Positions 1 through 64,000 of a stretch of 64,000 nt of DNA are shown here, piece after piece; positions within the stretch are counted from its first letter, which is position 1, and every line of letters begins with the position of its first letter. Source of the DNA: Salipiger pentaromativorans (GTDB lineage: Bacteria; Pseudomonadota; Alphaproteobacteria; Rhodobacterales; Rhodobacteraceae); contig NZ_JAMDHK010000018.1 of NCBI RefSeq assembly GCF_024721115.1, forward strand, positions 1 through 64,000, in the 5' to 3' direction. The position numbers and the translations under genes were made by a program. The notes under the pieces are model-generated. The model did not search any database. It worked only from the letters and a program-made list of their open reading frames with translations, and had not been told where the DNA came from.

Positions 1-17
1 GCGGGCTGCTTGGGCAT
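1..17 (-). CDS. Possible 5' end of a minus-strand gene running off the window start
   Basis: An ATG on the minus strand at position 17 is preceded by a purine-rich GAAGGAAG stretch at a suitable distance. Only about five codons (MPKQP) lie inside the window, so no function can be given. The terminator at 91-126 lies behind this start, so the gene would be transcribed away from it. Confidence 0.35.
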
Positions 18-90
18 GATGGGGCTTCCTTCTTCGTCCCGCAAAGTCTATACCAAACCCCTCAGAGCGCGAGGTTTTTCAGACCTTCCT

Positions 91-126
91 ATAAAAAGGC
101 CCGCCTGTTTTGTCGGGCCTTTTTAT
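91..126. terminator. Bidirectional rho-independent-type terminator
   Basis: A perfect 13-bp inverted repeat (91-103 and 114-126) with a 10-nt loop has an A-run on one side and a T-run on the other (core AAAAAGGCCCG / CGGGCCTTTTT). It could stop transcription from either direction. It separates whatever lies left of the window from the ACAD gene at 279. Confidence 0.85.
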
Positions 127-225
127 ACGAGCCGAATGGGCGGCGCGTTGATTGGATAAATCCGGATGCGCACGGTCCGAAGCCGTGTGACGCCCCGTCA
201 GAACGGCTCGGGTTCATTGTGAGAA

Positions 226-241
226 AAAAACACTTGTTAGA
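226..241. promoter_or_regulatory. Motif A operator, degenerate copy
   Basis: This matches 12 of 16 positions of the palindrome TCTAACAATTGTTAGA found intact at 3825. The right half-site (CTTGTTAGA) is preserved and the left half is degraded. It ends 37 bp before the ATG of the ACAD at 279, so it could act as a repressor site there. Confidence 0.55.
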
Positions 242-278
242 TTTTTTCAATGCAAGCATGACTCGATAGGAATAAAAC

Positions 279-1436
279 ATGTCTCTGATCAAGAACTCCC
301 CGAGTTGGGCAGTGGATGAACACAAGATGTTCGCCGATAGTACACGCAGGCTTTTCGATGCAGAGATGGCTCCGAAGATTGAAAAATGGGCGGAGCAGGG
401 AATTGTTGACCGCGACTTCTGGAAAACAGTCGGTCAGCAGGGTGTCATGGGTGGCTCGATTGCCGAAGAATATGGTGGGTTCGGTGGCGGCATCGGGTTC
501 GACGCGATTACCGTCTACGAGCAGGGGCGCACCGGTGATACGGGTTGGGGCTATGGGATCCAGTCCATCGTAATCCATTATCTCAACGCATATGGCAGTG
601 AGGAACAGAAGAAAAAGTGGTTGCCGAAACTGGTCAGCGGCGACAGCGTTGCGGCGATTGCCATGACCGAGCCTGGAACGGGCTCTGACCTCCAGAACGT
701 ACAAACCTATGCGGAAAAGGATGGCAACCACTACAAGATCAACGGTTCGAAGATCTTTATCACAAACGGGCACACGGCGGATCTCGTTGTTATCGTGGCA
801 AAGACCGATCGCAACGCCGGCGCTAAGGGCGTTTCATTGATCGTTCTGGAAACCGAGGGCACCGAGGGCTTTCGCCGGGGACGGAACCTGAAGAAACTGG
901 GTATGAAAGGTTCGGATACTGCTGAGCTGTTCTTCGAGGATGTGCGCGTGCCCACGGCGAACCTGCTTGGTCCGGAAGAGGGGCAGGGGTTCTACCAGCT
1001 GATGAAGCAGCTGCCTTGGGAGCGGCTGATGATCGGCATTACCGCCCTCGGTTTTATTGATTTTGCGATCGATGAAACGGTGAAATATGTTCAGGACCGC
1101 AAGGCATTTGGAAGCCGGATCATGGACTTCCAGAATACACGCTTCAAACTGGCGGAATGCAAAACCAAGGCCGAATTGCTACGTTCTTTCGTAAATGACG
1201 GGATCGCGCGTCTTGAAGCGGGCGAACTTGATGCGGCCACGGCTTCGATGGCGAAATGGTGGGGCAGCCAGACGCAGAACGAGGTCATGCATGAATGCCT
1301 GCAACTTCACGGCGGTTACGGTTTCATGATGGAATACCCCATCGCGCGACTTTATGCCGACAGCAGGGTCCAGATGATCTATGGCGGCACCAACGAGATC
1401 ATGAAGGAACTGATCGCACGTTCGCTGGATGTTTGA
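279..1436 (+). CDS. Acyl-CoA dehydrogenase (single-gene unit)
   Basis: This 385-residue protein has the full acyl-CoA dehydrogenase fold: an N-terminal helical domain with EEYGGFGGG near 63-71, the MTEPGTGSD segment near 129-137 that contacts flavin and substrate, and a C-terminal FAD domain with RKAFGSRI and QLHGGYGF. It would oxidise an acyl-CoA to the 2-enoyl-CoA and pass electrons to ETF. The late Glu of the YEGT type is Gly (IYGGTNEI), and a Glu is present at the helix-G position (E248 in WERL), as in isovaleryl- and long-chain-type enzymes. The gene stands alone, converges on the CoA-transferase at 1460 and has a motif A site upstream. Its substrate is unknown. Confidence 0.93.
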   Translation: MSLIKNSPSWAVDEHKMFADSTRRLFDAEMAPKIEKWAEQGIVDRDFWKTVGQQGVMGGSIAEEYGGFGGGIGFDAITVYEQGRTGDTGWGYGIQSIVIHYLNAYGSEEQKKKWLPKLVSGDSVAAIAMTEPGTGSDLQNVQTYAEKDGNHYKINGSKIFITNGHTADLVVIVAKTDRNAGAKGVSLIVLETEGTEGFRRGRNLKKLGMKGSDTAELFFEDVRVPTANLLGPEEGQGFYQLMKQLPWERLMIGITALGFIDFAIDETVKYVQDRKAFGSRIMDFQNTRFKLAECKTKAELLRSFVNDGIARLEAGELDAATASMAKWWGSQTQNEVMHECLQLHGGYGFMMEYPIARLYADSRVQMIYGGTNEIMKELIARSLDV

Positions 1437-1459
1437 TCCGTCGGGTGCCGGGTCGGAGA

Positions 1460-2626
1460 CTAGTCGCCCCCCGGACCGATGATCTCGTCGTTGTGTTCGC
1501 CCAGTCCGGGGGCGGGGCGCAGGTCATGCCGCGCCGGTGTCGCCGAGAATCGAATGGGCGGGCGTGTCATCCAGATCGTACCTTCGGTGGGGTGTTCGAC
1601 CTTCTGAAAGAAACCGGTTACGGAAAGGTGCGGATCGTTCGGCAGATCCGACAGGGTGTTCACCGGCATGGCGGGAATGTCGGCCTGCTCCATCAGGGCC
1701 AGCCAGTCGGCGGTTGTCCGCGTCAGCGCAATCCGAGCAACCATGTCGTAAAGGGCGCCGATGTTACGGCTGCGGGTGTCCATGTCGGTGACCCAGACGT
1801 GGTTGATCATGTCGTCGCGCCCGACCGTCTTGAAAAACCGCGCCCATTGGGCGTTGGTATAGGGCAGGATCGTGATGAACCCGTCCGCCGTCTGGAGCGG
1901 GCGGCGGTGCGGCACCAACATGCGGGCATATCCGAAATTCCTCGGCACCTCGTCGAATGTCGCGCCGTCCATGTGTTCGGCCAGCAGAAACGCCGTCAGC
2001 GTTTCGAACATCGGCACCTCGACATGCTGTGCCTGGCCCGTGCGTTCCCGATGAAACAGGGCTGCCATGACGGCATAAGCCGTGGTAACACCGCCAAGCT
2101 TGTCGGCAAGAATGGTCGGGGAATAATCGGGTTTTGCCTCTGGATCGCGAAGGGTGGGCAGGCTGGCCAAACCCGAAACCGCCTGGACGATGTCATCAAA
2201 GGCCGGTTTCGAAGCGTAAGGCCCGTCCTGCCCGTATCCGGTTGCAGAAACCGTGATCAGGCTCGGGTTCTCGTTCCGTAAGGTTTCCGGATCCAAAGAC
2301 AATCTGGCAAGCGCCGCGGGCCGGATGCTTGAAATCATCACATCGGCATCGACCAGCAACTTGCGCAGACGGTCGCGATCGGCTTGCGTTTTCAGGTCGA
2401 GTACGACGCTGCGCTTGTTGCGGTTGGCCCCTAGAAACGCAGCGCCCATCAACCTGTGCCGCGATGGCTGAACCTGGCGCAGAAGATCGCCCTCGGGCGC
2501 TTCCACCTTGATCACATCCGCTCCCAGATCTCCCAGCATCTGCGTGGCCAGAGGACCGAAGATGATCGACGTCAGGTCGATGATCCTGACGCTTTGCAGG
2601 ATTGCGGTGTTCTTTGCATTGGTCAT
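1460..2626 (-). CDS. Family III (CaiB/BaiF) CoA-transferase
   Basis: This 388-residue protein opens with the family signature VRIIDLTSIIFGPLATQ followed by GADVIKVEAPEGD near 36-47. The presumed catalytic Asp that forms the acyl-CoA intermediate's anhydride partner is D175 in LADKLGG. Family members move CoA between carboxylic acids or racemise 2-methylacyl-CoA. The start at 2626 was chosen because AGGAAA lies in front of it and because a longer frame adds 65 residues with no family similarity. It lies 16 bp behind the second CoA-transferase (2643-3788), so the two form an operon. Such pairs may be isofunctional or act as a complex. Confidence 0.92.
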   Translation of the reverse strand: MTNAKNTAILQSVRIIDLTSIIFGPLATQMLGDLGADVIKVEAPEGDLLRQVQPSRHRLMGAAFLGANRNKRSVVLDLKTQADRDRLRKLLVDADVMISSIRPAALARLSLDPETLRNENPSLITVSATGYGQDGPYASKPAFDDIVQAVSGLASLPTLRDPEAKPDYSPTILADKLGGVTTAYAVMAALFHRERTGQAQHVEVPMFETLTAFLLAEHMDGATFDEVPRNFGYARMLVPHRRPLQTADGFITILPYTNAQWARFFKTVGRDDMINHVWVTDMDTRSRNIGALYDMVARIALTRTTADWLALMEQADIPAMPVNTLSDLPNDPHLSVTGFFQKVEHPTEGTIWMTRPPIRFSATPARHDLRPAPGLGEHNDEIIGPGGD

Positions 2627-2642
2627 GGGTTGATTTCCTGTT

Positions 2643-3788
2643 CTAGGAACGAGAACCGAATTCCGCGCGAATGGCCGCTCCATCGGCGTCCAATGCGGGG
2701 GACGGTCCGATCGCGGCTTCGGTGCTGCCGCGTCGTATCGGGGGCATTGCGATGCTGACAGGTCCCGAGGGCGTGCCGATGGTCGCCCGATCAAGTTGCG
2801 GGTGATCCGACAGCGCGGCAACGTCGTTCACCGCCGCCGATGCAATGCCCGCGCCATCGAGCAGCTTCAACAATTCGGCACGTTCGTGCGCGCCGAACAC
2901 GGTCTTGATAAGCTCTTCGAGTTCCGATTTGTGCGCGATCCTGGCTGAATTATCATGGAATCGCGGATCATCGGCCAAGGCCGGGTCGCCGAGAATCTGT
3001 ACGCAGAACCGGTTCCATTCGCGGCTGTTCTGGACCGAGATGACGACCTGTTCACCGCCTCGGCAGTGGAATGCGCCGTAGGGGCATATGACAGAGTGAC
3101 CAAGCCCGGTTCTGGGCGTGGGCTGATTGGCATAGTCGTGAAAAAGAAGCGGAACCGCCATCCAGTCCGCCATGACGTCGAACATGGCCACCGAGAGGCC
3201 GCTGCCCTTGCCGGTTCGATCACGCCCGACCAGCGCTTCGCAGATCCCGGCATGGGCTGTCATGCCGGTGGCGATATCGCAGACCGACACGCCGACCCGC
3301 CCCGGTCCATCCGGCGTGCCGGTCACCGATGCCAGGCCGCTTTCGCATTGCACCAGAAGATCATAGGCCTTGGCGTTGCGCATCGGGCCGTCCTCTCCGT
3401 AGCCGGTGATGTCGCAGGTCACCAGACGCGGAAACCTCTCTCGCAGACTTGCGGAATCGAGCCCGAGCTTGGCCAGCGCGCCGGGCAGCAGGTTCTGAAT
3501 AAACACATCCGCGTTTTCCAGCATCCTGAGCAGGATTTCACGGTCTTCGTCGGCTTTAATGTCCAAGGCGACCGATTCTTTGCCTCGGTTCAGCCATGTG
3601 AAATAGGCGCTTTCACCGTTGGCGGCGGTATCGTAGGCGCGGGCGAAATCGCCGGCTCCCTTGCGTTCGATCTTGATCACACGCGCGCCGGCATCGGCCA
3701 GCCGCGAGGAGCAAAAAGGCGCGGCGACTGCCTGTTCCAGCGCAACGACGAGTTTGCCGGAAAGGGGGGCTAAATCTGAACCTGGCAT
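2643..3788 (-). CDS. Family III (CaiB/BaiF) CoA-transferase
   Basis: This 381-residue protein is a second family III CoA-transferase. It has GARVIKIERKGAGDFAR near 34-50, a GKESVALDIK motif, DITGYGEDGP near 126-135 and the likely catalytic D171 (VCDIATGM). It is first in a two-gene minus-strand operon and is transcribed away from the DUF35-thiolase operon at 3893. The shared 104-bp control region carries a perfect motif A palindrome. It probably activates the growth substrate or a pathway intermediate by CoA transfer; the acid is not identifiable. Confidence 0.92.
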   Translation of the reverse strand: MPGSDLAPLSGKLVVALEQAVAAPFCSSRLADAGARVIKIERKGAGDFARAYDTAANGESAYFTWLNRGKESVALDIKADEDREILLRMLENADVFIQNLLPGALAKLGLDSASLRERFPRLVTCDITGYGEDGPMRNAKAYDLLVQCESGLASVTGTPDGPGRVGVSVCDIATGMTAHAGICEALVGRDRTGKGSGLSVAMFDVMADWMAVPLLFHDYANQPTPRTGLGHSVICPYGAFHCRGGEQVVISVQNSREWNRFCVQILGDPALADDPRFHDNSARIAHKSELEELIKTVFGAHERAELLKLLDGAGIASAAVNDVAALSDHPQLDRATIGTPSGPVSIAMPPIRRGSTEAAIGPSPALDADGAAIRAEFGSRS

Positions 3789-3822
3789 GAGTTTCTCTCA
3801 ATTGATCCTGAAAGGTTGACTA

Positions 3823-3851
3823 AATCTAACAATTGTTAGAAACATAATCAA
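3823..3851 (-). promoter_or_regulatory. Predicted promoter for the CoA-transferase pair
   Basis: Read on the minus strand, TTGATT (3851-3846) and TAGATT (3828-3823) are separated by 17 bp, which fits a housekeeping-sigma promoter. The motif A palindrome at 3825-3840 covers the -10 box and most of the spacer, so a bound protein would block polymerase. Confidence 0.5.
3825..3840. promoter_or_regulatory. Motif A operator, perfect 16-bp palindrome
   Basis: TCTAACAATTGTTAGA is identical to its reverse complement. It lies 37 bp from the start of the minus-strand CoA-transferase and 53 bp from the start of the plus-strand DUF35 gene, so one dimeric regulator could control both operons. Related copies are at 226, 7486, 48530 and 53253. 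Confidence 0.8.
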
Positions 3852-3892
3852 TACGATTAGACAAAGACTGGATCGCTTGAAGGAGAACGCCG

Positions 3893-4270
3893 GTGCAGGA
3901 CGCCAAACGACCAGACCAGTTTTTCCAACGCGCGCTGGCAGAGGGAGAGATCCTGCTGCCCAAGTGCGACGACTGCGGGGGATATCACTTTTTCCCGAGA
4001 GTCCTGTGTCCCCATTGTCATGGCAGCGCGATTTCTTGGAAGAAGGCTAGCGGCAAGGGACGGGTCCACACCACAACAGTTGTGCGCCGAAAGCCCGAAC
4101 GGGGCGGCGATTACAACGTATGCGTCGTCGAGCTGGATGAGGGTGTCCGGATGATGAGCCGGGTCGAGGGCATTGCTCCGGGTGAGGTCGCCATCGACAT
4201 GCCGGTAACCGCCTTCGTGGGCGAGGCCGAGGGTGTTCCGGCCGTGCTTTTCAAGCCGTCGGAGGGATAA
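3893..4270 (+). CDS. DUF35 zinc-ribbon/OB-fold acyl-CoA-associated protein
   Basis: This 125-residue protein has a zinc ribbon (C25, C28, C39, C42; CX2C-X10-CX2C) followed by an OB-fold domain with the family motif VVRRKPERGGDYNV and an LDEGVRMMSRV strand. DUF35 proteins pair with thiolase-fold partners, as in the steroid side-chain aldolases (Ltp2 with the DUF35 part of ChsH2). The GTG or ATG start is unclear at the exact base, but the 3893 frame gives a normal length. It sits 3 bp before the thiolase-fold gene at 4274, which implies co-translation and complex formation. Confidence 0.9.
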   Translation: MQDAKRPDQFFQRALAEGEILLPKCDDCGGYHFFPRVLCPHCHGSAISWKKASGKGRVHTTTVVRRKPERGGDYNVCVVELDEGVRMMSRVEGIAPGEVAIDMPVTAFVGEAEGVPAVLFKPSEG

Positions 4271-4273
4271 GCC

Positions 4274-5425
4274 ATGACCACTGAACTTCGGGGGAAATCC
4301 GCCATCGTAGGTACCGGTCATGCCGGTTTCGGAGAAGCCCATGGCCTGACGGCCTATGATGTCATGGCGCAATCTGCGCTTGCGGCGCTTGGCGATGCCG
4401 GGCTGAAACTGTCCGACGTCGACGGGCTGTTTTGCACCATGATGGAAGACAGCATGCCGGCGCTTATGGCGGCGGAGTATCTGGGCATCCAGCCCCGTTT
4501 CATTGATGGCACGATGTCGGGCGGTTCGTCTTTCGTAAACTACCTGACGTCCGCGACCATGGCGCTGGACGCCGGTCTGTGTGATGTCGCGCTGATTGTT
4601 TATGGCTCCAACCAGCGCACCGCGTCGGGCAGACTCGTGACCGCTTCACGTCCGCCGGCCTACGAGGCGCCGTATAATCCGCGCTATCCGATCTCGGCCT
4701 ATGCGATGGCGGCGGCGCGGCACATGCATGAATATGGCACCACCCGCGAACAGCTGGCCGACGTGGCCGTTGCTGCGCGGGCCTGGGCGCAGCACAACCC
4801 CGAAGCGTTCGAGCGCGGCCCGCTGACCCGCGAGGACGTGTTGGGTGCGCGCATGGTGGGCGATCCATTGACCGTGCGCGACTGTTGTCTTGTCACCGAC
4901 GGCGGCGGCGCGATCGTAATGGTCCGCGCGGACCGCGCCCGGGATTTCCCGAAGGCGCCTGTCTATGTGCTGGGCAGTGCTGCGGCAAGCTCGCACCGGC
5001 AGATTTCGCAGATGAAGGATTTCACCGTGACCGCAGCCCGCGACTCGGGCGCGCGCGCCTTTGCGACGGCCGGCGTGACCCCTGCGGATATCCAGGCGGT
5101 CGAGCTCTATGATGCCTTCACCATCAATACCATCCTGTTTCTTGAAGATCTGGGGTTCTGCGCCAAGGGCGATGGCGGGGCCTTTGTCCAGGGCGGGCGC
5201 ATCGCGCCTGGCGGGGCCTTGCCGGTGAACACGAATGGCGGAGGCCTGTCCTGTGTGCACCCCGGGATGTACGGTATCTTCACAGTGATCGAGGCTGCTC
5301 GTCAGATCCGTGGCGACGCGCCGGGCATTCAGTTGAAGGATATTGATCTGGCGCTGGCGCATGGCAACGGCGGTGTGCTGTCCAGTCAGGTCACGGCCAT
5401 ACTTGGATCGCAAAACACGCTCTGA
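4274..5425 (+). CDS. Thiolase-fold protein lacking both catalytic cysteines (Ltp2/SCP-x type, putative aldol lyase)
   Basis: This 383-residue protein has the SCP-x/lipid-transfer thiolase fold. The nucleophilic-Cys loop reads MSGGSSFVN (S85/S86 instead of Cys), and the second thiolase Cys is replaced in LAHGNGG (H363). The active-site His of the HPG motif is kept (H329, SCVHPGMYG). Loss of both cysteines argues against classical thiolysis. In the Ltp2 family, proteins like this with DUF35 partners catalyse retro-aldol cleavage of 3-hydroxyacyl-CoA side chains. It is coupled to the DUF35 gene 3 bp upstream, and a MaoC hydratase that could supply the 3-hydroxyacyl-CoA follows. Confidence 0.88.
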   Translation: MTTELRGKSAIVGTGHAGFGEAHGLTAYDVMAQSALAALGDAGLKLSDVDGLFCTMMEDSMPALMAAEYLGIQPRFIDGTMSGGSSFVNYLTSATMALDAGLCDVALIVYGSNQRTASGRLVTASRPPAYEAPYNPRYPISAYAMAAARHMHEYGTTREQLADVAVAARAWAQHNPEAFERGPLTREDVLGARMVGDPLTVRDCCLVTDGGGAIVMVRADRARDFPKAPVYVLGSAAASSHRQISQMKDFTVTAARDSGARAFATAGVTPADIQAVELYDAFTINTILFLEDLGFCAKGDGGAFVQGGRIAPGGALPVNTNGGGLSCVHPGMYGIFTVIEAARQIRGDAPGIQLKDIDLALAHGNGGVLSSQVTAILGSQNTL

Positions 5426-5448
5426 CGGCAACTAAGGGAGGAAAGATC

Positions 5449-6306
5449 ATGCCACTGGATTTCGAAGCACTTTCGAATTGGGATTTCGAAGAGATCAAGC
5501 AGACTCTGACCGAGCGGGATACCATCCTTTACGCACTCGGGCTGGGGTTCGGCGAAGATCCGACAGACAAGAAAGAACTGGCCTTTGTCTATGAGGACGG
5601 TCTGAAGGCGGTTCCCTCGATGGCGGTCATTTTGGGGTATCCCGGCTTCTGGCTGCGCGATCCCAAGACCGGCGTAAACTGGCAAAAAGTGCTGCACGGA
5701 GAACAGTGGCTCGACATCTACAAGCCGCTGCCGACACATGGCCGGATTGTCGGCCGCAGCCAGATCGACTTCATCTCGGACAAGGGCGAGGGCAAGGGCG
5801 CTGTGATCTATCAAAGCCGCGAGATCATCGACGCGGACAGCGGCGACAAGCTGGCACGCGTCGCGATGTCGGCCTTCGCCCGGGGCGACGGCGGATTCGG
5901 CGGCGAGAACAGGCCCGGCCCGACGCCGGCGGTGCTGCCGGACCGGGTGCCCGATCACATATGTGATATCGAGACGCTTCCGCGCCAGGCGCTGATCTAC
6001 CGGCTCAGCGGCGACATGAACCCGCTGCATGCCGACCCCGATGTCGCGCGGTCGGTCGGGTTCGACCGCCCGATCCTGCACGGTTTGGCGACCTATGGTC
6101 TGGCCGCCCGGGCGATTCTCAAGACGTTGCTGGACTATGATTCTGCCCGGCTTGTCGGTCTGGATGTTCGGTTCTCGGCTCCGGTCTATCCCGGCGAAAC
6201 CGTGCGGTTCGAAATCTGGGAAGAGGACGGCGAGGCCCGGTTTCGAGCGTCTATTCCTGCACGCGACGTGGTTGTTCTGAACAACGGCGCGGCGCGCTTT
6301 GCCTGA
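5449..6306 (+). CDS. Two-domain MaoC-type enoyl-CoA hydratase (hydratase 2 family)
   Basis: This 285-residue protein has an N-terminal non-catalytic hot-dog domain (about 1-145) and a C-terminal MaoC domain. The hydratase 2 motif SGDMNPLHADP supplies the catalytic D189, N191 and H194. It would hydrate a 2-enoyl-CoA to the (R)-3-hydroxyacyl-CoA. A GGAGG ribosome site precedes the ATG. It lies between the DUF35/thiolase-like pair and a CoA-transferase in one operon. The coding sequence contains an exact copy of the motif B palindrome at 5955-5964. Confidence 0.92.
   Translation: MPLDFEALSNWDFEEIKQTLTERDTILYALGLGFGEDPTDKKELAFVYEDGLKAVPSMAVILGYPGFWLRDPKTGVNWQKVLHGEQWLDIYKPLPTHGRIVGRSQIDFISDKGEGKGAVIYQSREIIDADSGDKLARVAMSAFARGDGGFGGENRPGPTPAVLPDRVPDHICDIETLPRQALIYRLSGDMNPLHADPDVARSVGFDRPILHGLATYGLAARAILKTLLDYDSARLVGLDVRFSAPVYPGETVRFEIWEEDGEARFRASIPARDVVVLNNGAARFA
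5955..5964. promoter_or_regulatory. Motif B palindrome inside a coding region
   Basis: CACATATGTG occurs here within ATCACATATGTGAT, a 14-bp perfect palindrome inside the MaoC gene. Unlike the copies at 30990, 36291 and 38197 it is not upstream of a gene start. Codons Asp-His-Ile-Cys-Asp explain it as coding sequence, so regulatory use is uncertain. Confidence 0.25.
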
Positions 6307-6316
6307 GGCAGTGAAG

Positions 6317-7453
6317 ATGGCTCAACCGCTCAAGGATATCCTGGTGCTGGATTTCAGCACACTTCTTCCCGGTCCGATGGCGACGCTCATGCTGTCCGAG
6401 GCTGGCGCCGAAGTGATCAAGTTCGAACGGCCCGGAGCCGGCGAGGACGCGCGCCACACGGAGCCAAAGATCGACGGAGAGAGCATCGGATTTGCTGTGT
6501 TGAACCACGGCAAGCGATCGGTGGCCATCGACCTCAAGTCAAGGGGCGCAGTGGAACGTCTGCGCCCCTTGATCGAGAAGGCCGATGTTCTGGTAGAGCA
6601 GTTTCGTCCCGGCGTGATGGACCGGCTGGGGCTTGGTTATGAAGCGGTGCGAAAGATCAATCCCGGTCTCATCTATTGTTCGATCACCGGCTATGGCCAG
6701 ACCGGACCAAAGGCCAGCGCCGCCGGCCACGATCTCAACTACGTCGGTGATGCGGGTATCCTGTCGCTCAGTCGCGGACCGGATGACCAGCCAACAGCCC
6801 CGTTCGGGCTGGTCGCCGATATCGGAGGCGGAACCTATCCTGCGGTGATGAATATCCTGCTGGCCCTGATTGCGCGGCAGGCAAGCGGGCAGGGGACGCA
6901 TCTGGATATCGCAATGGCCGAGGGGGCGTTCGCCTTTGCCTATTGGGCCCATGCCGAAGGTGTGATTGCCGGGCAGAACATCGAAAGCGGTGGCAGCCGT
7001 CTGACGGGTGGCCTGGCCCGGTATCGGCTTTATACGGCTGCGGACGGGCGTCAGATCGCCGTCGGCGCGTTGGAAGAAAAGTTCTGGCAGTCGTTCTGCG
7101 ATGTCATTGGTTTGCCTGTGGCCCTTCGCGATGACTGGTCCGATCCAAATGCCTGTGCCGCAGAGGTTGCACGTCGTCTGAGGGAACACCCCTCGACCCA
7201 TTGGGAGCCTTTGCTGGCTGCGGCAGATTGCTGCTGTTCGGTCGTGAAGACGCCCGCCGAGGCGGCGCGTGACCCGCATTTCAAAGCGCGTGACGTGTTC
7301 GGGCGGACCGTAAAAATCTCCGGCCGGGACGCGCCCGCTTTGCCGCTGCCAATTGCCCCGGAGTTCCGTTCTTCCGGAAATTCGGTCGGAGTTGCAGCCA
7401 CTCTGGGCGAAGACAATCCGCGTTATGGCGTGGACCAACCGAAAACAGAGTAA
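6317..7453 (+). CDS. Family III (CaiB/BaiF) CoA-transferase
   Basis: This 378-residue protein carries the family signature ILVLDFSTLLPGP, then GAEVIKFERPGAGED near 30-44 and the likely catalytic D168 (LVADIGGGT). A GAGG sequence 8 bp upstream of ATG 6317 favours this start over an in-frame TTG at 6299 that overlaps the MaoC gene. It is last in the 3893-7453 operon. It may be a CoA-transferase or an alpha-methylacyl-CoA racemase-like enzyme, which sequence motifs alone do not separate. The neighbouring retro-aldol and hydratase genes would fit a branched acyl-CoA substrate. Confidence 0.9.
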   Translation: MAQPLKDILVLDFSTLLPGPMATLMLSEAGAEVIKFERPGAGEDARHTEPKIDGESIGFAVLNHGKRSVAIDLKSRGAVERLRPLIEKADVLVEQFRPGVMDRLGLGYEAVRKINPGLIYCSITGYGQTGPKASAAGHDLNYVGDAGILSLSRGPDDQPTAPFGLVADIGGGTYPAVMNILLALIARQASGQGTHLDIAMAEGAFAFAYWAHAEGVIAGQNIESGGSRLTGGLARYRLYTAADGRQIAVGALEEKFWQSFCDVIGLPVALRDDWSDPNACAAEVARRLREHPSTHWEPLLAAADCCCSVVKTPAEAARDPHFKARDVFGRTVKISGRDAPALPLPIAPEFRSSGNSVGVAATLGEDNPRYGVDQPKTE

Positions 7454-7459
7454 ATCCCG

Positions 7460-7488
7460 TTGACGGGCAGGATTTGAATCGGTAATCT
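7460..7488 (+). promoter_or_regulatory. Strong sigma-70-type promoter for the 7516-13001 operon
   Basis: TTGACG (7460-7465) and TAATCT (7483-7488) are separated by exactly 17 bp. The -10 box runs into the motif A palindrome at 7486-7501, so binding there should repress initiation. Confidence 0.7.
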
Positions 7489-7501
7489 AACATTTGTTAG
7501 A
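7486..7501. promoter_or_regulatory. Motif A operator, 15 of 16 match
   Basis: TCTAACATTTGTTAGA differs from the perfect copy at 3825 by one central base. It covers the end of the -10 box and the likely transcription start of the downstream operon and ends 14 bp before the first ATG. Confidence 0.8.
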
Positions 7502-7515
7502 AAAAGGGGGGGCCA

Positions 7516-8235
7516 ATGGACAAGTCTGACGATGACCTGCCGACTGAAGCTGAGCGTTATGTCATGCCATCGCGCTTTGTGGAAAGCGATAGCGTGGAAG
7601 TGCAGGGTTTCGTGACATCGGCTTTGCGTGATCTTCCTGTGGACGCAACCAATCGAGACAAGGCGATCCGCCTGTTCGAAGCGGTGCGCGACGATATTCG
7701 CTATGATCCCTATTGTTTTGCGCTGGATGAGGACTCTTACCGTGCCAGCCGTATCGCTGGCGCGGAAGCGGCGTTTTGCGTTCCCAAGGCAATTCTTCTG
7801 GCGGCTTGTTTGCGTGCTGTGGGTATCCCCGCCGCTCTGGGGTTCGCGGATGTGCGCAACCACCTGAATACACCCAAGTTGCAGGAGTTGATGGGGACCG
7901 ATCTCTTTATCTACCACGGCTATGTTCAGCTGTGGTTGGGGAATGAGGCCTACAAGGTGACACCTGCATTCAACATGGAACTGTGTGAAAGATTCGGGGT
8001 CAAACCCCTGGTCTTCGACGGCTATCACGACGCGCTCTTTCATGAGTTCGACGAACAGAATCACCGGCACATGGAATATGTGAACGACCGTGGTCTCTAT
8101 TTCGACGCGCCGATGGGTGAGTTCCTGATGGCGTTCAAGGAAACCTATCCGAAGCTGGAAGAATTCAACCGCATCCGGATATCCAAGGATGCGAGCGGAT
8201 ACGATGACGGTTTCGCAAAGGAGGGTGCCTCTTGA
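7516..8235 (+). CDS. Transglutaminase-like cysteine protease-fold protein
   Basis: This 239-residue soluble protein has the transglutaminase-like core: the nucleophile region AAFCVPKAILLAACLRAVG (C88) and the histidine region FIYHGYVQLWL (H134). The strand that normally carries the third catalytic Asp reads YKVTPAFN, so that Asp is not obvious. There is no signal peptide, so it acts in the cytoplasm. It is the first gene of an operon of beta-oxidation enzymes, which is an odd partner for this fold. It might hydrolyse or transfer an amide or thioester of the pathway substrate, but no function is established from sequence. Confidence 0.8.
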   Translation: MDKSDDDLPTEAERYVMPSRFVESDSVEVQGFVTSALRDLPVDATNRDKAIRLFEAVRDDIRYDPYCFALDEDSYRASRIAGAEAAFCVPKAILLAACLRAVGIPAALGFADVRNHLNTPKLQELMGTDLFIYHGYVQLWLGNEAYKVTPAFNMELCERFGVKPLVFDGYHDALFHEFDEQNHRHMEYVNDRGLYFDAPMGEFLMAFKETYPKLEEFNRIRISKDASGYDDGFAKEGAS

Positions 8236-8681
8236 GGTATCTGGAAGACTTCTCGCCGGGCCAAGTCTATCGCTTTCGCAGCGCTCCGATGAGCGCGGAT
8301 TCGATAAAGGCCTTTGCCAAGGAATGGGATCCGCAGCGGCTGCACACCGATGAAGACTATGCAACCGCCATACATGGCAGCCTGATCGCCTCGGGCTTTC
8401 AGACCATGCTTGAGGTGTTCAAGCCGGTCATGACCGAGATGATGGTCGATGTTGCCAATATCGGCGGCATGGGCTTTGACAATTTGCGCTGGCTGCGGCC
8501 TGTGCACCCGAACGAACCCCTTGATGTCGAACTGACGGTCAACTCGGTCACACCGTCAAAAAGCAAGCCCGACAGAGGTGTTTTGCACTATACGCTCAGC
8601 GCCAAAAACCCCGAGGGCGAGGTCGTTTTTTCGACCGACACCCCTGTGATGATCCAGCGAAAACAAAATGACACAAACTGA
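8232..8681 (+). CDS. MaoC-like (R)-specific enoyl-CoA hydratase
   Basis: This 149-residue single hot-dog protein has the hydratase motif as EWDPQRLHTDEDYA (D33 and H38 kept, Asn replaced by Gln). It starts at a TTG that overlaps the TGA of the transglutaminase-like gene (TTGA), with AAAGGAGGG as a strong ribosome site, so the two are translationally coupled. It probably hydrates a 2-enoyl-CoA made by the ACAD pair downstream. Confidence 0.88.
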   Translation: MRYLEDFSPGQVYRFRSAPMSADSIKAFAKEWDPQRLHTDEDYATAIHGSLIASGFQTMLEVFKPVMTEMMVDVANIGGMGFDNLRWLRPVHPNEPLDVELTVNSVTPSKSKPDRGVLHYTLSAKNPEGEVVFSTDTPVMIQRKQNDTN

Positions 8682-9792
8682 GTTCCTTTCCAGCGAACAA
8701 GAAGACCTTCGCCTGTTGCGCGAGAGCGTGCGCACGTTGTTTGAACGGGCGGGCGGAAGTGACAGAGCCCGACAACTCCGTGATGCCGGGGGCGGTTTCG
8801 ATCCGGAGATGGTCCGGGAACTGGCCGAGGCCGGTGTTTTCGGCGTGGCGGTGCCCGAAGATCAGGGCGGGCTTGGCATGGGCCTAGCCGCCGGGGGTGT
8901 CATCGCCGAGGAAGTCGGCCGTGTGTTTGCCCCGGAACCGGTCGTGTCGACGATAGGTCTGAGCCTCGGCCTTCTGCGCCGCCTTTGTCCGGATCATCCG
9001 AAGATGGCACAGCTCATCGGCGGCGAAATTTCATTGGCGGTTGCCTGGCAGGAACGCGGCCCCGACGGGGCGCCTGCCGATGCGACCTGCCGATACGCGG
9101 ACGGAAAGCTGACCGGTGGCAAGGCCTGGGTCGTCGGTGCGATCGGTTCGCACGGGTTCCTTGTCGTGGCCGAACAGGATGATGGTCCGGTTCTGGTTCT
9201 GGCTGAGGCAGACGCGCAGGGGCTTGTCATCGACAAGCGGACGCAGGCGGATGGCAGCTCTCTGGGCGAGCTTTCGTTTTCGGGAACTCCGGCCGCGGAA
9301 TTGGCCAGCAGCGGTGCGGTTCTCACTGCACTGGCCGAGGCTGTCGCCGATGCAACGGCGCTTGCCGCGGCCGAGCTTGTCGGCGTGAGCGAGCGCGCCT
9401 TCGAGATCACGCTCGACTACATCAAGACGCGGGAGCAGTTCGACAAGCCGATCGGATCATTCCAGGTCATCCAGCACCGTGCCGTCGACCTCAACGTGAT
9501 GTGCGAGGTCGCGCAGGCCGGAGTGCGGGAGGCGCTTGCGCAGATGGACAGCGAAACCGATCCAAAAGTCCGGGCGCGGCTTGCCAGCCGGGCCAAGGCT
9601 CGCGCGGTCACCGCCGCCAAGAAGATCACGCGCGACGCCATCCAGCTGCACGGGGCCGTCGGTTATACCGACGAGTTCGACATCGGGCTTTATCTGAACC
9701 GAGCGCTGGTTCTGTCCGCTTGGCTGGGCGATGACGCCTACCACAGACGGCTTTGGTTCGAGGCGCGAGAACAGGAAGGAGCCGCACAATGA
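8668..9792 (+). CDS. Acyl-CoA dehydrogenase, beta-like subunit of a pair
   Basis: This 374-residue protein has the ACAD fold with the FAD-contact segment REQFDKPIGSFQVIQHRAVD and IQLHGAVGYTDEFD. It lacks both the YEGT-type C-terminal motif and a clear helix-G catalytic Glu, as expected for the smaller partner in heteromeric ACADs. It overlaps the MaoC gene by 14 bp, and its stop overlaps the start of the next ACAD (ATGA). This arrangement resembles the ChsE1-ChsE2 type steroid ACADs, which work as alpha2beta2 heterotetramers with split FAD sites. The partnership is inferred. Confidence 0.88.
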   Translation: MTQTEFLSSEQEDLRLLRESVRTLFERAGGSDRARQLRDAGGGFDPEMVRELAEAGVFGVAVPEDQGGLGMGLAAGGVIAEEVGRVFAPEPVVSTIGLSLGLLRRLCPDHPKMAQLIGGEISLAVAWQERGPDGAPADATCRYADGKLTGGKAWVVGAIGSHGFLVVAEQDDGPVLVLAEADAQGLVIDKRTQADGSSLGELSFSGTPAAELASSGAVLTALAEAVADATALAAAELVGVSERAFEITLDYIKTREQFDKPIGSFQVIQHRAVDLNVMCEVAQAGVREALAQMDSETDPKVRARLASRAKARAVTAAKKITRDAIQLHGAVGYTDEFDIGLYLNRALVLSAWLGDDAYHRRLWFEAREQEGAAQ

Positions 9793-10940
9793 CCGACTGG
9801 AACGCAATGAGCGATGCGGATTTCCGCAAGGAAGTGCGCGCGTTCTTCGAGGCGGAATATCCCGAAGAGCTGCGCCACCTGCCGCACCGACCGAAGTTCG
9901 CCGAGATCGAACATTGGCACCGCAAGCTTCACGCCAAGGGCTGGGTTGCGCCAGCCTGGCCCGCTGAATTCGGCGGTATGGGCCTAAACGCTGCTAAGCT
10001 GCTGATCTTTTATGAAGAGCAGCAGCGCTGGGGCGTCAATCGCGGTCGCGACATGGGCGTGCAGATGGTCGGGCCCCTGATCATCAAATTCGGCACCCAG
10101 GACCAGAAAGACTATTGGCTGCCACGTATTCTGAGCTGCGAGGACATCTGGTGCCAGGGCTATTCCGAGCCCGGTGCCGGGTCCGATCTTGCCAATCTGC
10201 GCACACGCGCGGAAATTGACGGCGACGATTTCGTCATTAACGGCCAGAAGATCTGGACGACGATGGCGCATGATGCCACGCACATCTTCATGCTGGTGCG
10301 CACCGATCCCGATGCGCCGAAGAAACAGCAGGGCATCAGTTTCCTTCTTGCTCCGATGGATCAGCCGGGGATCGAGGTGCGCACGATCACCACCCTTTCG
10401 GGTGAGACCGAATTTTGCGAGGTGTTCTTCGACAATGCCCGCACTCCCCGGGAAAACCTGGTCGGCGAACTGAACAAGGGCTGGACGATGGCCAAGGCGC
10501 TTTTGAGCTTCGAGCGCATCTTCATCGGCTCGCCAAGTCTGGCCCAGAACGCTCTGGGACAGCTTGAAAGCTTTGCCCGTGGCCGTGGCGCGTTTGACGA
10601 TCCGGTGTTCCGTGACCGCTTTGCCCAAGCGGCACTGGATGTGGAAGATCATGCCGCGCTTTATGCCCGTTTTGCAGATCAGCTCAAACGTGGCGAGACG
10701 CTCGGTGCGGATGTGTCCATGCTGAAGATCTGGGTGACTGAATGCTTCCAGCGCATCACCGAGCTGATGATCGAAGCAGCCGGTCCCGATGGCGGCTCCA
10801 TCGGGCCGCTTCAGGTTGGCAATGTTAGCGTCGACGTTTTGTCGAGCTTCTACAAGGCCAGACCTACCACGATCTACGGTGGATCGAACGAAATCCAAAG
10901 AAACATCCTGTCCAAGGCCGTCCTGGGACTGCCTGGCTGA
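9789..10940 (+). CDS. Acyl-CoA dehydrogenase, alpha-like catalytic subunit of a pair
   Basis: This 383-residue ACAD has YSEPGAGSDLA near 125-135, the substrate segment GQKIWTT and the C-terminal IYGGSNEIQRNIL. The presumed base is E242 (SFERIFIG). The ATG at 9789 overlaps the TGA of the preceding ACAD, so the upstream in-frame codons are not used. It resembles FadE-type large subunits of heteromeric ACADs from steroid and side-chain degradation. Together with 8668 it probably forms one enzyme. Confidence 0.9.
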   Translation: MTDWNAMSDADFRKEVRAFFEAEYPEELRHLPHRPKFAEIEHWHRKLHAKGWVAPAWPAEFGGMGLNAAKLLIFYEEQQRWGVNRGRDMGVQMVGPLIIKFGTQDQKDYWLPRILSCEDIWCQGYSEPGAGSDLANLRTRAEIDGDDFVINGQKIWTTMAHDATHIFMLVRTDPDAPKKQQGISFLLAPMDQPGIEVRTITTLSGETEFCEVFFDNARTPRENLVGELNKGWTMAKALLSFERIFIGSPSLAQNALGQLESFARGRGAFDDPVFRDRFAQAALDVEDHAALYARFADQLKRGETLGADVSMLKIWVTECFQRITELMIEAAGPDGGSIGPLQVGNVSVDVLSSFYKARPTTIYGGSNEIQRNILSKAVLGLPG

Positions 10941-10967
10941 ACCCATACCCTGAGGAGGAAAAGACCT

Positions 10968-11777
10968 ATGTCGGAGCGTTACGCAAAGTACGACAAACTG
11001 AAATTTGACTACCCGGCGGATCGCGTCCTGCGCATCACGTTCGACCGGCCCGAGACATTCAACTCGGTCGATGCCGAAACCCACACCCAGATGACGGACA
11101 TGTGGATCGACATCGACCGCGACCCCGACATCAACGCGGTCATCGTGACCGGCGCGGGCAAGGCGTTTTCGGCGGGCGGCGATTTCAGCCTGATTGAGAA
11201 GATGATCGGCGACTCGCACGAGATCATGAAGACGTGGAAAGAAGCCAAGGATCTCGTCTACAACATCATCAACTGCAACAAGCCGATCATTTCCGCGATC
11301 AATGGCCCTGCGGCAGGCGCGGGCCTTGTGGTTGCCATCCTGGCCGACATCTCGATCGCCGGGAAACGGGCAAAGATTGTCGATGGTCATCCGCGTCTGG
11401 GCGTTGCCGCTGGCGATGTCGCGGCGATTATCTGGCCGCTGCTGACCTCGATGGCCAAGGCGAAATACTATCTGATGACCTGCAAGCCGGTGTCGGGCGA
11501 AGAGGCCGAGCGCATCGGTCTGGTGTCAATGTGCGTCGAGGATGACGAGCTTCAGCAGATCGCTTTGGACACGGCTGTCGAACTGGCCAACGGCTCGCAA
11601 AGCGCGATCCGCTGGACCAAGTATTCGCTGAACAACTGGCTGCGCCAGGCCGGGCCGATCTTTGATGCGTCGACCGCGCTGGAGATGCTTGGTTTTATGA
11701 GCGAGGACGTCAAGGAAGGTGTGTTGTCGCACCGCGAGAAGCGCGCGCCAAACTTCCGCAAGGACTGCCCGCTTTAA
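10968..11777 (+). CDS. Crotonase-fold protein without the usual hydratase glutamates
   Basis: This 269-residue crotonase-superfamily protein has the oxyanion-hole motifs FSAGGD (67-72) and NGPAAGAG (112-119). The two glutamates of enoyl-CoA hydratase are missing: the first position is V121 and the second falls at H141/R143 (DGHPRLGV). A nearby acid is D150. It may therefore be a ring-opening hydrolase, isomerase or other crotonase rather than a simple hydratase. It sits 27 bp after the ACAD pair with GAGGAGG before the ATG and is part of the same operon. Confidence 0.88.
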   Translation: MSERYAKYDKLKFDYPADRVLRITFDRPETFNSVDAETHTQMTDMWIDIDRDPDINAVIVTGAGKAFSAGGDFSLIEKMIGDSHEIMKTWKEAKDLVYNIINCNKPIISAINGPAAGAGLVVAILADISIAGKRAKIVDGHPRLGVAAGDVAAIIWPLLTSMAKAKYYLMTCKPVSGEEAERIGLVSMCVEDDELQQIALDTAVELANGSQSAIRWTKYSLNNWLRQAGPIFDASTALEMLGFMSEDVKEGVLSHREKRAPNFRKDCPL

Positions 11778-11804
11778 CGCCCGATTGGACGAGGAGGCAT
11801 GGAA

Positions 11805-13001
11805 ATGTCTGATGATATCTACAAAGATATAGCGCAAGCCTATGCCGCTGCGGCCGAAAAAGCTCCTGGCCTGAAATCGCGATTTACGGCTGCCGGATTC
11901 GATCCGGCAGCCGTCACATCGGTGGCGGACCTCTCGCGACTTCCAGTGATGAAAAAAGAAGAGCTTCTGAAGATCCAGCGCGAGAACCCGCCTTTCGGCG
12001 GATTCCTTGCCTCGGATCTGAAGGATATTGGACGGATCTACGTGTCCCCTGGCCCAATTTTCGAGCCGGCCCTTTCGGGCGAGGGAGGTCATGGCCTGGA
12101 CCTGCTTTTCAAGGCGGCAGGCGTGGGGCCGGGGGATATCATCCTGAACACCTGGATGTATCATCTTGTGCCCGCAGGCTTGCTGTTCGACGAAGCGGCA
12201 CAGGCCGCAGGTGCCACGGTGATTCCCGGCGGCGTGGGCAATACCGAGCTTCAGGCGCAGATCATCGTCGAAACCGGCGTGACTTCGATCTGCGCCTCGA
12301 CCGCGTTTTTCCTGACGCTGGCGGACAAGGTGATCGAAACCTATGGCCGCGACGCATGGAAGGTGAAGACAGCCTTCCTCGGCGGTGAGATGGGCGACTG
12401 GATGGCCAAGCGCCGCCGGATCGAGGCCGAATACGGCGTGTCCACCTGGGCCGCCTATGCCACCGCCGATCTAGGCCTTGTCGCCTATGAGGATGGCGGC
12501 GAAGGCTATCTGGTTCATCCCGACCGCGTGGTGCAGATCTGCGATCCGGTCAGCGGCGAACAGGTCGCCCATGGCGAACCGGGCGAGGTTGTCGTGACCG
12601 CGCGCGATGCCACCTGGCCGATGATCCGGTTCGGCACCGGCGACAGCGCCTTTGCCCTGGAAAGCAACGCGGATGGCACCGTCAGCCGGATTTCAGCATT
12701 GCAGGGACGGGTCGGGGCAGCGGTCAAAGTGCGCGAGATTTTCGTTTATCCGCGCGTGGTTGAAGAAGTTGTCATCGGCACGCCGGGCGCAAAGGCCGCG
12801 CAGGCCGTGGTAACGCGCGAGAACGATCGCGACATGATCCGCCTCTCGCTTGTGCTGGAAGACGGTGCCGACGCTTCTGCTGCGGAAGCAGCCGCCGCCA
12901 AAAACTTCAAACTGCATACACGAATTCGTGTCGACGAAGTGAACATTGTTTCGGAACTACCCGAAAATGCAGAACTGATCGTCAACCAAAAGGACCGCTA
13001 A
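11805..13001 (+). CDS. Phenylacetate-CoA ligase (PaaK)-like AMP-forming ligase homologue
   Basis: This 398-residue protein follows the PaaK layout: a helical N-terminus with DLSRLPVMKKEELL, a central domain and the RFGTGD motif before a small C-terminal domain. The ATP-binding loop, usually rich in S/T-G-T, reads YVSPGPIFEPALS (79-91) and lacks the normal glycines. Adenylation is therefore not assured, and it could be an altered ligase or a binding protein. The start at 11805 was preferred because GAGGAGG lies 7 bp upstream; the ATG at 11799 would be only 1 bp away. It is the last gene of the 7516-13001 operon. Confidence 0.8.
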   Translation: MSDDIYKDIAQAYAAAAEKAPGLKSRFTAAGFDPAAVTSVADLSRLPVMKKEELLKIQRENPPFGGFLASDLKDIGRIYVSPGPIFEPALSGEGGHGLDLLFKAAGVGPGDIILNTWMYHLVPAGLLFDEAAQAAGATVIPGGVGNTELQAQIIVETGVTSICASTAFFLTLADKVIETYGRDAWKVKTAFLGGEMGDWMAKRRRIEAEYGVSTWAAYATADLGLVAYEDGGEGYLVHPDRVVQICDPVSGEQVAHGEPGEVVVTARDATWPMIRFGTGDSAFALESNADGTVSRISALQGRVGAAVKVREIFVYPRVVEEVVIGTPGAKAAQAVVTRENDRDMIRLSLVLEDGADASAAEAAAAKNFKLHTRIRVDEVNIVSELPENAELIVNQKDR

Positions 13002-13041
13002 GATCGGGTCTCGATCATTCGCGACAACCGCAGAAACAGAT

Positions 13042-13065
13042 GGGCGGCCGGGCAACCGGCCGCCC
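13042..13065. terminator. GC-rich hairpin between convergent genes
   Basis: GGGCGGCCGG and CCGGCCGCCC pair perfectly (10 bp) around a GCAA tetraloop and are followed by TCTTT. It sits in the 71-bp space between the convergent ligase-like gene and the flavin oxidoreductase, so it probably ends transcription from both. Confidence 0.8.
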
Positions 13066-13072
13066 TCTTTCG

Positions 13073-14038
13073 TCAGGAACAGAGCGCATCTTTGGCGACC
13101 TGGTATTCCCGGTCGAGACGGTCGACGTAGTCCGCCGTGGTCATCACCTCTTTCACCGCTCCGATCCCCTGACCGCTGCCCCAGATGTCACGCCAGGCCT
13201 TGGGGCGAATGTCGCCGGTGGCCAGATCGAGTTTGTTGCCGATCCCGGCCAGGTTGTCCGGATCGAGACCGACCGCCCGCACCGACGGTTTCAGATAGTT
13301 GGCATGCACGCCGCTGAAATAGTCGGTATAGACAATATCATCGGCCCCGCCTTCGACGATCATTTGCTTGTACTCCTCCGACGCGACCGCCTCGGTCATG
13401 GCAATGAAGGGGGATCCGATATACCCAAAATCCGCACCCATGGCCTGCGCCGCCAGAATTGAGCGCCCGGTCGCGATGGACCCGGACAGGGCAAGCGGAC
13501 CATCGAACCATTCCCGGATTTCCTGAACCAGCGCAAAGGGTGACAAGGCCCCGGCGTGGCCGCCAGCGCCGGCGCAGACCGCGATCAGGCCGTCGGCGCC
13601 CTTGTCGATCGCTTTCCTGGCGTATTTGTTGTTGATTACATCGTGCAGTACAGTGCCGCCGCACTCATGTGCCGCCTGGTTGACGTCTTCCCGTGCGCCC
13701 ATTGATGTGATCCAGACAGGCACTTTCCAGCGCGCACATATTTCGACGTCCCGCTCAATCCGATCATTCGATCGATGGACGATCTGGTTGACCGCGAATG
13801 GCGCGGCGGGCCGATCGGGATTGGCCTGATTGTGCGCGTCAAGCTCTTCAGTGATGCGCTTGAGCCAGGCTTCAAGCAGCGGCGGTTCACCTTCGGACTC
13901 GCGTGCGTTCAGCGCCGGAAAGCTGCCGATGACGCCGGCTTTGCACTGGGCGACGACAAGATCCGGCCCGGACACCAGGAACATGGGCGAGCAGATCACA
14001 GGCAGGCGCAAGCGGCCGAGAGGGGTGTCGGAGTACAT
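13073..14038 (-). CDS. Nitronate monooxygenase-family flavin oxidoreductase
   Basis: This 321-residue protein is a TIM-barrel FMN enzyme of the 2-nitropropane dioxygenase/nitronate monooxygenase family. It has the N-terminal LRLPVICSPM, a central CAGAGGHAG phosphate-binding motif and LSGSIATGRSILAAQAMGADFGYIGSPF. In steroid-ring degradation a member of this family (IpdC) acts on a CoA-linked ring intermediate, so a role in the CoA pathway is possible. It stands alone on the minus strand, divergent from the crotonase operon at 14262. Confidence 0.88.
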   Translation of the reverse strand: MYSDTPLGRLRLPVICSPMFLVSGPDLVVAQCKAGVIGSFPALNARESEGEPPLLEAWLKRITEELDAHNQANPDRPAAPFAVNQIVHRSNDRIERDVEICARWKVPVWITSMGAREDVNQAAHECGGTVLHDVINNKYARKAIDKGADGLIAVCAGAGGHAGALSPFALVQEIREWFDGPLALSGSIATGRSILAAQAMGADFGYIGSPFIAMTEAVASEEYKQMIVEGGADDIVYTDYFSGVHANYLKPSVRAVGLDPDNLAGIGNKLDLATGDIRPKAWRDIWGSGQGIGAVKEVMTTADYVDRLDREYQVAKDALCS

Positions 14039-14261
14039 TGTCTATTTCTTCTTTGCTGTTTCAACAGGGGGTGCCGAGGCCCGTAGCCGTGACGGGCGCG
14101 CATGGGAAGGGAAGCCGAAAAAACGTGCCAGCAGACCGCAAGGAAATACACAGAACGGGTGAATTTTACACATGTCTGATTTTCCGCACCGGACTATTGC
14201 CCGTCGCTCAATGCCACTCCTATCGTGTTCCATGCTAGCCCATTCCTGGGAGGAGGAAGCG

Positions 14262-15032
14262 GTGCCATTGCTCTACAGCCGCTCGGAAAGCGTTGGTCGG
14301 ATGACTTTCGATTTTCCCGAGAAGAAGAATGCCCTTGATCAAGACGCACGCAAAGAGATGGAACGCATCGTCACCCAGGTGCGCGACGATGACCGCGTGC
14401 GCGCGCTGTTGATCACGGGTGCCGGGGGCGCGTTTTGCGCCGGAGGCGATATCAGCACCTTCGCCGGTTCTTCGCCTGTGGCCATGCGGGACCGCATGAA
14501 ACAACAGCACCGCGTAACCCGGATGCTATATGATCTTGAAAAGCCGGTCGTCGCGGCGGTTGCCGGGCCGGCCTTTGGCGTGGGGTTCAACATTGCGCTT
14601 CTGGCTGACGTGATCCTGGCCGCGCCCTCGGCCCGCTTTTGCCAGGCCTATGCGCGCGTGGCGATCGTGCCCGACGGTGGCGGGCTTTACTTGCTGGCGC
14701 GGACGGTCGGGACGCAGCGGGCGAAGGCGATGTTCCTGACGGCCCAGGTGATCGATGCCCAAGAGGCGCACGACCTTGGGATCGTCCACGCAATCCACGA
14801 AGAAGACGCGCTCGACGCAGAGGCCGATGCGCTGGCCGTGCGTCTGGCCGAAGGGCCGACCCGAGCCTTTGGGCTGGGCAAGTCGATGCTGAACCGTGGC
14901 ATGGATTGCGATTTCGCGACCTATCTCGAGATCGAGGCAACCGCCGAAGCCCATATCATGCAGACCGCAGATCACCGCGAGGCGGTCGCCTCTTTCAAGG
15001 AAAAGCGCCCGCCGGGCTTTGTCGGATCATGA
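14262..15032 (+). CDS. Crotonase-family enoyl-CoA hydratase/isomerase (PDGG type)
   Basis: This 256-residue crotonase has oxyanion motifs FCAGGD (58-63) and AGPAFGVG (101-108). The two hydratase glutamates are N110 and Y130, but VPDGGG places an Asp (D138) where PaaG-type isomerases keep their catalytic acid. It is more likely an isomerase or ring-cleaving crotonase than a plain hydratase. The GTG at 14262 is chosen because GGGAGGAGG precedes it and it gives the normal family length. An upstream ATG at 14172 would add 30 unrelated residues. It is the first gene of the 14262-22442 operon, and its stop overlaps the next start. Confidence 0.88.
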   Translation: MPLLYSRSESVGRMTFDFPEKKNALDQDARKEMERIVTQVRDDDRVRALLITGAGGAFCAGGDISTFAGSSPVAMRDRMKQQHRVTRMLYDLEKPVVAAVAGPAFGVGFNIALLADVILAAPSARFCQAYARVAIVPDGGGLYLLARTVGTQRAKAMFLTAQVIDAQEAHDLGIVHAIHEEDALDAEADALAVRLAEGPTRAFGLGKSMLNRGMDCDFATYLEIEATAEAHIMQTADHREAVASFKEKRPPGFVGS

Positions 15033-16219
15033 ACGCGGCGCCCGATTGTGGCCCGCTGGCCGGTCTTCGGGTGATCGACCTCGGGCAGGTCTACCTTGGG
15101 CCCTATTGCGGTCTGATGTTCGCGCTCATGGGGGCCGAGGTCATCAAGGTCGAGCCGCCCGGCGGCGACAGTATCCGCGGCATCGCGGGCGGGCGCGAGA
15201 ACCCCGCAGCGATGATGCTCAATTCCAGCAAACAGAGCGTGACGCTTGATCTGGGGTCCGAGGGCGGGCGCAGCGCCCTGCTGGCGCTGGCAGATTCGGC
15301 CGATGTTCTAATCGAGAATTTCCGTCCCGGTACGATGGAGAAACTGGGGCTGGGGTGGGAAACACTCTGTGCCCGCAATCCGCGCCTGGTCATGGGGTCA
15401 GGAAAGGGTTACGCGGCCGATTCCGTCTATCGCGATGCGCCGGCGATGGATTTTCCTATTCAGGCCCTGACCGGGCTGATGTCGGTGACCGGGTTTCCCG
15501 ATGGTCCGCCGGTGAAATGCGGCGCAGCGATCACCGATTTTCTGGGCGGTATCCACCTTTTTGGTGGCATTATGGCGGCGTTGCATGCGCGCGGCGCGAC
15601 AGGGCGCGGGGACTTTGTCCAGATCGCGATGCAGGACGTCACGCACCACGCGCTGGCGTCGAATATCGCAAGCTATCTGCTGGCGCCTGACGGGTTCGCC
15701 GACCGGGCCGGCAACAGTCAGGCCGTGCTCAAGGTCGCACCCTACGACCTGTTTCCGGCGCGCGACGGGCAGGTGGCCATCATGTGCCTGAATGATCGCC
15801 ACTGGCAGCAGCTGACCCGGGCCATGGGTCGCCCTGATCTGGCCGAAGATCCCGAACTGGCCGCGGGACCCGCGCGCTGCGCGCGGCGTGCCCAAGTCGA
15901 TGGCTGGGTGACGGCGTGGACCTCAAGTCAGACCCGCGCCGAGATTTTCGCGGCCCTGAGCAGCGCACATGTGCCGGGCGCCCCGGTGCGCACGCTCGCT
16001 GAGGTGGTGTCGGACGATGACATGCGCGCCCGCGGCATGATCCATGACCTTCCGCATCCAGACCTGGGCACGGTCCCTGTTCCAGGGCTGCCGATGCGTT
16101 TCGCGGCTCACCCACAGGTCGCCCCTATCCCCGCACCAACCGTAGGCGCCGATACGGCGCGCATCCTGGCCGCGCTGGAACAGGACCTGCCCTCTGCTCA
16201 ATCAAAGGACACCTACTGA
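15029..16219 (+). CDS. Family III (CaiB/BaiF) CoA-transferase
   Basis: This 396-residue CoA-transferase has GLRVIDLGQVYLGPYCG near 12-28, GAEVIKVEPPGGD near 35-47 and the probable catalytic D170 (AITDFLGGIH). Its ATG overlaps the crotonase stop (ATGA), and the frame extending further upstream is rejected because it is antisense to family similarity. It sits directly before two ACADs and probably supplies their CoA thioester from an acid imported by the TRAP system of the same operon. Confidence 0.91.
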   Translation: MNAAPDCGPLAGLRVIDLGQVYLGPYCGLMFALMGAEVIKVEPPGGDSIRGIAGGRENPAAMMLNSSKQSVTLDLGSEGGRSALLALADSADVLIENFRPGTMEKLGLGWETLCARNPRLVMGSGKGYAADSVYRDAPAMDFPIQALTGLMSVTGFPDGPPVKCGAAITDFLGGIHLFGGIMAALHARGATGRGDFVQIAMQDVTHHALASNIASYLLAPDGFADRAGNSQAVLKVAPYDLFPARDGQVAIMCLNDRHWQQLTRAMGRPDLAEDPELAAGPARCARRAQVDGWVTAWTSSQTRAEIFAALSSAHVPGAPVRTLAEVVSDDDMRARGMIHDLPHPDLGTVPVPGLPMRFAAHPQVAPIPAPTVGADTARILAALEQDLPSAQSKDTY

Positions 16220-16220
16220 C

Positions 16221-17396
16221 ATGTTCAAGCTCGATCCGGAATTGGAGGATTTTCGCAACGAGGCACGCAAGCTGGCTGAGCGCGAGTTTGCTCCCAGGGC
16301 CGCCCATTGGGACGAAGCCGAAGAGTTTCCAGCCGCGAACCGCGACAAGCTGGCCGAACTTGGCTATCTGGGAATGTTCATCCCTGAAGAATACGGCGGC
16401 TCCGGCGCGCCAGTGATCCAGGGCACGGTGTTTCTGGAAGAAATGGCGCGGGTCTGTTTCAACACGGCGCTGGTCTCGCAACTCTACCTGAACGGCCCAT
16501 CCCGGGCAATCAGCGTTCTGGGCAGCGACGAGCAGAAAAAGCGGTTCCTGCCAGACATGGCGGCCGGCAAGAAATTCATCGCAATCGCCATCAGCGAGCC
16601 AGAGGCGGGGTCGGCGGTGACAGACCTGCGCACCACGGCCACAAGGGACGGCGACGGATGGGTGCTGAATGGCAACAAATGCTGGTCCACGGGCGCCCAT
16701 GTGGCCGATTATGCGCTGGTCTTCTGCCGTTTCGGCAAGGCCAGCGGGGCGAAGGGGATTGGTGCCTTTGTCGTCGATCTGAAGAAGCCGGGCGCGCGGA
16801 TCGGCCACATATCGCTGAAGATGGGTGGCCGGGGGCTGACCGAGGCCGAGATTATCCTTGAAAACTACAAGGCCGGTCCCGAGGATGTGCTGGTCGAAGG
16901 GGACCCGGAAAGCTCGCGCTCCTTCGCGCTGTTGATGAGCAGTTTCGGACCCGAGCGGGTGGGCAACGCAGCGATGTGCGTGGGGCTGGCGCAGGGCGCT
17001 TTCGATGCTGCAAAGTCGTATTCCGAGATTCGCCATCAGTTCGGGCGCCCGATCAAGGAATTCCAGGGCCTGCAATGGAAAATCGCCGACATGGCCACAC
17101 AGATCCATGCTGCGCGTCTGATGGTCTATCGGGCCGCGACCAACCCCGCGCCGAACGGCTTTCCCGATCCGATGGATGCGACCATGGCCAAGCTTTACGC
17201 CAACGAAATGGCGCAGAGGGTCACGAACGAAGCGCTGCAGATCCACGGTCACAATGGTTACACGCGCGAATACCCGCTGGAACGTATGGTGCGTGACGCG
17301 CGCGGCTTCGCGCTTGGCGGTGGCACCGTCGAAATCCTGCGCAATACGATCGCCGCCATGGTCTACGGCCACAGCTTCGACCAGCGGCGGGGGTAG
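16221..17396 (+). CDS. Acyl-CoA dehydrogenase
   Basis: This 391-residue ACAD has IPEEYGGSG near 54-62, ISEPEAGSA near 124-132, RHQFGRPIKEFQGLQ and IHGHNGYTREYP. The likely catalytic base is E245 (GPERVG), and the late position is Gly (LGGGTVEI). It follows the CoA-transferase by 1 bp and precedes a related ACAD by 5 bp. The two ACADs are similar in length and both full-sized, so they look like two consecutive dehydrogenases rather than an alpha/beta pair. Confidence 0.91.
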   Translation: MFKLDPELEDFRNEARKLAEREFAPRAAHWDEAEEFPAANRDKLAELGYLGMFIPEEYGGSGAPVIQGTVFLEEMARVCFNTALVSQLYLNGPSRAISVLGSDEQKKRFLPDMAAGKKFIAIAISEPEAGSAVTDLRTTATRDGDGWVLNGNKCWSTGAHVADYALVFCRFGKASGAKGIGAFVVDLKKPGARIGHISLKMGGRGLTEAEIILENYKAGPEDVLVEGDPESSRSFALLMSSFGPERVGNAAMCVGLAQGAFDAAKSYSEIRHQFGRPIKEFQGLQWKIADMATQIHAARLMVYRAATNPAPNGFPDPMDATMAKLYANEMAQRVTNEALQIHGHNGYTREYPLERMVRDARGFALGGGTVEILRNTIAAMVYGHSFDQRRG

Positions 17397-17401
17397 GGCG
17401 G

Positions 17402-18556
17402 ATGCATCCCTCGTTGCTAACGACAGAACAGGTCGCTCTCAAGGATGCCGCGCGCAAACTGGCGCTCGGGGAATTCCGGGACCGCGCCGCACGCTGGGAC
17501 CGCGACGGCATCTACCCCGAGGAAAACCACCATCGCCTGGGCGCGCTTGGCTATCTGGGCATGACCATTCCCGAAGAATACGGCGGTGGCGGTACGCCGC
17601 TGGTGGATTGCTATCTCGTGATCGAAGAACTGGCCAAGGTGGATTTCAATACCGCGCTGATCGTTCACGATCAGAACGTCTCGCCCCGGATCATCGCCAC
17701 CTGCGGCAGCGAGGCGTTGAAGCAGGCTTTCCTGCCCCGCTTCGCCGCGGGCGAGATCGAATGCGCGATCTCCTGGTCCGAGCCCGAGGCCGGGTCGGAC
17801 GCCACCGCGGTGACGACATCGCTGCGCCCGGACGGGGACGGGTTTGTGCTGAACGGCGGCAAGATCTTTACCACTTTCGGCGACAGGGCCGATTACCTTC
17901 TGGTCTATGCTCGGTTCTGCGAAAGCAAAGGCGCGCGAGGCATCGGAACCGTTTTGGTGCACCGCAAAAGCCCCGGCGTTTCGGTCCATATTCTTGAACA
18001 GAAGATGGGCGCGCGCGGCTGCAACGAATGCGAGATCCATTTCGACGATGTGCGGGTGCCGTCCGAAAACGTCGTGACCGAAGGGCTGGCCGGCAACTCC
18101 AGCGGCTTTGTCCGCCCGCTGGGTGTCTATAACGCCACGCGCGTCGGCATGGGGATACTGGCGCTTGGTGTCGCCGAGGGGGCGTTCGACCTTGCACGCG
18201 ACTACATGAAGACCCGCCGGCAATTCGGCAAGGCGCTGTCCGAGATGCAGGGGCTGCAATGGATGATGTCGGACATGAAGGTGCAGATCGAGGCCGCGCG
18301 GTCGTTGTGTTATACGGCGCTGTCGCTGATCGACCGCGGCCAGCCCGATCCAACATTGTCTTCGATCGCCAAGGTTCAGGCCACCGAAATGGCACAGCGC
18401 GTCACCCATGACGCCATGCAGATGTTCGGTGGCTACGGCTATTTCGGTTCGCTTCCGTTGGAGCGGATGGTGAGGGATGTGCGGATGCTGACGATCACCG
18501 GGGGAACGACCCAGATACATAAGAACGGGATTGCTCGGGCGCTGTTCACTGACTGA
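17402..18556 (+). CDS. Acyl-CoA dehydrogenase without either canonical glutamate base (possible cyclic-substrate dehydrogenase)
   Basis: This 384-residue ACAD keeps the flavin and substrate segments (SWSEPEAGSDATA near 124-136, RRQFGKAL, MFGGYGYFG). The helix-G base is T246 (YNATRVG) where its neighbour 16221 has E245, and the C-terminal base position is G367 (ITGGTTQI). An Asp at position 90 (LIVHDQNVSP) is a candidate base. Cyclohex-1-ene-1-carboxyl-CoA dehydrogenases are described as lacking the usual Glu and using an Asp at position 91, so this enzyme may act on an alicyclic acyl-CoA. Alignment would be needed to confirm that D90 is the equivalent residue. Confidence 0.88.
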   Translation: MHPSLLTTEQVALKDAARKLALGEFRDRAARWDRDGIYPEENHHRLGALGYLGMTIPEEYGGGGTPLVDCYLVIEELAKVDFNTALIVHDQNVSPRIIATCGSEALKQAFLPRFAAGEIECAISWSEPEAGSDATAVTTSLRPDGDGFVLNGGKIFTTFGDRADYLLVYARFCESKGARGIGTVLVHRKSPGVSVHILEQKMGARGCNECEIHFDDVRVPSENVVTEGLAGNSSGFVRPLGVYNATRVGMGILALGVAEGAFDLARDYMKTRRQFGKALSEMQGLQWMMSDMKVQIEAARSLCYTALSLIDRGQPDPTLSSIAKVQATEMAQRVTHDAMQMFGGYGYFGSLPLERMVRDVRMLTITGGTTQIHKNGIARALFTD

Positions 18557-18584
18557 CGAATCTTCGCCAAAGGGAGGGGTGGTC

Positions 18585-19361
18585 ATGACAAGCGATATCA
18601 CTGTGGAACACTCAGAAGGTCTGGCCGTCGTGTCGTTGAACCGGCCCGACAAGCTGAATGCGCTGACCCTCGACATGCGCGTCGAACTCCTGGACGCGTT
18701 TCGCGATATCCAAACTGACCCGCGGATTCGCGCCGTATTACTGCGGGCCGAGGGCCGCGCTTTTTGTGCGGGTGCGGATATTTCGACCATGGGCAAGGAC
18801 GATGTCTGGGGTGATCGGGCGCGCTTGTACAGGGCGCACCAGATGATCCTTTCCATATTCAATTGCGAGAAGCCTGTGGTTGCCGCGGTGCGCGGTCCGG
18901 CGGTCGGGATCGGTCTGAGCATGGCGCTCGCCTGCGACGTTATCCTGCTCTCCGAGACGGCAAGATTCGGTCAGGTTTTTCGCAAGATCGGGCTGGCCCC
19001 CGATGGCGGCGCGGCGTTTTTCCTTCAGAATCTGATCGGTCGGCAACGTGCGACGGACCTTGCCTTCTCAGCGCGGATGGTGCCGGCGGATGAAGCCCTG
19101 AGCCTGGGATTGGCAAGCCAGGTTCATCCCGATGATGCCCTCGACCGGGCGGCCCTGGACTATGCGACAGACCTGGCCGCGGGGCCAACCTTTGCCCTGG
19201 CCGGTACCAAGCGGCTGATGCGCGCCGCGATGCAACCGTCTCTGGAGAGCTTTCTTGAAACAGAAGCCATCATTCAGGGGCAAATCATCAAGAGCGCGGA
19301 TCACGCCGAAGGCATCGACGCCTTTCTGAGCAAGAGAAAACCGGTTTTCCGTGGCGTATGA
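18585..19361 (+). CDS. Crotonase-family enoyl-CoA hydratase/isomerase (PDGG type)
   Basis: This 258-residue crotonase has FCAGAD (60-65) and GPAVGIG (104-110). The hydratase glutamates are S112 and F132, and LAPDGG gives an acid at D140 as in PaaG-like isomerases. The ATG at 18585 is preceded by GGGAGGGG, so the longer frame overlapping the ACAD is rejected. It lies in the middle of the 14262-22442 operon, immediately before the TRAP genes. Confidence 0.89.
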   Translation: MTSDITVEHSEGLAVVSLNRPDKLNALTLDMRVELLDAFRDIQTDPRIRAVLLRAEGRAFCAGADISTMGKDDVWGDRARLYRAHQMILSIFNCEKPVVAAVRGPAVGIGLSMALACDVILLSETARFGQVFRKIGLAPDGGAAFFLQNLIGRQRATDLAFSARMVPADEALSLGLASQVHPDDALDRAALDYATDLAAGPTFALAGTKRLMRAAMQPSLESFLETEAIIQGQIIKSADHAEGIDAFLSKRKPVFRGV

Positions 19362-19402
19362 CCAAGCGGATTGGCCCTTTTTACGACAGGGAAGAGATAG
19401 TG

Positions 19403-19924
19403 ATGGAAACAGTCATTGCACGACTTGGCAGGGTGTCGCGGATTATCACCTATATTGCGACTGCCCTGGCGGCCCTGATGATGGTCCACGTCACGCTCGA
19501 TGTCATCCTGAGCCAGTTCATCGCCGAGCCCCTGCCGGGCACGGTGGATTACGTGTCGTATTATTACATGGTCGGGCTGGTCTTTCTGCCGCTTCCCTTC
19601 GTCGAATACACCAACGAGCACATCAAGGTCGACCTGATCCACGATCTGCTCCCGACGGGGGCGAGGACCGCTCTCGACATGCTGGCTCTGGCGCTGTCTG
19701 CGGTGTTCTACGGGCTGCTCACCTGGCAGACCTGGATCGATGCCGTCGAAAAATACCTCATCGGCGAGCAATCCATGGGCATGGCGGCGGTGACCGTCTG
19801 GCCCGGTCGCTTCTGTCTGCCTCTTGGTGCGGGGCTGATGGTTCTGCTCTTGCTGGCCAAGCTGATCCAGAGGCCTTTCACCGACGCTGGCATGGCCGGC
19901 CCCAATCACGACATGTACGAATAG
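19403..19924 (+). CDS. TRAP transporter small permease (DctQ-type)
   Basis: This 173-residue protein has four predicted membrane segments (about 10-35, 45-65, 85-105 and 130-150), typical of the DctQ subunit. It bridges the solute-binding protein and the DctM channel. The start at 19403 has AGGGA upstream and gives a clean N-terminus. An alternative ATG at 19358 overlaps the crotonase stop (ATGA) and would add 15 residues. The gene order Q-M-P follows. Confidence 0.85.
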   Translation: METVIARLGRVSRIITYIATALAALMMVHVTLDVILSQFIAEPLPGTVDYVSYYYMVGLVFLPLPFVEYTNEHIKVDLIHDLLPTGARTALDMLALALSAVFYGLLTWQTWIDAVEKYLIGEQSMGMAAVTVWPGRFCLPLGAGLMVLLLLAKLIQRPFTDAGMAGPNHDMYE

Positions 19925-19934
19925 GAGTGGAACG

Positions 19935-21242
19935 GTGAGCTTTTTCCAGATCGGCCTTTGCGGCATCGTTTCTGTCATCCTGCTGGTCTTGCTGCGCGTT
20001 CCGATCGCGGTCGCGCTGGGTATCGTGTCCTTCTTCGGGTTCTGGGCGATGCTGGGAAGCGGCGCGGCTTTCGGCCTGCTGACGGCGGTGCCCTATGATT
20101 TTGCCGCGCACTGGACCCTCAGTTCGATCCCGATGTTCCTGTTGATGGGATACGTCTGTTACCAGACCGACATCACGCGCGGGATCTTCAAGGCCGCCCG
20201 GGTCTGGCTGTCATTCCTGCCGGGCGGGCTGGCGGTCGCCAGCGTGGGCGGCGCGGCGCTGTTTTCGGCGGCGGCCGGCTCCAGCCTGGCCTGCGCCGCG
20301 GCAATGGGCCGGATCGCGGTGCCGGAAATGCTGAAGCGCGACTACGATCCCGGGCTGAGTACCGCCGTGGTTGCCGCAGCCGGCACCATGGGGTCGCTCA
20401 TCCCGCCGAGCATCCTTCTGATCATCTACGGTATTTTTGCCGAGGTCGCGATCAGCAAGCTGTTTCTGGCCGCGATCGTGCCGGGCGTACTGACGATGCT
20501 GGGGTACTGGGCCGTGATCATCGTTCGTGTGTGGATCAATCCCGCGCTCGCGCCGTCGCTCGACGAAAGCGCGACATGGTCCGAACGGCTGGAGGCCCTG
20601 AGCGAGACATGGCCCGTGATCTTGCTGGTGGTGGGCGTTTTCGGCGGTCTGTTCACCGGGATATTCACACCCACGCAGGCCGGGGCTGTCGGGGCGGCGT
20701 TGTCCTTCGTGATTGCGGCGGCGCGCGGCACCCTGAACTGGAAAGTTTCCAGGATCGCGCTGATGGACACTGCAAAAATGACTGCGGCGATCTTCATCAT
20801 CGCGGTCGGTGCCAACCTGTTTTCGAGGTTTCTGGCGATCAGCGGTATCCCCGAAGCGATGACCGACCTGGTGATTGATATGGGGGCCAGCTATGTGATG
20901 CTGGTTTTCGGCACGGCCGTGATCTTTTGTCTGCTGGGCATGATCCTCGATCCGCTGGGCATCCTGCTGCTGACGCTGCCGATCCTTCTGCCGATCTACG
21001 AGGCGAACCATATCAGCCTGATCTGGCTGGGCGTGCTTGCAACCAAGCTGGTCGAGATGGCTCTGATCACCCCACCGGTGGGGCTGAACGTGTTCGTGAT
21101 CAAGGGCATCGTCGGTGATGCGGTCCCGATTTCACTGATTTTCAAGGGTGTTTTGTGGTTTTTGGCTGCGGATGTGGTGGTCCTGATCATCATGGTCGCC
21201 TTTCCCGAACTGATCATGTTCCTGCCAGAGCTCGGCAACTGA
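19935..21242 (+). CDS. TRAP transporter large permease (DctM-type)
   Basis: This 435-residue protein has about 12 hydrophobic segments and the DctM signatures FSAAAGSSLACAAAMG and AAGTMGSLIPPSILLIIYG. It forms the sodium- or proton-coupled channel with the DctQ gene 10 bp upstream. It starts at GTG 19935 behind GGAGTGGAAC. The substrate is not deducible, but the operon suggests the acid degraded by the adjacent ACADs. Confidence 0.93.
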   Translation: MSFFQIGLCGIVSVILLVLLRVPIAVALGIVSFFGFWAMLGSGAAFGLLTAVPYDFAAHWTLSSIPMFLLMGYVCYQTDITRGIFKAARVWLSFLPGGLAVASVGGAALFSAAAGSSLACAAAMGRIAVPEMLKRDYDPGLSTAVVAAAGTMGSLIPPSILLIIYGIFAEVAISKLFLAAIVPGVLTMLGYWAVIIVRVWINPALAPSLDESATWSERLEALSETWPVILLVVGVFGGLFTGIFTPTQAGAVGAALSFVIAAARGTLNWKVSRIALMDTAKMTAAIFIIAVGANLFSRFLAISGIPEAMTDLVIDMGASYVMLVFGTAVIFCLLGMILDPLGILLLTLPILLPIYEANHISLIWLGVLATKLVEMALITPPVGLNVFVIKGIVGDAVPISLIFKGVLWFLAADVVVLIIMVAFPELIMFLPELGN

Positions 21243-21265
21243 TTTGGCCATCCCGGCCGTGACGA

Positions 21266-21285
21266 ACCCCGCGCAATAGCGGGGT
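21266..21285. other. Intergenic hairpin between permease and binding-protein genes
   Basis: ACCCCGC and GCGGGGT (7 bp) flank a 6-nt loop, with no T-run after it. In transporter operons such hairpins often partly stop transcription or protect the binding-protein mRNA, and that reading is inferred here. Confidence 0.4.
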
Positions 21286-21308
21286 CTTGAAAAAGAGGAG
21301 GAGACCAC

Positions 21309-22442
21309 ATGAAACTGACCAATGCGTTTGCCGCGCTGGCGGCGACGACCGTTCTAGCGGCGACACCGGCCCTGGCCGAAAAGCGGGTGACTATATCCAA
21401 CTGGACGTCACCCAATCACGCGACATCGCGTGGCCATGCCGCCTTTGCCGAAATGACCGAATCTGAATTTCCGGATGCCTTCGACTTCAAGCTGTTTGCC
21501 GGCGGCGCCTTGCTTGGCCCCAAGCCAACACTGTCCGGCCTGCGCGACGGCGTCGCCGATGTAGGTCTGCTGGCGTTGACCTATTTCAGGTCGGAAATGC
21601 CCTATGCGCAGCTCGTCGCCGATCTCGCTCTTTTGGGCGAGGACCACTATGCCATGGCCGGCGCGACCAGCGAATTCGTGATGCTGCACTGCCAGCCGTG
21701 CAAGGACGAGTTCGCAAAGAACGGCATGGTGGCGCTGAGCGGGATCAGCACTGCGCCTTATGTATTGCTGACCACCAAGCCGATCGTCGAAATCAGCGAT
21801 ATGCAAGGGGTCAAGCTGCGCACGGGCGGGTCGGTCTGGGACCGCTGGGCGACACGCCTTGGGGCAGAGCCGGTAAACGTGCCGTCGAGCGAGATGTACG
21901 ACACGATGAGCCACGGTGTCGTCACCGCTGCGGTGCAGCCGGTCGGTGCGCTCAAGGGGCACAGTCTGATCGAGGTTGCCAAGCACCTGACGGAGTTGCC
22001 GTTGGGCACCTATCATTCCGGTTCGATCTTTGCCGCCGGCCCGAAATTCTGGATCTCACTTTCGCCGGAGCAACGCGAGCAATTCGTCAAGAACATACCC
22101 GAGGCCGTGGCGCAGACCGAGGTGTACTACGAAACCGACGATCTCGACGTGCTGAAAGAGGCGGGTGGGCTTGGCCTGCAGGTACACCAGCCGTCGCCTG
22201 AGTTTCTTCAGGATCTCATTGATTTCCGCACCGCCGATCTTGAAGAGATCGCCCGCATCTCGCGCGAGGAACGCGGCATCGAAGATCCGGAACCGCTGAT
22301 CGCAACCTATCGCGAGCTGATCGAGAAATGGCACGGTCTGGTTGAGCCGCTGCAACCGATCCGGGACAATCATCAGCCTTATGCAGACCTTCTGCGTCAG
22401 GAGATTTATTCCAAGATCGACTTCGCAACCTACCCGAACTGA
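21309..22442 (+). CDS. TRAP transporter periplasmic solute-binding protein (DctP-type)
   Basis: This 377-residue secreted protein has a signal peptide (hydrophobic 8-22, cleavage near ATPALA-EK) and the DctP fold. The substrate carboxylate-binding Arg is conserved in GVKLRTGG, followed by LGAEPVNVPSSEMYDTMSHGVV. An AAGAGGAGG ribosome site lies before the ATG. It is the last gene of the operon and is followed by a strong terminator hairpin. Confidence 0.93.
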   Translation: MKLTNAFAALAATTVLAATPALAEKRVTISNWTSPNHATSRGHAAFAEMTESEFPDAFDFKLFAGGALLGPKPTLSGLRDGVADVGLLALTYFRSEMPYAQLVADLALLGEDHYAMAGATSEFVMLHCQPCKDEFAKNGMVALSGISTAPYVLLTTKPIVEISDMQGVKLRTGGSVWDRWATRLGAEPVNVPSSEMYDTMSHGVVTAAVQPVGALKGHSLIEVAKHLTELPLGTYHSGSIFAAGPKFWISLSPEQREQFVKNIPEAVAQTEVYYETDDLDVLKEAGGLGLQVHQPSPEFLQDLIDFRTADLEEIARISREERGIEDPEPLIATYRELIEKWHGLVEPLQPIRDNHQPYADLLRQEIYSKIDFATYPN

Positions 22443-22464
22443 GCCGTTTCAGGCCTGAATACAC

Positions 22465-22490
22465 AGCGGCCCTTCGCAAGAAGGGCCGCT
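22465..22490. terminator. Terminator hairpin between convergent operons
   Basis: An 11-bp perfect stem (AGCGGCCCTTC / GAAGGGCCGCT) closes a GCAA tetraloop and is followed by TCATT. It lies between the end of the TRAP operon (22442) and the end of the minus-strand thiolase-like gene (22511), so it probably serves both. Confidence 0.85.
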
Positions 22491-22510
22491 TCATTGCTTC
22501 CTTCGTCTGT

Positions 22511-23656
22511 TCAGAGGGTGGCTTCGGTGCCCAGGATATTCGTCACCTGGCTGGACAGGACACCGCCGTTGCCGTGGGCCAGGGCCAGTTCGGCACTGCC
22601 GATCTGGCGATCGCCAGCATCGCCGCGCAGTTGCCGCACCGCCTCGACCAGCGTGAAGATGCCGTACATCCCGGGATGCACGCATGACAGGCCGCCACCA
22701 TTGGTATTGACCGGCAGGTGGCCGCCAGGCGCGATGCCGCCGTTCGCCACAAACGCACCGCCTTCGCCTTTCTTGCAAAAGCCCAGATCTTCTAGAAAAA
22801 GGATCACATTGATGGTGAACGCGTCGTAGAGCTGGACCACGTCGATGTCCGCGGGTTTGACACCCGCCATGTCCATGGCCGTTCGCCCTGATTGCGCAGC
22901 GCCGGTCACGGTCAGGTCCGCCATTTCGGAGATGTCGCGGTGCGTCGTGCCCTCGCCGCCGCCCAGCAAATACACCGGAGGTCTGGGGTGATCCTTGGCC
23001 GTCTCGGCCCGGCGCATCACAATCGCGCCACCGCCATCGGTCACAAGGCAGCAGTCGCGCACCCGCAGAGGGTCGGAAACCGGCCGCGAGGCGATGACAT
23101 CCTCGCGCGTCAGAGGATCGCGCATGAAAGCGTCGGGGTTCTTTTGGGCCCAGGCCCGGGCCGCCACCGCCACGTCGGCCAGCTGTTCGCGCGTTGTGCC
23201 GAATTGCGTCATGTGACGGTCTGTGGCCAGCGCATAGGACGACAGCGGGAACAACGGTCGGTAGGGGGCCTCGTAGGTCGGCAGGCCAAGCGCAGTCATC
23301 AGCTTGCCCGAGGCGGTGCGCTGGTTCGATCCGTAGCAGATCAACACGGTATCAGCGAGCCGCAATTCGAGCAGCATCGCGGCCCAGAGCGTGTGCGACA
23401 GGAACGACGAGCCGCCCATGCGGTTGTTCATCGTGAACCTGGGGTTCAAGCCCAATTCCTGCGCCAGTGTAAGACCCGACAGCATATCCAGCGGCTGGCA
23501 GGTGGCAACGGCATCGACCTCGCCAAGTGCGATCCCCGCATCGGCAAGCGCGCCGTGCACCCCCTCGATTGTGATCTCCATCGAGCTTTTGCCATGGGCC
23601 TCGCCGCAGCCTGCCAGCGCTGCACCGACGATGGCGGCTTTTCCCCGTAAACTCAA
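22511..23656 (-). CDS. Thiolase-fold protein lacking both catalytic cysteines (Ltp2/SCP-x type)
   Basis: This 381-residue protein is closely similar in layout to the one at 4274. The Cys loop reads NRMGGSSFLSH (S83/S84), the His of SCVHPGMYG is kept (H327) and the second Cys is H361 in LAHGNGG. It starts at a TTG overlapping the DUF35 stop codon (TTGA), which means translational coupling. With its DUF35 partner it is a candidate retro-aldolase acting on 3-hydroxyacyl-CoA. It is the last gene of the 22511-30888 operon. Confidence 0.87.
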   Translation of the reverse strand: MSLRGKAAIVGAALAGCGEAHGKSSMEITIEGVHGALADAGIALGEVDAVATCQPLDMLSGLTLAQELGLNPRFTMNNRMGGSSFLSHTLWAAMLLELRLADTVLICYGSNQRTASGKLMTALGLPTYEAPYRPLFPLSSYALATDRHMTQFGTTREQLADVAVAARAWAQKNPDAFMRDPLTREDVIASRPVSDPLRVRDCCLVTDGGGAIVMRRAETAKDHPRPPVYLLGGGEGTTHRDISEMADLTVTGAAQSGRTAMDMAGVKPADIDVVQLYDAFTINVILFLEDLGFCKKGEGGAFVANGGIAPGGHLPVNTNGGGLSCVHPGMYGIFTLVEAVRQLRGDAGDRQIGSAELALAHGNGGVLSSQVTNILGTEATL

Positions 23657-24048
23657 TTTGCTTCTCCTTCTGGCCGGAAAACCACGGCGGGGTCACCTTC
23701 GGCGCCTTCGCCGATCGACGCGGTTACTTTCAGCCCGGCGACAATCTGGTCATGCGCGATACCGTCGATGCGCGACATCATTCGTACCCCTTCCTCCAGG
23801 TCCACCAGAACCACGTTGTAATCGCCGCCTCGTTCCGGTTTTCGGCGCACGACCGTTCGCGCATAGACGGTGCCCCTCCCGGTTGGCGCGAACCATCCCA
23901 GATCCGCGCTGCCGCAGGCCGGACAGATCACGCGCGGATGGAATACATGGGTGCCGCAGCCGCCACATTTCTGAATCTCGAAGACGCCCTCGGCCAGCTT
24001 CGCGGCGAAGACGGCGTCCGGCCCTGGGCCTTGTCCAATGCCGGCCAT
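23653..24048 (-). CDS. DUF35 zinc-ribbon/OB-fold partner of the thiolase-like protein
   Basis: This 131-residue protein has zinc-ribbon cysteines C28, C31, C42 and C45 and the OB-fold motif VVRRKPERGGDYNV. It ends overlapping the start of the thiolase-like gene. The ATG at 24048 lies one base after the SDR stop; a GTG at 24072 inside the SDR gene is possible but adds only eight residues. It probably binds the acyl-CoA or ADP part for the partner enzyme. Confidence 0.88.
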   Translation of the reverse strand: MAGIGQGPGPDAVFAAKLAEGVFEIQKCGGCGTHVFHPRVICPACGSADLGWFAPTGRGTVYARTVVRRKPERGGDYNVVLVDLEEGVRMMSRIDGIAHDQIVAGLKVTASIGEGAEGDPAVVFRPEGEAN

Positions 24049-24049
24049 C

Positions 24050-24826
24050 TCAGAACCCGATGTGGAAGCCACCGTTCACGCTCAGGTGCTGGCCGGTGAT
24101 ATAGGATGCCGCGTTGGACAACAGGAAACAGACGGGCTGCGCGACTTCTTCAGGGGTGCTCATCCGTCCCATCGGAATCTGCGCCATATACCTGTCGGCG
24201 AATTTTTCAGAGCGGATGGTCTCAGTCATTGGTGTCTCGACCATTCCGAAACAGACTGAATTGACGTTGATGCGGTAACGGCCCCATTCACGCGCGGCGC
24301 TCATTGTCAGGCCCAGAACCCCGGATTTTGCCGCGCCATAATTGATCTGACCGATGGTGCCGCGACGCCCGGCATCGGATGAGATATTCACGATGGCACG
24401 GCGCGCGGCGCTTTCGGGGTCTTTTTCGACCCGGTCCTTGTAATAGGTCCCCACGGCCTGAAGGCAGGCGAAGACACCGGTGAGGTTCACGTCGATGACC
24501 TGTTGCCAGGTGGCCCGGTCCATCTTGTGGATCATCGCGGCGCGCACGATCCCGGCGTTGTTCACAAGCCCGTTGATGTCGCCGAATTCGTCGAAGGCGA
24601 ATTTCACGAGCTTCCCGGGAAAGTCCGGGTCGGCCACATTCCCCACGATGGCGCGGGCATTGCCACCGATCTGTTCGGCGGTTTCCTTGACGCCGTCCTC
24701 GTTCAGATCGTTCACCACGACCTTGGCGCCCAGCTCTGCCGACAGCGCCGCCACACCGCGGCCGATACCCTGTCCGGCGCCTGTGACGATAACCACTTGA
24801 TTGTCCAATGCCATCGGGTTGATCAT
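24050..24826 (-). CDS. SDR-family 3-hydroxyacyl-CoA dehydrogenase/reductase
   Basis: This 258-residue classical SDR has the Rossmann motif VTGAGQGIGRG, the NNAG motif (89-92) and the catalytic Ser150, Y163 and K167 (YGAAK). It would interconvert a 3-hydroxyacyl-CoA and 3-ketoacyl-CoA using NAD(P). The ATG at 24826 has AGGAG upstream. In the operon it lies between a hot-dog thioesterase and the DUF35/thiolase-like pair. Confidence 0.92.
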   Translation of the reverse strand: MINPMALDNQVVIVTGAGQGIGRGVAALSAELGAKVVVNDLNEDGVKETAEQIGGNARAIVGNVADPDFPGKLVKFAFDEFGDINGLVNNAGIVRAAMIHKMDRATWQQVIDVNLTGVFACLQAVGTYYKDRVEKDPESAARRAIVNISSDAGRRGTIGQINYGAAKSGVLGLTMSAAREWGRYRINVNSVCFGMVETPMTETIRSEKFADRYMAQIPMGRMSTPEEVAQPVCFLLSNAASYITGQHLSVNGGFHIGF

Positions 24827-24886
24827 TTCTGTCTCCTTTTGTCCTTCGTTTGTTTGGTCTCGCTCACCATCGGTTCACTCAGGTGG

Positions 24887-25300
24887 TCACGACGGTGGTG
24901 CGAGCCGCTTGATCACGGCATCGCCATGGGCCAGATGGTGCCCGTCCTGATTGAAGATCTCGCCCTGTACAAAAACCAGTTTGCGTCCGCCCCCGACAAT
25001 GCGCGCGCGGGCCGTCAGCGTGTCTCCTTCGGTCGCCGGGGCGACGAAACTGGTGGTAAGCGAAAGCGTAAGGCAGCGATGACCTGGGCGGCCATCCCCC
25101 GCGTAGGCCGCGCAAAAGGTGACCGCGTTGTCCAGCATGGTCGCGTAGACACCGCCATGCACCGAAAAAGCGCCGTTCAGGTGATCGCGTCCGATGGCCA
25201 ACCGCAGCTCGGCTTTGCCATCGGACCACGAGACGAAGCGCACGCCGAGCAATGCGTTGAACGGGGCGGGGATGTCCGGTCTGCCGTCTTGTGCGCTCAT
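24887..25300 (-). CDS. PaaI-type hot-dog thioesterase
   Basis: This 137-residue protein has the PaaI-family motif VHGGVYATMLDNAV, with a His-Gly-Gly turn and an acid on the hot-dog helix. It would hydrolyse acyl-CoA to free CoA, probably to clear stalled or toxic intermediates. It follows the TRAP permease by 1 bp in the same operon. Confidence 0.9.
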   Translation of the reverse strand: MSAQDGRPDIPAPFNALLGVRFVSWSDGKAELRLAIGRDHLNGAFSVHGGVYATMLDNAVTFCAAYAGDGRPGHRCLTLSLTTSFVAPATEGDTLTARARIVGGGRKLVFVQGEIFNQDGHHLAHGDAVIKRLAPPS

Positions 25301-25301
25301 A

Positions 25302-27269
25302 TTACGCTGTCTCCTGCTTGGCCGAGACCATCACCAAAGCGACAGCCACTGCCGCCATAGCGGCACCTGCGCCCACCGCGCCGAGGATCGGAACCGCCAG
25401 ACCCGCGTTCGAGGGAAAGGCGAAGGCCAGACCGGCAATACCAAGAAGGACGCGGGCGATTGTTCCTGGCAGTCCGGTTTCGATCCGCCCGACGCCAAAC
25501 AGATACCCCTGAATACCGGCGCAGATCAGCAGAATGCCGAGACCGGCGCGCAGAACCGTAAGCAGGCTTTCGAGTGGACCGGCTTGCAGGATGAACGCCG
25601 GATCAAGGACGAAGAAGAAGGGAATTATATAGACGATGCTTCCAAGCTTCATCGCTTCGAAGGCCGTCGCAAAGGGTTTGGCCTGGGCGATGGCCGCCGC
25701 GGCGAAAGCCGCGAGCGCGACGGGGGGGGTGATATAGCTCAGCATGCTCCAGTAAAGGATAAATAAATGGACGCCGATCGGATCGAGCCCGCCGGCGACC
25801 AGGGCGGGTGCCAGCGACACCGCCAGAATCACATAGGCGGCGGTCACGGTCATGCCCATTCCAAGAATGAAACTGGTCAAAGCCCCCAGCAGCAGAAGCA
25901 GAAAGATGTTGCCGCCCGCGATGAACAGCAGATCGTTCGAGATCGTCCCGGACATCCCGGTCACCGCCAGTCCGCCGACGATCAGCCCGACCGCCGCAAG
26001 AATGGCAACAAGTTCGACGAACAACTGTCCCGTGGCGATCAGAAAATTCATCAGCTCCTTTCGCCCCCAGCGTGATTTTGAGAGCAGCTGGTTCAGGACA
26101 AGAAGCAGCGCGGTCGCATAGAATGGAGCGATCGCCTCGCGCTTGAGGTAGAGCAACATCCAGATCAGCAGCCCGAAGACGGCGAGAAAGTACCAGCCTT
26201 CGCGCAGCACCTTGCCGATCCTGGGAAGGTCGGCGCGCGGAACGCCTTTCAGTCCGTTGCGCGCCGAGTATGCGTCGATTTGTGCGAACAGGCCGAAAAA
26301 GTAGAACAGCGAAGGAAGCACCGCCGCCACAACGATGTTGGTGTAGTCGGTCGCCAGGAATGTCGCCATGACAAAGGCCGTGGCGCCCATGATAGGGGGC
26401 ATCAGCACCGCCCCCGTCGACGCCGCCGCTTCGATCCCCGCCGCATAAGTGGGCCTGAACCCCACCTTTTTCATCGCTGGAATGGTAATTGATCCGGTCG
26501 TCAGCACATTGGTGATCACGCTGCCGCTCATCGAACCGGTCAGCCCGCTGGTCAGAACTCCTACCTTGGCCGGCCCGCCCCGGACATTTCCGAGCGCGGC
26601 AAAGGCGATGTCGATAAAAAACGGACCTGCGCCGGTATGTTGCATCGCAACGCCGAAGATCATGAACCCCACGACAAGATTGACAAAGCTGCGCATCGGT
26701 ATGCCCAGCACACTTTCGCCGCTCATCGCGTGGAAGATCGCCGTTTCGACGGGCGAGCGCTGGAAGCCCTGGATCGGGCCGGGCGCATAGTTGGCGATCA
26801 TGGGGTAGATGGAAAATACCAGGATTACCGCGAACAGCGTCCAGCCGCCGGTGCGGCGCGCGGCCACGAGCAGCAGGAACCAGAAGGCGAAGCTGGCGAT
26901 CACGGCATTAAGAGGAGCGGCGAAATCCCACCCTTTGTTCACCACGCTGCGCCCGTAGTAGGCAAAGAAGGCGCAGGTGATCAGGGCCAGCAGGGCCAGA
27001 AAGTAATCCCACCATCGCGTCGATCCGTAAGGATCTGACTTTGAACAGGGAAAGACAAGGAACACCAGTGGCAGCGTCAGCAGAAGCATCACGTAGAGGT
27101 AGTGAATTTCAAGCAACCGGACGTTCATGAAGAAGCCCAGATTGAACAGATGGTTGACCGACGCCGCGGTCAAAAGCAGCGCCGAGACGACGAGCGACCA
27201 GCGAACAAACGCGGGCAGGGTGCCCATACCGGTCGGTTGCGCCGGCGCTTCCTGTGTTTCCTGTGCCAT
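25302..27269 (-). CDS. TRAP transporter fused permease (4TM/12TM, TAXI-linked)
   Basis: This 655-residue membrane protein combines DctQ- and DctM-like parts with about 16-18 hydrophobic segments. It has the channel motif GLTGSMSGSVITNVLTTGS and AASTGAVLMPPIMGATAFVMA. The ATG at 27269 starts MAQETQEAP; the frame continues 43 residues upstream with no membrane or family signature. It works with the TAXI binding protein encoded 68 bp upstream. Neighbours suggest uptake of the acid processed by this operon. Confidence 0.92.
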   Translation of the reverse strand: MAQETQEAPAQPTGMGTLPAFVRWSLVVSALLLTAASVNHLFNLGFFMNVRLLEIHYLYVMLLLTLPLVFLVFPCSKSDPYGSTRWWDYFLALLALITCAFFAYYGRSVVNKGWDFAAPLNAVIASFAFWFLLLVAARRTGGWTLFAVILVFSIYPMIANYAPGPIQGFQRSPVETAIFHAMSGESVLGIPMRSFVNLVVGFMIFGVAMQHTGAGPFFIDIAFAALGNVRGGPAKVGVLTSGLTGSMSGSVITNVLTTGSITIPAMKKVGFRPTYAAGIEAAASTGAVLMPPIMGATAFVMATFLATDYTNIVVAAVLPSLFYFFGLFAQIDAYSARNGLKGVPRADLPRIGKVLREGWYFLAVFGLLIWMLLYLKREAIAPFYATALLLVLNQLLSKSRWGRKELMNFLIATGQLFVELVAILAAVGLIVGGLAVTGMSGTISNDLLFIAGGNIFLLLLLGALTSFILGMGMTVTAAYVILAVSLAPALVAGGLDPIGVHLFILYWSMLSYITPPVALAAFAAAAIAQAKPFATAFEAMKLGSIVYIIPFFFVLDPAFILQAGPLESLLTVLRAGLGILLICAGIQGYLFGVGRIETGLPGTIARVLLGIAGLAFAFPSNAGLAVPILGAVGAGAAMAAVAVALVMVSAKQETA

Positions 27270-27307
27270 GCCCGTATTCCAGTTTTGTGCTGCGTTGCTT
27301 TGTGCAA

Positions 27308-27324
27308 GGCGCCTGTGGGGCGCC
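27308..27324. other. Short intergenic hairpin before the fused permease
   Basis: GGCGCC repeats flank a 5-nt loop in the 68-bp gap between the TAXI binding protein and its permease. It may tune relative expression, but a 6-bp stem in GC-rich DNA is weak evidence. Confidence 0.25.
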
Positions 27325-27337
27325 GCGCTGTGTCGCA

Positions 27338-28483
27338 TCAGCGGAAAAAGACTTCGTGGCCGGCCGCTTCCAGTGCGTCGGCACGGGCTTTCATCCATGC
27401 AGCGGCAAATTCTTCTTCACCCTCTGGAGCGTCCCCGACAAATGTGCCCCAGGCCCGCAAGAGCACCTCTTGCCGTTCCACCAATTTGTCCTGGTTTGCC
27501 TGGGCTTCCGGTGTCCACAGACCCTTTTCCTTGAAGTAGGCAACGCTGCCATCGCTCCATGGCATCACCCAAGACAGGATCTGGCGATCAATCGCATACG
27601 CATTGGCACCGGGGGCGGCATCCTTGTAATCGTCGAACCCTGCGTCAAGCGCGGCTACGATGTTGCGCACCTCGGTGGAATCCTGATCGGAGTTAGTGAC
27701 CAGGATCGGATAGGGGTACTGCGCCATGGGCAGTGGGGAGGCAGGGTCGATGCCCGGCCCCACAGACACCATATGCGGTGTCACGAAGGGCGTTACGCTG
27801 GTGTAGCGTTCCCATGCTTCTGTCTGGTCCGCGGGTGTTTCAAGCCATTTCAGGCCGCGCGGGCTTGACTCGATCTGGTAGTTTACGGTGGTCGTCGTCA
27901 GTGCAAAGGCGGCATCCACACGGTCTTCGAGAATGCCCTGGAGCGTGTTCACATAGCCCGAGAATTCCACTGCCTCCACGTCGTCCCATGTCAGGTCCGC
28001 AAAGGCCAGCAGCCCCTCCATGTTGACATCGATCGCCGGCGAACTGACGGCGCGACCGACCCGTTTGCCCTTGAGGTCCGTAATCGTCTCGATGCCGGCA
28101 TCGGCCGCGACGGCGACACCCAGACCGTAGTCGCCGACAGCCTGAAGCACCGCGCGGATCGGCTGCGGGCCCCATTCAGGCGCAGCAAAAAGGAAAACCC
28201 CTTCGGCAGCGAAATAGGAGGCGATGCCGCACAGGCAATAATCGACCGTCCCGTTTTTGAGCGGCGTCATCCGCGAGACGTCGTTTCGCCCCGGAAGCAC
28301 GCGGACCGTCGATCCGTATTTGCTGCGCATCATGTTGCCGATGGCTATGGAATGCGCATGACCGGCCGATCCCGTGTCATAGGCCGACCAAGCGATCACG
28401 TCAGGCAGATCGATGTCTTGCGCGCCAGCCGAGGTGGCCATTGCCAGGCATGCGGCAGCGATCCCGGTTATCTTGAACTTCAT
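27338..28483 (-). CDS. TAXI-family TRAP solute-binding protein
   Basis: This 381-residue secreted protein has a signal peptide (residues 1-21, ending ATSAGA-QD) and TAXI-family features such as ITDLKGKRVGRA near the centre. TAXI proteins feed fused TRAP permeases. The ATG at 28483 has AAGGAGGAG just upstream; the longer frame is not a signal peptide. It lies between the ACAD pair and the permease. Confidence 0.92.
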   Translation of the reverse strand: MKFKITGIAAACLAMATSAGAQDIDLPDVIAWSAYDTGSAGHAHSIAIGNMMRSKYGSTVRVLPGRNDVSRMTPLKNGTVDYCLCGIASYFAAEGVFLFAAPEWGPQPIRAVLQAVGDYGLGVAVAADAGIETITDLKGKRVGRAVSSPAIDVNMEGLLAFADLTWDDVEAVEFSGYVNTLQGILEDRVDAAFALTTTTVNYQIESSPRGLKWLETPADQTEAWERYTSVTPFVTPHMVSVGPGIDPASPLPMAQYPYPILVTNSDQDSTEVRNIVAALDAGFDDYKDAAPGANAYAIDRQILSWVMPWSDGSVAYFKEKGLWTPEAQANQDKLVERQEVLLRAWGTFVGDAPEGEEEFAAAWMKARADALEAAGHEVFFR

Positions 28484-28532
28484 GATATTCTCCTCCTTGT
28501 TGGTCGTTGGTCCCGGGTGGCGCCCATTCAGA

Positions 28533-29759
28533 TCAAAGCTCTGAAAACGCGACATCCTTGTCGACGCGTATTTCAGGCGGCAGCCCGAGAATGCGTTCGC
28601 CAATGATCGTGCGCTGGATCTCGTCCGATCCCCCCGCGATCCGGTTGCCCGGCGCGGTCAGGTATTCGTTTCGCCAGCGCGCCACGTCATCCCCGACCTT
28701 GGCTGATATGCCCGCCGAAGTTCCCGCCAGATCCATCCCGAAAGCGCCCATTTCCTGCCGCAGCTTGCCCAGCAACAGCTTGCCGATCGAGCCCTCTTCA
28801 CCCGGTGCCTGGCCGCGCGAAAGCGACGTCATGACCCGGTAAGAGGTGAATTCCAGTCCGCGTTGACGCGCGATGAAATCGGCAATGCGCGCGCGCACCT
28901 CGTCGTCCTCGATGGCCGGGCGACCGTTCCGTTCGACACGGGTAGCCAGATCAATCAATTCCTCGGCCCGCGCACCGCCACTGGCCCGGCCGACGGAAAT
29001 ACTGAACCGTTCGTTCATGAGTGTGGTCAGCGCCACTTTCCACCCTTCGGATACACCGCCCAAGCGGGCGCTGTCTGGCACGCGCAGGTTGTCGATGAAC
29101 ACTTCGTTGAAACTGGAGCTGCCCGAAATCTGGCGAATAGGACGGGTTTCGATGGCCGGGTCGGACATGTCCACAAGGAACATGGTCATTCCCTTGTGCT
29201 TGGGCACCTGTGGATCGGTGCGCGCCAGCAGGATGCCGTGAGTGGAATAATGCGCCCCCGAGGTCCAAACCTTCTGACCGGAGATCACCCATTCGTCGTC
29301 TTCGCGGCGTGCACGGGTGCGGATACCGGCCAAATCGGACCCGGCGGCGGGTTCGGAAAAAAGTTGGCACCAGATGTCTTCGCCCGTGAGAGCCCGGGGC
29401 AGGAATCTTGTTTTCTGGTCTTCGGTGCCGTGGATCATGACCGTAGGCCCGACCAGCCCGATCCCGATCAGAAAGACGTTGGGCGGGACGGCGTAGCGCC
29501 CTTCCTCTTGATTCCAGATCACTTGCTCGATCGGAGTGGCGTCACGCCCACCGAAAGCACGGGGCCATGTCAGCCCCGCCCAGCCTGCGTCGGCCTTTCG
29601 TGCCTGCCAGTCGCGCGCACGGGCAACTTCGTCGGCGTCGCGGGCCATGAAATGGTCCTGGGCCTTTTCGCTTCCATTGCGGCGGGTCGCGGTGGCATCA
29701 AGCCAGTCGCGCGCCTTGGCGCGGAACGCGGCTTCTTCCGGGCTGTCGCTGAAATCCAT
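28533..29759 (-). CDS. Acyl-CoA dehydrogenase, alpha-like catalytic subunit of a pair
   Basis: This 408-residue ACAD has FSEPAAGSDLAG, GQKVWTSGAHYSTHG and the C-terminal GNRIAGGSDEIQRTIIG. The probable base is E250 (MNERFSIS). It is slightly long, with an extra N-terminal segment as in heteromeric FadE-type subunits. A GTG at 29765 two codons upstream is a possible start; the ATG at 29759 has better spacing from AAGGA. Its partner lies 16 bp upstream. Confidence 0.91.
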   Translation of the reverse strand: MDFSDSPEEAAFRAKARDWLDATATRRNGSEKAQDHFMARDADEVARARDWQARKADAGWAGLTWPRAFGGRDATPIEQVIWNQEEGRYAVPPNVFLIGIGLVGPTVMIHGTEDQKTRFLPRALTGEDIWCQLFSEPAAGSDLAGIRTRARREDDEWVISGQKVWTSGAHYSTHGILLARTDPQVPKHKGMTMFLVDMSDPAIETRPIRQISGSSSFNEVFIDNLRVPDSARLGGVSEGWKVALTTLMNERFSISVGRASGGARAEELIDLATRVERNGRPAIEDDEVRARIADFIARQRGLEFTSYRVMTSLSRGQAPGEEGSIGKLLLGKLRQEMGAFGMDLAGTSAGISAKVGDDVARWRNEYLTAPGNRIAGGSDEIQRTIIGERILGLPPEIRVDKDVAFSEL

Positions 29760-29775
29760 CTGCACTTTGTCCTTG

Positions 29776-30888
29776 TCAGTTCGCGGCCCTTTGGCCGTCC
29801 GCCAGATTGCAAAGCAGCCGCTCGCGCCACAAATCGGCCAGGCCGAGTTCGGCCTTCAACTGCCATCCTCGCCGCAGAAACAAATGCGGGTCGGCCGCCC
29901 AGGTGAACCCGATCCCACCGTGAAGCTGCACCGATTCCTCAGTGGTGAATTGCACTGCATCGAGAGCCGCGAGGCGTGCTACCGCCGCCGCTTCGGACAG
30001 CCGTTCATCCCCGCTCGCCAGCGCCCAGGCGCCGAAAAAAGCATTGGACCGTGCCAGCTCGATCTTGGCGAACATGTCCGCGAGCCGGTGCTTGACCGCC
30101 TGAAAACTGCCGATCTGGCGTCCGAACGCCTGCCGCTCGCAGGCATAGTCTCTGGTCAGGAAAAGCGCCCGCTCGGCCAGGCCGATCTGTTCGAAGGCGG
30201 CCAACACTGCGGCGCCGTCCAGAAGAGTCCGGATCGCTGCGGGATCGGACCCGGGAAGCAGTTCAACCGGCGTGTCGTGAAAGACGATCTCGGACGTCGG
30301 ACGGGTGCGGTCGATCGCATCCAGCGCGCTGATCGACACCGAGGGGTCCGAAAGATCCGCCAGATAAAGGCGCGCGGTGCCGCCTTCGTCCAGGGCGGCG
30401 ACGATCGCGAATGACGCATCGGATGCGAACGAAACTGGCGATTTCCGTCCCGAAAGGCGATCCTGCAGCACTTTTGCCGAGACCCGTTCCGGTGCAGACC
30501 CTCCATCCTCGGCAAGCGCGACGGTAACGATCATGCGGCCTTCGGCGATCCGGGGAAGCAGATTTTCCCTTTGGCTTTGCGTGCCCAAGTCCTGAATCGC
30601 GGGGATCGCCAGGCCAAGAACCGGGCCAAAAGGTATGGCGGCCAGGCTACGGCCGATCTCTTCGGCGACAATGGCCAGTTCGATCGCCCCCATCGCCGCC
30701 CCCCCGTAGTCTTCGGCAATTGCAAGGCCCAGCCATCCGCCGTCCGCCAAGGCGGTCCAGGTTGCGGAATCGAACCCGTCGGCAGCCTCAAGACAGTCAT
30801 GCGCCACCGCGAGAGTGGCGTGATCGCTCAGCATTCGTGCCAGCGTGTCGCGTATGGCATCGTGTTCGTCGGAAAAGCCGAAATTCAT
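29776..30888 (-). CDS. Acyl-CoA dehydrogenase, beta-like subunit of a pair
   Basis: This 370-residue ACAD has EDYGGAAMG, CERQAFGRQIGSFQAVKH and VQLHGGIGFTWAADPH. It lacks the C-terminal GGS/TNEI motif and has a relaxed SEPGAGS region (LAEDGGSAPE), features of the non-catalytic partner of alpha2beta2 ACADs. It heads the 22511-30888 operon. A motif B palindrome lies 102 bp upstream of its start. Confidence 0.88.
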   Translation of the reverse strand: MNFGFSDEHDAIRDTLARMLSDHATLAVAHDCLEAADGFDSATWTALADGGWLGLAIAEDYGGAAMGAIELAIVAEEIGRSLAAIPFGPVLGLAIPAIQDLGTQSQRENLLPRIAEGRMIVTVALAEDGGSAPERVSAKVLQDRLSGRKSPVSFASDASFAIVAALDEGGTARLYLADLSDPSVSISALDAIDRTRPTSEIVFHDTPVELLPGSDPAAIRTLLDGAAVLAAFEQIGLAERALFLTRDYACERQAFGRQIGSFQAVKHRLADMFAKIELARSNAFFGAWALASGDERLSEAAAVARLAALDAVQFTTEESVQLHGGIGFTWAADPHLFLRRGWQLKAELGLADLWRERLLCNLADGQRAAN

Positions 30889-30989
30889 GCTGGTCCTCTT
30901 CGGGTCATGGCATTTGGCGCCTGTTCACAAAAAGGTAAGGTACGCGTTCGGTATGTCCCAAACGCTATCCGGCACCAGCCGCGTAAAAC

Positions 30990-30999
30990 CACATATGTG
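30990..30999. promoter_or_regulatory. Motif B operator (exact CACATATGTG)
   Basis: This exact 10-bp palindrome lies 102 bp upstream of the ACAD operon start (30888, minus) and 210 bp upstream of the hot-dog gene at 31209. Exact copies also lie at 36291 and 38197, and a one-mismatch copy at 57041, each 73-102 bp upstream of an operon. Confidence 0.75.
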
Positions 31000-31056
31000 C
31001 TGTGGCGTGGAAAAAGGGGCCACTGGAGCGAAGAATGCGATTCATCAAGAATGTGC

Positions 31057-31097
31057 TCAATCGACGTGAAAGCCGCAAAAACGAGGCAGTCGATTGA
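31057..31097. repeat. 9-bp inverted repeat, 23-bp spacer
   Basis: TCAATCGAC (31057-31065) and GTCGATTGA (31089-31097) are perfect reverse complements. They lie 112-152 bp upstream of the 31209 gene and could be a split operator or an RNA hairpin. Confidence 0.4.
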
Positions 31098-31208
31098 TTG
31101 CTGCGGAGCTTGCCGCCTAACGTGAAGGAACCGGGGCGTGTTCCGGGCGCAGGACAGATGTGGCCGAACCCTCTCAGAAAATGGAACTGATCAAGGGAAT
31201 TGTGCGAA

Positions 31209-31691
31209 ATGGAAACTGTAGGACTCGGGTTTTGTTATGAAGATTTGCCAGTGGGGCGCAGGTTTCGGACCATTGGCCGCACCGTCACCGAAACCGATAT
31301 CACGAATTTTGTAAGTGTTACCGGCATGCTTGAGGTCTTGTTCATCAATCGTGACTTCCGAGAGAAGGAATCCAATATCCCCGGTTTCGCCGCGCCCGGT
31401 GCGCTGGTCTATACCTTTATGGAAGGGCTCTTGACCCAATCCACAATGCAACATACCGGCTTTGCCTTTCTGGACATGGAACTGAAGGTCATGGGGCCCA
31501 CATTTGCCGGGGACACCATCCATTGTGAGGTCGAGGTAACAGAATCGCGCCGGTCGAAGAGCCGTCCGAACCGCGGATTGGTGCGGACGCGAAACAAGGT
31601 GTTCAAGCAAACCGGAGAACAGGTATTGGAGTATACGCCGTTGCGGATGATCAAGGCCCGCATGACGGATAAAGAGCCAGGAAAGGCATAG
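31209..31691 (+). CDS. MaoC-like hot-dog protein lacking the hydratase residues
   Basis: This 160-residue protein has the MaoC fold (VTETDITNFVSVTG helix entry, then LDMELKVMGPTFAGDTI and a conserved RRSKSRPNRG stretch). At the hydratase motif the acid is M40 and the His is F45, so classical hydration is unlikely. An ATG at 31209 follows a TTG three codons upstream. It lies 28 bp before an IclR regulator gene, so it could be a thioesterase, an acyl-CoA binding protein or a hydratase with altered chemistry. Confidence 0.8.
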   Translation: METVGLGFCYEDLPVGRRFRTIGRTVTETDITNFVSVTGMLEVLFINRDFREKESNIPGFAAPGALVYTFMEGLLTQSTMQHTGFAFLDMELKVMGPTFAGDTIHCEVEVTESRRSKSRPNRGLVRTRNKVFKQTGEQVLEYTPLRMIKARMTDKEPGKA

Positions 31692-31719
31692 GGCTGTTCC
31701 GGATAGCGGCACTGGAGAC

Positions 31720-32544
31720 ATGACTATGAAAACCGCGCAATCTGGCCCAGCCGAAGCCGCCGGGCGCACATCGGAAGGGCCCCGGTCCTTGACGCGTATC
31801 CTTGCGTTGTTCGATCTTTTGGCGCGCTGCAAACGTCACATGTCTCTTTCGGAACTCAGCATCGCGATTGATTGCCCCAAGAGCAGTTTGCTGGTGCTGC
31901 TTCGGCCCCTCACCGAGAAGGGGTATCTGATGCGCGAGGAAGACAATTACTTTCTGGGTCCGAGGATTTTTCAGTTCGCCCAGTCAATTCTGACCAACCA
32001 CCCGTTCGAATCGGTCCTGCGCGGGGTGATGAATGATGTGGTTAACCAGACCGGTGAAACCATCCTGTTTGCTGTCCGGGACGGCGAGAAAGTCATTTAT
32101 TCGTCGGTCATCGAAAGCCCCCAGCCCGTTCGGTATGTCGCCCAACAGGGGATCAACCGGCCATTGTTCTGTTCGGCATCGGGGCTGGTCATGCTGGCCT
32201 TTGACACGCAGCAGGAACTGGACGATTATTTTCGGCGCACTGAATTAAAGCCGCTGACGCCTAATTCGATCACCGATGAAAATGAACTGCGCGGGTTAAT
32301 TTCGGAGATTCGCAAAACCGGGTATTCCAGTACAGCTGGAACCGCGCATGTAGATGCAGCGGGGTTCGGGGTTCCGGTCTTTCGCGCCGACGGACACTTG
32401 GCAGGAGCATTGGTGATTGGTGCTCCTCTGGAGCGCGCCAAGCGTAACAAGAAGCGATATGTTGCCGCTGCCAAAACGGCCGCTGAACAGCTCTCCCGAG
32501 CACTCGGCTATCGTTCGGAGGTTGGGGAAACCGGCCGGCACTAG
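31720..32544 (+). CDS. IclR-family transcriptional regulator
   Basis: This 274-residue protein has an N-terminal winged helix-turn-helix (about 20-85; MSLSELSIAIDCPKSS, then a wing with NYFLGPRIFQFAQS) and a C-terminal IclR effector domain with HVDAAGFGVPVFRADG. It probably senses a pathway acid or CoA ester. A second ATG at 31726 has better spacing from GGAG. It is adjacent to the motif B cluster and is the natural candidate to bind it. Confidence 0.93.
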   Translation: MTMKTAQSGPAEAAGRTSEGPRSLTRILALFDLLARCKRHMSLSELSIAIDCPKSSLLVLLRPLTEKGYLMREEDNYFLGPRIFQFAQSILTNHPFESVLRGVMNDVVNQTGETILFAVRDGEKVIYSSVIESPQPVRYVAQQGINRPLFCSASGLVMLAFDTQQELDDYFRRTELKPLTPNSITDENELRGLISEIRKTGYSSTAGTAHVDAAGFGVPVFRADGHLAGALVIGAPLERAKRNKKRYVAAAKTAAEQLSRALGYRSEVGETGRH

Positions 32545-32584
32545 ACGTGTGCCGCCCGCCGTTGTTGTCATTCCGCAGGCGGGA

Positions 32585-33733
32585 TCATCTCAGTCCGAGT
32601 CCCCGCGCAATGATACCGCGAAGAATTTCGCGTGTGCCGCCGCGCAACGAAAACGACGGAACGGCGAGTTCGGTATACGCCAGAACAGCCGCATAGCTAT
32701 CGCTCCCGCCAGGCACCGCCGGGCGCGACACAAGACTTCGGGCCAGGCGCGGAATGTCCTGTTCGAAAAGCGCTCCCAGATCCTTGACAATGGCAGCCTG
32801 AAGTGACGGGTTCTCTCCTTCGTTCAACATTCCGGCCACCGATCGTGACATCTGCCGCAGCACCATCAGATGCGCGGACAAACGGCCAATCTCGGCCTGC
32901 TGCGCTTCGGTTGCGTCGTCGCGCAGCAATCGGATCAGTTCCTCGATCAGGGCAAACGACGACAGGAACCGCTCGGGGCCGCTGCGCTCGAACGCCAGTT
33001 CGCTCATGACCTGCGACCAGCCCTCGCCCTTTTCGCCCAGCAGCGCATCGGAGGGCAAAAAGGTATCGTCGAATACCACCTGGTTGAAATGATGCTCACC
33101 GCCCAAGTCGATGATCGGGGTGATCTGAATGTTGTCGGTGGCCTTGAGATCGACCAGAAATTGGCTCATCCCGCCGTGGCGGTCGTCGCTCTTGCCGGTG
33201 CGGCAGAACAGGATCATGTAATCGGCGACATGCGCATAGGTCGTCCAGACCTTCGTGCCGTTGATCCGGAACCCCCCGTCGACCTCGGTGGCCATCGTGC
33301 GCGTCGCCGCCAGGTCCGAGCCGGAATCCGGCTCGCTCATCCCGATGCAGAAACACAGTTCGCCCGCGGCGATGCGCGGCACGATCCGGCGTTTCTGATC
33401 GTCGGTGCCCTTGGCAAGTATGAGCGGACCGCTCTGCCGATCTGCGATCCAGTGCGAAATCACCGGGGCACCGGCGGCCAGTAGCTCTTCGGACACGACA
33501 TACCGCTCAAGCGCGCTGCGCGCGTGGCCGCCGTATTCCTTTGGGAAGGTCATGCCGACCCAGCCGCGCTGCGCCAGCTTTCGTGAAAAATCACGGCTGA
33601 ACCCATTCCACGACTGCGCGCGTTTTATGGGCGGGAAATCGGCCAGTTCGTCGGCCAGGAACGCGCGGACCTCTTGCCGGAGGTCGTCATAGTCGGCGCC
33701 GGGCGGGGGGGGAGAAAAAGCGGTGAGGGTCAT
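32585..33733 (-). CDS. Acyl-CoA dehydrogenase, alpha-like subunit of a pair
   Basis: This 382-residue ACAD has FPKEYGGHA, MSEPDSGSDLAATR near 132-145, GTKVWTTYAHVADY and the C-terminal LRGGTREILRGIIARG. The candidate base is E249 (AFERSG), with E254 just after it. Its ATG overlaps the stop of the partner ACAD (ATGA). It is last in the minus-strand MmgE-ACAD-ACAD operon. Confidence 0.9.
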   Translation of the reverse strand: MTLTAFSPPPPGADYDDLRQEVRAFLADELADFPPIKRAQSWNGFSRDFSRKLAQRGWVGMTFPKEYGGHARSALERYVVSEELLAAGAPVISHWIADRQSGPLILAKGTDDQKRRIVPRIAAGELCFCIGMSEPDSGSDLAATRTMATEVDGGFRINGTKVWTTYAHVADYMILFCRTGKSDDRHGGMSQFLVDLKATDNIQITPIIDLGGEHHFNQVVFDDTFLPSDALLGEKGEGWSQVMSELAFERSGPERFLSSFALIEELIRLLRDDATEAQQAEIGRLSAHLMVLRQMSRSVAGMLNEGENPSLQAAIVKDLGALFEQDIPRLARSLVSRPAVPGGSDSYAAVLAYTELAVPSFSLRGGTREILRGIIARGLGLR

Positions 33734-34788
33734 GCCTGGGTCCCTTTTGCAGCGCTGTCTGTGATGAAATGCCAGAAGGTGTCGTGGGGGCTCGACAGGG
33801 CGGCCCGCCCAAGTTCCCTGGTCCAGTCAAGCTCGGTGCCGAACTCGTCACGCCAGCCCCAAATCCGTTTGGTGAAATGGTGAAGCGCGTGTTCCTGGGT
33901 ATAACCGATGGCCCCGTGAATCTGGTGGGCCAGGGCCCCGACCTTCTCGGCCGCTTCTCCGGCGCGGGCCTTGGCGGCGGCAACGGCCAGCGCAAAGGCC
34001 GGTGTGTCATAGCTGCCGGCCGCCATCTCGGCGGCCGTGCGCGAGGCTGCGGTTTCTCCGGCCATTGTCGCAAGATTGTGCTGGATCGCCTGGAACCTGC
34101 CGATTGGCCGTCCGAACTGCACCCGGTCGTTGGCGTATTGAACGCTCATCTTCAGGATGGTCTCCATCGCCCCGGTGGTGGCAAGACTGCGGATAAGTGC
34201 ACCAAGCCCGCGCATCCCTCCCACGGGTCGTGGCAAGGGGGTGACATCGGTCTCTGTCAGGGTATAATCGAGTTCGATGTCGTCGCGTGGCATCCCGGCA
34301 AAATCCTGCGCCGGGTCAACGATCAGATCCTTCACCGGCAGGGACAGGACGTGATCGACACCGTCCAGGACGCCAATGGTCACGATCCGGTTCGCCCAGC
34401 GGGCAAAGGGCACCAGTGTCAGATGCCCGCTCGCATGGATCTTCTTGCCGCGCCGTTCCAACCGCAGCGCTTCGCCTTCGGCGATGGTCAGCCTGCCACC
34501 GGGAAGGGCCATATTCGCGGCCGCCAGAACGGCGTTTGCGATCAGGGTTTCAGCCAGAGGCAAGGGCAGGCCATGCGCCCCGACAATACGCACAAGACCG
34601 AGCGCCTCGGCCGGTGGCACGCCGAAACCGCCTGCGTCCTCTGGCACCAGCGCCATGGTTAACCCTGCCTCCTCGATCTGCGTCCAGAGCGCCTCGGGGC
34701 ATTGTCCCGAGGCGGCGTCTTCGCGCATGCGGTGGGTGACATGGTCGCGGAACAGTCGCTCTGCCATGTCATGAATCATCGATTCCAT
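33730..34788 (-). CDS. Acyl-CoA dehydrogenase, beta-like subunit of a pair
   Basis: This short 352-residue ACAD has VPEDAGGFG, DRVQFGRPIGRFQAIQH and IHGAIGYTQEH. The middle beta-domain is shortened and there is no C-terminal GGT motif, as in the smaller partner of heteromeric ACADs. Its start overlaps the MmgE/PrpD stop (TGATG), and its own stop overlaps the next start, so the three genes are translationally coupled. Confidence 0.88.
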   Translation of the reverse strand: MESMIHDMAERLFRDHVTHRMREDAASGQCPEALWTQIEEAGLTMALVPEDAGGFGVPPAEALGLVRIVGAHGLPLPLAETLIANAVLAAANMALPGGRLTIAEGEALRLERRGKKIHASGHLTLVPFARWANRIVTIGVLDGVDHVLSLPVKDLIVDPAQDFAGMPRDDIELDYTLTETDVTPLPRPVGGMRGLGALIRSLATTGAMETILKMSVQYANDRVQFGRPIGRFQAIQHNLATMAGETAASRTAAEMAAGSYDTPAFALAVAAAKARAGEAAEKVGALAHQIHGAIGYTQEHALHHFTKRIWGWRDEFGTELDWTRELGRAALSSPHDTFWHFITDSAAKGTQA

Positions 34789-36218
34789 CAGACGGTCCTT
34801 TCAGACGGTGTTTGATCGGCGCTGGACATTTCCTTCACGGGCTTGTCCTGCCGCGCATGGTTTTTTTGCCCGTCGGGGGCCGACGCCTCTCGCAGTGGCG
34901 GCAGATGCAGCCGCGTGCGCAGATCCCGGCGGAACGCACTGGCAGAGGGCGCCGCGCCCCCGTCCCTGCGATATTTTCCGAGGCAATCGGCGATTTTGTC
35001 GCCGATCGCGGCAGGGGTTGCCGGATCCGAGGGAGAGCCGGGGTGCGCCGCGACCGAGGTTTCGGCCAGGGTTACGTTCCCTTTGCGCAGGCGGACATGG
35101 ACCGTCCCATGGTCCACGCCAGCGTGATCCCGCCCCGCTTCCGGCATGGTTTGGATATGCACCATGTCCATAAGCCGGCGCACCGCGGGGCGATGGGGGC
35201 TGTCCCCTTCGAAATCCACCAGCCCGACCTGGCCCTGCTGCAGGGCCACGGCGAGCGTATAGGCGGCACAGAACTTGGCCTGCATTCCATCTTTGGGGTC
35301 GGTGACATGCAACGGGACCATGACGCTTTCGGGCACTGTCATTTCAATCACCGATCCTTCGGGCACCGCCTCGCCGCCGCGTTCGGCGTGAAGGTGCCGC
35401 CCGGCGGCGATCATCCTGTGGGTGAGGTAGCAGCAGGGATACAGCTTGCGGGACACCGTGCCCAGATCGATCCGCGGTTCCACCGCTGCGGGGTCGGCCG
35501 CAATCCCGTCCGGGCCGGCATAAAGGTCGAAGAAGCCGCGCGCCGCGAAGATGTCCGGGGCGCCCGTGATGCCGGCCTCGGCCATCCGGGTGGCCCGCAA
35601 TCCGACAAGGGCGGCGTTTCCGGCCTGGATCGGTTTCGCCATGGCGCCGAAATTGATCTGCATTCCCCCGGCCAGCGACGCGGCCAGGGACAGGGCGTTG
35701 CGGACTGCGTCGTCGTCGAGCCCAAGCTGATGCGCGACCGCTGCCGCCGATGCCAGAACCCCGATGGTCGACGTTGCGTGCCAGCCCTTGTTGTAGTGGC
35801 CAAAACCCAGGATCTGACCGAGCGCGACATTGACGGCTGTTCCGACCGCAAGCGCGGGGGCAATGCGGCCGGCCGTGTCCGGCCGGACATCCACGGTGGC
35901 CAGCAGCGCCGACACGATTACAACACTGGGATGGGTGACGCTGACCGTATGGACATCGTCGAAATCGAGCGCATGACCGGCAACCGCGTTCAGGAACGCG
36001 GCCTGTTCGGGACTGCCACCTTCAGCAGCTCCTGCCGGGACTGCCGGTCCGCCCGCGTCAAGCGCCGCCAGCCGGCGAACCACCGGTTCATGCCACCCGC
36101 CATAGATGGCGGCTATGGTATCCTCAACGCAAAGCGCGGCCTGCTCGGCGTCTGCAACGCTCAGCCGGTGCGGCGCGGCGACGAACCGCGACAAACGGAT
36201 GGTGAAATCGCTGATCAT
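34788..36218 (-). CDS. MmgE/PrpD-family dehydratase/isomerase-like protein
   Basis: This 476-residue protein is an MmgE/PrpD homologue, with early motifs VEDTIAAIYGG and HALDFDDVHTVSVTHPS and a later YPCCYLTHRMIAA. Family members include 2-methylcitrate dehydratase and iminodisuccinate epimerase, all acting on branched or cyclic polyacids. The start at 36218 fits family N-termini, but an ATG at 36242 behind GAGG is possible. It is first in an operon with the ACAD pair and has motif B 73 bp upstream. Confidence 0.88.
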   Translation of the reverse strand: MISDFTIRLSRFVAAPHRLSVADAEQAALCVEDTIAAIYGGWHEPVVRRLAALDAGGPAVPAGAAEGGSPEQAAFLNAVAGHALDFDDVHTVSVTHPSVVIVSALLATVDVRPDTAGRIAPALAVGTAVNVALGQILGFGHYNKGWHATSTIGVLASAAAVAHQLGLDDDAVRNALSLAASLAGGMQINFGAMAKPIQAGNAALVGLRATRMAEAGITGAPDIFAARGFFDLYAGPDGIAADPAAVEPRIDLGTVSRKLYPCCYLTHRMIAAGRHLHAERGGEAVPEGSVIEMTVPESVMVPLHVTDPKDGMQAKFCAAYTLAVALQQGQVGLVDFEGDSPHRPAVRRLMDMVHIQTMPEAGRDHAGVDHGTVHVRLRKGNVTLAETSVAAHPGSPSDPATPAAIGDKIADCLGKYRRDGGAAPSASAFRRDLRTRLHLPPLREASAPDGQKNHARQDKPVKEMSSADQTPSERTV

Positions 36219-36727
36219 CCACTTCTTTCTCTGACACTGCATATTGCCTCATCAAGGCGGGCGCTATCAACTCTCGGCCCCACTCTTTCGCACATATGTG
36301 TTGGAGCGGGATGCTTGCGTTGTGATCCTTGCTGCCGTTGGATATTCTGGGTGCTCATCCTTCCTCTGTTTCCGTGCAGGATCGGGCGTTGGACGTGACC
36401 GTAGAACTTCGGAAAGAAGAACAGACGTGGTTGAGGGTATCGGCGTGAAAAGTCGGGCAGACAAGCACGCATGTGCGGAGAGACATTTCGAGGCATCGTT
36501 GTGTCATTGACCGCCAGACGATGTATCCTCGGAGGCCCGGAACCAAGGCGGTCAGTGCCACCACAAATCCGGGCTAGTCCGCCCTGCGCCGACAAGATGA
36601 GCACCTTGTGTGTCCTTGCCTGTGAATGGGAAATTGTCGGCATCGCATTTCCGCCGTCGTGCCATGAAAGACCGCATCTGCCGTTGCGTCACAGACACAA
36701 CGAGCGCCTTCGGAAAAGGGGGGGCAG
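36219..36727. other. Long divergent intergenic region
   Basis: These 509 bp separate the MmgE operon from the membrane-protein gene. The motif B palindrome at 36291 is the only clear element. Several short open frames occur on both strands, but none resembles a known protein or has a convincing ribosome site. Confidence 0.55.
36291..36300. promoter_or_regulatory. Motif B operator (exact CACATATGTG)
   Basis: This exact palindrome with flank TTTCG on the left lies 73 bp upstream of the MmgE/PrpD start. The TTCG or TTCC flank is shared with the copies at 38197 and 57041. Confidence 0.75.
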
Positions 36728-38155
36728 ATGTCGCCTGTCGAGCGCCTGAAACGTTCCGGCAAGCGCAACAGGTTTACGGCCATTTGTCTGCTGATTTGTC
36801 TTGGCGCTGCCATCATTCAGGGTGTCTTGCCCTCCGCCGTCGCGTCCATCGCTGCCGCGCCGTTTTTCTGCATCTATCTTGCCATTTCGTCCCGCTACAT
36901 CGCCCGTGTCGGATGGGTGCTGCTTTTCTTCTCGCTCGCGATCGCCCTTCTGGCGCTGGCCAATGGAATCGACCCCGGCATCTTCGTCCAGGCGGCGGGG
37001 CGCGTCGTGTTCCTGTCCGCTCTGCTGACGGCTGTCGCCTTCCTGCGCATCGCGGCCACCCAAGACCCGATTGTCGAGGTTGCCGGTGAATTCCTGACAC
37101 TGCAGCCGCCGACCCGTCGCTACGCCTCTCTGGGTGCGGGCGGGCATCTGTTCGGGGTGCTTCTAAATCTCGGCGGGCTTGGGGTGATGCTGGAGATCAT
37201 AATGAAAGGGCTGGCGGCGCATCGGCACGAGATGGACGAATTCGTGTTCCAGGCTCGCAAGCGCAGGATGGTGAGCGCCTGTATGCGGGGGTTTTCCTCG
37301 ATCGCGTTCTGGACGCCGTTCGGAATCGCTCTCAATCTGATGATTCTCACAATACCGGGGCTCGAATGGACGACCCTGGCGCCTTACGGGATTGCTCTGG
37401 CCGGGATTCTGTTTCTTCTGGGATGGCTGTTCGACACGGTGGAATGGTGGCGCCCGCCCTCGGCGCGCGGCCGGGCACCGGCCCTGAGCGGTGACTTGCC
37501 GGACTGGAGCCCCTGGGCCGTCCTGATCGTGTCCGGGCATGTGCTTTTTTTGGGCGCCGCCGTGGTCACGCTGGACCGGTTGACCCAGTACAGTTTCCAG
37601 ACCGTCCTGATCACCATCGTGCCGATCTATGCGCTGCTCTGGTCGGTTATGCGCAGCGGCAGTGGCAGCCTTGCCGGTATATCGCGCCGGTTTGTGACCC
37701 AGGCACCGGGTTTCGCGACCGAAATGAGCGTCATCGCGTCGGCGGGGTTCATCGGCCTCGTCGCGCTGGAGGTCGTTCCGGTCGAATGGATTGCCGACCA
37801 TCTTGGCTGGATCGCAACGCGGCCTGTGCTGACCGTCGTGCTGTTGATCATGACGGTGTTTCTGACGGGGCTGCTGGGCGTGCATCCGATGATCTCGGTG
37901 GTCCTGCTGGCAGAGGTGGTCAACCGCGTCGGCGTGGAAGGTTTGTCGCCGCTTGCTCTGGGCCTTGCACTGGCTGGTGGCTGGAGCAGCATCATCTGCA
38001 TGGGACCGGCCATCACGGCGGTGGTCTACGCCTCCTCCATCGTGGGCGAGCGGCCGCTGACCATCGGCTTGCGGTGGAACGGGATCTTCGGTGTTGCGAG
38101 CATCCTCCTCATCACGCTCATCGTTGGCGGCGGTGTCGCGGCAGGGTGGTTCTGA
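36728..38155 (+). CDS. Polytopic membrane protein, putative transporter
   Basis: This 475-residue protein has about 11-12 hydrophobic segments. Features include a cytoplasmic RKRRM loop near 180, GGHLFGVLLNLGGLG near 136-150, and GVHPMISVVLLAEVVNRVG and WSSIICMGPAITAVVYASS in the C-terminal half. These resemble ion-transporter (SLC13/CitMHS-like) re-entrant segments, but I cannot assign a family. AAAGGGGGGGC lies just before the ATG. It stands alone between the MmgE operon and the CoA-transferase operon, so a role in substrate or product transport is inferred. Confidence 0.82.
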   Translation: MSPVERLKRSGKRNRFTAICLLICLGAAIIQGVLPSAVASIAAAPFFCIYLAISSRYIARVGWVLLFFSLAIALLALANGIDPGIFVQAAGRVVFLSALLTAVAFLRIAATQDPIVEVAGEFLTLQPPTRRYASLGAGGHLFGVLLNLGGLGVMLEIIMKGLAAHRHEMDEFVFQARKRRMVSACMRGFSSIAFWTPFGIALNLMILTIPGLEWTTLAPYGIALAGILFLLGWLFDTVEWWRPPSARGRAPALSGDLPDWSPWAVLIVSGHVLFLGAAVVTLDRLTQYSFQTVLITIVPIYALLWSVMRSGSGSLAGISRRFVTQAPGFATEMSVIASAGFIGLVALEVVPVEWIADHLGWIATRPVLTVVLLIMTVFLTGLLGVHPMISVVLLAEVVNRVGVEGLSPLALGLALAGGWSSIICMGPAITAVVYASSIVGERPLTIGLRWNGIFGVASILLITLIVGGGVAAGWF

Positions 38156-38196
38156 CCGGTCTCAATTGCCTGTCAGGAACCGGGCGCAAGCATTTC

Positions 38197-38206
38197 CACA
38201 TATGTG
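38197..38206. promoter_or_regulatory. Motif B operator (exact CACATATGTG)
   Basis: This exact palindrome lies in ATTTCCACATATGTGTTCGA, whose flanks extend the symmetry. It ends 81 bp upstream of the CoA-transferase/TRAP operon start. Confidence 0.75.
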
Positions 38207-38286
38207 TTCGATCAGGCTTTGCGCTAGTCGGAAGGTGATGGACCCCATAGCGTCAACTAGGATGGGTCAGCGCAATCACTATCGGA

Positions 38287-39240
38287 GTGGCACGCCCAAC
38301 GATGGAAGGCCAAGCGAAACCCACACGTCGCAGCAAGGTCACAGGCCTGCAAGACGCAGCCCGGCTGGCACGAGGCGCTTTGGAAGAACGCCCCGAGCTT
38401 TGTCTCGGTGGTCTGTTCAAGCAAAGCCGCCCTGTCGCACTGGTGCGCGCGTTGCTGGCCGCGGGCGCAGATGGTCTGCATGTGTATTCCTCGCCGGGCG
38501 CGGGGTATGATGTCGACCTGATGATTGCGGCAGGCGCGGTCGCACAGGTCTTTATTCCCGGCGTTACGCTGGAAAACCGGCTTTGCCCCAATTTCCGCCG
38601 CGCGGTCGAGGCAGGGCAGGTGACCGCGCACGCGCTGGATGCGCTGACCGTGGTGGGCGGGCTGATGGCGTCGGCTCATGGCGTGCCGTTCCAGCCAATC
38701 GACGCGCTGCGCGGATCGGACGTTCTGAAGCACAACCCGCTTTTGCACGAAATCGACTGCCCGTTCTCCGGCCGCCGTATTCACGCCGTCGGGCCGATCC
38801 GCCCCAGAGTGACGTTCTTGCACGCGCAGGAAGCCGACCGTTGGGGAAACCTGCGCCATCTCAGCACGATGGTCTACGCCGATCAGCTGATGGCACGCGC
38901 GTCTGACATGGTCATTGCCAGCGTGGACCGGATCGTGCCGGACGAGGTCGTTCTGGACGATCCCTCGCGGGTTACCGTGCCGTCTTATTATGTCGATGCC
39001 GTGGTCGAGGTGCCCTATGGCGCGCACCCAACCGCGAGCTTTCCCAACTATGCGATGGACGAGGACCATATCGACGCCTACGCCGATCTGGGGGATGCCG
39101 CCCGGACCGGCGACAGCACGGGGCTGGACACCTATATCGCCCGCCATGTGACCGGACCGAAAAACCAGAGCGACTACATCGAAGCGGTCGGGGGAGCCGG
39201 GTATTTCGCCGTGCTCGAAGCCGAGGCACGGAACGAATGA
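38287..39240 (+). CDS. Class I CoA-transferase subunit A (glutaconate CoA-transferase/IpdA-like)
   Basis: This 317-residue protein matches the alpha subunit of family I CoA-transferases: GGLFKQSRPVALVRALLAAG near 40-60 and a GAGYDVDLMIAAGAV segment. IpdAB of steroid-ring degradation, which opens a ring CoA ester by hydrolysis, belongs to the same fold, so a transferase or a hydrolase role is possible. The start is uncertain: GTG 38287 has no clear ribosome site, and ATG 38302 lies 14 bp after GGAG. It overlaps subunit B (ATGA). Confidence 0.88.
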   Translation: MARPTMEGQAKPTRRSKVTGLQDAARLARGALEERPELCLGGLFKQSRPVALVRALLAAGADGLHVYSSPGAGYDVDLMIAAGAVAQVFIPGVTLENRLCPNFRRAVEAGQVTAHALDALTVVGGLMASAHGVPFQPIDALRGSDVLKHNPLLHEIDCPFSGRRIHAVGPIRPRVTFLHAQEADRWGNLRHLSTMVYADQLMARASDMVIASVDRIVPDEVVLDDPSRVTVPSYYVDAVVEVPYGAHPTASFPNYAMDEDHIDAYADLGDAARTGDSTGLDTYIARHVTGPKNQSDYIEAVGGAGYFAVLEAEARNE

Positions 39241-40004
39241 GTGCAGCGGTTTCCCCAATTGAACAGATGGTCGTCGTGTTGGCCCGCGATCTGGCCGACG
39301 GAGAACTGGGTGCGGCGGGTGCAGCCGCGTTGGTGCCGATGGCGGCCATTGCGCTAGCCCGCGAGCTGCATGCACCGAACCTGACGGTCGGCGGCGAGAT
39401 GTTCTTCAACCCCGAGCCGGGGCGTTTGTATCCGTCGATGCTGGACGATCGTGCGCTCGGCCGCTGCGAGGCCGCCGAGACCTTTATCGAGTTGTTCGGC
39501 CACAGCCATCACGGGCTGGATTTTTTCTTTCACAGTGGCTTGCAGCACGATGTGTACGGCAACATCAACCTGCACCACGTCGGCGGCACGCTGCACGCAC
39601 CAAAGATGCGCGGGCCGGGGGCAGCAAACCTGTCATACTGCCACACCTCGTCGCGGTATTACATTTGCCCCACCGTGCATACGGCGCGAAACTTTGTGGA
39701 AACGGTCGATTTCATCACAATACCCGGACATCTGTCCGGGCCTGCCGCGAAACGCGACGCCGGGCTGGTCAATGAAGGACCGCGCCTGGTGGTGACACCG
39801 CGAGCGGTTATGGATTTCGACAAGACGACGCTGCGAATGCGACTGAAATCGGTGCATGCGGGAAATACGCCCGAAGAGGTCCAGCGTCATACGGGGTTCG
39901 ATCTGGCGATCAGAGGCGAGGTGCCGCAAACGCGGCCACCAACGGAGGAAGAATTGCGCGTTCTGAGAGAGCGGATCGATACATCGGGGGCCCTGCGTGC
40001 TTAA
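39237..40004 (+). CDS. Class I CoA-transferase subunit B (glutaconate CoA-transferase/IpdB-like)
   Basis: This 255-residue protein is the partner beta subunit. NLTVGGEMFFN near 43-53 holds the Glu at the position usually carrying the family nucleophile, and later segments include DVYGNINLHHVGG and KMRGPGAANLSYCHTS. Its start overlaps the alpha subunit's stop. A TAXI TRAP system follows 45 bp downstream, suggesting that the imported acid is the CoA acceptor or that a ring ester is opened. Confidence 0.88.
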   Translation: MSAAVSPIEQMVVVLARDLADGELGAAGAAALVPMAAIALARELHAPNLTVGGEMFFNPEPGRLYPSMLDDRALGRCEAAETFIELFGHSHHGLDFFFHSGLQHDVYGNINLHHVGGTLHAPKMRGPGAANLSYCHTSSRYYICPTVHTARNFVETVDFITIPGHLSGPAAKRDAGLVNEGPRLVVTPRAVMDFDKTTLRMRLKSVHAGNTPEEVQRHTGFDLAIRGEVPQTRPPTEEELRVLRERIDTSGALRA

Positions 40005-40049
40005 GCGACCGGGCTGACGTTACTTTAAAGGCAAAAACGGGAGGATAAA

Positions 40050-41021
40050 ATGATCCAACGCAAGTTGACCGGATACCGGGCGGCGGTGGGTGCTATCGCG
40101 GCCATGGGCGCGATAGCCCTTGGCGGCGCGGCATCTGCCAAGGATCTCACGATGGGCACGACCAGCCCGACGTCGAGCCATTTCACCATTTCGGTTGCGA
40201 TGAGCAAGGCGATCGAGACCGGCATGGAAGGCACCAATGTCAGCGTGATCGAAACCGGGGCCAGCGTGGACAATGTGCTGCGGCTGGCGCGCGACGAGAT
40301 CGACCTTGGGCTTGCCACCACCGACATTCTGATCTCCGCCAGAAACGGGACCGGCAAGTTCGAAGGTAACGCAATCCCAGATACGGTTGCGCTTTATCCT
40401 TACAGCGCCTCGATCCTGCTGATCGCGGTCACCGAAGAGTCTGGTGTGACGACGCTGGACGAACTGGACGGAAAGAAGTTCAATCCCGGCATCCGCGGAT
40501 CGGCGGCCGAGACGTTGACGACCGGTGTCCTGTCCATGTTCGATATCAACGCGGACCTGGTGCATGGCGCCGTTGGCGACGCGGTGGAAGGCATCAAGAA
40601 CCGCCAGATCATCGGTTATAGCAAATACGGGGCCGCAAACTCTGTCGATGCAACCCTGCAAGAGTTGATGACAAGCACCAAGATGCGGTTGATCGGCTTC
40701 ACCGAAGAGCAGGAGAAAGCGGCGACAGAAGCCATGGAGGGCGTCGGTTTCACGACTCTTCCCGCAGGGCTTATTCCGGGATCCGAGGAAATGCGGGTAC
40801 CCAAGCTCAACGTCTTCTTCCTGACCCGCACCGGCGTCATGGATGACCAGAGCGCCTATGACATCGCTCGCAGCATCCACCAGAACATGGACCTGCTGGT
40901 CGAAGCCTGGCCGCAGCTTGCGGATTACGACATCGCCGCCGATGCCGTCGCCACAATCGAGACCGGTATACCCTATCATCCAGGTGCGGAACGTTACTGG
41001 AGAGAGGCGGCCGGAAGCTGA
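40050..41021 (+). CDS. TAXI-family TRAP solute-binding protein
   Basis: This 323-residue secreted protein has a signal peptide (about residues 1-30, ending ASA-KD) and the TAXI pattern LTMGTTSPTSSHF, then LARDEIDLGLATTD. Its sequence differs strongly from the TAXI protein at 27338, so the two likely bind different ligands. GGGAGG precedes the ATG. The gene is in an operon with CoA-transferase AB and the fused permease. Confidence 0.9.
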   Translation: MIQRKLTGYRAAVGAIAAMGAIALGGAASAKDLTMGTTSPTSSHFTISVAMSKAIETGMEGTNVSVIETGASVDNVLRLARDEIDLGLATTDILISARNGTGKFEGNAIPDTVALYPYSASILLIAVTEESGVTTLDELDGKKFNPGIRGSAAETLTTGVLSMFDINADLVHGAVGDAVEGIKNRQIIGYSKYGAANSVDATLQELMTSTKMRLIGFTEEQEKAATEAMEGVGFTTLPAGLIPGSEEMRVPKLNVFFLTRTGVMDDQSAYDIARSIHQNMDLLVEAWPQLADYDIAADAVATIETGIPYHPGAERYWREAAGS

Positions 41022-41066
41022 CCGGAATCGCGGGCCGTCACGACGGCGGCCATAGGCTGATCCAGA

Positions 41067-41087
41067 CGGGGTGCTGCGGGCACCCCG
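41067..41087. other. Intergenic hairpin between TAXI protein and permease
   Basis: CGGGGTGC and GCACCCCG (8 bp) flank a 5-nt loop in the 89-bp gap. No T-run follows. It may set a higher level of the binding protein than of the permease. Confidence 0.4.
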
Positions 41088-41110
41088 CCGTTACCGCTCT
41101 CGGAGAGAAC

Positions 41111-43054
41111 ATGACGCAGACATCGACCGCAATACCCAATTGGGAACGGCGCGGAGGGCAGGCGCTTGGAGTATTGTTGGCGGCATTCGTCGCTCTGCAT
41201 TTCTACAATGCCTTATTCGGGCAGTTCGAACCGCTGGTTCAGCGGCCGATCTTTATCGGTTTCGGTATCGGCGGCGCGTTCTTTCTTTATGCGGCACGCG
41301 CCTCGCGGACCGGTGCGCGAAGCGGGATTGAACGGGCTGTGGACATCATGCTGGGACTACTGGCGTTCGCGGTTTGCCTCTACGTGATCCTGAACCGGGA
41401 TCGCTTTTCGGATATCATGGTGCGCTATGGGCCGATCGACAAGGCGGCAGGTCTGATAGCTGTTCTGCTGACCCTCGAGGCCGCGCGCCGGGTGATCGGA
41501 TGGTTCCTGCCGCTGCTGGCCCTTTGCACCGTGATCTATTTCTATTTCGGCTATGACCTGATCGACGGCGCCTGGCGCCCGCCGCGCGTTTCGGCACGTA
41601 CCGCTGTCGAGACATTTTACAGCTCGACCACCGGCCTGTTCGGCTACCTTGCGGATATCGGGGCACGGGTCATCGTGATCTATGTGCTTCTGGGGGCGCT
41701 CCTGCTGTCGACCGGGGCAACGGATGCTTTCATGAAAATGGCAACGTGGATCGCCGGTCGAACGTATGGCGGCCCGGCAAAGGTCTGTGCCCTGTCTTCG
41801 GCGATGTTCGGGACGGTGACCGGTTCGGCAGTGGCCAACGTCATGGCGACCGGCTCGATCACCATTCCCACGATGAAGCGGCTGCGCTATCCACCGGCCT
41901 TTGCCGGGGCGGTCGAGGCCGTTGCCTCCTCCGCCGGCCAGCTTACGCCGCCGGTGATGGGGGCAGCGGCCTTCATCATGGCTGAGTTCCTGAACATTCC
42001 CTATACCGACATTGTCGTTGCGGCGATCGGTCCGGCATTTCTCTACTACCTGGCGGTATGGCTCGGGGTGGATCTCTATGCGCGTCGCACAGGGTTGCAA
42101 CCGACACCGAGGAGCGAAATGCCCGAACCGGCGGAATTCCTCGCACCGGACAAGTCAATTCCCTTGTTTCTTCCCATCGCGGCGATGGTCTACTTCCTGT
42201 TCAACGGCTACACGCCGAGCTTTGCAGGTGCCGGTGCTGTTATCATACTGGTTTTGGCCTGTGTGGTGGTGCGCCCGTTCGCGCGTGACGGAAGAGAGCA
42301 GGGCGTGCTGGCCTCTTGGGCCAAGCTGGCGCGCGACCTCTATGAGGGGATGATCGAAGCAGGGCGGGCGTTGGTGATGATCGCCGCGCTGCTAGCCTGC
42401 GCCGCCATCGTCGTCAAGGTTCTGACGGCGACGGGTGCCGGGGTCAAAGTCTCGAACCTGTTGTTCTCTGTGTCCGGTCAGGGGTTGATCGTGGCCCTGT
42501 TGCTGGCGGCGGTGCTGGCGATCTTGCTGGGTATGGACGTGCCGACGACGGCCTCCTATGTGCTGGCGGCGGCAATCGCCGCGCCCAGTCTCGTGCGGCT
42601 TGGCCTACCCGAACTGACGGCTCATCTTTTTGTCTTCTACTATGCGATCCTGTCGGCCATCACGCCACCGGTCTGCGCCAGTGTCTATGCCGCCGCCGCC
42701 CTGGCAGGGGCCAATTTCTGGCGGGTGGCGGGTCGCGCGCTGATGTTGGCCGGAGCGATCTATGTGGTGCCGTTTCTCTTTGTGTTCCGGCCGGGCATAC
42801 TGGCCCAGGGCGGCACGGTGCAAATCCTACTGGATATGGGCGTGGCCTGCGCCGCGGTTTTTGCCGTCAGCGTCGGCACAAGCGGCTGGTTTCGTGGAAA
42901 GGTGCCGGTCATCGGCCGGTTGCTGTTCCTGTCGGCTGCCGGCTTGCTGTTTTACGCCGCGCCTGCGGCCGACATCGTTGGTGGGCTGGCGCTGGCCGGG
43001 CTCTTGGCGTGGCGGTTTTTGCGCGGAGCACCGCAGCCCGGCCGCGCCGGGTGA
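41111..43054 (+). CDS. TRAP transporter fused permease (4TM/12TM)
   Basis: This 647-residue membrane protein has the fused DctQ-DctM layout, with the channel motif SSAMFGTVTGSAVANVMATG and SSAGQLTPPVMGAAAFIMAE. It pairs with the TAXI protein immediately upstream. A convergent terminator follows its stop. Confidence 0.92.
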   Translation: MTQTSTAIPNWERRGGQALGVLLAAFVALHFYNALFGQFEPLVQRPIFIGFGIGGAFFLYAARASRTGARSGIERAVDIMLGLLAFAVCLYVILNRDRFSDIMVRYGPIDKAAGLIAVLLTLEAARRVIGWFLPLLALCTVIYFYFGYDLIDGAWRPPRVSARTAVETFYSSTTGLFGYLADIGARVIVIYVLLGALLLSTGATDAFMKMATWIAGRTYGGPAKVCALSSAMFGTVTGSAVANVMATGSITIPTMKRLRYPPAFAGAVEAVASSAGQLTPPVMGAAAFIMAEFLNIPYTDIVVAAIGPAFLYYLAVWLGVDLYARRTGLQPTPRSEMPEPAEFLAPDKSIPLFLPIAAMVYFLFNGYTPSFAGAGAVIILVLACVVVRPFARDGREQGVLASWAKLARDLYEGMIEAGRALVMIAALLACAAIVVKVLTATGAGVKVSNLLFSVSGQGLIVALLLAAVLAILLGMDVPTTASYVLAAAIAAPSLVRLGLPELTAHLFVFYYAILSAITPPVCASVYAAAALAGANFWRVAGRALMLAGAIYVVPFLFVFRPGILAQGGTVQILLDMGVACAAVFAVSVGTSGWFRGKVPVIGRLLFLSAAGLLFYAAPAADIVGGLALAGLLAWRFLRGAPQPGRAG

Positions 43055-43066
43055 CCTCCGAAAAGC

Positions 43067-43103
43067 GAAGAGCCACCGCAGACAACCTCTGCGACGGCTC
43101 TTC
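43067..43103. terminator. Hairpin between convergent operons
   Basis: GAAGAGCC (43067-43074) pairs with GGCTCTTC (43096-43103), and an inner CGCAGA pairs with TCTGCG. It lies between the TRAP permease end (43054) and the DUF35 end (43138). Confidence 0.75.
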
Positions 43104-43137
43104 CACATTCGGCCCCGAAGTGGCGGTGCCTCTGGCC

Positions 43138-43542
43138 TCAGGTCATTTTGAAGTAGGGAAAAGTCACTTCGTCGGTTGCCTTGACGAACGTCACTTCCAC
43201 CTTGGCCCCGATATGAACCTTCTCGGGGTCGCCGGTCTGGATCCGGCTCATCATCCGGGGGCCTTCCTCCAGCTCGATCAATGCCACGACATATGGCACG
43301 TCATCCGCGAAAGTCGGCCCTGCCGGACGGCGCGCGATGGTGAAGGTATGCACCTTGCCGCGTCCGCTCACGGTGTTGAAGCGCAGATTGTCGGAATGGC
43401 AATACGGGCAAATAGAGCGGGGATAGAAATGATGTTTGCCGCAATCGCCGCAAAGCGGGATGTCGAGGCGGCCCTCGCGCGTGGCCTCCCAATAGGGGGC
43501 ACTGTCATGGTCGATCACCGGAAGCGGTTTTTCAATGCTCAT
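43138..43542 (-). CDS. DUF35 zinc-ribbon/OB-fold partner of the thiolase-like protein
   Basis: This 134-residue protein has zinc-ribbon cysteines C31, C34, C45 and C48 and an OB domain with IARRPAGPTFADDVPYVV and ELEEGPRMMSRI. It differs from the other two DUF35 proteins, which carry RKPERGGDYNV at that place. It lies 4 bp behind the thiolase-like gene 43547 and is last in the 43138-48486 operon. Confidence 0.87.
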   Translation of the reverse strand: MSIEKPLPVIDHDSAPYWEATREGRLDIPLCGDCGKHHFYPRSICPYCHSDNLRFNTVSGRGKVHTFTIARRPAGPTFADDVPYVVALIELEEGPRMMSRIQTGDPEKVHIGAKVEVTFVKATDEVTFPYFKMT

Positions 43543-43546
43543 CGTC

Positions 43547-44719
43547 TTAGCCCTTCTGCAAAATCACGGTCGCACCTGAGGAAAGCGTACCCCCGGTACC
43601 ATGCACCAGAGCGGTCTCGGCGCCCTTGACCTGGCGCTCGCCGCCTTCGCCGCGAAGCTGCCGGACGGCCTCGATCAGCAGGAACATTCCGAACATGCCC
43701 GGATGCAGCGCCGAGAGGCCGCCGCCGCTGGTGTTCATTGGGAACGCCCCGCCTGGTGCCGTGCGCTGGCCCGACACGAAATCCCCGCCTTCGCCGATCT
43801 TGCAGAAGCCGAGAGCCTCGAGCGAGAGCAGCACGGTGATGGTAAAGCTGTCATAGATCTCGACCAGGTCGATATCCGAATGGCTCACCCCGGCCATTTT
43901 TATTGCGCGTTCCCCGGCCTTTTGCGCGGGAAGCAGGCGGGCGAGGTCCGGCATTTCGCCGATGGCCCAGTGGGTATGCGCCTCGCCATAGCCCTTGACC
44001 GCGACGGGACGGGTGTTGAGGTCCTTGGCCCGCTCGGCGGTGGTCATGACGAGGGCGCCGGCCCCGTCGGTGACGAGACAGCAATCGAGCAGATGCAGCG
44101 GCTCCGAGATCATCGTGCTGGACAGCACGTCGTCAATGGACAGCGGATCGCGACGCGTCGCCTCGGGGTTCAACTGTGCCCATTTCCGCGTCGCGACGGC
44201 GATTTCGGCCAGATTCTCGGACGTGGTGCCAAATTCATGCATATGGCGCTGTGCGGCCATCGCATAGCCGCCCACAGGCGTGGGCATTCCGTAAGGCGTT
44301 TCATGCTGCATGGACAGGACTGAAGGCCGACCCCCTAGATTGCGGCTGCGCAGGGATTTCTGGTCCGAGCTGTAGACAATCAGCGCAACCTCGCAATAGC
44401 CTTCGCGAAGAGCCATGGCGGCATGTGCGATATGGGCCTCGAATGCCGAACCGCCAATATTCGTGCCATCGACGAATGTCGGCATGATGCCCAGATATTC
44501 GCCCAGCGTCACCGTGGCCAGTTGGCCGGGGCCGGGGACCCCCCACATGCCGGCCGTCAGAAGACCGTCGACATCGCTCAACTTCAGTCCTGCTTCTTCG
44601 ACGGCGGCTTTTGCCACAAATGCGGCATGACCAAGGACCGAAGCCTTGGTGACGAACTTGCCGTCCTTCAGCGGCGCGTCGGCGATGCCGACGACCACCG
44701 GTTCTCGTCCGTTCTTCAT
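43547..44719 (-). CDS. Thiolase-fold protein lacking both catalytic cysteines
   Basis: This 390-residue SCP-x/thiolase-fold protein reads NIGGSAFEAH at the Cys loop (S91/A92). It keeps His in LHPGMFG (H339) and has VHGTGG at the second Cys site (H373). It is more distant from the pairs at 4274 and 22511, so it may act at another step. With DUF35 it could be a retro-aldolase, but a thiolase-like transferase role is not excluded. Confidence 0.85.
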   Translation of the reverse strand: MKNGREPVVVGIADAPLKDGKFVTKASVLGHAAFVAKAAVEEAGLKLSDVDGLLTAGMWGVPGPGQLATVTLGEYLGIMPTFVDGTNIGGSAFEAHIAHAAMALREGYCEVALIVYSSDQKSLRSRNLGGRPSVLSMQHETPYGMPTPVGGYAMAAQRHMHEFGTTSENLAEIAVATRKWAQLNPEATRRDPLSIDDVLSSTMISEPLHLLDCCLVTDGAGALVMTTAERAKDLNTRPVAVKGYGEAHTHWAIGEMPDLARLLPAQKAGERAIKMAGVSHSDIDLVEIYDSFTITVLLSLEALGFCKIGEGGDFVSGQRTAPGGAFPMNTSGGGLSALHPGMFGMFLLIEAVRQLRGEGGERQVKGAETALVHGTGGTLSSGATVILQKG

Positions 44720-44766
44720 ATGCTCTTTCTCCTTCTTGTCGGGCTGTCCCGGTGCGCCCCGAACTG

Positions 44767-45909
44767 TTAGCCCGGGCGCATGGTCTTGGCGATGAGCGTA
44801 CGCTGAATCTGCGAGGTTCCGCCGCCGATGGTGCTTTGCATCCCTTCGCGGAAATACCGCTCCATATCTGCTTCGGGCAGCATCGAGTGGCCACCCAGGA
44901 TCTGCATTCCGTTGCGCGTCACCGTCTGCAGCGTCTCGGAGGCATAGAGCTTTGCCATCGAGACCTCTCGCGTGCAGGGCGTCTTGGCTGCGGCCAGGCT
45001 GGCGGCGCGATAAACCAACAGCCGGGCGGCATCGACCTGGGTCTGCATGTCGGCCAGCATGTGGCGGATCACCTGAAAGTCGAAGATCGGCTTGTCGAAC
45101 TGAATCCGTTCGTGGGCGTAGCGCAGAGCATCGTCTACGGCTGTCTGGGCATTGCCCACATAGGCGGCGGCCACGGCCACGCGTTCCAGTTCCAGATGGT
45201 CGGTGATGATCTTCCAGCCATCGTTTTCCGTGCCCAGCAGCGCATCGGCCGGCAGTTTCACGTCGTCCACGAAAATCTCGGTGGTGCCGGTTGCGCGGCG
45301 CGCCATGGTCGGCAGCTTGCGGATGTCCAGACCTTCGGTGTCATTGGGGATCAGGAAAACCGACAGCCCCTTGTGTTTGGGCGCGTCGGGGTCGGTCCGG
45401 GTCAGCATTGCAAGGATTGCGTTATCGGCCGCAGCGCCCGAGCACCACAGTTTCTGCCCGTTGACGACCCAGCCGTTGCCGTCGCGCCGCGCGCGGGTCT
45501 TTGTCGATGCCGCATCCGACCCCGCGCCCGGTTCGGAAATCGAGATCGAAAAGCGGATGTCGCCATTGAGGAAGGGCTGGATGTACCGCTCTTTTTGCTC
45601 GGGCGTGCCGAATTTCTCGACATTCATCGCGGTGAACGTCGCCACCATCAACCCGGTCGAGAAGTCAAAGCCGTATTTGGCCAACCCTTCGCACATCAGG
45701 GCATAATCCATGATGTCACCGCCAAGACCGCCGCTCTCTTCTGAAAACAGGATGCCGAGCCAGCCCTGCTTGGCCACTTTTTCATAGGCTTCGTAGGGGT
45801 ATTTGCGCTCGCGGTCGCAATTGCGGATATAATCGCGGCCGATCTCTTCGTCGACGAAACGCTCGACGGTGGCGCGCCACATCTCTTGCTCGGGTGTCAG
45901 AAAGTTCAT
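44767..45909 (-). CDS. Acyl-CoA dehydrogenase
   Basis: This 380-residue ACAD has ISEPGAGSDAAS, GQKLWCSGAAADN, HERIQFDKPIFDFQVIRH and the C-terminal IGGGTSQIQRTLIAK. The likely base is E242 (LERVAV). It overlaps a hot-dog gene (ATGA), so it is coupled to it. It belongs to an operon with an ADP-forming synthetase. Confidence 0.91.
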   Translation of the reverse strand: MNFLTPEQEMWRATVERFVDEEIGRDYIRNCDRERKYPYEAYEKVAKQGWLGILFSEESGGLGGDIMDYALMCEGLAKYGFDFSTGLMVATFTAMNVEKFGTPEQKERYIQPFLNGDIRFSISISEPGAGSDAASTKTRARRDGNGWVVNGQKLWCSGAAADNAILAMLTRTDPDAPKHKGLSVFLIPNDTEGLDIRKLPTMARRATGTTEIFVDDVKLPADALLGTENDGWKIITDHLELERVAVAAAYVGNAQTAVDDALRYAHERIQFDKPIFDFQVIRHMLADMQTQVDAARLLVYRAASLAAAKTPCTREVSMAKLYASETLQTVTRNGMQILGGHSMLPEADMERYFREGMQSTIGGGTSQIQRTLIAKTMRPG

Positions 45910-46406
45910 GCGCTCTGTCCTTGTGTCTTGTCGTGCGCCGCACGGATTTTGGCCGGTTCTCCGGGGCGATCCAGACGCGACTTGCGGATCAGCAGGCTGA
46001 ACTCGCAGCGCAGGACCGTTTCGTCCCGCTGGTTGATGCCTTCCAGTTTGCTGGTCACGACGCCGTGCCTTTCGTCATGGTCCTTCAGGTCGATGATTTC
46101 GGTGCGGGCCCAAAGGGTGTCGTTGATAAAAGTGGGCCGCAAAAAGCGTAGCTTGTCACAGCCATAGAAAGCGGCCAGCACGGAACTGTCGAAGGGGATC
46201 ATCGCATTGACGATCGAGAACACGAGGCTGCCCTGCACGAGGCGCTGGCCATACAGAGACGATTTGGCGTGCTCGACGTTGGAGTGAAGTTCCAGCCAGT
46301 TCCCGGTCAACATGCAGAAATTGACGACATCGGTTTCGGTCATCGTCCGACCGCTCGAAATGCCGGTCTGGCCAAGTGACAACTCTCCAAAAGGGTGACG
46401 TATCAC
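45906..46406 (-). CDS. MaoC-like hot-dog protein with altered hydratase motif
   Basis: This 166-residue protein has the MaoC fold (TMTETDVVNFCMLTGNWLELH). The motif keeps H41, but the catalytic Asp is N36, so activity may be weak or different. Its stop overlaps the ACAD start, and its start overlaps the stop of the synthetase subunit gene upstream. Confidence 0.84.
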   Translation of the reverse strand: MIRHPFGELSLGQTGISSGRTMTETDVVNFCMLTGNWLELHSNVEHAKSSLYGQRLVQGSLVFSIVNAMIPFDSSVLAAFYGCDKLRFLRPTFINDTLWARTEIIDLKDHDERHGVVTSKLEGINQRDETVLRCEFSLLIRKSRLDRPGEPAKIRAAHDKTQGQSA

Positions 46407-47074
46407 GTTGATTTCTCCTGTCCGTCCGCCTTTGATGACAAAACGATCAAGGCATCGGCGGCGACCAATCCCTTCCCGTCGGCCCGAACCATCACAGGGT
46501 TGATTTCAATTTCCGAGATCAGATCGGCGTTCTCGGCAAAGAAAACAGATATGCGTGAAATCAGGTCTGCCAGGGCATCTTTGTCGGCCGGTTCTGCGCC
46601 GCGTAGTCCAGTCAGCAACCGCGCCCCCGGACCCGATCGCAGCATGGCCGCGGCAGTTTGCGGGGTGGCGGGCGCAAGCCTGATTTCGGCGGCATCAATC
46701 AGTTCTACAAGGATGCCGCCAGGACCGGCCAGAACGATCGGACCAAAGGTGTCGTCGCGTTTGCAGCCGATAATCCATTCGGCCACGGACCCTTCTTCCA
46801 TTTCCTCGATCAGCGCCGTGCCGCCCGCAAAACGTTCCGCCATTTCCGCGGCGGCCTGTTTCGCCTCGTCGGGGGAAAGACCCAAACGGACGAGCCCGTG
46901 ATCGGACTTATGCGGATAGTCATCGTGACACAGCTTGGCGACACAGCGCCCGTGGTCGGGGTCACGTCGGGGCACCGGGATTCCAATCCGTTGCAGCAGA
47001 TCCTTCGCATCGGCCTCGTGGATAACCGTGCGCCCGGCACGCTGCCAGTTTTCCAGCGTTTCTCTTTGGGTCAT
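46403..47074 (-). CDS. ADP-forming acyl-CoA synthetase, ATP-grasp (beta) subunit
   Basis: This 223-residue protein is the ATP-grasp half of an ADP-forming acyl-CoA ligase, equivalent to the C-terminal part of the fused enzyme at 51078. Conserved pieces are VAKLCHDDYPHKSDHG, FGPIVLAGPGG and the end motif EIEINPVMV. The first piece differs from the usual HKSDIGGV. It overlaps the alpha subunit gene by 4 bp, so the two subunits are made together and form one enzyme. Confidence 0.88.
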   Translation of the reverse strand: MTQRETLENWQRAGRTVIHEADAKDLLQRIGIPVPRRDPDHGRCVAKLCHDDYPHKSDHGLVRLGLSPDEAKQAAAEMAERFAGGTALIEEMEEGSVAEWIIGCKRDDTFGPIVLAGPGGILVELIDAAEIRLAPATPQTAAAMLRSGPGARLLTGLRGAEPADKDALADLISRISVFFAENADLISEIEINPVMVRADGKGLVAADALIVLSSKADGQEKST

Positions 47075-48486
47075 GCCACTTCTCCTGTCGCGACCGCGAG
47101 TGCGGCGAGGCCCGATGCCGCCCGAGCGGGCGAATCATAGACAGGAACGGCTCGTTCGCGCAGCGCCTCGCCCGAGGCATTGCTGCGTGCCGAACCGGTC
47201 CAGACGATCAGAATCGGCTTGTCTGTGCTGTCGAACGCCTCGGCCAAGGCCTCGATGAACTGCTGATCTGGCACAAATGTGATAATTGCGATGGCAATAT
47301 CCACGCCCGGATCGGCGGCAACGGCCTCCAGACAGCGTCCGACATATGTGGGATTCGCCAAAACCACACCGGTCAGATCGACCGGGTTTGTCACCGACCC
47401 ATAAAAGGGCACATAGCGCGACAGCGCCGTCTGCGTCGTTTCATCCAGCACCGGAACCTCGAAGCCGGCGCTTTCGGCCAAGTCGGTCATTTCGACGCCA
47501 AGCCCGCCGGTGACAGAAATGATCCCGACCCTGTTTCCGGCAGGTCGTCGACCCGCGGCGAGCGCCGTCACGGCATCGACGGCGGCGACGGATTCACGGG
47601 CGCGGATGACACCGGTTTCGCGAAAGACCGCGCTGATCACCCGGTCGTCCCCGGCCATGGCGCCGGTATGCGACTGGACCGCGCGTGACCCGGCGCGGCT
47701 GCGCCCACCCTTGACCGCGACAATATGCTTCCCCGCCTGTGTCAGCCGCTGGGCCGCTTCGGAAAAACGGCGTCCGTCGCGCAGTTCCTCGACGTAGCAA
47801 AGAACCACCCGCGTCTGGGGGTCGTTGCCCAGATAATCCAGCAGGTCCGCTGCGGTCAGGTCGGTTTCGTTGCCGCTGGAAACGATGGCGTTGATGCCCA
47901 CGCCGCGTTCGCCCAGGCGCAACGCCATAAGGCCCGCAAGCGCGCCGGACTGGGAAATCATGGCCACGGGACCAGGCCGAAGATCGTTGAACATCGGGCT
48001 GAAGGTCAGTTGCAGGTCCGCCGCGGGGCGCACCACGCCTTCGCAGTTCGGTCCGACCAGTCTGAAGGGCGCGTCTTGCATGATCCGGCGCAAGCGCTCT
48101 TCGTTGTCATGCCCTTCTTCCCCGGCTTCGGAAAAGCCCGAGGTGACCCCGACCACGACCTTTACATCGAGCCTGGTGCAGGTCTCCAGAGCGTCCAGCG
48201 CGACCCCGACCGGCGTTGCCAGCACAACCACGTCGATCGGGCTGTCAATCTCGTCCAGACTGCGCACAGCCGGAAGGCCTTCGATCTCGCCGCCCGAAGG
48301 GTTCACGGGGATAATCGTGCCGCTGTAACCGTTGCTCTTCAGCAGGGCCATGACGGCCTGCCCCAACTTGCCCTTGGTGCGGGACGCGCCGACCACCGCA
48401 ATGGTGCGAGGGTCGAACAACCCGTCCAGTGCGTCGGCTACCGTGGGCCGGCATGCCGTCATTCGATTCGTGTTTGGCTCTGCCAT
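47071..48486 (-). CDS. ADP-forming acyl-CoA synthetase, CoA-binding (alpha) subunit
   Basis: This 471-residue protein has a CoA-binding Rossmann domain (VVGASRTKGKLG near 31-42, LVGPNCEG near 143-150) and ligase-CoA domains. The phosphohistidine is likely H273 (QSHTGAMAG). It makes acyl-CoA from a free acid, ATP and CoA with the ATP-grasp subunit at 46403. GGAGGAAAGA precedes the ATG 48486, whereas the longer frame to 48513 lacks support. It heads the 43138-48486 operon, with motif A 44 bp upstream. Confidence 0.9.
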   Translation of the reverse strand: MAEPNTNRMTACRPTVADALDGLFDPRTIAVVGASRTKGKLGQAVMALLKSNGYSGTIIPVNPSGGEIEGLPAVRSLDEIDSPIDVVVLATPVGVALDALETCTRLDVKVVVGVTSGFSEAGEEGHDNEERLRRIMQDAPFRLVGPNCEGVVRPAADLQLTFSPMFNDLRPGPVAMISQSGALAGLMALRLGERGVGINAIVSSGNETDLTAADLLDYLGNDPQTRVVLCYVEELRDGRRFSEAAQRLTQAGKHIVAVKGGRSRAGSRAVQSHTGAMAGDDRVISAVFRETGVIRARESVAAVDAVTALAAGRRPAGNRVGIISVTGGLGVEMTDLAESAGFEVPVLDETTQTALSRYVPFYGSVTNPVDLTGVVLANPTYVGRCLEAVAADPGVDIAIAIITFVPDQQFIEALAEAFDSTDKPILIVWTGSARSNASGEALRERAVPVYDSPARAASGLAALAVATGEVA

Positions 48487-48528
48487 TCTTTCCTCCGTCA
48501 AGTGAAAAAACATCGGCTCGTTTCGGCG

Positions 48529-48557
48529 ATCTAACGGTTGTTCGATTGTTCTCGCAA
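48529..48557 (-). promoter_or_regulatory. Predicted promoter for the ADP-forming synthetase operon
   Basis: On the minus strand TTGCGA (48557-48552) and TTAGAT (48534-48529) are 17 bp apart. The motif A copy at 48530-48545 overlaps the -10 box, the same arrangement as at 3825 and 7486. Confidence 0.5.
48530..48545. promoter_or_regulatory. Motif A operator, 13 of 16 match
   Basis: TCTAACGGTTGTTCGA keeps the TCTAAC left arm and most of the right arm. It lies between the divergent synthetase operon (48486) and the CoA-transferase operon (48643), so it could control both. Confidence 0.65.
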
Positions 48558-48642
48558 TGGATTCTAGTTCCGAGCAGAATGAGGCTTTCAGAGCCGCAAA
48601 CTAGGGCTTGACGTCGGAAAATTCGCAGAACGAGGCAGACAC

Positions 48643-49857
48643 GTGAAAATGGAAAATGGGCCACTGAGCGATGTCAGGGTGATTGAACTGGGGCATGTGA
48701 TCGCAGCACCGATGTGCGGCGCATTGCTGTCCGATTTTGGCGCCGACGTGGTCAAGATCGAGCGTCCGGGGCAGGGTGACATGCTGCGGGTACTGAGCGC
48801 GCGGGCCAGTGATGGCGTTGGCGCCTGGTGGAAGACCCTGGCACGAAACAAGCGTCTGATGGCGCTGGATTGGAAGAGTGAAGACGGCCGCGCCATTCTG
48901 CGCCGGCTGGTCGAAAACGCCCATGTGCTTATCGAGAACTTTCGACCCGGTGTTCTGGAACGGGCAGGGTTGGCCCCAGAGGTCCTGCATGAGTGGAACC
49001 CCGATCTGGTGATCGTGCGGATCTCGGGCTATGGCCAGACGGGGCCGCGCGCCTCGTGGCCGGGTTTCGGTCGGGCCGGCGAGGCCATGAGCGGACTGGC
49101 GCACATCACCGGCTTTGCCGACAACGCGCCGATGCACCCCGGCTTTCCCGCTGCGGATTCGACCACAGGCCTGATGGCGGCCTACGGCGCGATGATGGCG
49201 CTGCATGCGGTGCAGAACGGCCGCGCCCGGGGGCAAGTGGTGGACCTGGCTATTTTCGAGCCGCTGTTGCGCCTGATCGACTATCACGTTCCGACGCGAA
49301 CCGGCGCGGGGCTGCCGGTTGACCGAAACGGGCTCCAGGCGCCCAATTCCTACGCCCCGGCGGGGGTGTTTCGCGCCCGCGACGGGAAATGGGTCACAAT
49401 CAGCGCAGGCAGTGCCGCGACCGGGCGGCGGCTTCTGGAAGCCGCGGGCGGAAAGGAATGGGCGGAACAGCCGCAATTCCAAAGCCTCGATGGCTTCGCG
49501 GAGCACATGGACGAGATTGTGGACCGTCTCGGCGCATTTGTGGCACAGCATGACGCGCAGAAGGCGATTGACATCTTCCAGGCCCACGATGCCGTGGCTG
49601 CGATGGTCTATGACGTCGATGACATCCTGGCCGATCCGCAGATCGCCGCGCGAAGGGACATTGTTGGGGTGGAGGGCGACGACACCAAGGTCGTCGGACC
49701 CGTGCCAAAGCTGGACAAGACGCCGGGACGGCTGCGCTGGCTTGGGCGCCGCGAACTGGGTGCTGACACCCGGGCGATTTTACAAGAGCTCGCGTACGAC
49801 ACCGGGCAAATCGACACCCTAATCGAACAAGGCACTGTGGCCGAACCGGGCCGCTGA
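48643..49857 (+). CDS. Family III (CaiB/BaiF) CoA-transferase
   Basis: This 404-residue CoA-transferase has VRVIELGHVIAAPMCG near 11-26, GADVVKIERPGQGD near 33-46 and catalytic D172 (AADSTTGLM). GTG 48643 has GAGG 7 bp upstream and is the best start; ATG 48649 is two codons later. It heads an operon with an ACAD and a fused ADP-forming synthetase. Confidence 0.91.
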   Translation: MKMENGPLSDVRVIELGHVIAAPMCGALLSDFGADVVKIERPGQGDMLRVLSARASDGVGAWWKTLARNKRLMALDWKSEDGRAILRRLVENAHVLIENFRPGVLERAGLAPEVLHEWNPDLVIVRISGYGQTGPRASWPGFGRAGEAMSGLAHITGFADNAPMHPGFPAADSTTGLMAAYGAMMALHAVQNGRARGQVVDLAIFEPLLRLIDYHVPTRTGAGLPVDRNGLQAPNSYAPAGVFRARDGKWVTISAGSAATGRRLLEAAGGKEWAEQPQFQSLDGFAEHMDEIVDRLGAFVAQHDAQKAIDIFQAHDAVAAMVYDVDDILADPQIAARRDIVGVEGDDTKVVGPVPKLDKTPGRLRWLGRRELGADTRAILQELAYDTGQIDTLIEQGTVAEPGR

Positions 49858-49887
49858 GCCGGGTCTGCAAGACGTGAGGAGAAAATC

Positions 49888-51054
49888 ATGACCTATCAGA
49901 TGACATCCGAACAGCAGGGAATCCGCGATGCGATCCTGCGGATCTGCGAAGAATTCGACGACGAATTCTGGCTGACACGCGATCGCGTAGGCGGTTTCCC
50001 GCGAGAGCTGCATCAAAAGCTGGCCCGCGATGGCTGGCTGGGGATTGCAATCCCCGAAGAGTACGGAGGTGCCGGTCTTGGCATCGTCGATGCCGCGATC
50101 ATGATGCAGGCCATTGCGGAATCCGGCGGCGGCAACAGCGCCGCATCGGCGATTCACATGAATATCTTCGGTCTGAACCCAGTCGTGAAATTCGGCACCG
50201 ATGACCAGAAAAAGAAATACCTTCCGCCTTTGGTGGCAGGCGATGAACGTGCGTGTTTCGGGGTGACCGAGCCGACAACCGGTCTGGACACCACCAAACT
50301 GAAAACACGCGCCGTGCGACAGGGTGACCGATATGTGGTGCACGGCCAGAAGGTCTGGATTTCAACCGCCCAGGAGGCCGACAAGATCCTGTTGCTGGCG
50401 CGCACGACCCCGCTTGAGGACGTCAAGAAACCGACAGAAGGATTAAGCCTTTTTTACACCGATCTGGACCGATCTTTCGTCACCGTGCGCGAGATCGAAA
50501 AGATGGGCCGCAAATGTGTCGACTCGAACGAACTGTTCATCGACGGGCTTCCGATCCCCGCCGGGGATCTGATCGGCGAAGAAGGCCAGGGCTTTCGTCA
50601 GATCCTGCACGGGCTGAACCCCGAACGGGTTCTAATTGCCGCTGAAGCAGTCGGAATCGGGCGGAATGCGCTTCGGCGCGCCGCGGATTACGCCAATGAG
50701 CGCGTCGTTTTTGGCAGACCAATCGGTCAGAATCAGGGTGTACAGCACCCCCTGGCCGCCAGCTGGGCGGAACTGGAGGCGGCCAACCTGATGGCGATGC
50801 ACGCCGGCGCGCTCTACGACGCGGGCAAGCCCTGCGGAAATGAAGCCAACGCAGGAAAATATCTGGCCGCCGAAGCGGCGGTGAAGGCGACACAGACCGC
50901 GCAGCTGACCTTCGGGGGGTTCGGATACGCCAAGGAATACCATGTCGAGCGTCTTGTTCGCGAGGCCATCCTGTTCCGCATCGCGCCGGTCACCCCGCAG
51001 CTGGTGCTTTCGTTTATCGCGGAACATGCCCTCGGCCTGCCAAAATCCTACTAG
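49888..51054 (+). CDS. Acyl-CoA dehydrogenase
   Basis: This 388-residue ACAD has IPEEYGGAG, VTEPTTGLDTTK, GQKVWIST, the flavin segment ERVVFGRPIGQNQGVQH and a late FGGFGYAKEYHVE. The probable base is E246 (NPERVLIA). The C-terminus reads RIAPVTPQLVLS without the GGT motif, which is unusual. It is 30 bp after the CoA-transferase and 23 bp before the synthetase. Confidence 0.9.
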   Translation: MTYQMTSEQQGIRDAILRICEEFDDEFWLTRDRVGGFPRELHQKLARDGWLGIAIPEEYGGAGLGIVDAAIMMQAIAESGGGNSAASAIHMNIFGLNPVVKFGTDDQKKKYLPPLVAGDERACFGVTEPTTGLDTTKLKTRAVRQGDRYVVHGQKVWISTAQEADKILLLARTTPLEDVKKPTEGLSLFYTDLDRSFVTVREIEKMGRKCVDSNELFIDGLPIPAGDLIGEEGQGFRQILHGLNPERVLIAAEAVGIGRNALRRAADYANERVVFGRPIGQNQGVQHPLAASWAELEAANLMAMHAGALYDAGKPCGNEANAGKYLAAEAAVKATQTAQLTFGGFGYAKEYHVERLVREAILFRIAPVTPQLVLSFIAEHALGLPKSY

Positions 51055-51077
51055 TTACGAACATCAAAGGAAGTCCC

Positions 51078-53192
51078 ATGCGAATTCATGGAATGGATGC
51101 CATTTTCAACCCTCGCTCGGTAGCGGTGATTGGCGCCTCAAGCGATCCCAAGCGCATCGGCGGAAGGCCGGTGGATTTTCTCAAGCGGCACGGTTTCGAC
51201 GGCCCGATCCTGCCTATCAACCCGAAATCGCCAGAGGTGCAGGGCCTGACGGCGTATCCGTCGATCTCGGAGGCACCCACGACACCGGACCTGGCCGTGA
51301 TCGCGCTGCCCGCGCCGCTGGCCGTTCAGGCGGTCGAACAGTGCGCGGCCCAAGGTGTGCGGGGGGCGGTGATCTTCAGTTCGGGGTTCTCGGAGGTCGA
51401 TGCCGACGGGGCCGCCCTTCAGGCGCGCATGGTCGACATCGCGCGCGAGGGCGGCATGCGGCTTGTGGGGCCGAACTGCCTTGGCATCGCGAATGTGCGC
51501 CACAACCTCTATGCGACATTCACGCCCGGGGTCGAAAAACACCTGCCAAAACCCGGCGGCGTGTCGATCGTCAGTCAAAGCGGCGCGTTCGGCTCGTATT
51601 GCATGACGCTCGTTCGAATGCGCGGACTTGGGGTCAATATCTGGGCGACGACGGGCAATTCCTGCGATGTCGATTTTGCCGATGCCGTGGCCTATTGCGC
51701 GCAGGATGACGATACCCGCGTCATCATGGGATATCTCGAAGGGGCAACCGATCGCGACAGGCTGGTCGAGGCACTTGAGCTGGCGCGGGCCCGGGGAAAG
51801 CCGGTGGTCATGATGAAGGTCGGGCGCAGCGCGGTCGGAGCAGAGGCCGCGCAGTCGCATACCGCCTCATTGGCTGGGGCAGACGCGGTTTATGACGCGG
51901 CGTTCCGGCAGTACGGCGTTTACCGGGCGCAATCGGTCGATGAAATGTTCGATGTGACTTATGCCTGTGCCGAATCCGCGTCGATGATGCAGGGCGACCG
52001 GCTGGGCCTTGTGACAGTCTCGGGCGGGGTCGGGGTGCTGATGGCCGACGAAGCCGAAAAGCTGAAACTGGACGTGCCTGCGCTTCCCGATCATGCACAG
52101 AAAAAGCTGAAAGAGGTGCTGCCATTTGCCGGTGTCCGAAACCCGGTCGATGTGACGGCGCAGCTGGTCAACCAGATCGATCTTCTGGAAACCAACATGG
52201 ATGTGTTGTTTGGTGACGGCGAGATCGATGGGGCCATCATCTTCATGTCGACGGTCGGACTTGTCGCCGACCTGAACGAAGCCATTCGGCGCGGACTGGA
52301 GCGCATTCGCGAGAAATATCCCGATCGGCCAATGCTGTTCTGTTCGCTGACAGAGCCAGAGGGGCGCGCCGCGTACGAAAAGTCGGGGTTCATCGTGTTC
52401 GAGGAACCGACCCGTGCAGTCCGGGCGATGGCCGCATTGCGCTATTTTGCCCGTTCCTTCGCGCGGGCAGGCGAAAAGGACCCGATACCCGAACTCTCCA
52501 ACCTGTCGCCGTTGCCGGACGGAATTGTGAACGAGATCGAGGCCAAGGCCCTGCTTGCAGAGGCCGGAATCGGGATCGTGCGCGAAACCCTGGCCACCAC
52601 CCCCGAAGCGGCAGCTCAGGCAGCGCAAGAAATGGGATTCCCGGTCGTGCTGAAGATTGCCTCGCCCGACATCTTGCACAAATCCGACATCGGGGGCGTC
52701 GCGCTTGATCTGCGTTCGGCCGAAGATGTCCGCTCTGCCGGGGCACGAATCTTGGAATTGGCGTCCGAGAAGATGCCCGGTGCGCGGATCGACGGGCTGG
52801 TCGTGGCGGAACAGGCAGCACCTGGACTGGAGGCTATACTCGGCGTGACCCAGGACCCGGCTTTCGGCCCGGTGGTCATGTTCGGTCTGGGCGGGGTGTT
52901 TGTCGAGGCCCTCGAAGACGTGTCTTTCCGCGTCGCACCATTCGGACCTGTCGAAGCGCGCCGTATGATTGACGAAATCCGCAGCCGCAAACTGCTGGAC
53001 GCATTCCGGGGCGCGCCCGAACGCGACATCGACGCCCTCGCCGGCGCCCTTGCCCGACTGTCTGCTTTTGCCGCCCATCACGGGGCCGCGCTTGAGACCA
53101 TTGATGTCAATCCATTGATCGTCGGAGCAAGCGGGCAGGGAGCCGTCGCCGCTGACGGTGTGATCATACCCGCCAATCGAGGAGGCCACTGA
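51078..53192 (+). CDS. ADP-forming acyl-CoA synthetase, fused alpha-beta
   Basis: This 704-residue protein joins a CoA-binding domain (VIGASSDPKRIGG near 17-29, LVGPNCLG near 129-136), ligase-CoA domains with the likely phosphohistidine H261 (QSHTASLAG), and a C-terminal ATP-grasp domain (SPDILHKSDIGGVALDL, IDVNPLIVG). It is the fused counterpart of the split enzyme at 46403-48486 and converts an acid to its CoA ester with ATP to ADP. Having both in one island suggests two different acids. Confidence 0.92.
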   Translation: MRIHGMDAIFNPRSVAVIGASSDPKRIGGRPVDFLKRHGFDGPILPINPKSPEVQGLTAYPSISEAPTTPDLAVIALPAPLAVQAVEQCAAQGVRGAVIFSSGFSEVDADGAALQARMVDIAREGGMRLVGPNCLGIANVRHNLYATFTPGVEKHLPKPGGVSIVSQSGAFGSYCMTLVRMRGLGVNIWATTGNSCDVDFADAVAYCAQDDDTRVIMGYLEGATDRDRLVEALELARARGKPVVMMKVGRSAVGAEAAQSHTASLAGADAVYDAAFRQYGVYRAQSVDEMFDVTYACAESASMMQGDRLGLVTVSGGVGVLMADEAEKLKLDVPALPDHAQKKLKEVLPFAGVRNPVDVTAQLVNQIDLLETNMDVLFGDGEIDGAIIFMSTVGLVADLNEAIRRGLERIREKYPDRPMLFCSLTEPEGRAAYEKSGFIVFEEPTRAVRAMAALRYFARSFARAGEKDPIPELSNLSPLPDGIVNEIEAKALLAEAGIGIVRETLATTPEAAAQAAQEMGFPVVLKIASPDILHKSDIGGVALDLRSAEDVRSAGARILELASEKMPGARIDGLVVAEQAAPGLEAILGVTQDPAFGPVVMFGLGGVFVEALEDVSFRVAPFGPVEARRMIDEIRSRKLLDAFRGAPERDIDALAGALARLSAFAAHHGAALETIDVNPLIVGASGQGAVAADGVIIPANRGGH

Positions 53193-53252
53193 CAACCGAA
53201 CCCGAAATCTTTCCTGATCCCCAAGCCGCTTGCGGCGTGCCCCCGGCAGTTT

Positions 53253-53268
53253 TCTAACAGTTGACAGA
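53253..53268. promoter_or_regulatory. Motif A operator, 13 of 16 match
   Basis: TCTAACAGTTGACAGA lies 68 bp upstream of the IclR gene at 53337 and contains a TTGACA that could be its -35 box. It hints that this regulator controls itself and the other motif A operons. Confidence 0.6.
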
Positions 53269-53303
53269 ATTTACAAGCGCGGCCATCCTTCCGTATGGAA
53301 CGC

Positions 53304-53321
53304 TGTGCATATAACTGCACA
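53304..53321. promoter_or_regulatory. 18-bp inverted repeat upstream of the IclR gene
   Basis: TGTGCA and TGCACA flank a 6-bp AT-rich centre, 15 bp before the ATG of the IclR gene. It could be an autoregulatory site. Confidence 0.4.
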
Positions 53322-53336
53322 CGAAGGGAGGAGATC

Positions 53337-54140
53337 ATGGAAACCGCGCATCAGACTTCAGCAAGAACAGGCGGCGATCAAATTGTGAAATCGGTGGCGC
53401 GCACCTGTCAGACTTTGGTGTATTTCGATGAAGTTCAGCGACCGCTTTCGGTCGTGGAAGTGTCCAAGGAACTGGGGTACCCGCAGTCAAGTACCTCGGC
53501 GCTGCTCAAAAGCTTGGTGAAGCTTGGATTTCTGACCCACGATGCCCGAAAGAAGAGTTATTTTCCCACCGAGCGCGTTCCGCTTTTAGGGTCGTGGATG
53601 AATCCAGATCTGTTCGGCGAAGGCACCATCCACCGGCTGCTCAAGGCAATTTCGGAACGCACACGGCATGTGGTGGTTCTGGCAACCAAGAATGGGGACG
53701 AAGCCGAGTACGTGCAAGTTGTCCGCCCGAAAGATTCGCCGATCCACCACATATCGCTCGGGACACGTCGTCCGCTGGGTAACTCAGGTGTCGGGCGCGT
53801 TCTGATGAGTCGTTTCAGTGACGACGAAGTGCGCAGTCTGTTCCGCAGGATCAACGCCTATCGCGCGCCCGACAAACCGGCAGTGGATGTGAAAGCTTTC
53901 GTGGCCTCGTTGGCAGAAACCCGTGCCAAGGGCTATTACCTCTCAACCGATCAGGTGGTTCAAGGGAGCGGCTTGATTTCCATGCCGTTTCCTAACCATC
54001 TGAACTCGCGGCTTTTCGCTGTCGGGGTTGGCGCTCCAACTGATGTTATCTTGAGATCCGAAAAAGAGATCGTAGGGATCATGCACGAAGAAATCGTTCG
54101 AAATCTGAAGAAGATGGGTCAACAGTCCCTGACCGCCTGA
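53337..54140 (+). CDS. IclR-family transcriptional regulator
   Basis: This 267-residue protein has a winged helix-turn-helix (about 15-80; LSVVEVSKELGYPQSSTSAL, wing KKSYFPTERVPLLG) and an IclR effector domain with TSAG-like IHHISLGTRRPLGNSGVG. GGGAGGAG precedes the ATG at 53337, so the longer frame from 53295 is not used. The gene follows a motif A copy and an 18-bp inverted repeat, so self-regulation is likely. Confidence 0.93.
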   Translation: METAHQTSARTGGDQIVKSVARTCQTLVYFDEVQRPLSVVEVSKELGYPQSSTSALLKSLVKLGFLTHDARKKSYFPTERVPLLGSWMNPDLFGEGTIHRLLKAISERTRHVVVLATKNGDEAEYVQVVRPKDSPIHHISLGTRRPLGNSGVGRVLMSRFSDDEVRSLFRRINAYRAPDKPAVDVKAFVASLAETRAKGYYLSTDQVVQGSGLISMPFPNHLNSRLFAVGVGAPTDVILRSEKEIVGIMHEEIVRNLKKMGQQSLTA

Positions 54141-54269
54141 CCGCCTGGATCAGCCAGCGCCGTAAAAAATGGCCCGGCTTGACGAAGACGGGACTTGGGG
54201 GGCGCGGACGAAACGCGCCACTTGCCAATGTCAGGGTCCGTTTTCAGGCGGCGGAAATAGCCTCTTCGC

Positions 54270-54293
54270 GTCAGGCTCAAGGTTGAGCCTGAC
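54270..54293. terminator. Perfect 11-bp hairpin, possible terminator of the IclR gene
   Basis: GTCAGGCTCAA and TTGAGCCTGAC pair perfectly with a 2-nt loop, 130 bp after the IclR stop. No T-run follows, so it may be a structural or DNA-binding palindrome rather than a terminator. Confidence 0.45.
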
Positions 54294-54435
54294 CGGCGGG
54301 GCGTCGTTAGCACCGGCATCCCCGAAGGCCGGGCGGTGTAGGATGCGCTGCCCAGAGCAGTGCGACCACGGTTTCGGCCCGCCCCAAGAATACCGGCTTG
54401 AAGAGAGGCGCCGCGAAAGAGGCCGACCATCATCG

Positions 54436-54443
54436 TGTTGATC
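54436..54443. repeat. Left target-site duplication (TGTTGATC)
   Basis: TGTTGATC directly abuts the left end of the IS element and is repeated exactly at 56923-56930. Eight base pairs is the size IS66-family elements produce. Confidence 0.9.
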
Positions 54444-54465
54444 GTAAGCGGCGTCTACGCCCCAC
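54444..54465 (+). repeat. IS66 left terminal inverted repeat
   Basis: It begins GTAAGCGGCGTCTACGCCC and matches the reverse complement of the right end at 56901-56922 in all but two or three positions. Confidence 0.85.
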
Positions 54466-54471
54466 CGGAGT

Positions 54472-56028
54472 TCAGCTCGACGGCTTGAAGTTCCAGGGTA
54501 GCAACTCGTCGATCCGGTTCGCGGGATGCCCTGCCGCGATCGCCTCGAGCGTCGCCTTGAGATAGACAAAGGGTACGATTTCGTTGATCTTTGCTGTGGC
54601 GATGAGCGAGGCGATGCGGCCCCAGGTCCGACCACCTTCGTCGTGGCCGGCGAAGAGTGCGTTCTTCCGCGTCAGGGCGATCGGCCTGATGAGATTCTCC
54701 ACGGCATTGGAGTCGATCTCGACGCGTCCGTCCTGCAGGAAGGTCTGTAGCCCGTCCCACTGCCGGTGGATATAGGCGAGTTTCTCTCCGAGGCGGGACT
54801 TGGCGGAGATCCGGCGGCGCTGGCTCTGCAACCATTCGCCGAACTGGGCCACCAGCGGCGCGGTGCGTGTCTGTCTCGCCGACAGGCGCTGTCCCGGTCC
54901 CATGCCGCGGATCTCGGTTTCGATCCGGTAGAACTCGGCGATCCGGCGCAGCCCCTCGGCGGCGATCTCCGATCCATCACGGTCGAAGACTTCCTTCAGC
55001 TTCCGGCGGGCATGTGCCCAGCAGTGCGCAACCGTGATCGGCGCGCCGCCCTTGCGCGAGGGGCGCGTCAGCCGATCGTAGCCGGGATAGCCGTCCAGCT
55101 GCAGGATGCCGTCGAAGCCCTGCAGGATCTGCTCCGCGTTCACGCCGGCGCGGCTCGGGCGGTAAGTGAAGACCACGCCGGGCGGGTCATCGCCGCCCCA
55201 GCCCCGATCATCTCGGGCCAGCGCCCAGAGGAAGCCAGTCTTCGTCCTGCCTCGCCCGGGCTCCAGAACCGGCGCCGTCGTTTCGTCCATGAAGAGTTTG
55301 CCCGAGCCCTTCAGGTGCTCGGCGAGCCGGTCGACCACCGGGGCAAGGTGGAAGGCCGCGGTGCCGACCCAATCGGCGGGCGTGCTGCGCCGAAGGTCGA
55401 TCCCGGAACGCGCGAGGATCTGGCTCTGGCGATAGAGAGGCAAATGGTCGGCGAACTTGGCGACGAGCACATACGCAATGGCGCCCTCGGTCGGCAGCCC
55501 GCCCTCGATCAGGAAGGCAGGGGCTGGCGCCTGGGTGACCCCTTCGGCGTAGGCACGGCAGGCATACTTGGGTCGAACCGTCACGATGACGCGGAGCTGG
55601 GCCGGCACGATGTCCAGCCGCTCGCTGCGGTCCTCGCCGATCCGGTGCATCGTGCCGCAGCCGCAGGGACACTCCAGGCTGGCCGGCTCGATCATCTGCT
55701 CGATCCGGGGGAGGCTCTCAGGCAGATTGCCCCGATTGCGGCGGGCGACCTTGGATCGCCGCGGACCGGACGAGGCCGTGGCGTCTTCATCCTGCTGGGC
55801 CTCTGCCTCGACGACGGCAGTTTCCAGATCTTCGAAGGCCAGCTGCCGCTCGTCCTCACTCAGTTTCTCGGACCTTTTGCCATGCACGACCTGGTTCAGT
55901 TCGGCGACGAGGTGCTCGAGGCGCTTGTTGGCTTCCCTGAGTGCATCACGCTCGCGCAGGACGGCCAGAACAGCGTCACGCTGGTCTTCCGGAATGGCCG
56001 ACAGGTCGAGGGATAGGGCGCTGGACAT
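54472..56028 (-). CDS. tnpC: IS66 transposase (TnpC)
   Basis: This 518-residue transposase has a coiled-coil N-terminus (about 20-90), a zinc-binding region (CPCGCGTMH near 119-127), and the DDE residues in KLFMDETTAPVL, LQLDGYPGYDRL and EIDSNAVENLIRPIAL. It cuts and joins the element ends. Family members usually have another Cys pair in the RPKYACR-x-C segment; here it reads YACRAYAEG, so one Cys is a Tyr. That may weaken zinc binding but does not break the frame. Confidence 0.95.
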   Translation of the reverse strand: MSSALSLDLSAIPEDQRDAVLAVLRERDALREANKRLEHLVAELNQVVHGKRSEKLSEDERQLAFEDLETAVVEAEAQQDEDATASSGPRRSKVARRNRGNLPESLPRIEQMIEPASLECPCGCGTMHRIGEDRSERLDIVPAQLRVIVTVRPKYACRAYAEGVTQAPAPAFLIEGGLPTEGAIAYVLVAKFADHLPLYRQSQILARSGIDLRRSTPADWVGTAAFHLAPVVDRLAEHLKGSGKLFMDETTAPVLEPGRGRTKTGFLWALARDDRGWGGDDPPGVVFTYRPSRAGVNAEQILQGFDGILQLDGYPGYDRLTRPSRKGGAPITVAHCWAHARRKLKEVFDRDGSEIAAEGLRRIAEFYRIETEIRGMGPGQRLSARQTRTAPLVAQFGEWLQSQRRRISAKSRLGEKLAYIHRQWDGLQTFLQDGRVEIDSNAVENLIRPIALTRKNALFAGHDEGGRTWGRIASLIATAKINEIVPFVYLKATLEAIAAGHPANRIDELLPWNFKPSS

Positions 56029-56082
56029 GGCGGCATCATATCCCGCTCCTGCGTTTGTCAGGCCGGCTTTCCCCGCCCTGAG

Positions 56083-56436
56083 TCACTCTGCCACAGCGGG
56101 GGCGCGCGTCTCCAGAGACCGCACCCGCCGCCAGTCCAGCCCGGCGAACAGCGCCTCGAACTGGGCGCGATTCAGGGTCATCGCACCATCCCGGATCGCG
56201 GGCCAGGTGAAGGTGCTCTCCTCCAGCCGTTTGTAGGCCATGACGAGACCGCTGCCGTCCCAGAACAGGATCTTCATCCGGTCTGCGCGCTTCGCCCGAA
56301 AGATAAAGACCGTCCCGGTGAACGGATCTTCGGTCAAGGTCGACTGCACCAAGGCTGCCAGTCCATCATGCCCCTTGCGGAAGTCTACCGGCTTCGTCGC
56401 CACCAGGATGCGGACCCCTTGAGACGGCATCAGCAT
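56083..56436 (-). CDS. tnpB: IS66 accessory protein TnpB
   Basis: This 117-residue protein has the IS66 Orf2 pattern: VRILVATKPVDFRKGHDGLAA near 8-28, then GTVFIFRAKRADRMKILFWDG. It is required with TnpA and TnpC for IS66 transposition. It overlaps the end of tnpA by 7 bp, a usual sign of coupled translation in this family. Confidence 0.94.
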   Translation of the reverse strand: MLMPSQGVRILVATKPVDFRKGHDGLAALVQSTLTEDPFTGTVFIFRAKRADRMKILFWDGSGLVMAYKRLEESTFTWPAIRDGAMTLNRAQFEALFAGLDWRRVRSLETRAPAVAE

Positions 56437-56834
56437 GCAGGCGCTTCCAGAGTGCGCACGATCGCGGCGATCTGACCTGCCGACGTGTCAGAAGACAGCT
56501 CGATCCGGGTTGTTCCCTTGACGATCCGGATCACCTGCTGGGGCTTCGCGTCGGAAAGCTCGGGCGTCTCAGTCGGATCGCAAATGACCAGAGGCGCGAA
56601 GACCGGCTCTCCGAGTTCCGCCGGAGGAAGAACCAGCTGGCCCTGCTTTGCCAGACGCCGCCAAGCCGAGAGCTGGTTTGGGCGGATGTCATATCGCTCG
56701 GCAATCGCATTCACGGTCGCTCCCGGCTCCAAAGTCTCTGCCACAGCGCGAGCCTTCACGTCGTCCGGCCAGCGCCGATGACCTGACCCGTAGATCTCGA
56801 CGCCCAGAGATCTGAGAAACGAATTTGTCGCGCA
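56430..56834 (-). CDS. tnpA: IS66 accessory protein TnpA
   Basis: This 134-residue protein has a helix-turn-helix region (RRWPDDVKARAVAET, then AIAERYDIRPNQLSAWRRLA) typical of IS66 Orf1/IS3-like TnpA. The ATG at 56834 has GGGGAG upstream; a GTG at 56849 would add five residues. It probably binds the element ends. Confidence 0.88.
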   Translation of the reverse strand, partial: CATNSFLRSLGVEIYGSGHRRWPDDVKARAVAETLEPGATVNAIAERYDIRPNQLSAWRRLAKQGQLVLPPAELGEPVFAPLVICDPTETPELSDAKPQQVIRIVKGTTRIELSSDTSAGQIAAIVRTLEAPAC

Positions 56835-56900
56835 CATTGCGAAACACACTCCCCATCATGAGATGGATATCACCTCGCAGTGCCGGAGCTCATCTACAAC

Positions 56901-56922
56901 GTGGGGCGCAGCCGCCGCTTAC
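56901..56922 (-). repeat. IS66 right terminal inverted repeat
   Basis: Its reverse complement reads GTAAGCGGCGGCTGCGCCCC and matches the left end at 54444. It is followed by the right target duplication. Confidence 0.85.
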
Positions 56923-56930
56923 TGTTGATC
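56923..56930. repeat. Right target-site duplication (TGTTGATC)
   Basis: It is identical to the 8 bp at 54436-54443, which shows a clean single insertion. Confidence 0.9.
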
Positions 56931-57040
56931 GGCAGGCCACGGAATCCTTTCTTTCGGCCGTGAAAGCGCTGGAGATTCCCACCCACGATTGGCGTTCGAT
57001 CTTCTCTGTTGCGTCGCCGCGGATTCAGTTCGCGTATTCG

Positions 57041-57050
57041 CATATATGTG
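57041..57050. promoter_or_regulatory. Motif B operator, 9 of 10 match
   Basis: CATATATGTG differs by one base from CACATATGTG and shares the TATTCG left flank with the TTTCG/TTTCC flanks of the copies at 36291 and 38197. It ends 100 bp upstream of the DctP start. The IS66 element ends 118 bp further upstream, so the site and promoter were left intact. Confidence 0.65.
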
Positions 57051-57149
57051 TGATCTCGCGACAGTTGCGCTCCCGGCCACCCATAAACATTGACCGGTTC
57101 ACCGCACCATGGTGCGCTGATCGACAACGCCACAGGGAGGAAGACTGCC

Positions 57150-58193
57150 ATGACAAGAAACACAAAACTCGATCGGTTTGCCGCAGGGGCGGCGCTGGTG
57201 ATCGCGGTCGGAACGATGCCGCAAATTGCGGCGGCCGAAGTGACACTCAAGGTTGCAGATACCTTTCCGCCCGGCCACTACATCGTCGAGACCGGCACCA
57301 CCTACTGGATGGACCGCGTAACCGAGCTGACCGATGGCGAGGTCAAGTTTCAGTATTTCGGTGCCGGTCAGTTGGGTTCGCTGCGCGATATGTTCTCGAT
57401 GGTGCAGACAGGCGTGGTGGACATCGGCTATGTTCCGCCGGCCTATAACGGGGGCACGATGCCGCTGGCGGGCGTGCACACGCTTCCTGGCCTTTTCTCG
57501 CAGAGCGTTGTCGGGACGCCCGCTTTTTTTGAAACGGTGACGTCGGATCCGATCCTGCAAAACGACTTCCTGGCCAACGGGATGCGCCCAGTCTGGGGTG
57601 TAATGACCTCGACCTACAACCTGTTCACCCGCGACCAGGATGTTAGCGGCATTGATGACATCAAAGGGCTGAAACTGAAAACCATTGCCGGGAACATGGC
57701 GGAGTCGGTCAAGGCCCTAGGGGGCGCGCCGGTTGATATTCCCAGCCCGGAAACCTATCAGGCCATCCGCACCGGCACCGTCGACGGCACGATCTTTCCC
57801 ACCACCAGCATCTATTCCTACAAGCTGGACGAGGTAATCGATACCGCCGTTCTGGGTCTGGATGTTTTTGTGTATTGGGCGCCCTACGCGATCCGCGAGG
57901 AGGTCTGGCAGGATCTGTCGCCAGAGCATCAACAGGCCATTCAACAGGCGTCGCAGGAGGCGATGCAGCGAGTTGCCGAAGAAACCGACCGATCGGCCGC
58001 CGAGCTTGAGGACAAGATGCGGGACAGCGGTATCGAGGTCATCGTTCTGGATGAAGCGCAGCGCGAAAAGGTCAAATCGGCCACAGCGCCGGTGTTCGAT
58101 GCCTGGGTCTCTGGTCTGCAAGAGCGCGGACTGCCTGCGGGCGAAGTGCTGGAGATGTTTCGTGCGAACATCGAAAAGCACCAGACGCAGTAA
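57150..58193 (+). CDS. TRAP transporter solute-binding protein (DctP-type) with altered ligand residue
   Basis: This 347-residue secreted protein has a signal peptide (about 1-30, ending IAAA-EV) and DctP fold motifs such as FPPGHYIVETGT and GAPVDIPSPETYQAIRTGTVDG. The usual carboxylate-binding Arg segment reads GLKLKTIAG, so Arg is Lys. AGGGAGG precedes ATG 57150; the longer frame from 57090 has no signal peptide. It heads the 57150-64000 operon. Confidence 0.91.
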   Translation: MTRNTKLDRFAAGAALVIAVGTMPQIAAAEVTLKVADTFPPGHYIVETGTTYWMDRVTELTDGEVKFQYFGAGQLGSLRDMFSMVQTGVVDIGYVPPAYNGGTMPLAGVHTLPGLFSQSVVGTPAFFETVTSDPILQNDFLANGMRPVWGVMTSTYNLFTRDQDVSGIDDIKGLKLKTIAGNMAESVKALGGAPVDIPSPETYQAIRTGTVDGTIFPTTSIYSYKLDEVIDTAVLGLDVFVYWAPYAIREEVWQDLSPEHQQAIQQASQEAMQRVAEETDRSAAELEDKMRDSGIEVIVLDEAQREKVKSATAPVFDAWVSGLQERGLPAGEVLEMFRANIEKHQTQ

Positions 58194-58204
58194 GGCGCGC
58201 AACC

Positions 58205-58774
58205 GTGTCCCGTCACGATCTTGATCCCCGAGAGGACGCCGTGCCGTCGCCGAGAGTTGGATTGCACGGTCCTCTGGGCCGAGCGATGGACCGGGTGGAT
58301 ACCGGGATGAACTGGCTGTCGCGCGCTGCGATGATGGTCATGCTGGTGCTGATCCTCATACAGGTCTTTACGCGCTATATCCTGAATGACCCGATCGAAG
58401 GGGTCATTGGCGCTACAGAGCTATATCTGATGCCCATCATCGTGTTCGGAAGCCTGAGCTATCTGGAAATGTATGATGGCCACGTGCGAGTGGGGATAGT
58501 GTTTGATGCTCTGCCCGAAGGGCTGCGGGCCGGTTTCAATGTCGTCTTGCGATTGGCAGCGGCCGCGTTTTTTGCGCTGATCTGTTACGGTGCCTCGCGC
58601 GAGGCGCTTAAGGCGTGGGACTTCGGATATCGCACATCCGGCGACATCGACGCGCCTCTCGTCACCACGCTTGTGATTGCGCCGATTGGCTGCGTGCTGA
58701 TCGTTCTGCGCCTTCTCGTAAATGCGGCGGGTGACGTTCAGCACCTTCGCGGCGCTTCGGATCGGATTGGCTGA
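58205..58774 (+). CDS. TRAP transporter small permease (DctQ-type)
   Basis: This 189-residue protein has four membrane segments (near 40-60, 75-92, 115-135 and 155-172) and a short N-terminal cytoplasmic extension. It starts at GTG 58205, 11 bp after the binding-protein gene. It links the binding protein and DctM. Confidence 0.87.
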   Translation: MSRHDLDPREDAVPSPRVGLHGPLGRAMDRVDTGMNWLSRAAMMVMLVLILIQVFTRYILNDPIEGVIGATELYLMPIIVFGSLSYLEMYDGHVRVGIVFDALPEGLRAGFNVVLRLAAAAFFALICYGASREALKAWDFGYRTSGDIDAPLVTTLVIAPIGCVLIVLRLLVNAAGDVQHLRGASDRIG

Positions 58775-58776
58775 GT

Positions 58777-60066
58777 ATGGAATTTCTTGCACCTGTGTCG
58801 CTATTGCTGGCGGGGCTTCTCGTCGTCGGGATGCCGATAGGCTTCGCGATGGGCATCGCCGGCACCGTCGGCCTGTATCTGATCGGCGGGCTCAATCTGG
58901 CGCTCGGCATCCTGTCGGTGGCCCCGTATCGCAACACCGCCTCTTGGCTGTTGACCGCCATTCCCTTGTTCATCTTGATGGCCGAGATCCTGTCGGCCAG
59001 TCGGATTTCGTCGGACATGTTCCGCGCCGCCAACAGGTGGGTGGGCCATTTGCCCGGCGGACTGGCCGTGGCCACGGTCTTTACCAGCGCAGGCTTCGGG
59101 GCGGTTTCGGGCTCGTCCACCGCGGCGACGGCCACGATGGCGCGCACCGTCGCGCCCGAGGCTGAGAAATATGGCTATGACCGCGGCATGATCGTAGGCA
59201 CGGTTGCGGCCGCCGGGACGTTGTCGATCATGATCCCGCCTTCGGTTGTGCTGATGGTTTACGGTATCATCACCGAAACCTCGATCGGCGGGCTGTTCAT
59301 TGCCGGCATTCTGCCGGGTCTCATTACCGCGCTCAGCTTTGCCGGGATCACGATGGTCTGGGCGACGCTGAACCGCGATCTGGCGCCACCAGTGCAAAGC
59401 CATGGGTGGCGTGAGCGCTTCGCGTCACTGCGCGACATCTGGCCGGTGGTTCTGCTGTTCGTCTTTGTCGTGGCCGGGATTTATTCTGGCGCTGTCACCG
59501 TGACCGAAGCCGCCGCGGTCGGCTGCTTTGGCGCGATCATGATTGCCGCCGTGTTGCTCAGACGTATGGGCTGGCGCGAATTCATGGGGGCGCTCGAACG
59601 TACAACGCGCCCGACTGCAATGATCTTCACCATTATTATCGGGGCGCACATTTTCGGCTATTTTGTCACCCTGACCATGGCACCGCAGGCGCTGGTTTCG
59701 TACGTGCAAGGGCTTGAGATCGGGCCGGGCGTGGTGATTTTAATCCTGATCCTGATCTACATCCTGCTGGGCTGCGTGATGGATCAGCTGGCGATCCTGA
59801 TCCTGACCATGCCGATCGTCTTTCCAATGGTCATGGAGCTTGGCTATTCGCCGATCTGGTTCGGCATCCTGGTGACCAAAACGGTCGAAATCGGGCTGAT
59901 TACCCCCCCAATCGGAATGAACGTTTTCGTCGCCAGCTCGATCACCGGCGTACCTCTTAAACGGGTCTTTGTCGGGGTGCTGCCTTTCGTGCTGGCCGAG
60001 TTCGCGGTCTTGGCCCTGATCGCATTCTTTCCCGAGATCGTAACCGTGTTCTCGGGCGAATACTGA
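58777..60066 (+). CDS. TRAP transporter large permease (DctM-type)
   Basis: This 429-residue protein has about 12 membrane segments and the signatures AGFGAVSGSSTAATATMA and AAGTLSIMIPPSVVLMVYG. It forms the channel of the TRAP system and lies 2 bp after the DctQ gene. Confidence 0.93.
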   Translation: MEFLAPVSLLLAGLLVVGMPIGFAMGIAGTVGLYLIGGLNLALGILSVAPYRNTASWLLTAIPLFILMAEILSASRISSDMFRAANRWVGHLPGGLAVATVFTSAGFGAVSGSSTAATATMARTVAPEAEKYGYDRGMIVGTVAAAGTLSIMIPPSVVLMVYGIITETSIGGLFIAGILPGLITALSFAGITMVWATLNRDLAPPVQSHGWRERFASLRDIWPVVLLFVFVVAGIYSGAVTVTEAAAVGCFGAIMIAAVLLRRMGWREFMGALERTTRPTAMIFTIIIGAHIFGYFVTLTMAPQALVSYVQGLEIGPGVVILILILIYILLGCVMDQLAILILTMPIVFPMVMELGYSPIWFGILVTKTVEIGLITPPIGMNVFVASSITGVPLKRVFVGVLPFVLAEFAVLALIAFFPEIVTVFSGEY

Positions 60067-60085
60067 CAACCTGAAGGAGCGTAAC

Positions 60086-60835
60086 TTGGAACTGGGACTA
60101 AAGGACAAGGTGGCTATCGTCACCGGATCGGGTCGCGGGATCGGCGCAGTGACCGCCCGCGCGCTGGCCGAAGAGGGGGCGAAGGTGGTGATCACCGATA
60201 TCGACCCCGAAACCACAGAAGCCACCCGCGCCGCTCTTGAGGCCGACGGATACGACGCGATCGGCGTGGTCTGCGATGTCACGAACGAGGCACAGGTCGA
60301 AGCCCTCGTCTCGCGCACGATCGAAGCATTTGGCGCCGTCCACATCCTGGTCAACAATGCCGGATTTCCGCGCGACAACTACATCACCAAGATGCCCGAA
60401 CAGGACTGGGACGCTGTTGTGGGCGTGATCCTGAAGGGTGCCTATACCTGCTCGCGCGCCGTGGTGCCGTACTTCATGGAACAGAAGTGGGGCCGGGTGA
60501 TCAACATCTCCTCTCGCGCCTATCTCGGCAATCCGGGACAGACCAACTATGCCGCCGCCAAGGCCGGCATCATCGGCTTCACCCGGGCGCTGGGGATGGA
60601 ACAGGGGCGCTTCAATGTCACCGTAAATGCCATCGCGCCGGGGTTCATCGCCACCGAGATGATCGAGGCGCTTCCAAACTACGACCGGATAAAGTCGCGC
60701 GCTCTGGCAATGAATACCGTGCAGCGCCTTGGCAACGAACGCGACATCGCCAACGGCGTGGTGTTCCTCGCCTCGGATGCGGCGGAATACATCTCGGGCG
60801 AGACGCTTCACATCACCGGGGGGCGATATGGCTAA
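60086..60835 (+). CDS. SDR-family (FabG-like) dehydrogenase/reductase
   Basis: This 249-residue SDR has VTGSGRGIGAVT near 12-23, NNAG (90-93) and the catalytic S142/S143, Y155 and K159. It starts at TTG 60086 with AAGGAG 6 bp upstream; there is no alternative ATG. It would oxidise a hydroxyacyl-CoA or reduce a ketone intermediate. It overlaps the next gene by 8 bp. Confidence 0.91.
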   Translation: MELGLKDKVAIVTGSGRGIGAVTARALAEEGAKVVITDIDPETTEATRAALEADGYDAIGVVCDVTNEAQVEALVSRTIEAFGAVHILVNNAGFPRDNYITKMPEQDWDAVVGVILKGAYTCSRAVVPYFMEQKWGRVINISSRAYLGNPGQTNYAAAKAGIIGFTRALGMEQGRFNVTVNAIAPGFIATEMIEALPNYDRIKSRALAMNTVQRLGNERDIANGVVFLASDAAEYISGETLHITGGRYG

Positions 60836-62000
60836 ACATGTCCCGGCCTCCGCCTGTGTCGAGGATCAAGAGACGCGGATGCTGCGAGACAGCATCCGGG
60901 GCTTCATGGCGCGCGAGCTGACCGAAGAGCGCATCTCGCAATGCGAGGCGACGGGCGATCTGCCCTGGGCGATAATGGGCGAGCTACGCCAGTTCGGCTA
61001 TCTTGGCGGGCTTCTCTCGGAAGAGGCCGGTGGCTACGGCCTCAGCTATCGCACCTGGGCGATGATGATGGAGGAAGCAGGATACCGCTGGCTTTCACTC
61101 CGGGTTCTGCTCAACACCGTGAACATCGTGATCGCACTGTTCCACCACCTGGGCGATGCGCGCCAGAAGGAAAAGTGGCTGAAACCCGTCATGGCTGGCC
61201 AGATGCCGGTCTGGGTGGGGATCACCGAACCCGACCACGGCTCTGATGTTGCCTCGGTGCAGACCCGCGCCGAGGACAAGGGCGACCACTGGCTGATCAA
61301 TGGCGGCAAGCTGTGGACGACGAACGGCGTCAACGGCCGGGTCGGAATCCTGGTGGCACGGACATTCACGGAAGGCTGTGATGGCGATCTGAGTCTGTTC
61401 ATCGTGGACCTCGAGGAGACCGATTTCGAAGCTTCGCGGGTGGGCACGATGTTCATCAAGGCCACCGCGACATCGCAGCTGGCCTTTCAAGACGCAAAGG
61501 TGCCAAAGGAAAACCTGTTGGGTCCTGCGGGAAAGGGCCTCAAGGCGATCCTTACGGGGTTGAATTATGGCCGGCTCAACGTGGCGGCGGGCGCGGTGGG
61601 CGCGGCGCAGCGGTCGTTGGACCTGTCCACCGATTACGTCAAGACGCGCAAGCAGTTCGGCAACGTGATCGGAAGCTATCAGCTGGTGCAGAAGCTGATC
61701 GTCGACATGACCATCCGCACCGAAGCGGCGCGCGCGTTGACTGACCGTGCCGCCCAAGCGCTGGACGCGGGTCTGCCTGGGCGCAAGGAATGCTCGATTG
61801 CCAAGCTCTATGCCAGCGAGGCGGCGCATGAGGTGGCCTCGATGGCGCTGCAGGCGCACGGCGGGCTGGGCTATTCGACCGACTACCCCGTCGAACGGTT
61901 GTTCCGCGACACGCGCGGCGGGCTGATCCCCGAAGGCACATCGGAAATCCAGACATTGATCATAGGGCGCGAGGTTCTCGGGATCTCGGCCTTCACCTGA
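60828..62000 (+). CDS. Acyl-CoA dehydrogenase (MCAD-type base)
   Basis: This 390-residue ACAD has GITEPDHGSDVAS, GGKLWTTNG, TRKQFGNVIGSYQ and AHGGLGYSTDYPVE. Unlike the other ACADs here, its helix-G position is G248 (NYGRLNV), while the C-terminal base E369 is present (IPEGTSEIQ), as in short- and medium-chain enzymes. The ATG at 60828 overlaps the SDR stop by 8 bp; a longer frame inside the SDR gene is rejected. Confidence 0.91.
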   Translation: MAKHVPASACVEDQETRMLRDSIRGFMARELTEERISQCEATGDLPWAIMGELRQFGYLGGLLSEEAGGYGLSYRTWAMMMEEAGYRWLSLRVLLNTVNIVIALFHHLGDARQKEKWLKPVMAGQMPVWVGITEPDHGSDVASVQTRAEDKGDHWLINGGKLWTTNGVNGRVGILVARTFTEGCDGDLSLFIVDLEETDFEASRVGTMFIKATATSQLAFQDAKVPKENLLGPAGKGLKAILTGLNYGRLNVAAGAVGAAQRSLDLSTDYVKTRKQFGNVIGSYQLVQKLIVDMTIRTEAARALTDRAAQALDAGLPGRKECSIAKLYASEAAHEVASMALQAHGGLGYSTDYPVERLFRDTRGGLIPEGTSEIQTLIIGREVLGISAFT

Positions 62001-62010
62001 GGAGGCGGCC

Positions 62011-63525
62011 ATGCCGATGACCTTTCTCCAGGCCCTGAGGTTGAACGCGCGGCGGTTCCCCACGAAACCCTCGGTGGTGTTCGAGGGGAGGAGCCAGACC
62101 TATACGGATTTCCTTGACCGGGTGGAACGGATGATGACGGTGCTGGCGCGGCGCGGCATCGGACCGGGCGACAAGGTGGCGGTGATCTCGGAAAATCATC
62201 CCGATTTCCTTGCCGCCTATGTGGCGGTGACGGGGCTAGGCGCAATTCCCGCACCGATCAACTATCGCATCGCGCCCGAAGTCATGGCCGATGTGGTTGC
62301 CCGCTCGGACAGCAAAACCCTGCTGCTGGGCGATGCGGCGCTGGATCATGCCGATCTGTTCCGGACCGTGGTGGACGACATCGTCACCATCGGCGACGGG
62401 GCCCCGCAAGGACTGCCGCGCCTGTCGGACCTTCTGGCAGACACACCGCCCGATCCGCCGCAAGGGCAGGACGGCACCACGATCATGCTGCACACGTCGG
62501 GGACCACCGGCAAGCCCAAGGGCGCGCTGCGCAGTCTCTTCGGCATGGAGGAACGCGCCATCGAGCAGCGTTTCCGCCCCGACGACCGGGCGCTGTCGGC
62601 GCTGCCGATCTGCCTGTCGGCCGGCTGCACCTATACGCTGCTGCCGCTTTATCTGGGTGCCAGCGTCTATCTGATGCGCCGCTTCGACGGGGCCGCCGCG
62701 CTACGGCTGATCGAAGACGAGCGGCTGACCGCCACCATGCTGCTGCCCGCCATGCTCCAGCGGATGGTCGAGGCCGAGGGGTTCGCGAGCGCCGATCTGT
62801 CGTCGCTGGGGACTTTGCAATCTGGCGGCGGCGAGATGTATCTCGACCTCAAGCGTGCCGCGCTCGACAAGTTCGGCGATGCGCTGATGATCTATGCCGC
62901 CTCCAGCGAAGCAGGACCCTATGCCAACCTGACCGCTCGGGATCTGCGCCGCAACCTTGCGGGCAACTGCGTCGGCCGCCCCTTCTTCGGGGTGGAACTC
63001 AAACTGCTGGACGACGATGGAAACGAGGTGCCGCAGGGCGAGGTCGGCGAGATCTGCACCCGCAGCGAAAGCCGCTACGACGGGTATTACAAGGATGAGG
63101 CGCTGACCGCTGAAACCCGGCGCGGCGACTATCTGACCGTGGGCGATCTGGGCCGGATCGACGACGAAGGGCTGCTCTGGTTCACGGGTCGCAAGCGCGA
63201 CATCATCAAGAGCGGCGGCATCAATGTCTACGCCCCCGAGATCGAGGAGGCGCTGGCCGGCCACCCGGCGATTGCCGAGGCGCATTGCATCGGCCTGCCC
63301 GATCCGCACTGGACCGAGGCGATCTGCGCAGTGATCGTGCCCGCGCCGGGCGCGCAGCTGACAGCGGCCGATGTGATCGCCCATGCCGAAACCCGGCTTG
63401 ACCGATACAAGCGCCCGCGGCGCGTGGTCTTTATGACGGCGGTGCCGCGCAACCTGACCGGCCGCGTTCTCAAGGCTGAACTGAAAGAGGCAGTGCTAGC
63501 GCTGCCAGAGGAGGAAACCCAATGA
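62011..63525 (+). CDS. AMP-forming acyl-CoA ligase
   Basis: This 504-residue protein has all ANL-family signatures: the phosphate loop HTSGTTGKPKG (161-171), DGYYKD, GDLGRID, GRKRDIIKSGG and the terminal lysine motif GRVLKAELKE. It activates a free acid to acyl-AMP and then acyl-CoA. GAGGCGGCC lies before the ATG. In the operon it follows the TRAP importer and ACAD, so the imported acid is its likely substrate. Confidence 0.93.
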   Translation: MPMTFLQALRLNARRFPTKPSVVFEGRSQTYTDFLDRVERMMTVLARRGIGPGDKVAVISENHPDFLAAYVAVTGLGAIPAPINYRIAPEVMADVVARSDSKTLLLGDAALDHADLFRTVVDDIVTIGDGAPQGLPRLSDLLADTPPDPPQGQDGTTIMLHTSGTTGKPKGALRSLFGMEERAIEQRFRPDDRALSALPICLSAGCTYTLLPLYLGASVYLMRRFDGAAALRLIEDERLTATMLLPAMLQRMVEAEGFASADLSSLGTLQSGGGEMYLDLKRAALDKFGDALMIYAASSEAGPYANLTARDLRRNLAGNCVGRPFFGVELKLLDDDGNEVPQGEVGEICTRSESRYDGYYKDEALTAETRRGDYLTVGDLGRIDDEGLLWFTGRKRDIIKSGGINVYAPEIEEALAGHPAIAEAHCIGLPDPHWTEAICAVIVPAPGAQLTAADVIAHAETRLDRYKRPRRVVFMTAVPRNLTGRVLKAELKEAVLALPEEETQ

Positions 63526-64000
63526 CACGGCCCGATCTTTCGGCCCTCAAGGGCCAGCAACTCTACTGGGAGGACCTGAACGAAGGCGACCAGTTCGATA
63601 GCCCCACCCGTACCATCACCGAGGCCGACGTGGCTAATTTCGCCTGCCTGTCAGGCGACTTCAACCGGCTGCACGTCGATGCCGAATATGCCGCCGATTC
63701 GGCCTTTGGCCAGCGTATCGCGCACGGGCTTCTGGTGGTGTCGGTGATGTCCGGGCTGACCACGCGGATGCTGATGAACACGTTCCTGGAACCCTCGCTT
63801 CTGGGGTTGCTCGACATGCAGTGCAGCTTTCCCAACCCCACCTTCATCGGCGACACGATTGGCGTGCGCGTTACCGTAGCCGAGAAGCGCGAGACTTCGA
63901 AACCCGAACGCGGCATCCTGTCGTTCCGGCGCGAGGTCATCAACCAGCGTGGCGAAACCGTGGTGGAAGGGGTCTGGAAACTGCTCGTCCGGCGGGCGCC
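63522..64000 (+). CDS. MaoC-like enoyl-CoA hydratase (cut by the window end)
   Basis: The ATG at 63522 overlaps the ligase stop (ATGA), and the frame is open to the window end (at least 159 codons). The product has the MaoC fold with the hydratase motif SGDFNRLHVDAEYA (D46, N48, H51), so it is probably an active (R)-specific enoyl-CoA hydratase. The 3' end lies outside the window. Confidence 0.88.
   Translation, partial: MTRPDLSALKGQQLYWEDLNEGDQFDSPTRTITEADVANFACLSGDFNRLHVDAEYAADSAFGQRIAHGLLVVSVMSGLTTRMLMNTFLEPSLLGLLDMQCSFPNPTFIGDTIGVRVTVAEKRETSKPERGILSFRREVINQRGETVVEGVWKLLVRRA

Follow-up and report, generated by a model that had tools for sequence, protein, structure and literature searches.

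The palindrome CACATATGTG is predicted, with good confidence, to form the operator core of the IclR-type regulator encoded at positions 53295 to 54140 (IclR B), and not of the IclR-type regulator encoded at position 31720 (IclR A). All positions refer to the window, i.e., the entire stretch of 64,000 nucleotides of Salipiger pentaromativorans DNA that was analyzed. An IclR B dimer would switch four operons for TRAP-type uptake and CoA-dependent catabolism together. Specifically, the dimer would occupy the palindrome at one site ahead of each of the four operons, an effector (the substrate or an acyl-CoA intermediate) would bind to its C-terminal domain, and effector binding would switch the operons jointly. 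In this way, the response to a pathway compound would couple uptake by three TRAP systems with the CoA-dependent breakdown of an organic acid. Judged by comparative genomics, the conserved operator and the regulon are well supported, and the regulator should probably be reassigned from IclR A to IclR B. A previously uncharacterized catabolic block thus gains a proposed regulator, an operator, and a list of targets, and the proposed regulon makes the substrate of the block testable by reporter assay. More generally, the nearest regulator gene need not encode the reader of a site, and where a cluster contains two IclR genes, only loci holding one of them tell the readers apart.

The features of the window are compiled in Table 1. 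TRAP transporters were assigned to the TAXI type by NCBIfam and the other gene families by Pfam; the latter also revealed thiolases, MaoC hydratases, CoA-ligase-type proteins, and an IS66 transposase. IclR B possesses both the N-terminal IclR helix-turn-helix (PF09339, 39 bits versus a cutoff of 22) and the C-terminal IclR effector domain (PF01614, 62.6 bits versus a cutoff of 24); its start is annotated in relatives as the ATG at 53337. The two-subunit CoA-transferase matches the solved structures 6co6/6con, which we take to be IpdAB, as well as glutaconate CoA-transferase. Because of these matches and the IpdE2-like first dehydrogenase, the substrate is likely a cyclic or dicarboxylic acid. 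The block probably serves the uptake and breakdown of an organic acid in marine bacteria. The minus-strand open reading frame at 48601 to 49587 is probably spurious, as annotated relatives have a CoA transferase on the opposite strand (48643 to 49857, plus).

Table 1. Coordinates of predicted operators, regulators, and target operons in the window
Feature	Position	Strand	Remarks
Operator 1, CACATATGTG	30990..30999		upstream of minus-strand ACAD/ACAD/TAXI-TRAP operon (29776-30888 and on)
Operator 2, CACATATGTG	36291..36300		upstream of minus-strand MmgE/ACAD/ACAD operon
Operator 3, CACATATGTG	38197..38206		upstream of plus-strand CoA-transferase/TAXI-TRAP operon
Operator 4, CATATATGTG (one mismatch)	57041..57050		upstream of DctPQM
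Acyl-CoA dehydrogenase, first gene of operon 1	29776..30888	-	IpdE2-like, far below curated cutoff
Acyl-CoA dehydrogenase, operon 1	28533..29765	-	
TAXI-type TRAP transporter, operon 1	25302..28603	-	solute-binding protein 27338-28603 and fused permease 25302-27398
MmgE/PrpD-family protein, first gene of operon 2	34788..36242	-	
Two acyl-CoA dehydrogenases, operon 2	32585..34788	-	
Two-subunit CoA-transferase (IpdAB/glutaconate CoA-transferase-like), operon 3	38287..40004	+	PDB matches
Second TAXI TRAP transporter, operon 3	40050..43054	+	
DctP, DctQ, DctM TRAP transporter, operon 4	57090..60066	+	
IclR A, candidate regulator of the initial annotation	31720..32544	+	
IclR B, proposed regulator	53295..54140	+	ORF start 53295; Pfam HTH_IclR, IclR_C

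The three exact copies described in the initial annotation (30990, 36291, and 38197) and the one-mismatch copy at 57041 were all recovered, together with a fourth exact copy at 5956 within a MaoC-like coding sequence, which had been overlooked. The copy at 57041 reads CATATATGTG, a single mismatch to CACATATGTG breaking the symmetry at one base. If up to two mismatches are allowed, the window contains 30 copies versus 14.19 ± 3.95 after shuffling, and none of 100 shuffles reached 30. The initial annotation had also suggested a scan of the genome (5,576,178 bases in seven contigs); it returned four exact copies, all within the window and none elsewhere, and the pattern read backwards, used as a control, had no exact copy across the genome. 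With at most one mismatch, 40 places were found genome-wide versus 13 for the backward control. One-mismatch copies (36 in the genome, 33 of these outside the window) are in general not specific; the variant CATATATGTG/CACATATATG occurs among them only at 57041. By hand estimate, about three copies of such a 10-mer are expected in a genome of 5.6 Mb, so that four copies by themselves are unremarkable and might be ascribed to chance or composition. However, all four lie within 32 kb, for which a probability of about 8e-7 was calculated analytically for random positions (0 of 2 million simulations), the sites are conserved against a diverged background as described below, and the backward control is zero. 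We consider the probability that the pattern is a chance or compositional artifact to be negligible; chance clustering of the exact copies was rejected on the basis of the genome scan and the P value. An operator common to the four operons is well supported, both by the lack of stray exact copies in the genome and by conservation in relatives.

The spacing between site and start codon, initially described as uniform, is similar for the four operons but not uniform, with values between about 50 and 102 bp according to which start is taken. It amounts to 102 bp for the site at 30990 (site start to ATG 30888), 73 bp to ATG 36218 or 49 bp to ATG 36242 for that at 36291, 81 bp for that at 38197 (site end to GTG 38287), and 100 bp for that at 57041 (site end to ATG 57150).

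The comparison of orthologous promoters, also proposed in the initial annotation, bore out the conservation of sites 1 to 3, and site 4 is kept in Roseovarius indicus. The alignments comprised the window and the loci G044, G189, G354, G355, L023, L024, L062, L063, L064, and L019, some of which are close relatives (e.g., G044/L062 and L063/L064), so that the number of independent lineages is smaller than the number of rows. Site 1 is exact in 10 of the 11 aligned rows, G044 having CACATACGTG, and its first six bases belong to AAACCACATA, the longest run without variation. All eight rows of the alignment for site 2 are identical at this site, with GCACATATGTG as the longest run; G189, in which no MmgE gene was found, and L063 and L064, which had no usable region, were left out of this alignment, yet the site 2 motif is present in these three clusters as well, and in G189 it persists ahead of the next dehydrogenase gene. 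Site 3 shows no variation among the 11 rows and lies inside an 18-bp invariant run, CACATATGTGTTCGATCA, the only run of six or more. In all three promoter alignments (8 or 11 rows), the longest stretch of invariant positions thus falls within the motif or shares bases with it. For site 4, R. indicus has GCATATATGTG at the same place, upstream of a DctP gene whose product shares 82% identity. According to whole-genome counts, the exact motif is found solely on the contig of the cluster in the genome of the window, G044, and G153 (four, three, and three copies, respectively), whereas exact copies elsewhere were counted in G354 and G355 (one each, on another contig), in G189 (two on other contigs, plus one about 70 kb from the IclR A gene), and in G061, the most distant carrier (three on other contigs); G262, of the same genus and without IclR A, has one exact copy. 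Confinement of the motif to the cluster is hence clear in some carriers and incomplete in others.

At E ≤ 1e-50, IclR A was detected in 7 of 394 genomes of the family (including the genome of the window), and the same seven carry IclR B among 388. Since the two regulators are inseparable in close relatives, distant loci with just one of them were compared, "A-only" and "B-only" applying to the retrieved region of about 20 kb, with other replicons of plasmid hosts outside the search. The A-only set comprised 18 loci (5 plasmids plus 13 loci; 339,279 bp). The B-only set comprised 36 loci (8 plasmids, 21 loci, and 9 loci, less two repeated strains; 700,584 bp), L129 and L133 being omitted as the same strains as L100 and L098, respectively. 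Seven of nine distant plasmid records for IclR A were taken (two Achromobacter records were left out) and 10 of 10 for IclR B, two of which (L065 and L068) hold both regulators. Apart from those of the window's own genome, the genome matches were taken completely (13 for IclR A, 21 and a further 9 for IclR B), several of them ending early at contig ends. For deduplication, a further nine B and four A loci judged by us to be near-duplicates were removed, leaving 27 B and 14 A loci.

The results argue against IclR A, which had been put forward as the candidate binder. The 36 B-only loci contain 14 exact copies in 10 loci, compared to 0.21 expected; after deduplication, nine copies in 7 of 27 loci remain versus 0.16 expected (P 1.8e-13), and one-mismatch copies number 22 versus 6.2 expected. 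CACATATGTG ranks first among the 1,024 palindromic 10-mers at B-only loci. In contrast, there was no exact copy in the 18 A-only loci (0.18 expected) and none in the 14 deduplicated ones (0.13 expected), where one-mismatch copies were at chance level (4 versus 4.5). When loci instead of sites are counted, the contrast is weaker (7 of 27 B versus 0 of 14 A; Fisher P 0.04), so that the weight of the comparison rests on the site counts. The strain of one motif-positive B-only locus, L099, has a cluster with both regulators on another plasmid; the B excess persists without this locus (8 versus 0.15 expected) and with whole-genome loci alone (7 versus 0.11 expected). Samples of the class with nine other A genomes (E ≤ 1e-38) and 15 other B genomes (E ≤ 1e-30) did not overlap. 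A search for IclR A in seven motif-positive B genomes gave nothing in two and remote IclR matches in five (27 to 31% identity, best E 1.4e-28). The three distant loci with both proteins, L047, L065, and L068 (A, 39 to 45%; B, 46 to 58% identity), all carry the motif.

A role of IclR A (31720 to 32544, between sites 1 and 2) in binding CACATATGTG is suggested by the vicinity of its gene to site 1, its presence in every examined cluster having the three sites, and its family, whose members bind palindromes of this general type according to the accessible text of PMC8222616. Nevertheless, this assignment appears unlikely, as the motif is lacking at the A-only loci and occurs where IclR B is present without IclR A nearby, and the recognition helices of the two proteins differ (PKSSLLVLL in A versus PQSSTSALL in B); IclR A as the reader of the motif was rejected on the basis of the A-only loci. 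A further alternative is that both IclR proteins use the sites, either competing or as mixed oligomers, the operons reading two signals. Co-occurrence of the two in the same seven family genomes and in L047, L065, and L068 would suit this idea, which we nonetheless rate as very unlikely, because B-only loci carry the motif without IclR A and nothing links IclR A to the motif independently of IclR B. Moreover, mixed IclR oligomers would be unusual. The preferred reader thus remains IclR B alone.

Phylogenetic analysis of 43 B and 7 A rows, the latter representing 7 of the 18 A-only loci, resulted in separate clades with a support of 100/100. The eight-row clade around IclR B of the window is motif-positive throughout, and motif-positive rows are also located on deep B branches (17 rows; 8 changes versus 14.4 with shuffled labels, 0 of 500 as low). 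Alanine at position 69 tends to accompany the motif, being present in 16 of 21 motif-positive and 5 of 19 motif-negative B rows; in this comparison, one of the 21 rows (L049) is an A protein, orthologous near-copies were counted separately, and L062 and L063 had no row. An exact site is located directly ahead of the gene for IclR B itself in L099 and L145, and a site with one mismatch in L141, L171, and L173; in Rhizobium gallicum, a 20-bp palindrome precedes the gene of the B homologue. In the window, there is no motif site ahead of the IclR B gene. When the search was restricted to 400 bp upstream of the regulator genes, the motif came in 15th place, with exact copies in 2 of the 36 B loci; the dyads ranking above it came mostly from orthologous triplets.

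The possibility has to be weighed that another regulator traveling with IclR B reads the palindrome and that neither IclR protein binds. Association is not binding, and a LysR gene is present beside the IclR B gene in Variovorax. However, the B-only loci were gathered by searching for IclR B, several sites immediately precede the IclR B gene itself, and the core and the tandem spacing described below fit the IclR type; we regard this alternative as highly improbable and retain IclR B as the putative binder.

Some further palindromes were encountered. Three motif-negative B relatives (L098, L134, and L135) share the palindrome TCATATATGA upstream of the IclR B gene, possibly a variant operator. 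Gapped dyads as an operator of IclR A itself gave no candidate, the top dyads occurring in just 2 of 18 regions. At A-only loci, TATTCGAATA was found three times, twice with identical flanks in loci belonging to a single genus, and is a lead at most. A largely conserved near-palindrome (ATTCATCAAGAAT, positions 31040 to 31052) lies in the region separating site 1 from the MaoC and IclR A genes; its counterpart in G044 and L062 is the perfect palindrome ATTCATCATGAAT. It is a possible operator of IclR A or another factor; near-palindromes of this quality are common by chance, 78 of 100 shuffles having one.

The core CACATATGTG fits the published operator type of IclR group 1, at the level of sequence comparison. 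For this group, the accessible text of Suvorova and Gelfand 2021 (PMC8222616) gives the consensus GKTYCRYW3-4RYGRAMC and lists four subgroups, three with W3 and a fourth with CRAW4TYG; it also describes tandem sites 18 to 22 nt apart, i.e., about two helical turns, bound by a tetramer, as common, not universal. Nineteen sites near distant IclR B genes (nine exact and ten with one mismatch) favor the consensus TTCACATATGTGAA, which reads as TYCRY-W4-RYGRA. Because these sites were chosen by position, the core of the matrix derived from them is biased and just the flanks are informative; at each of two flanking positions, T is found in 22 of 38 half-sites and is hence favored, not fixed. A further likeness is that the targets named in the accessible text of PMC8222616 include CoA-transferase and DctPQM genes, whereas a W4 center flanked by CAC/GTG is found in none of the four subgroups listed there. 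The orthologous group of IclR B may already be contained in the supplementary tables of that paper.

Within the window, the palindromic core CRY-W4-RYG is found at 5956, 30990, 36291, and 38197. The outer arms TY...RA are matched on one arm at most at 30990, 36291, and 38197, and these three intergenic exact sites are without the TT/AA flanks of the distant consensus. When the window was ranked with the matrix, 5956, 38197, 30990, and 36291 took the first to fourth places; 57041 came seventh and was outranked by the site at 47272, within a coding sequence, and that at 14169. The window sites are single and have no tandem partner. Pairs at 21 bp exist in L099 (one exact, one mismatched), L145 (both exact), and L171 (both mismatched), and pairs at 42 bp in L128, L131, and L132, whose IclR B proteins are nearly identical. 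These distances agree with the published tandem spacing of IclR sites, and the 21-bp pairs near some B relatives fit binding by a dimer of dimers.

With respect to the sign of regulation, we lean slightly toward activation, because the distance to the start codon is about 80 to 102 bp for three of the four sites. Autorepression, on the other hand, would be in keeping with several B relatives, where a site is found within about 60 bp of the start of the IclR B gene itself. Promoter scans detected no promoter at any of the four sites, but as just 0.1 was expected per region, they carry little information on the sign.

IclR proteins switching catabolic operons are known from aromatic catabolism (PcaR, PcaU, and PobR), and the best solved relative of IclR B is a "Pca regulon" regulator, 8eju, albeit remote (61 bits). 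The half-sites of these regulators differ in being of the GTNCG type, and the target operons in the window differ in carrying TRAP transporters and acyl-CoA dehydrogenases. PheR, an IclR repressor of phenanthrene uptake and catabolism in Sphingobium, resembles the proposed role of IclR B in that one IclR protein controls uptake and catabolism together, whereas its essential determinant is GCAACG and not CACATATGTG, according to the accessible part of PMC13273656. Among the literature matches listed for CACATATGTG, judged by title and the start of the abstract, none concerned a bacterial operator, and our literature search found no paper linking this 10-mer with IclR. The combination of TTCACATA and IclR gave an unrelated match only. 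For IclR with TRAP or Rhodobacterales, PMC5343134 alone was retrieved, with HmgR as the only IclR protein in the accessible part of that paper.

A wider reading, to which we assign somewhat less than an even chance, is that an IclR subfamily in Alpha- and Betaproteobacteria keeps the nearly fixed core CACATATGTG across proteins of 30 to 40% identity and that, on roseobacter plasmids, it would constitute a self-contained regulon moving between genera together with its regulator; in the genome of the window, exact operators are confined to the mobile block. An intragenic operator (5956) and a second, separately acting IclR protein (A) may also belong to the regulon. Regarding mobility, IclR A is 99 to 100% identical in eight full-length loci from seven roseobacter genera (L015 to L022; 13 loci were returned) and 86 to 88% identical in three further loci of these 13. 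It is also 99 to 100% identical on plasmids H1 to H3 of Sulfitobacter alexandrii, Paracoccus, and Marinovum, the last two of which are typed as conjugative. Such near-identity across loci and plasmids points to recent horizontal transfer. In the window, an IS66 transposase gene (54472 to 56028) is located between the genes for IclR B and DctPQM. The same place is occupied by IS66 in Paracoccus p1 and by a transposase of unnamed type in Marinovum pMaD1, and none is annotated there in R. indicus.

The copy of CACATATGTG at 5956 to 5965, within the codons CAC ATA TGT G.. of the MaoC-like coding sequence, is a possible intragenic operator. It is exact in the orthologues of G354, G044, and S. pontiacus, all four distinct orthologues being identical here, and it includes an ATA codon, at the sole ATA position that the four have in common. 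Against the matrix of distant sites, no other place in the window scores higher. Plain codon conservation could also explain it, because three runs of invariant codons are longer than its own run of five, four others are equally long, and half of the degenerate codons are invariant. Two one-mismatch copies, CACAAATGTG at 47272 to 47281 and GACATATGTG at 47341 to 47350, lie 69 bp apart inside the CoA-ligase coding sequence, and CACAAATGTG is present at the corresponding place in L062, L063, L064, and L179.
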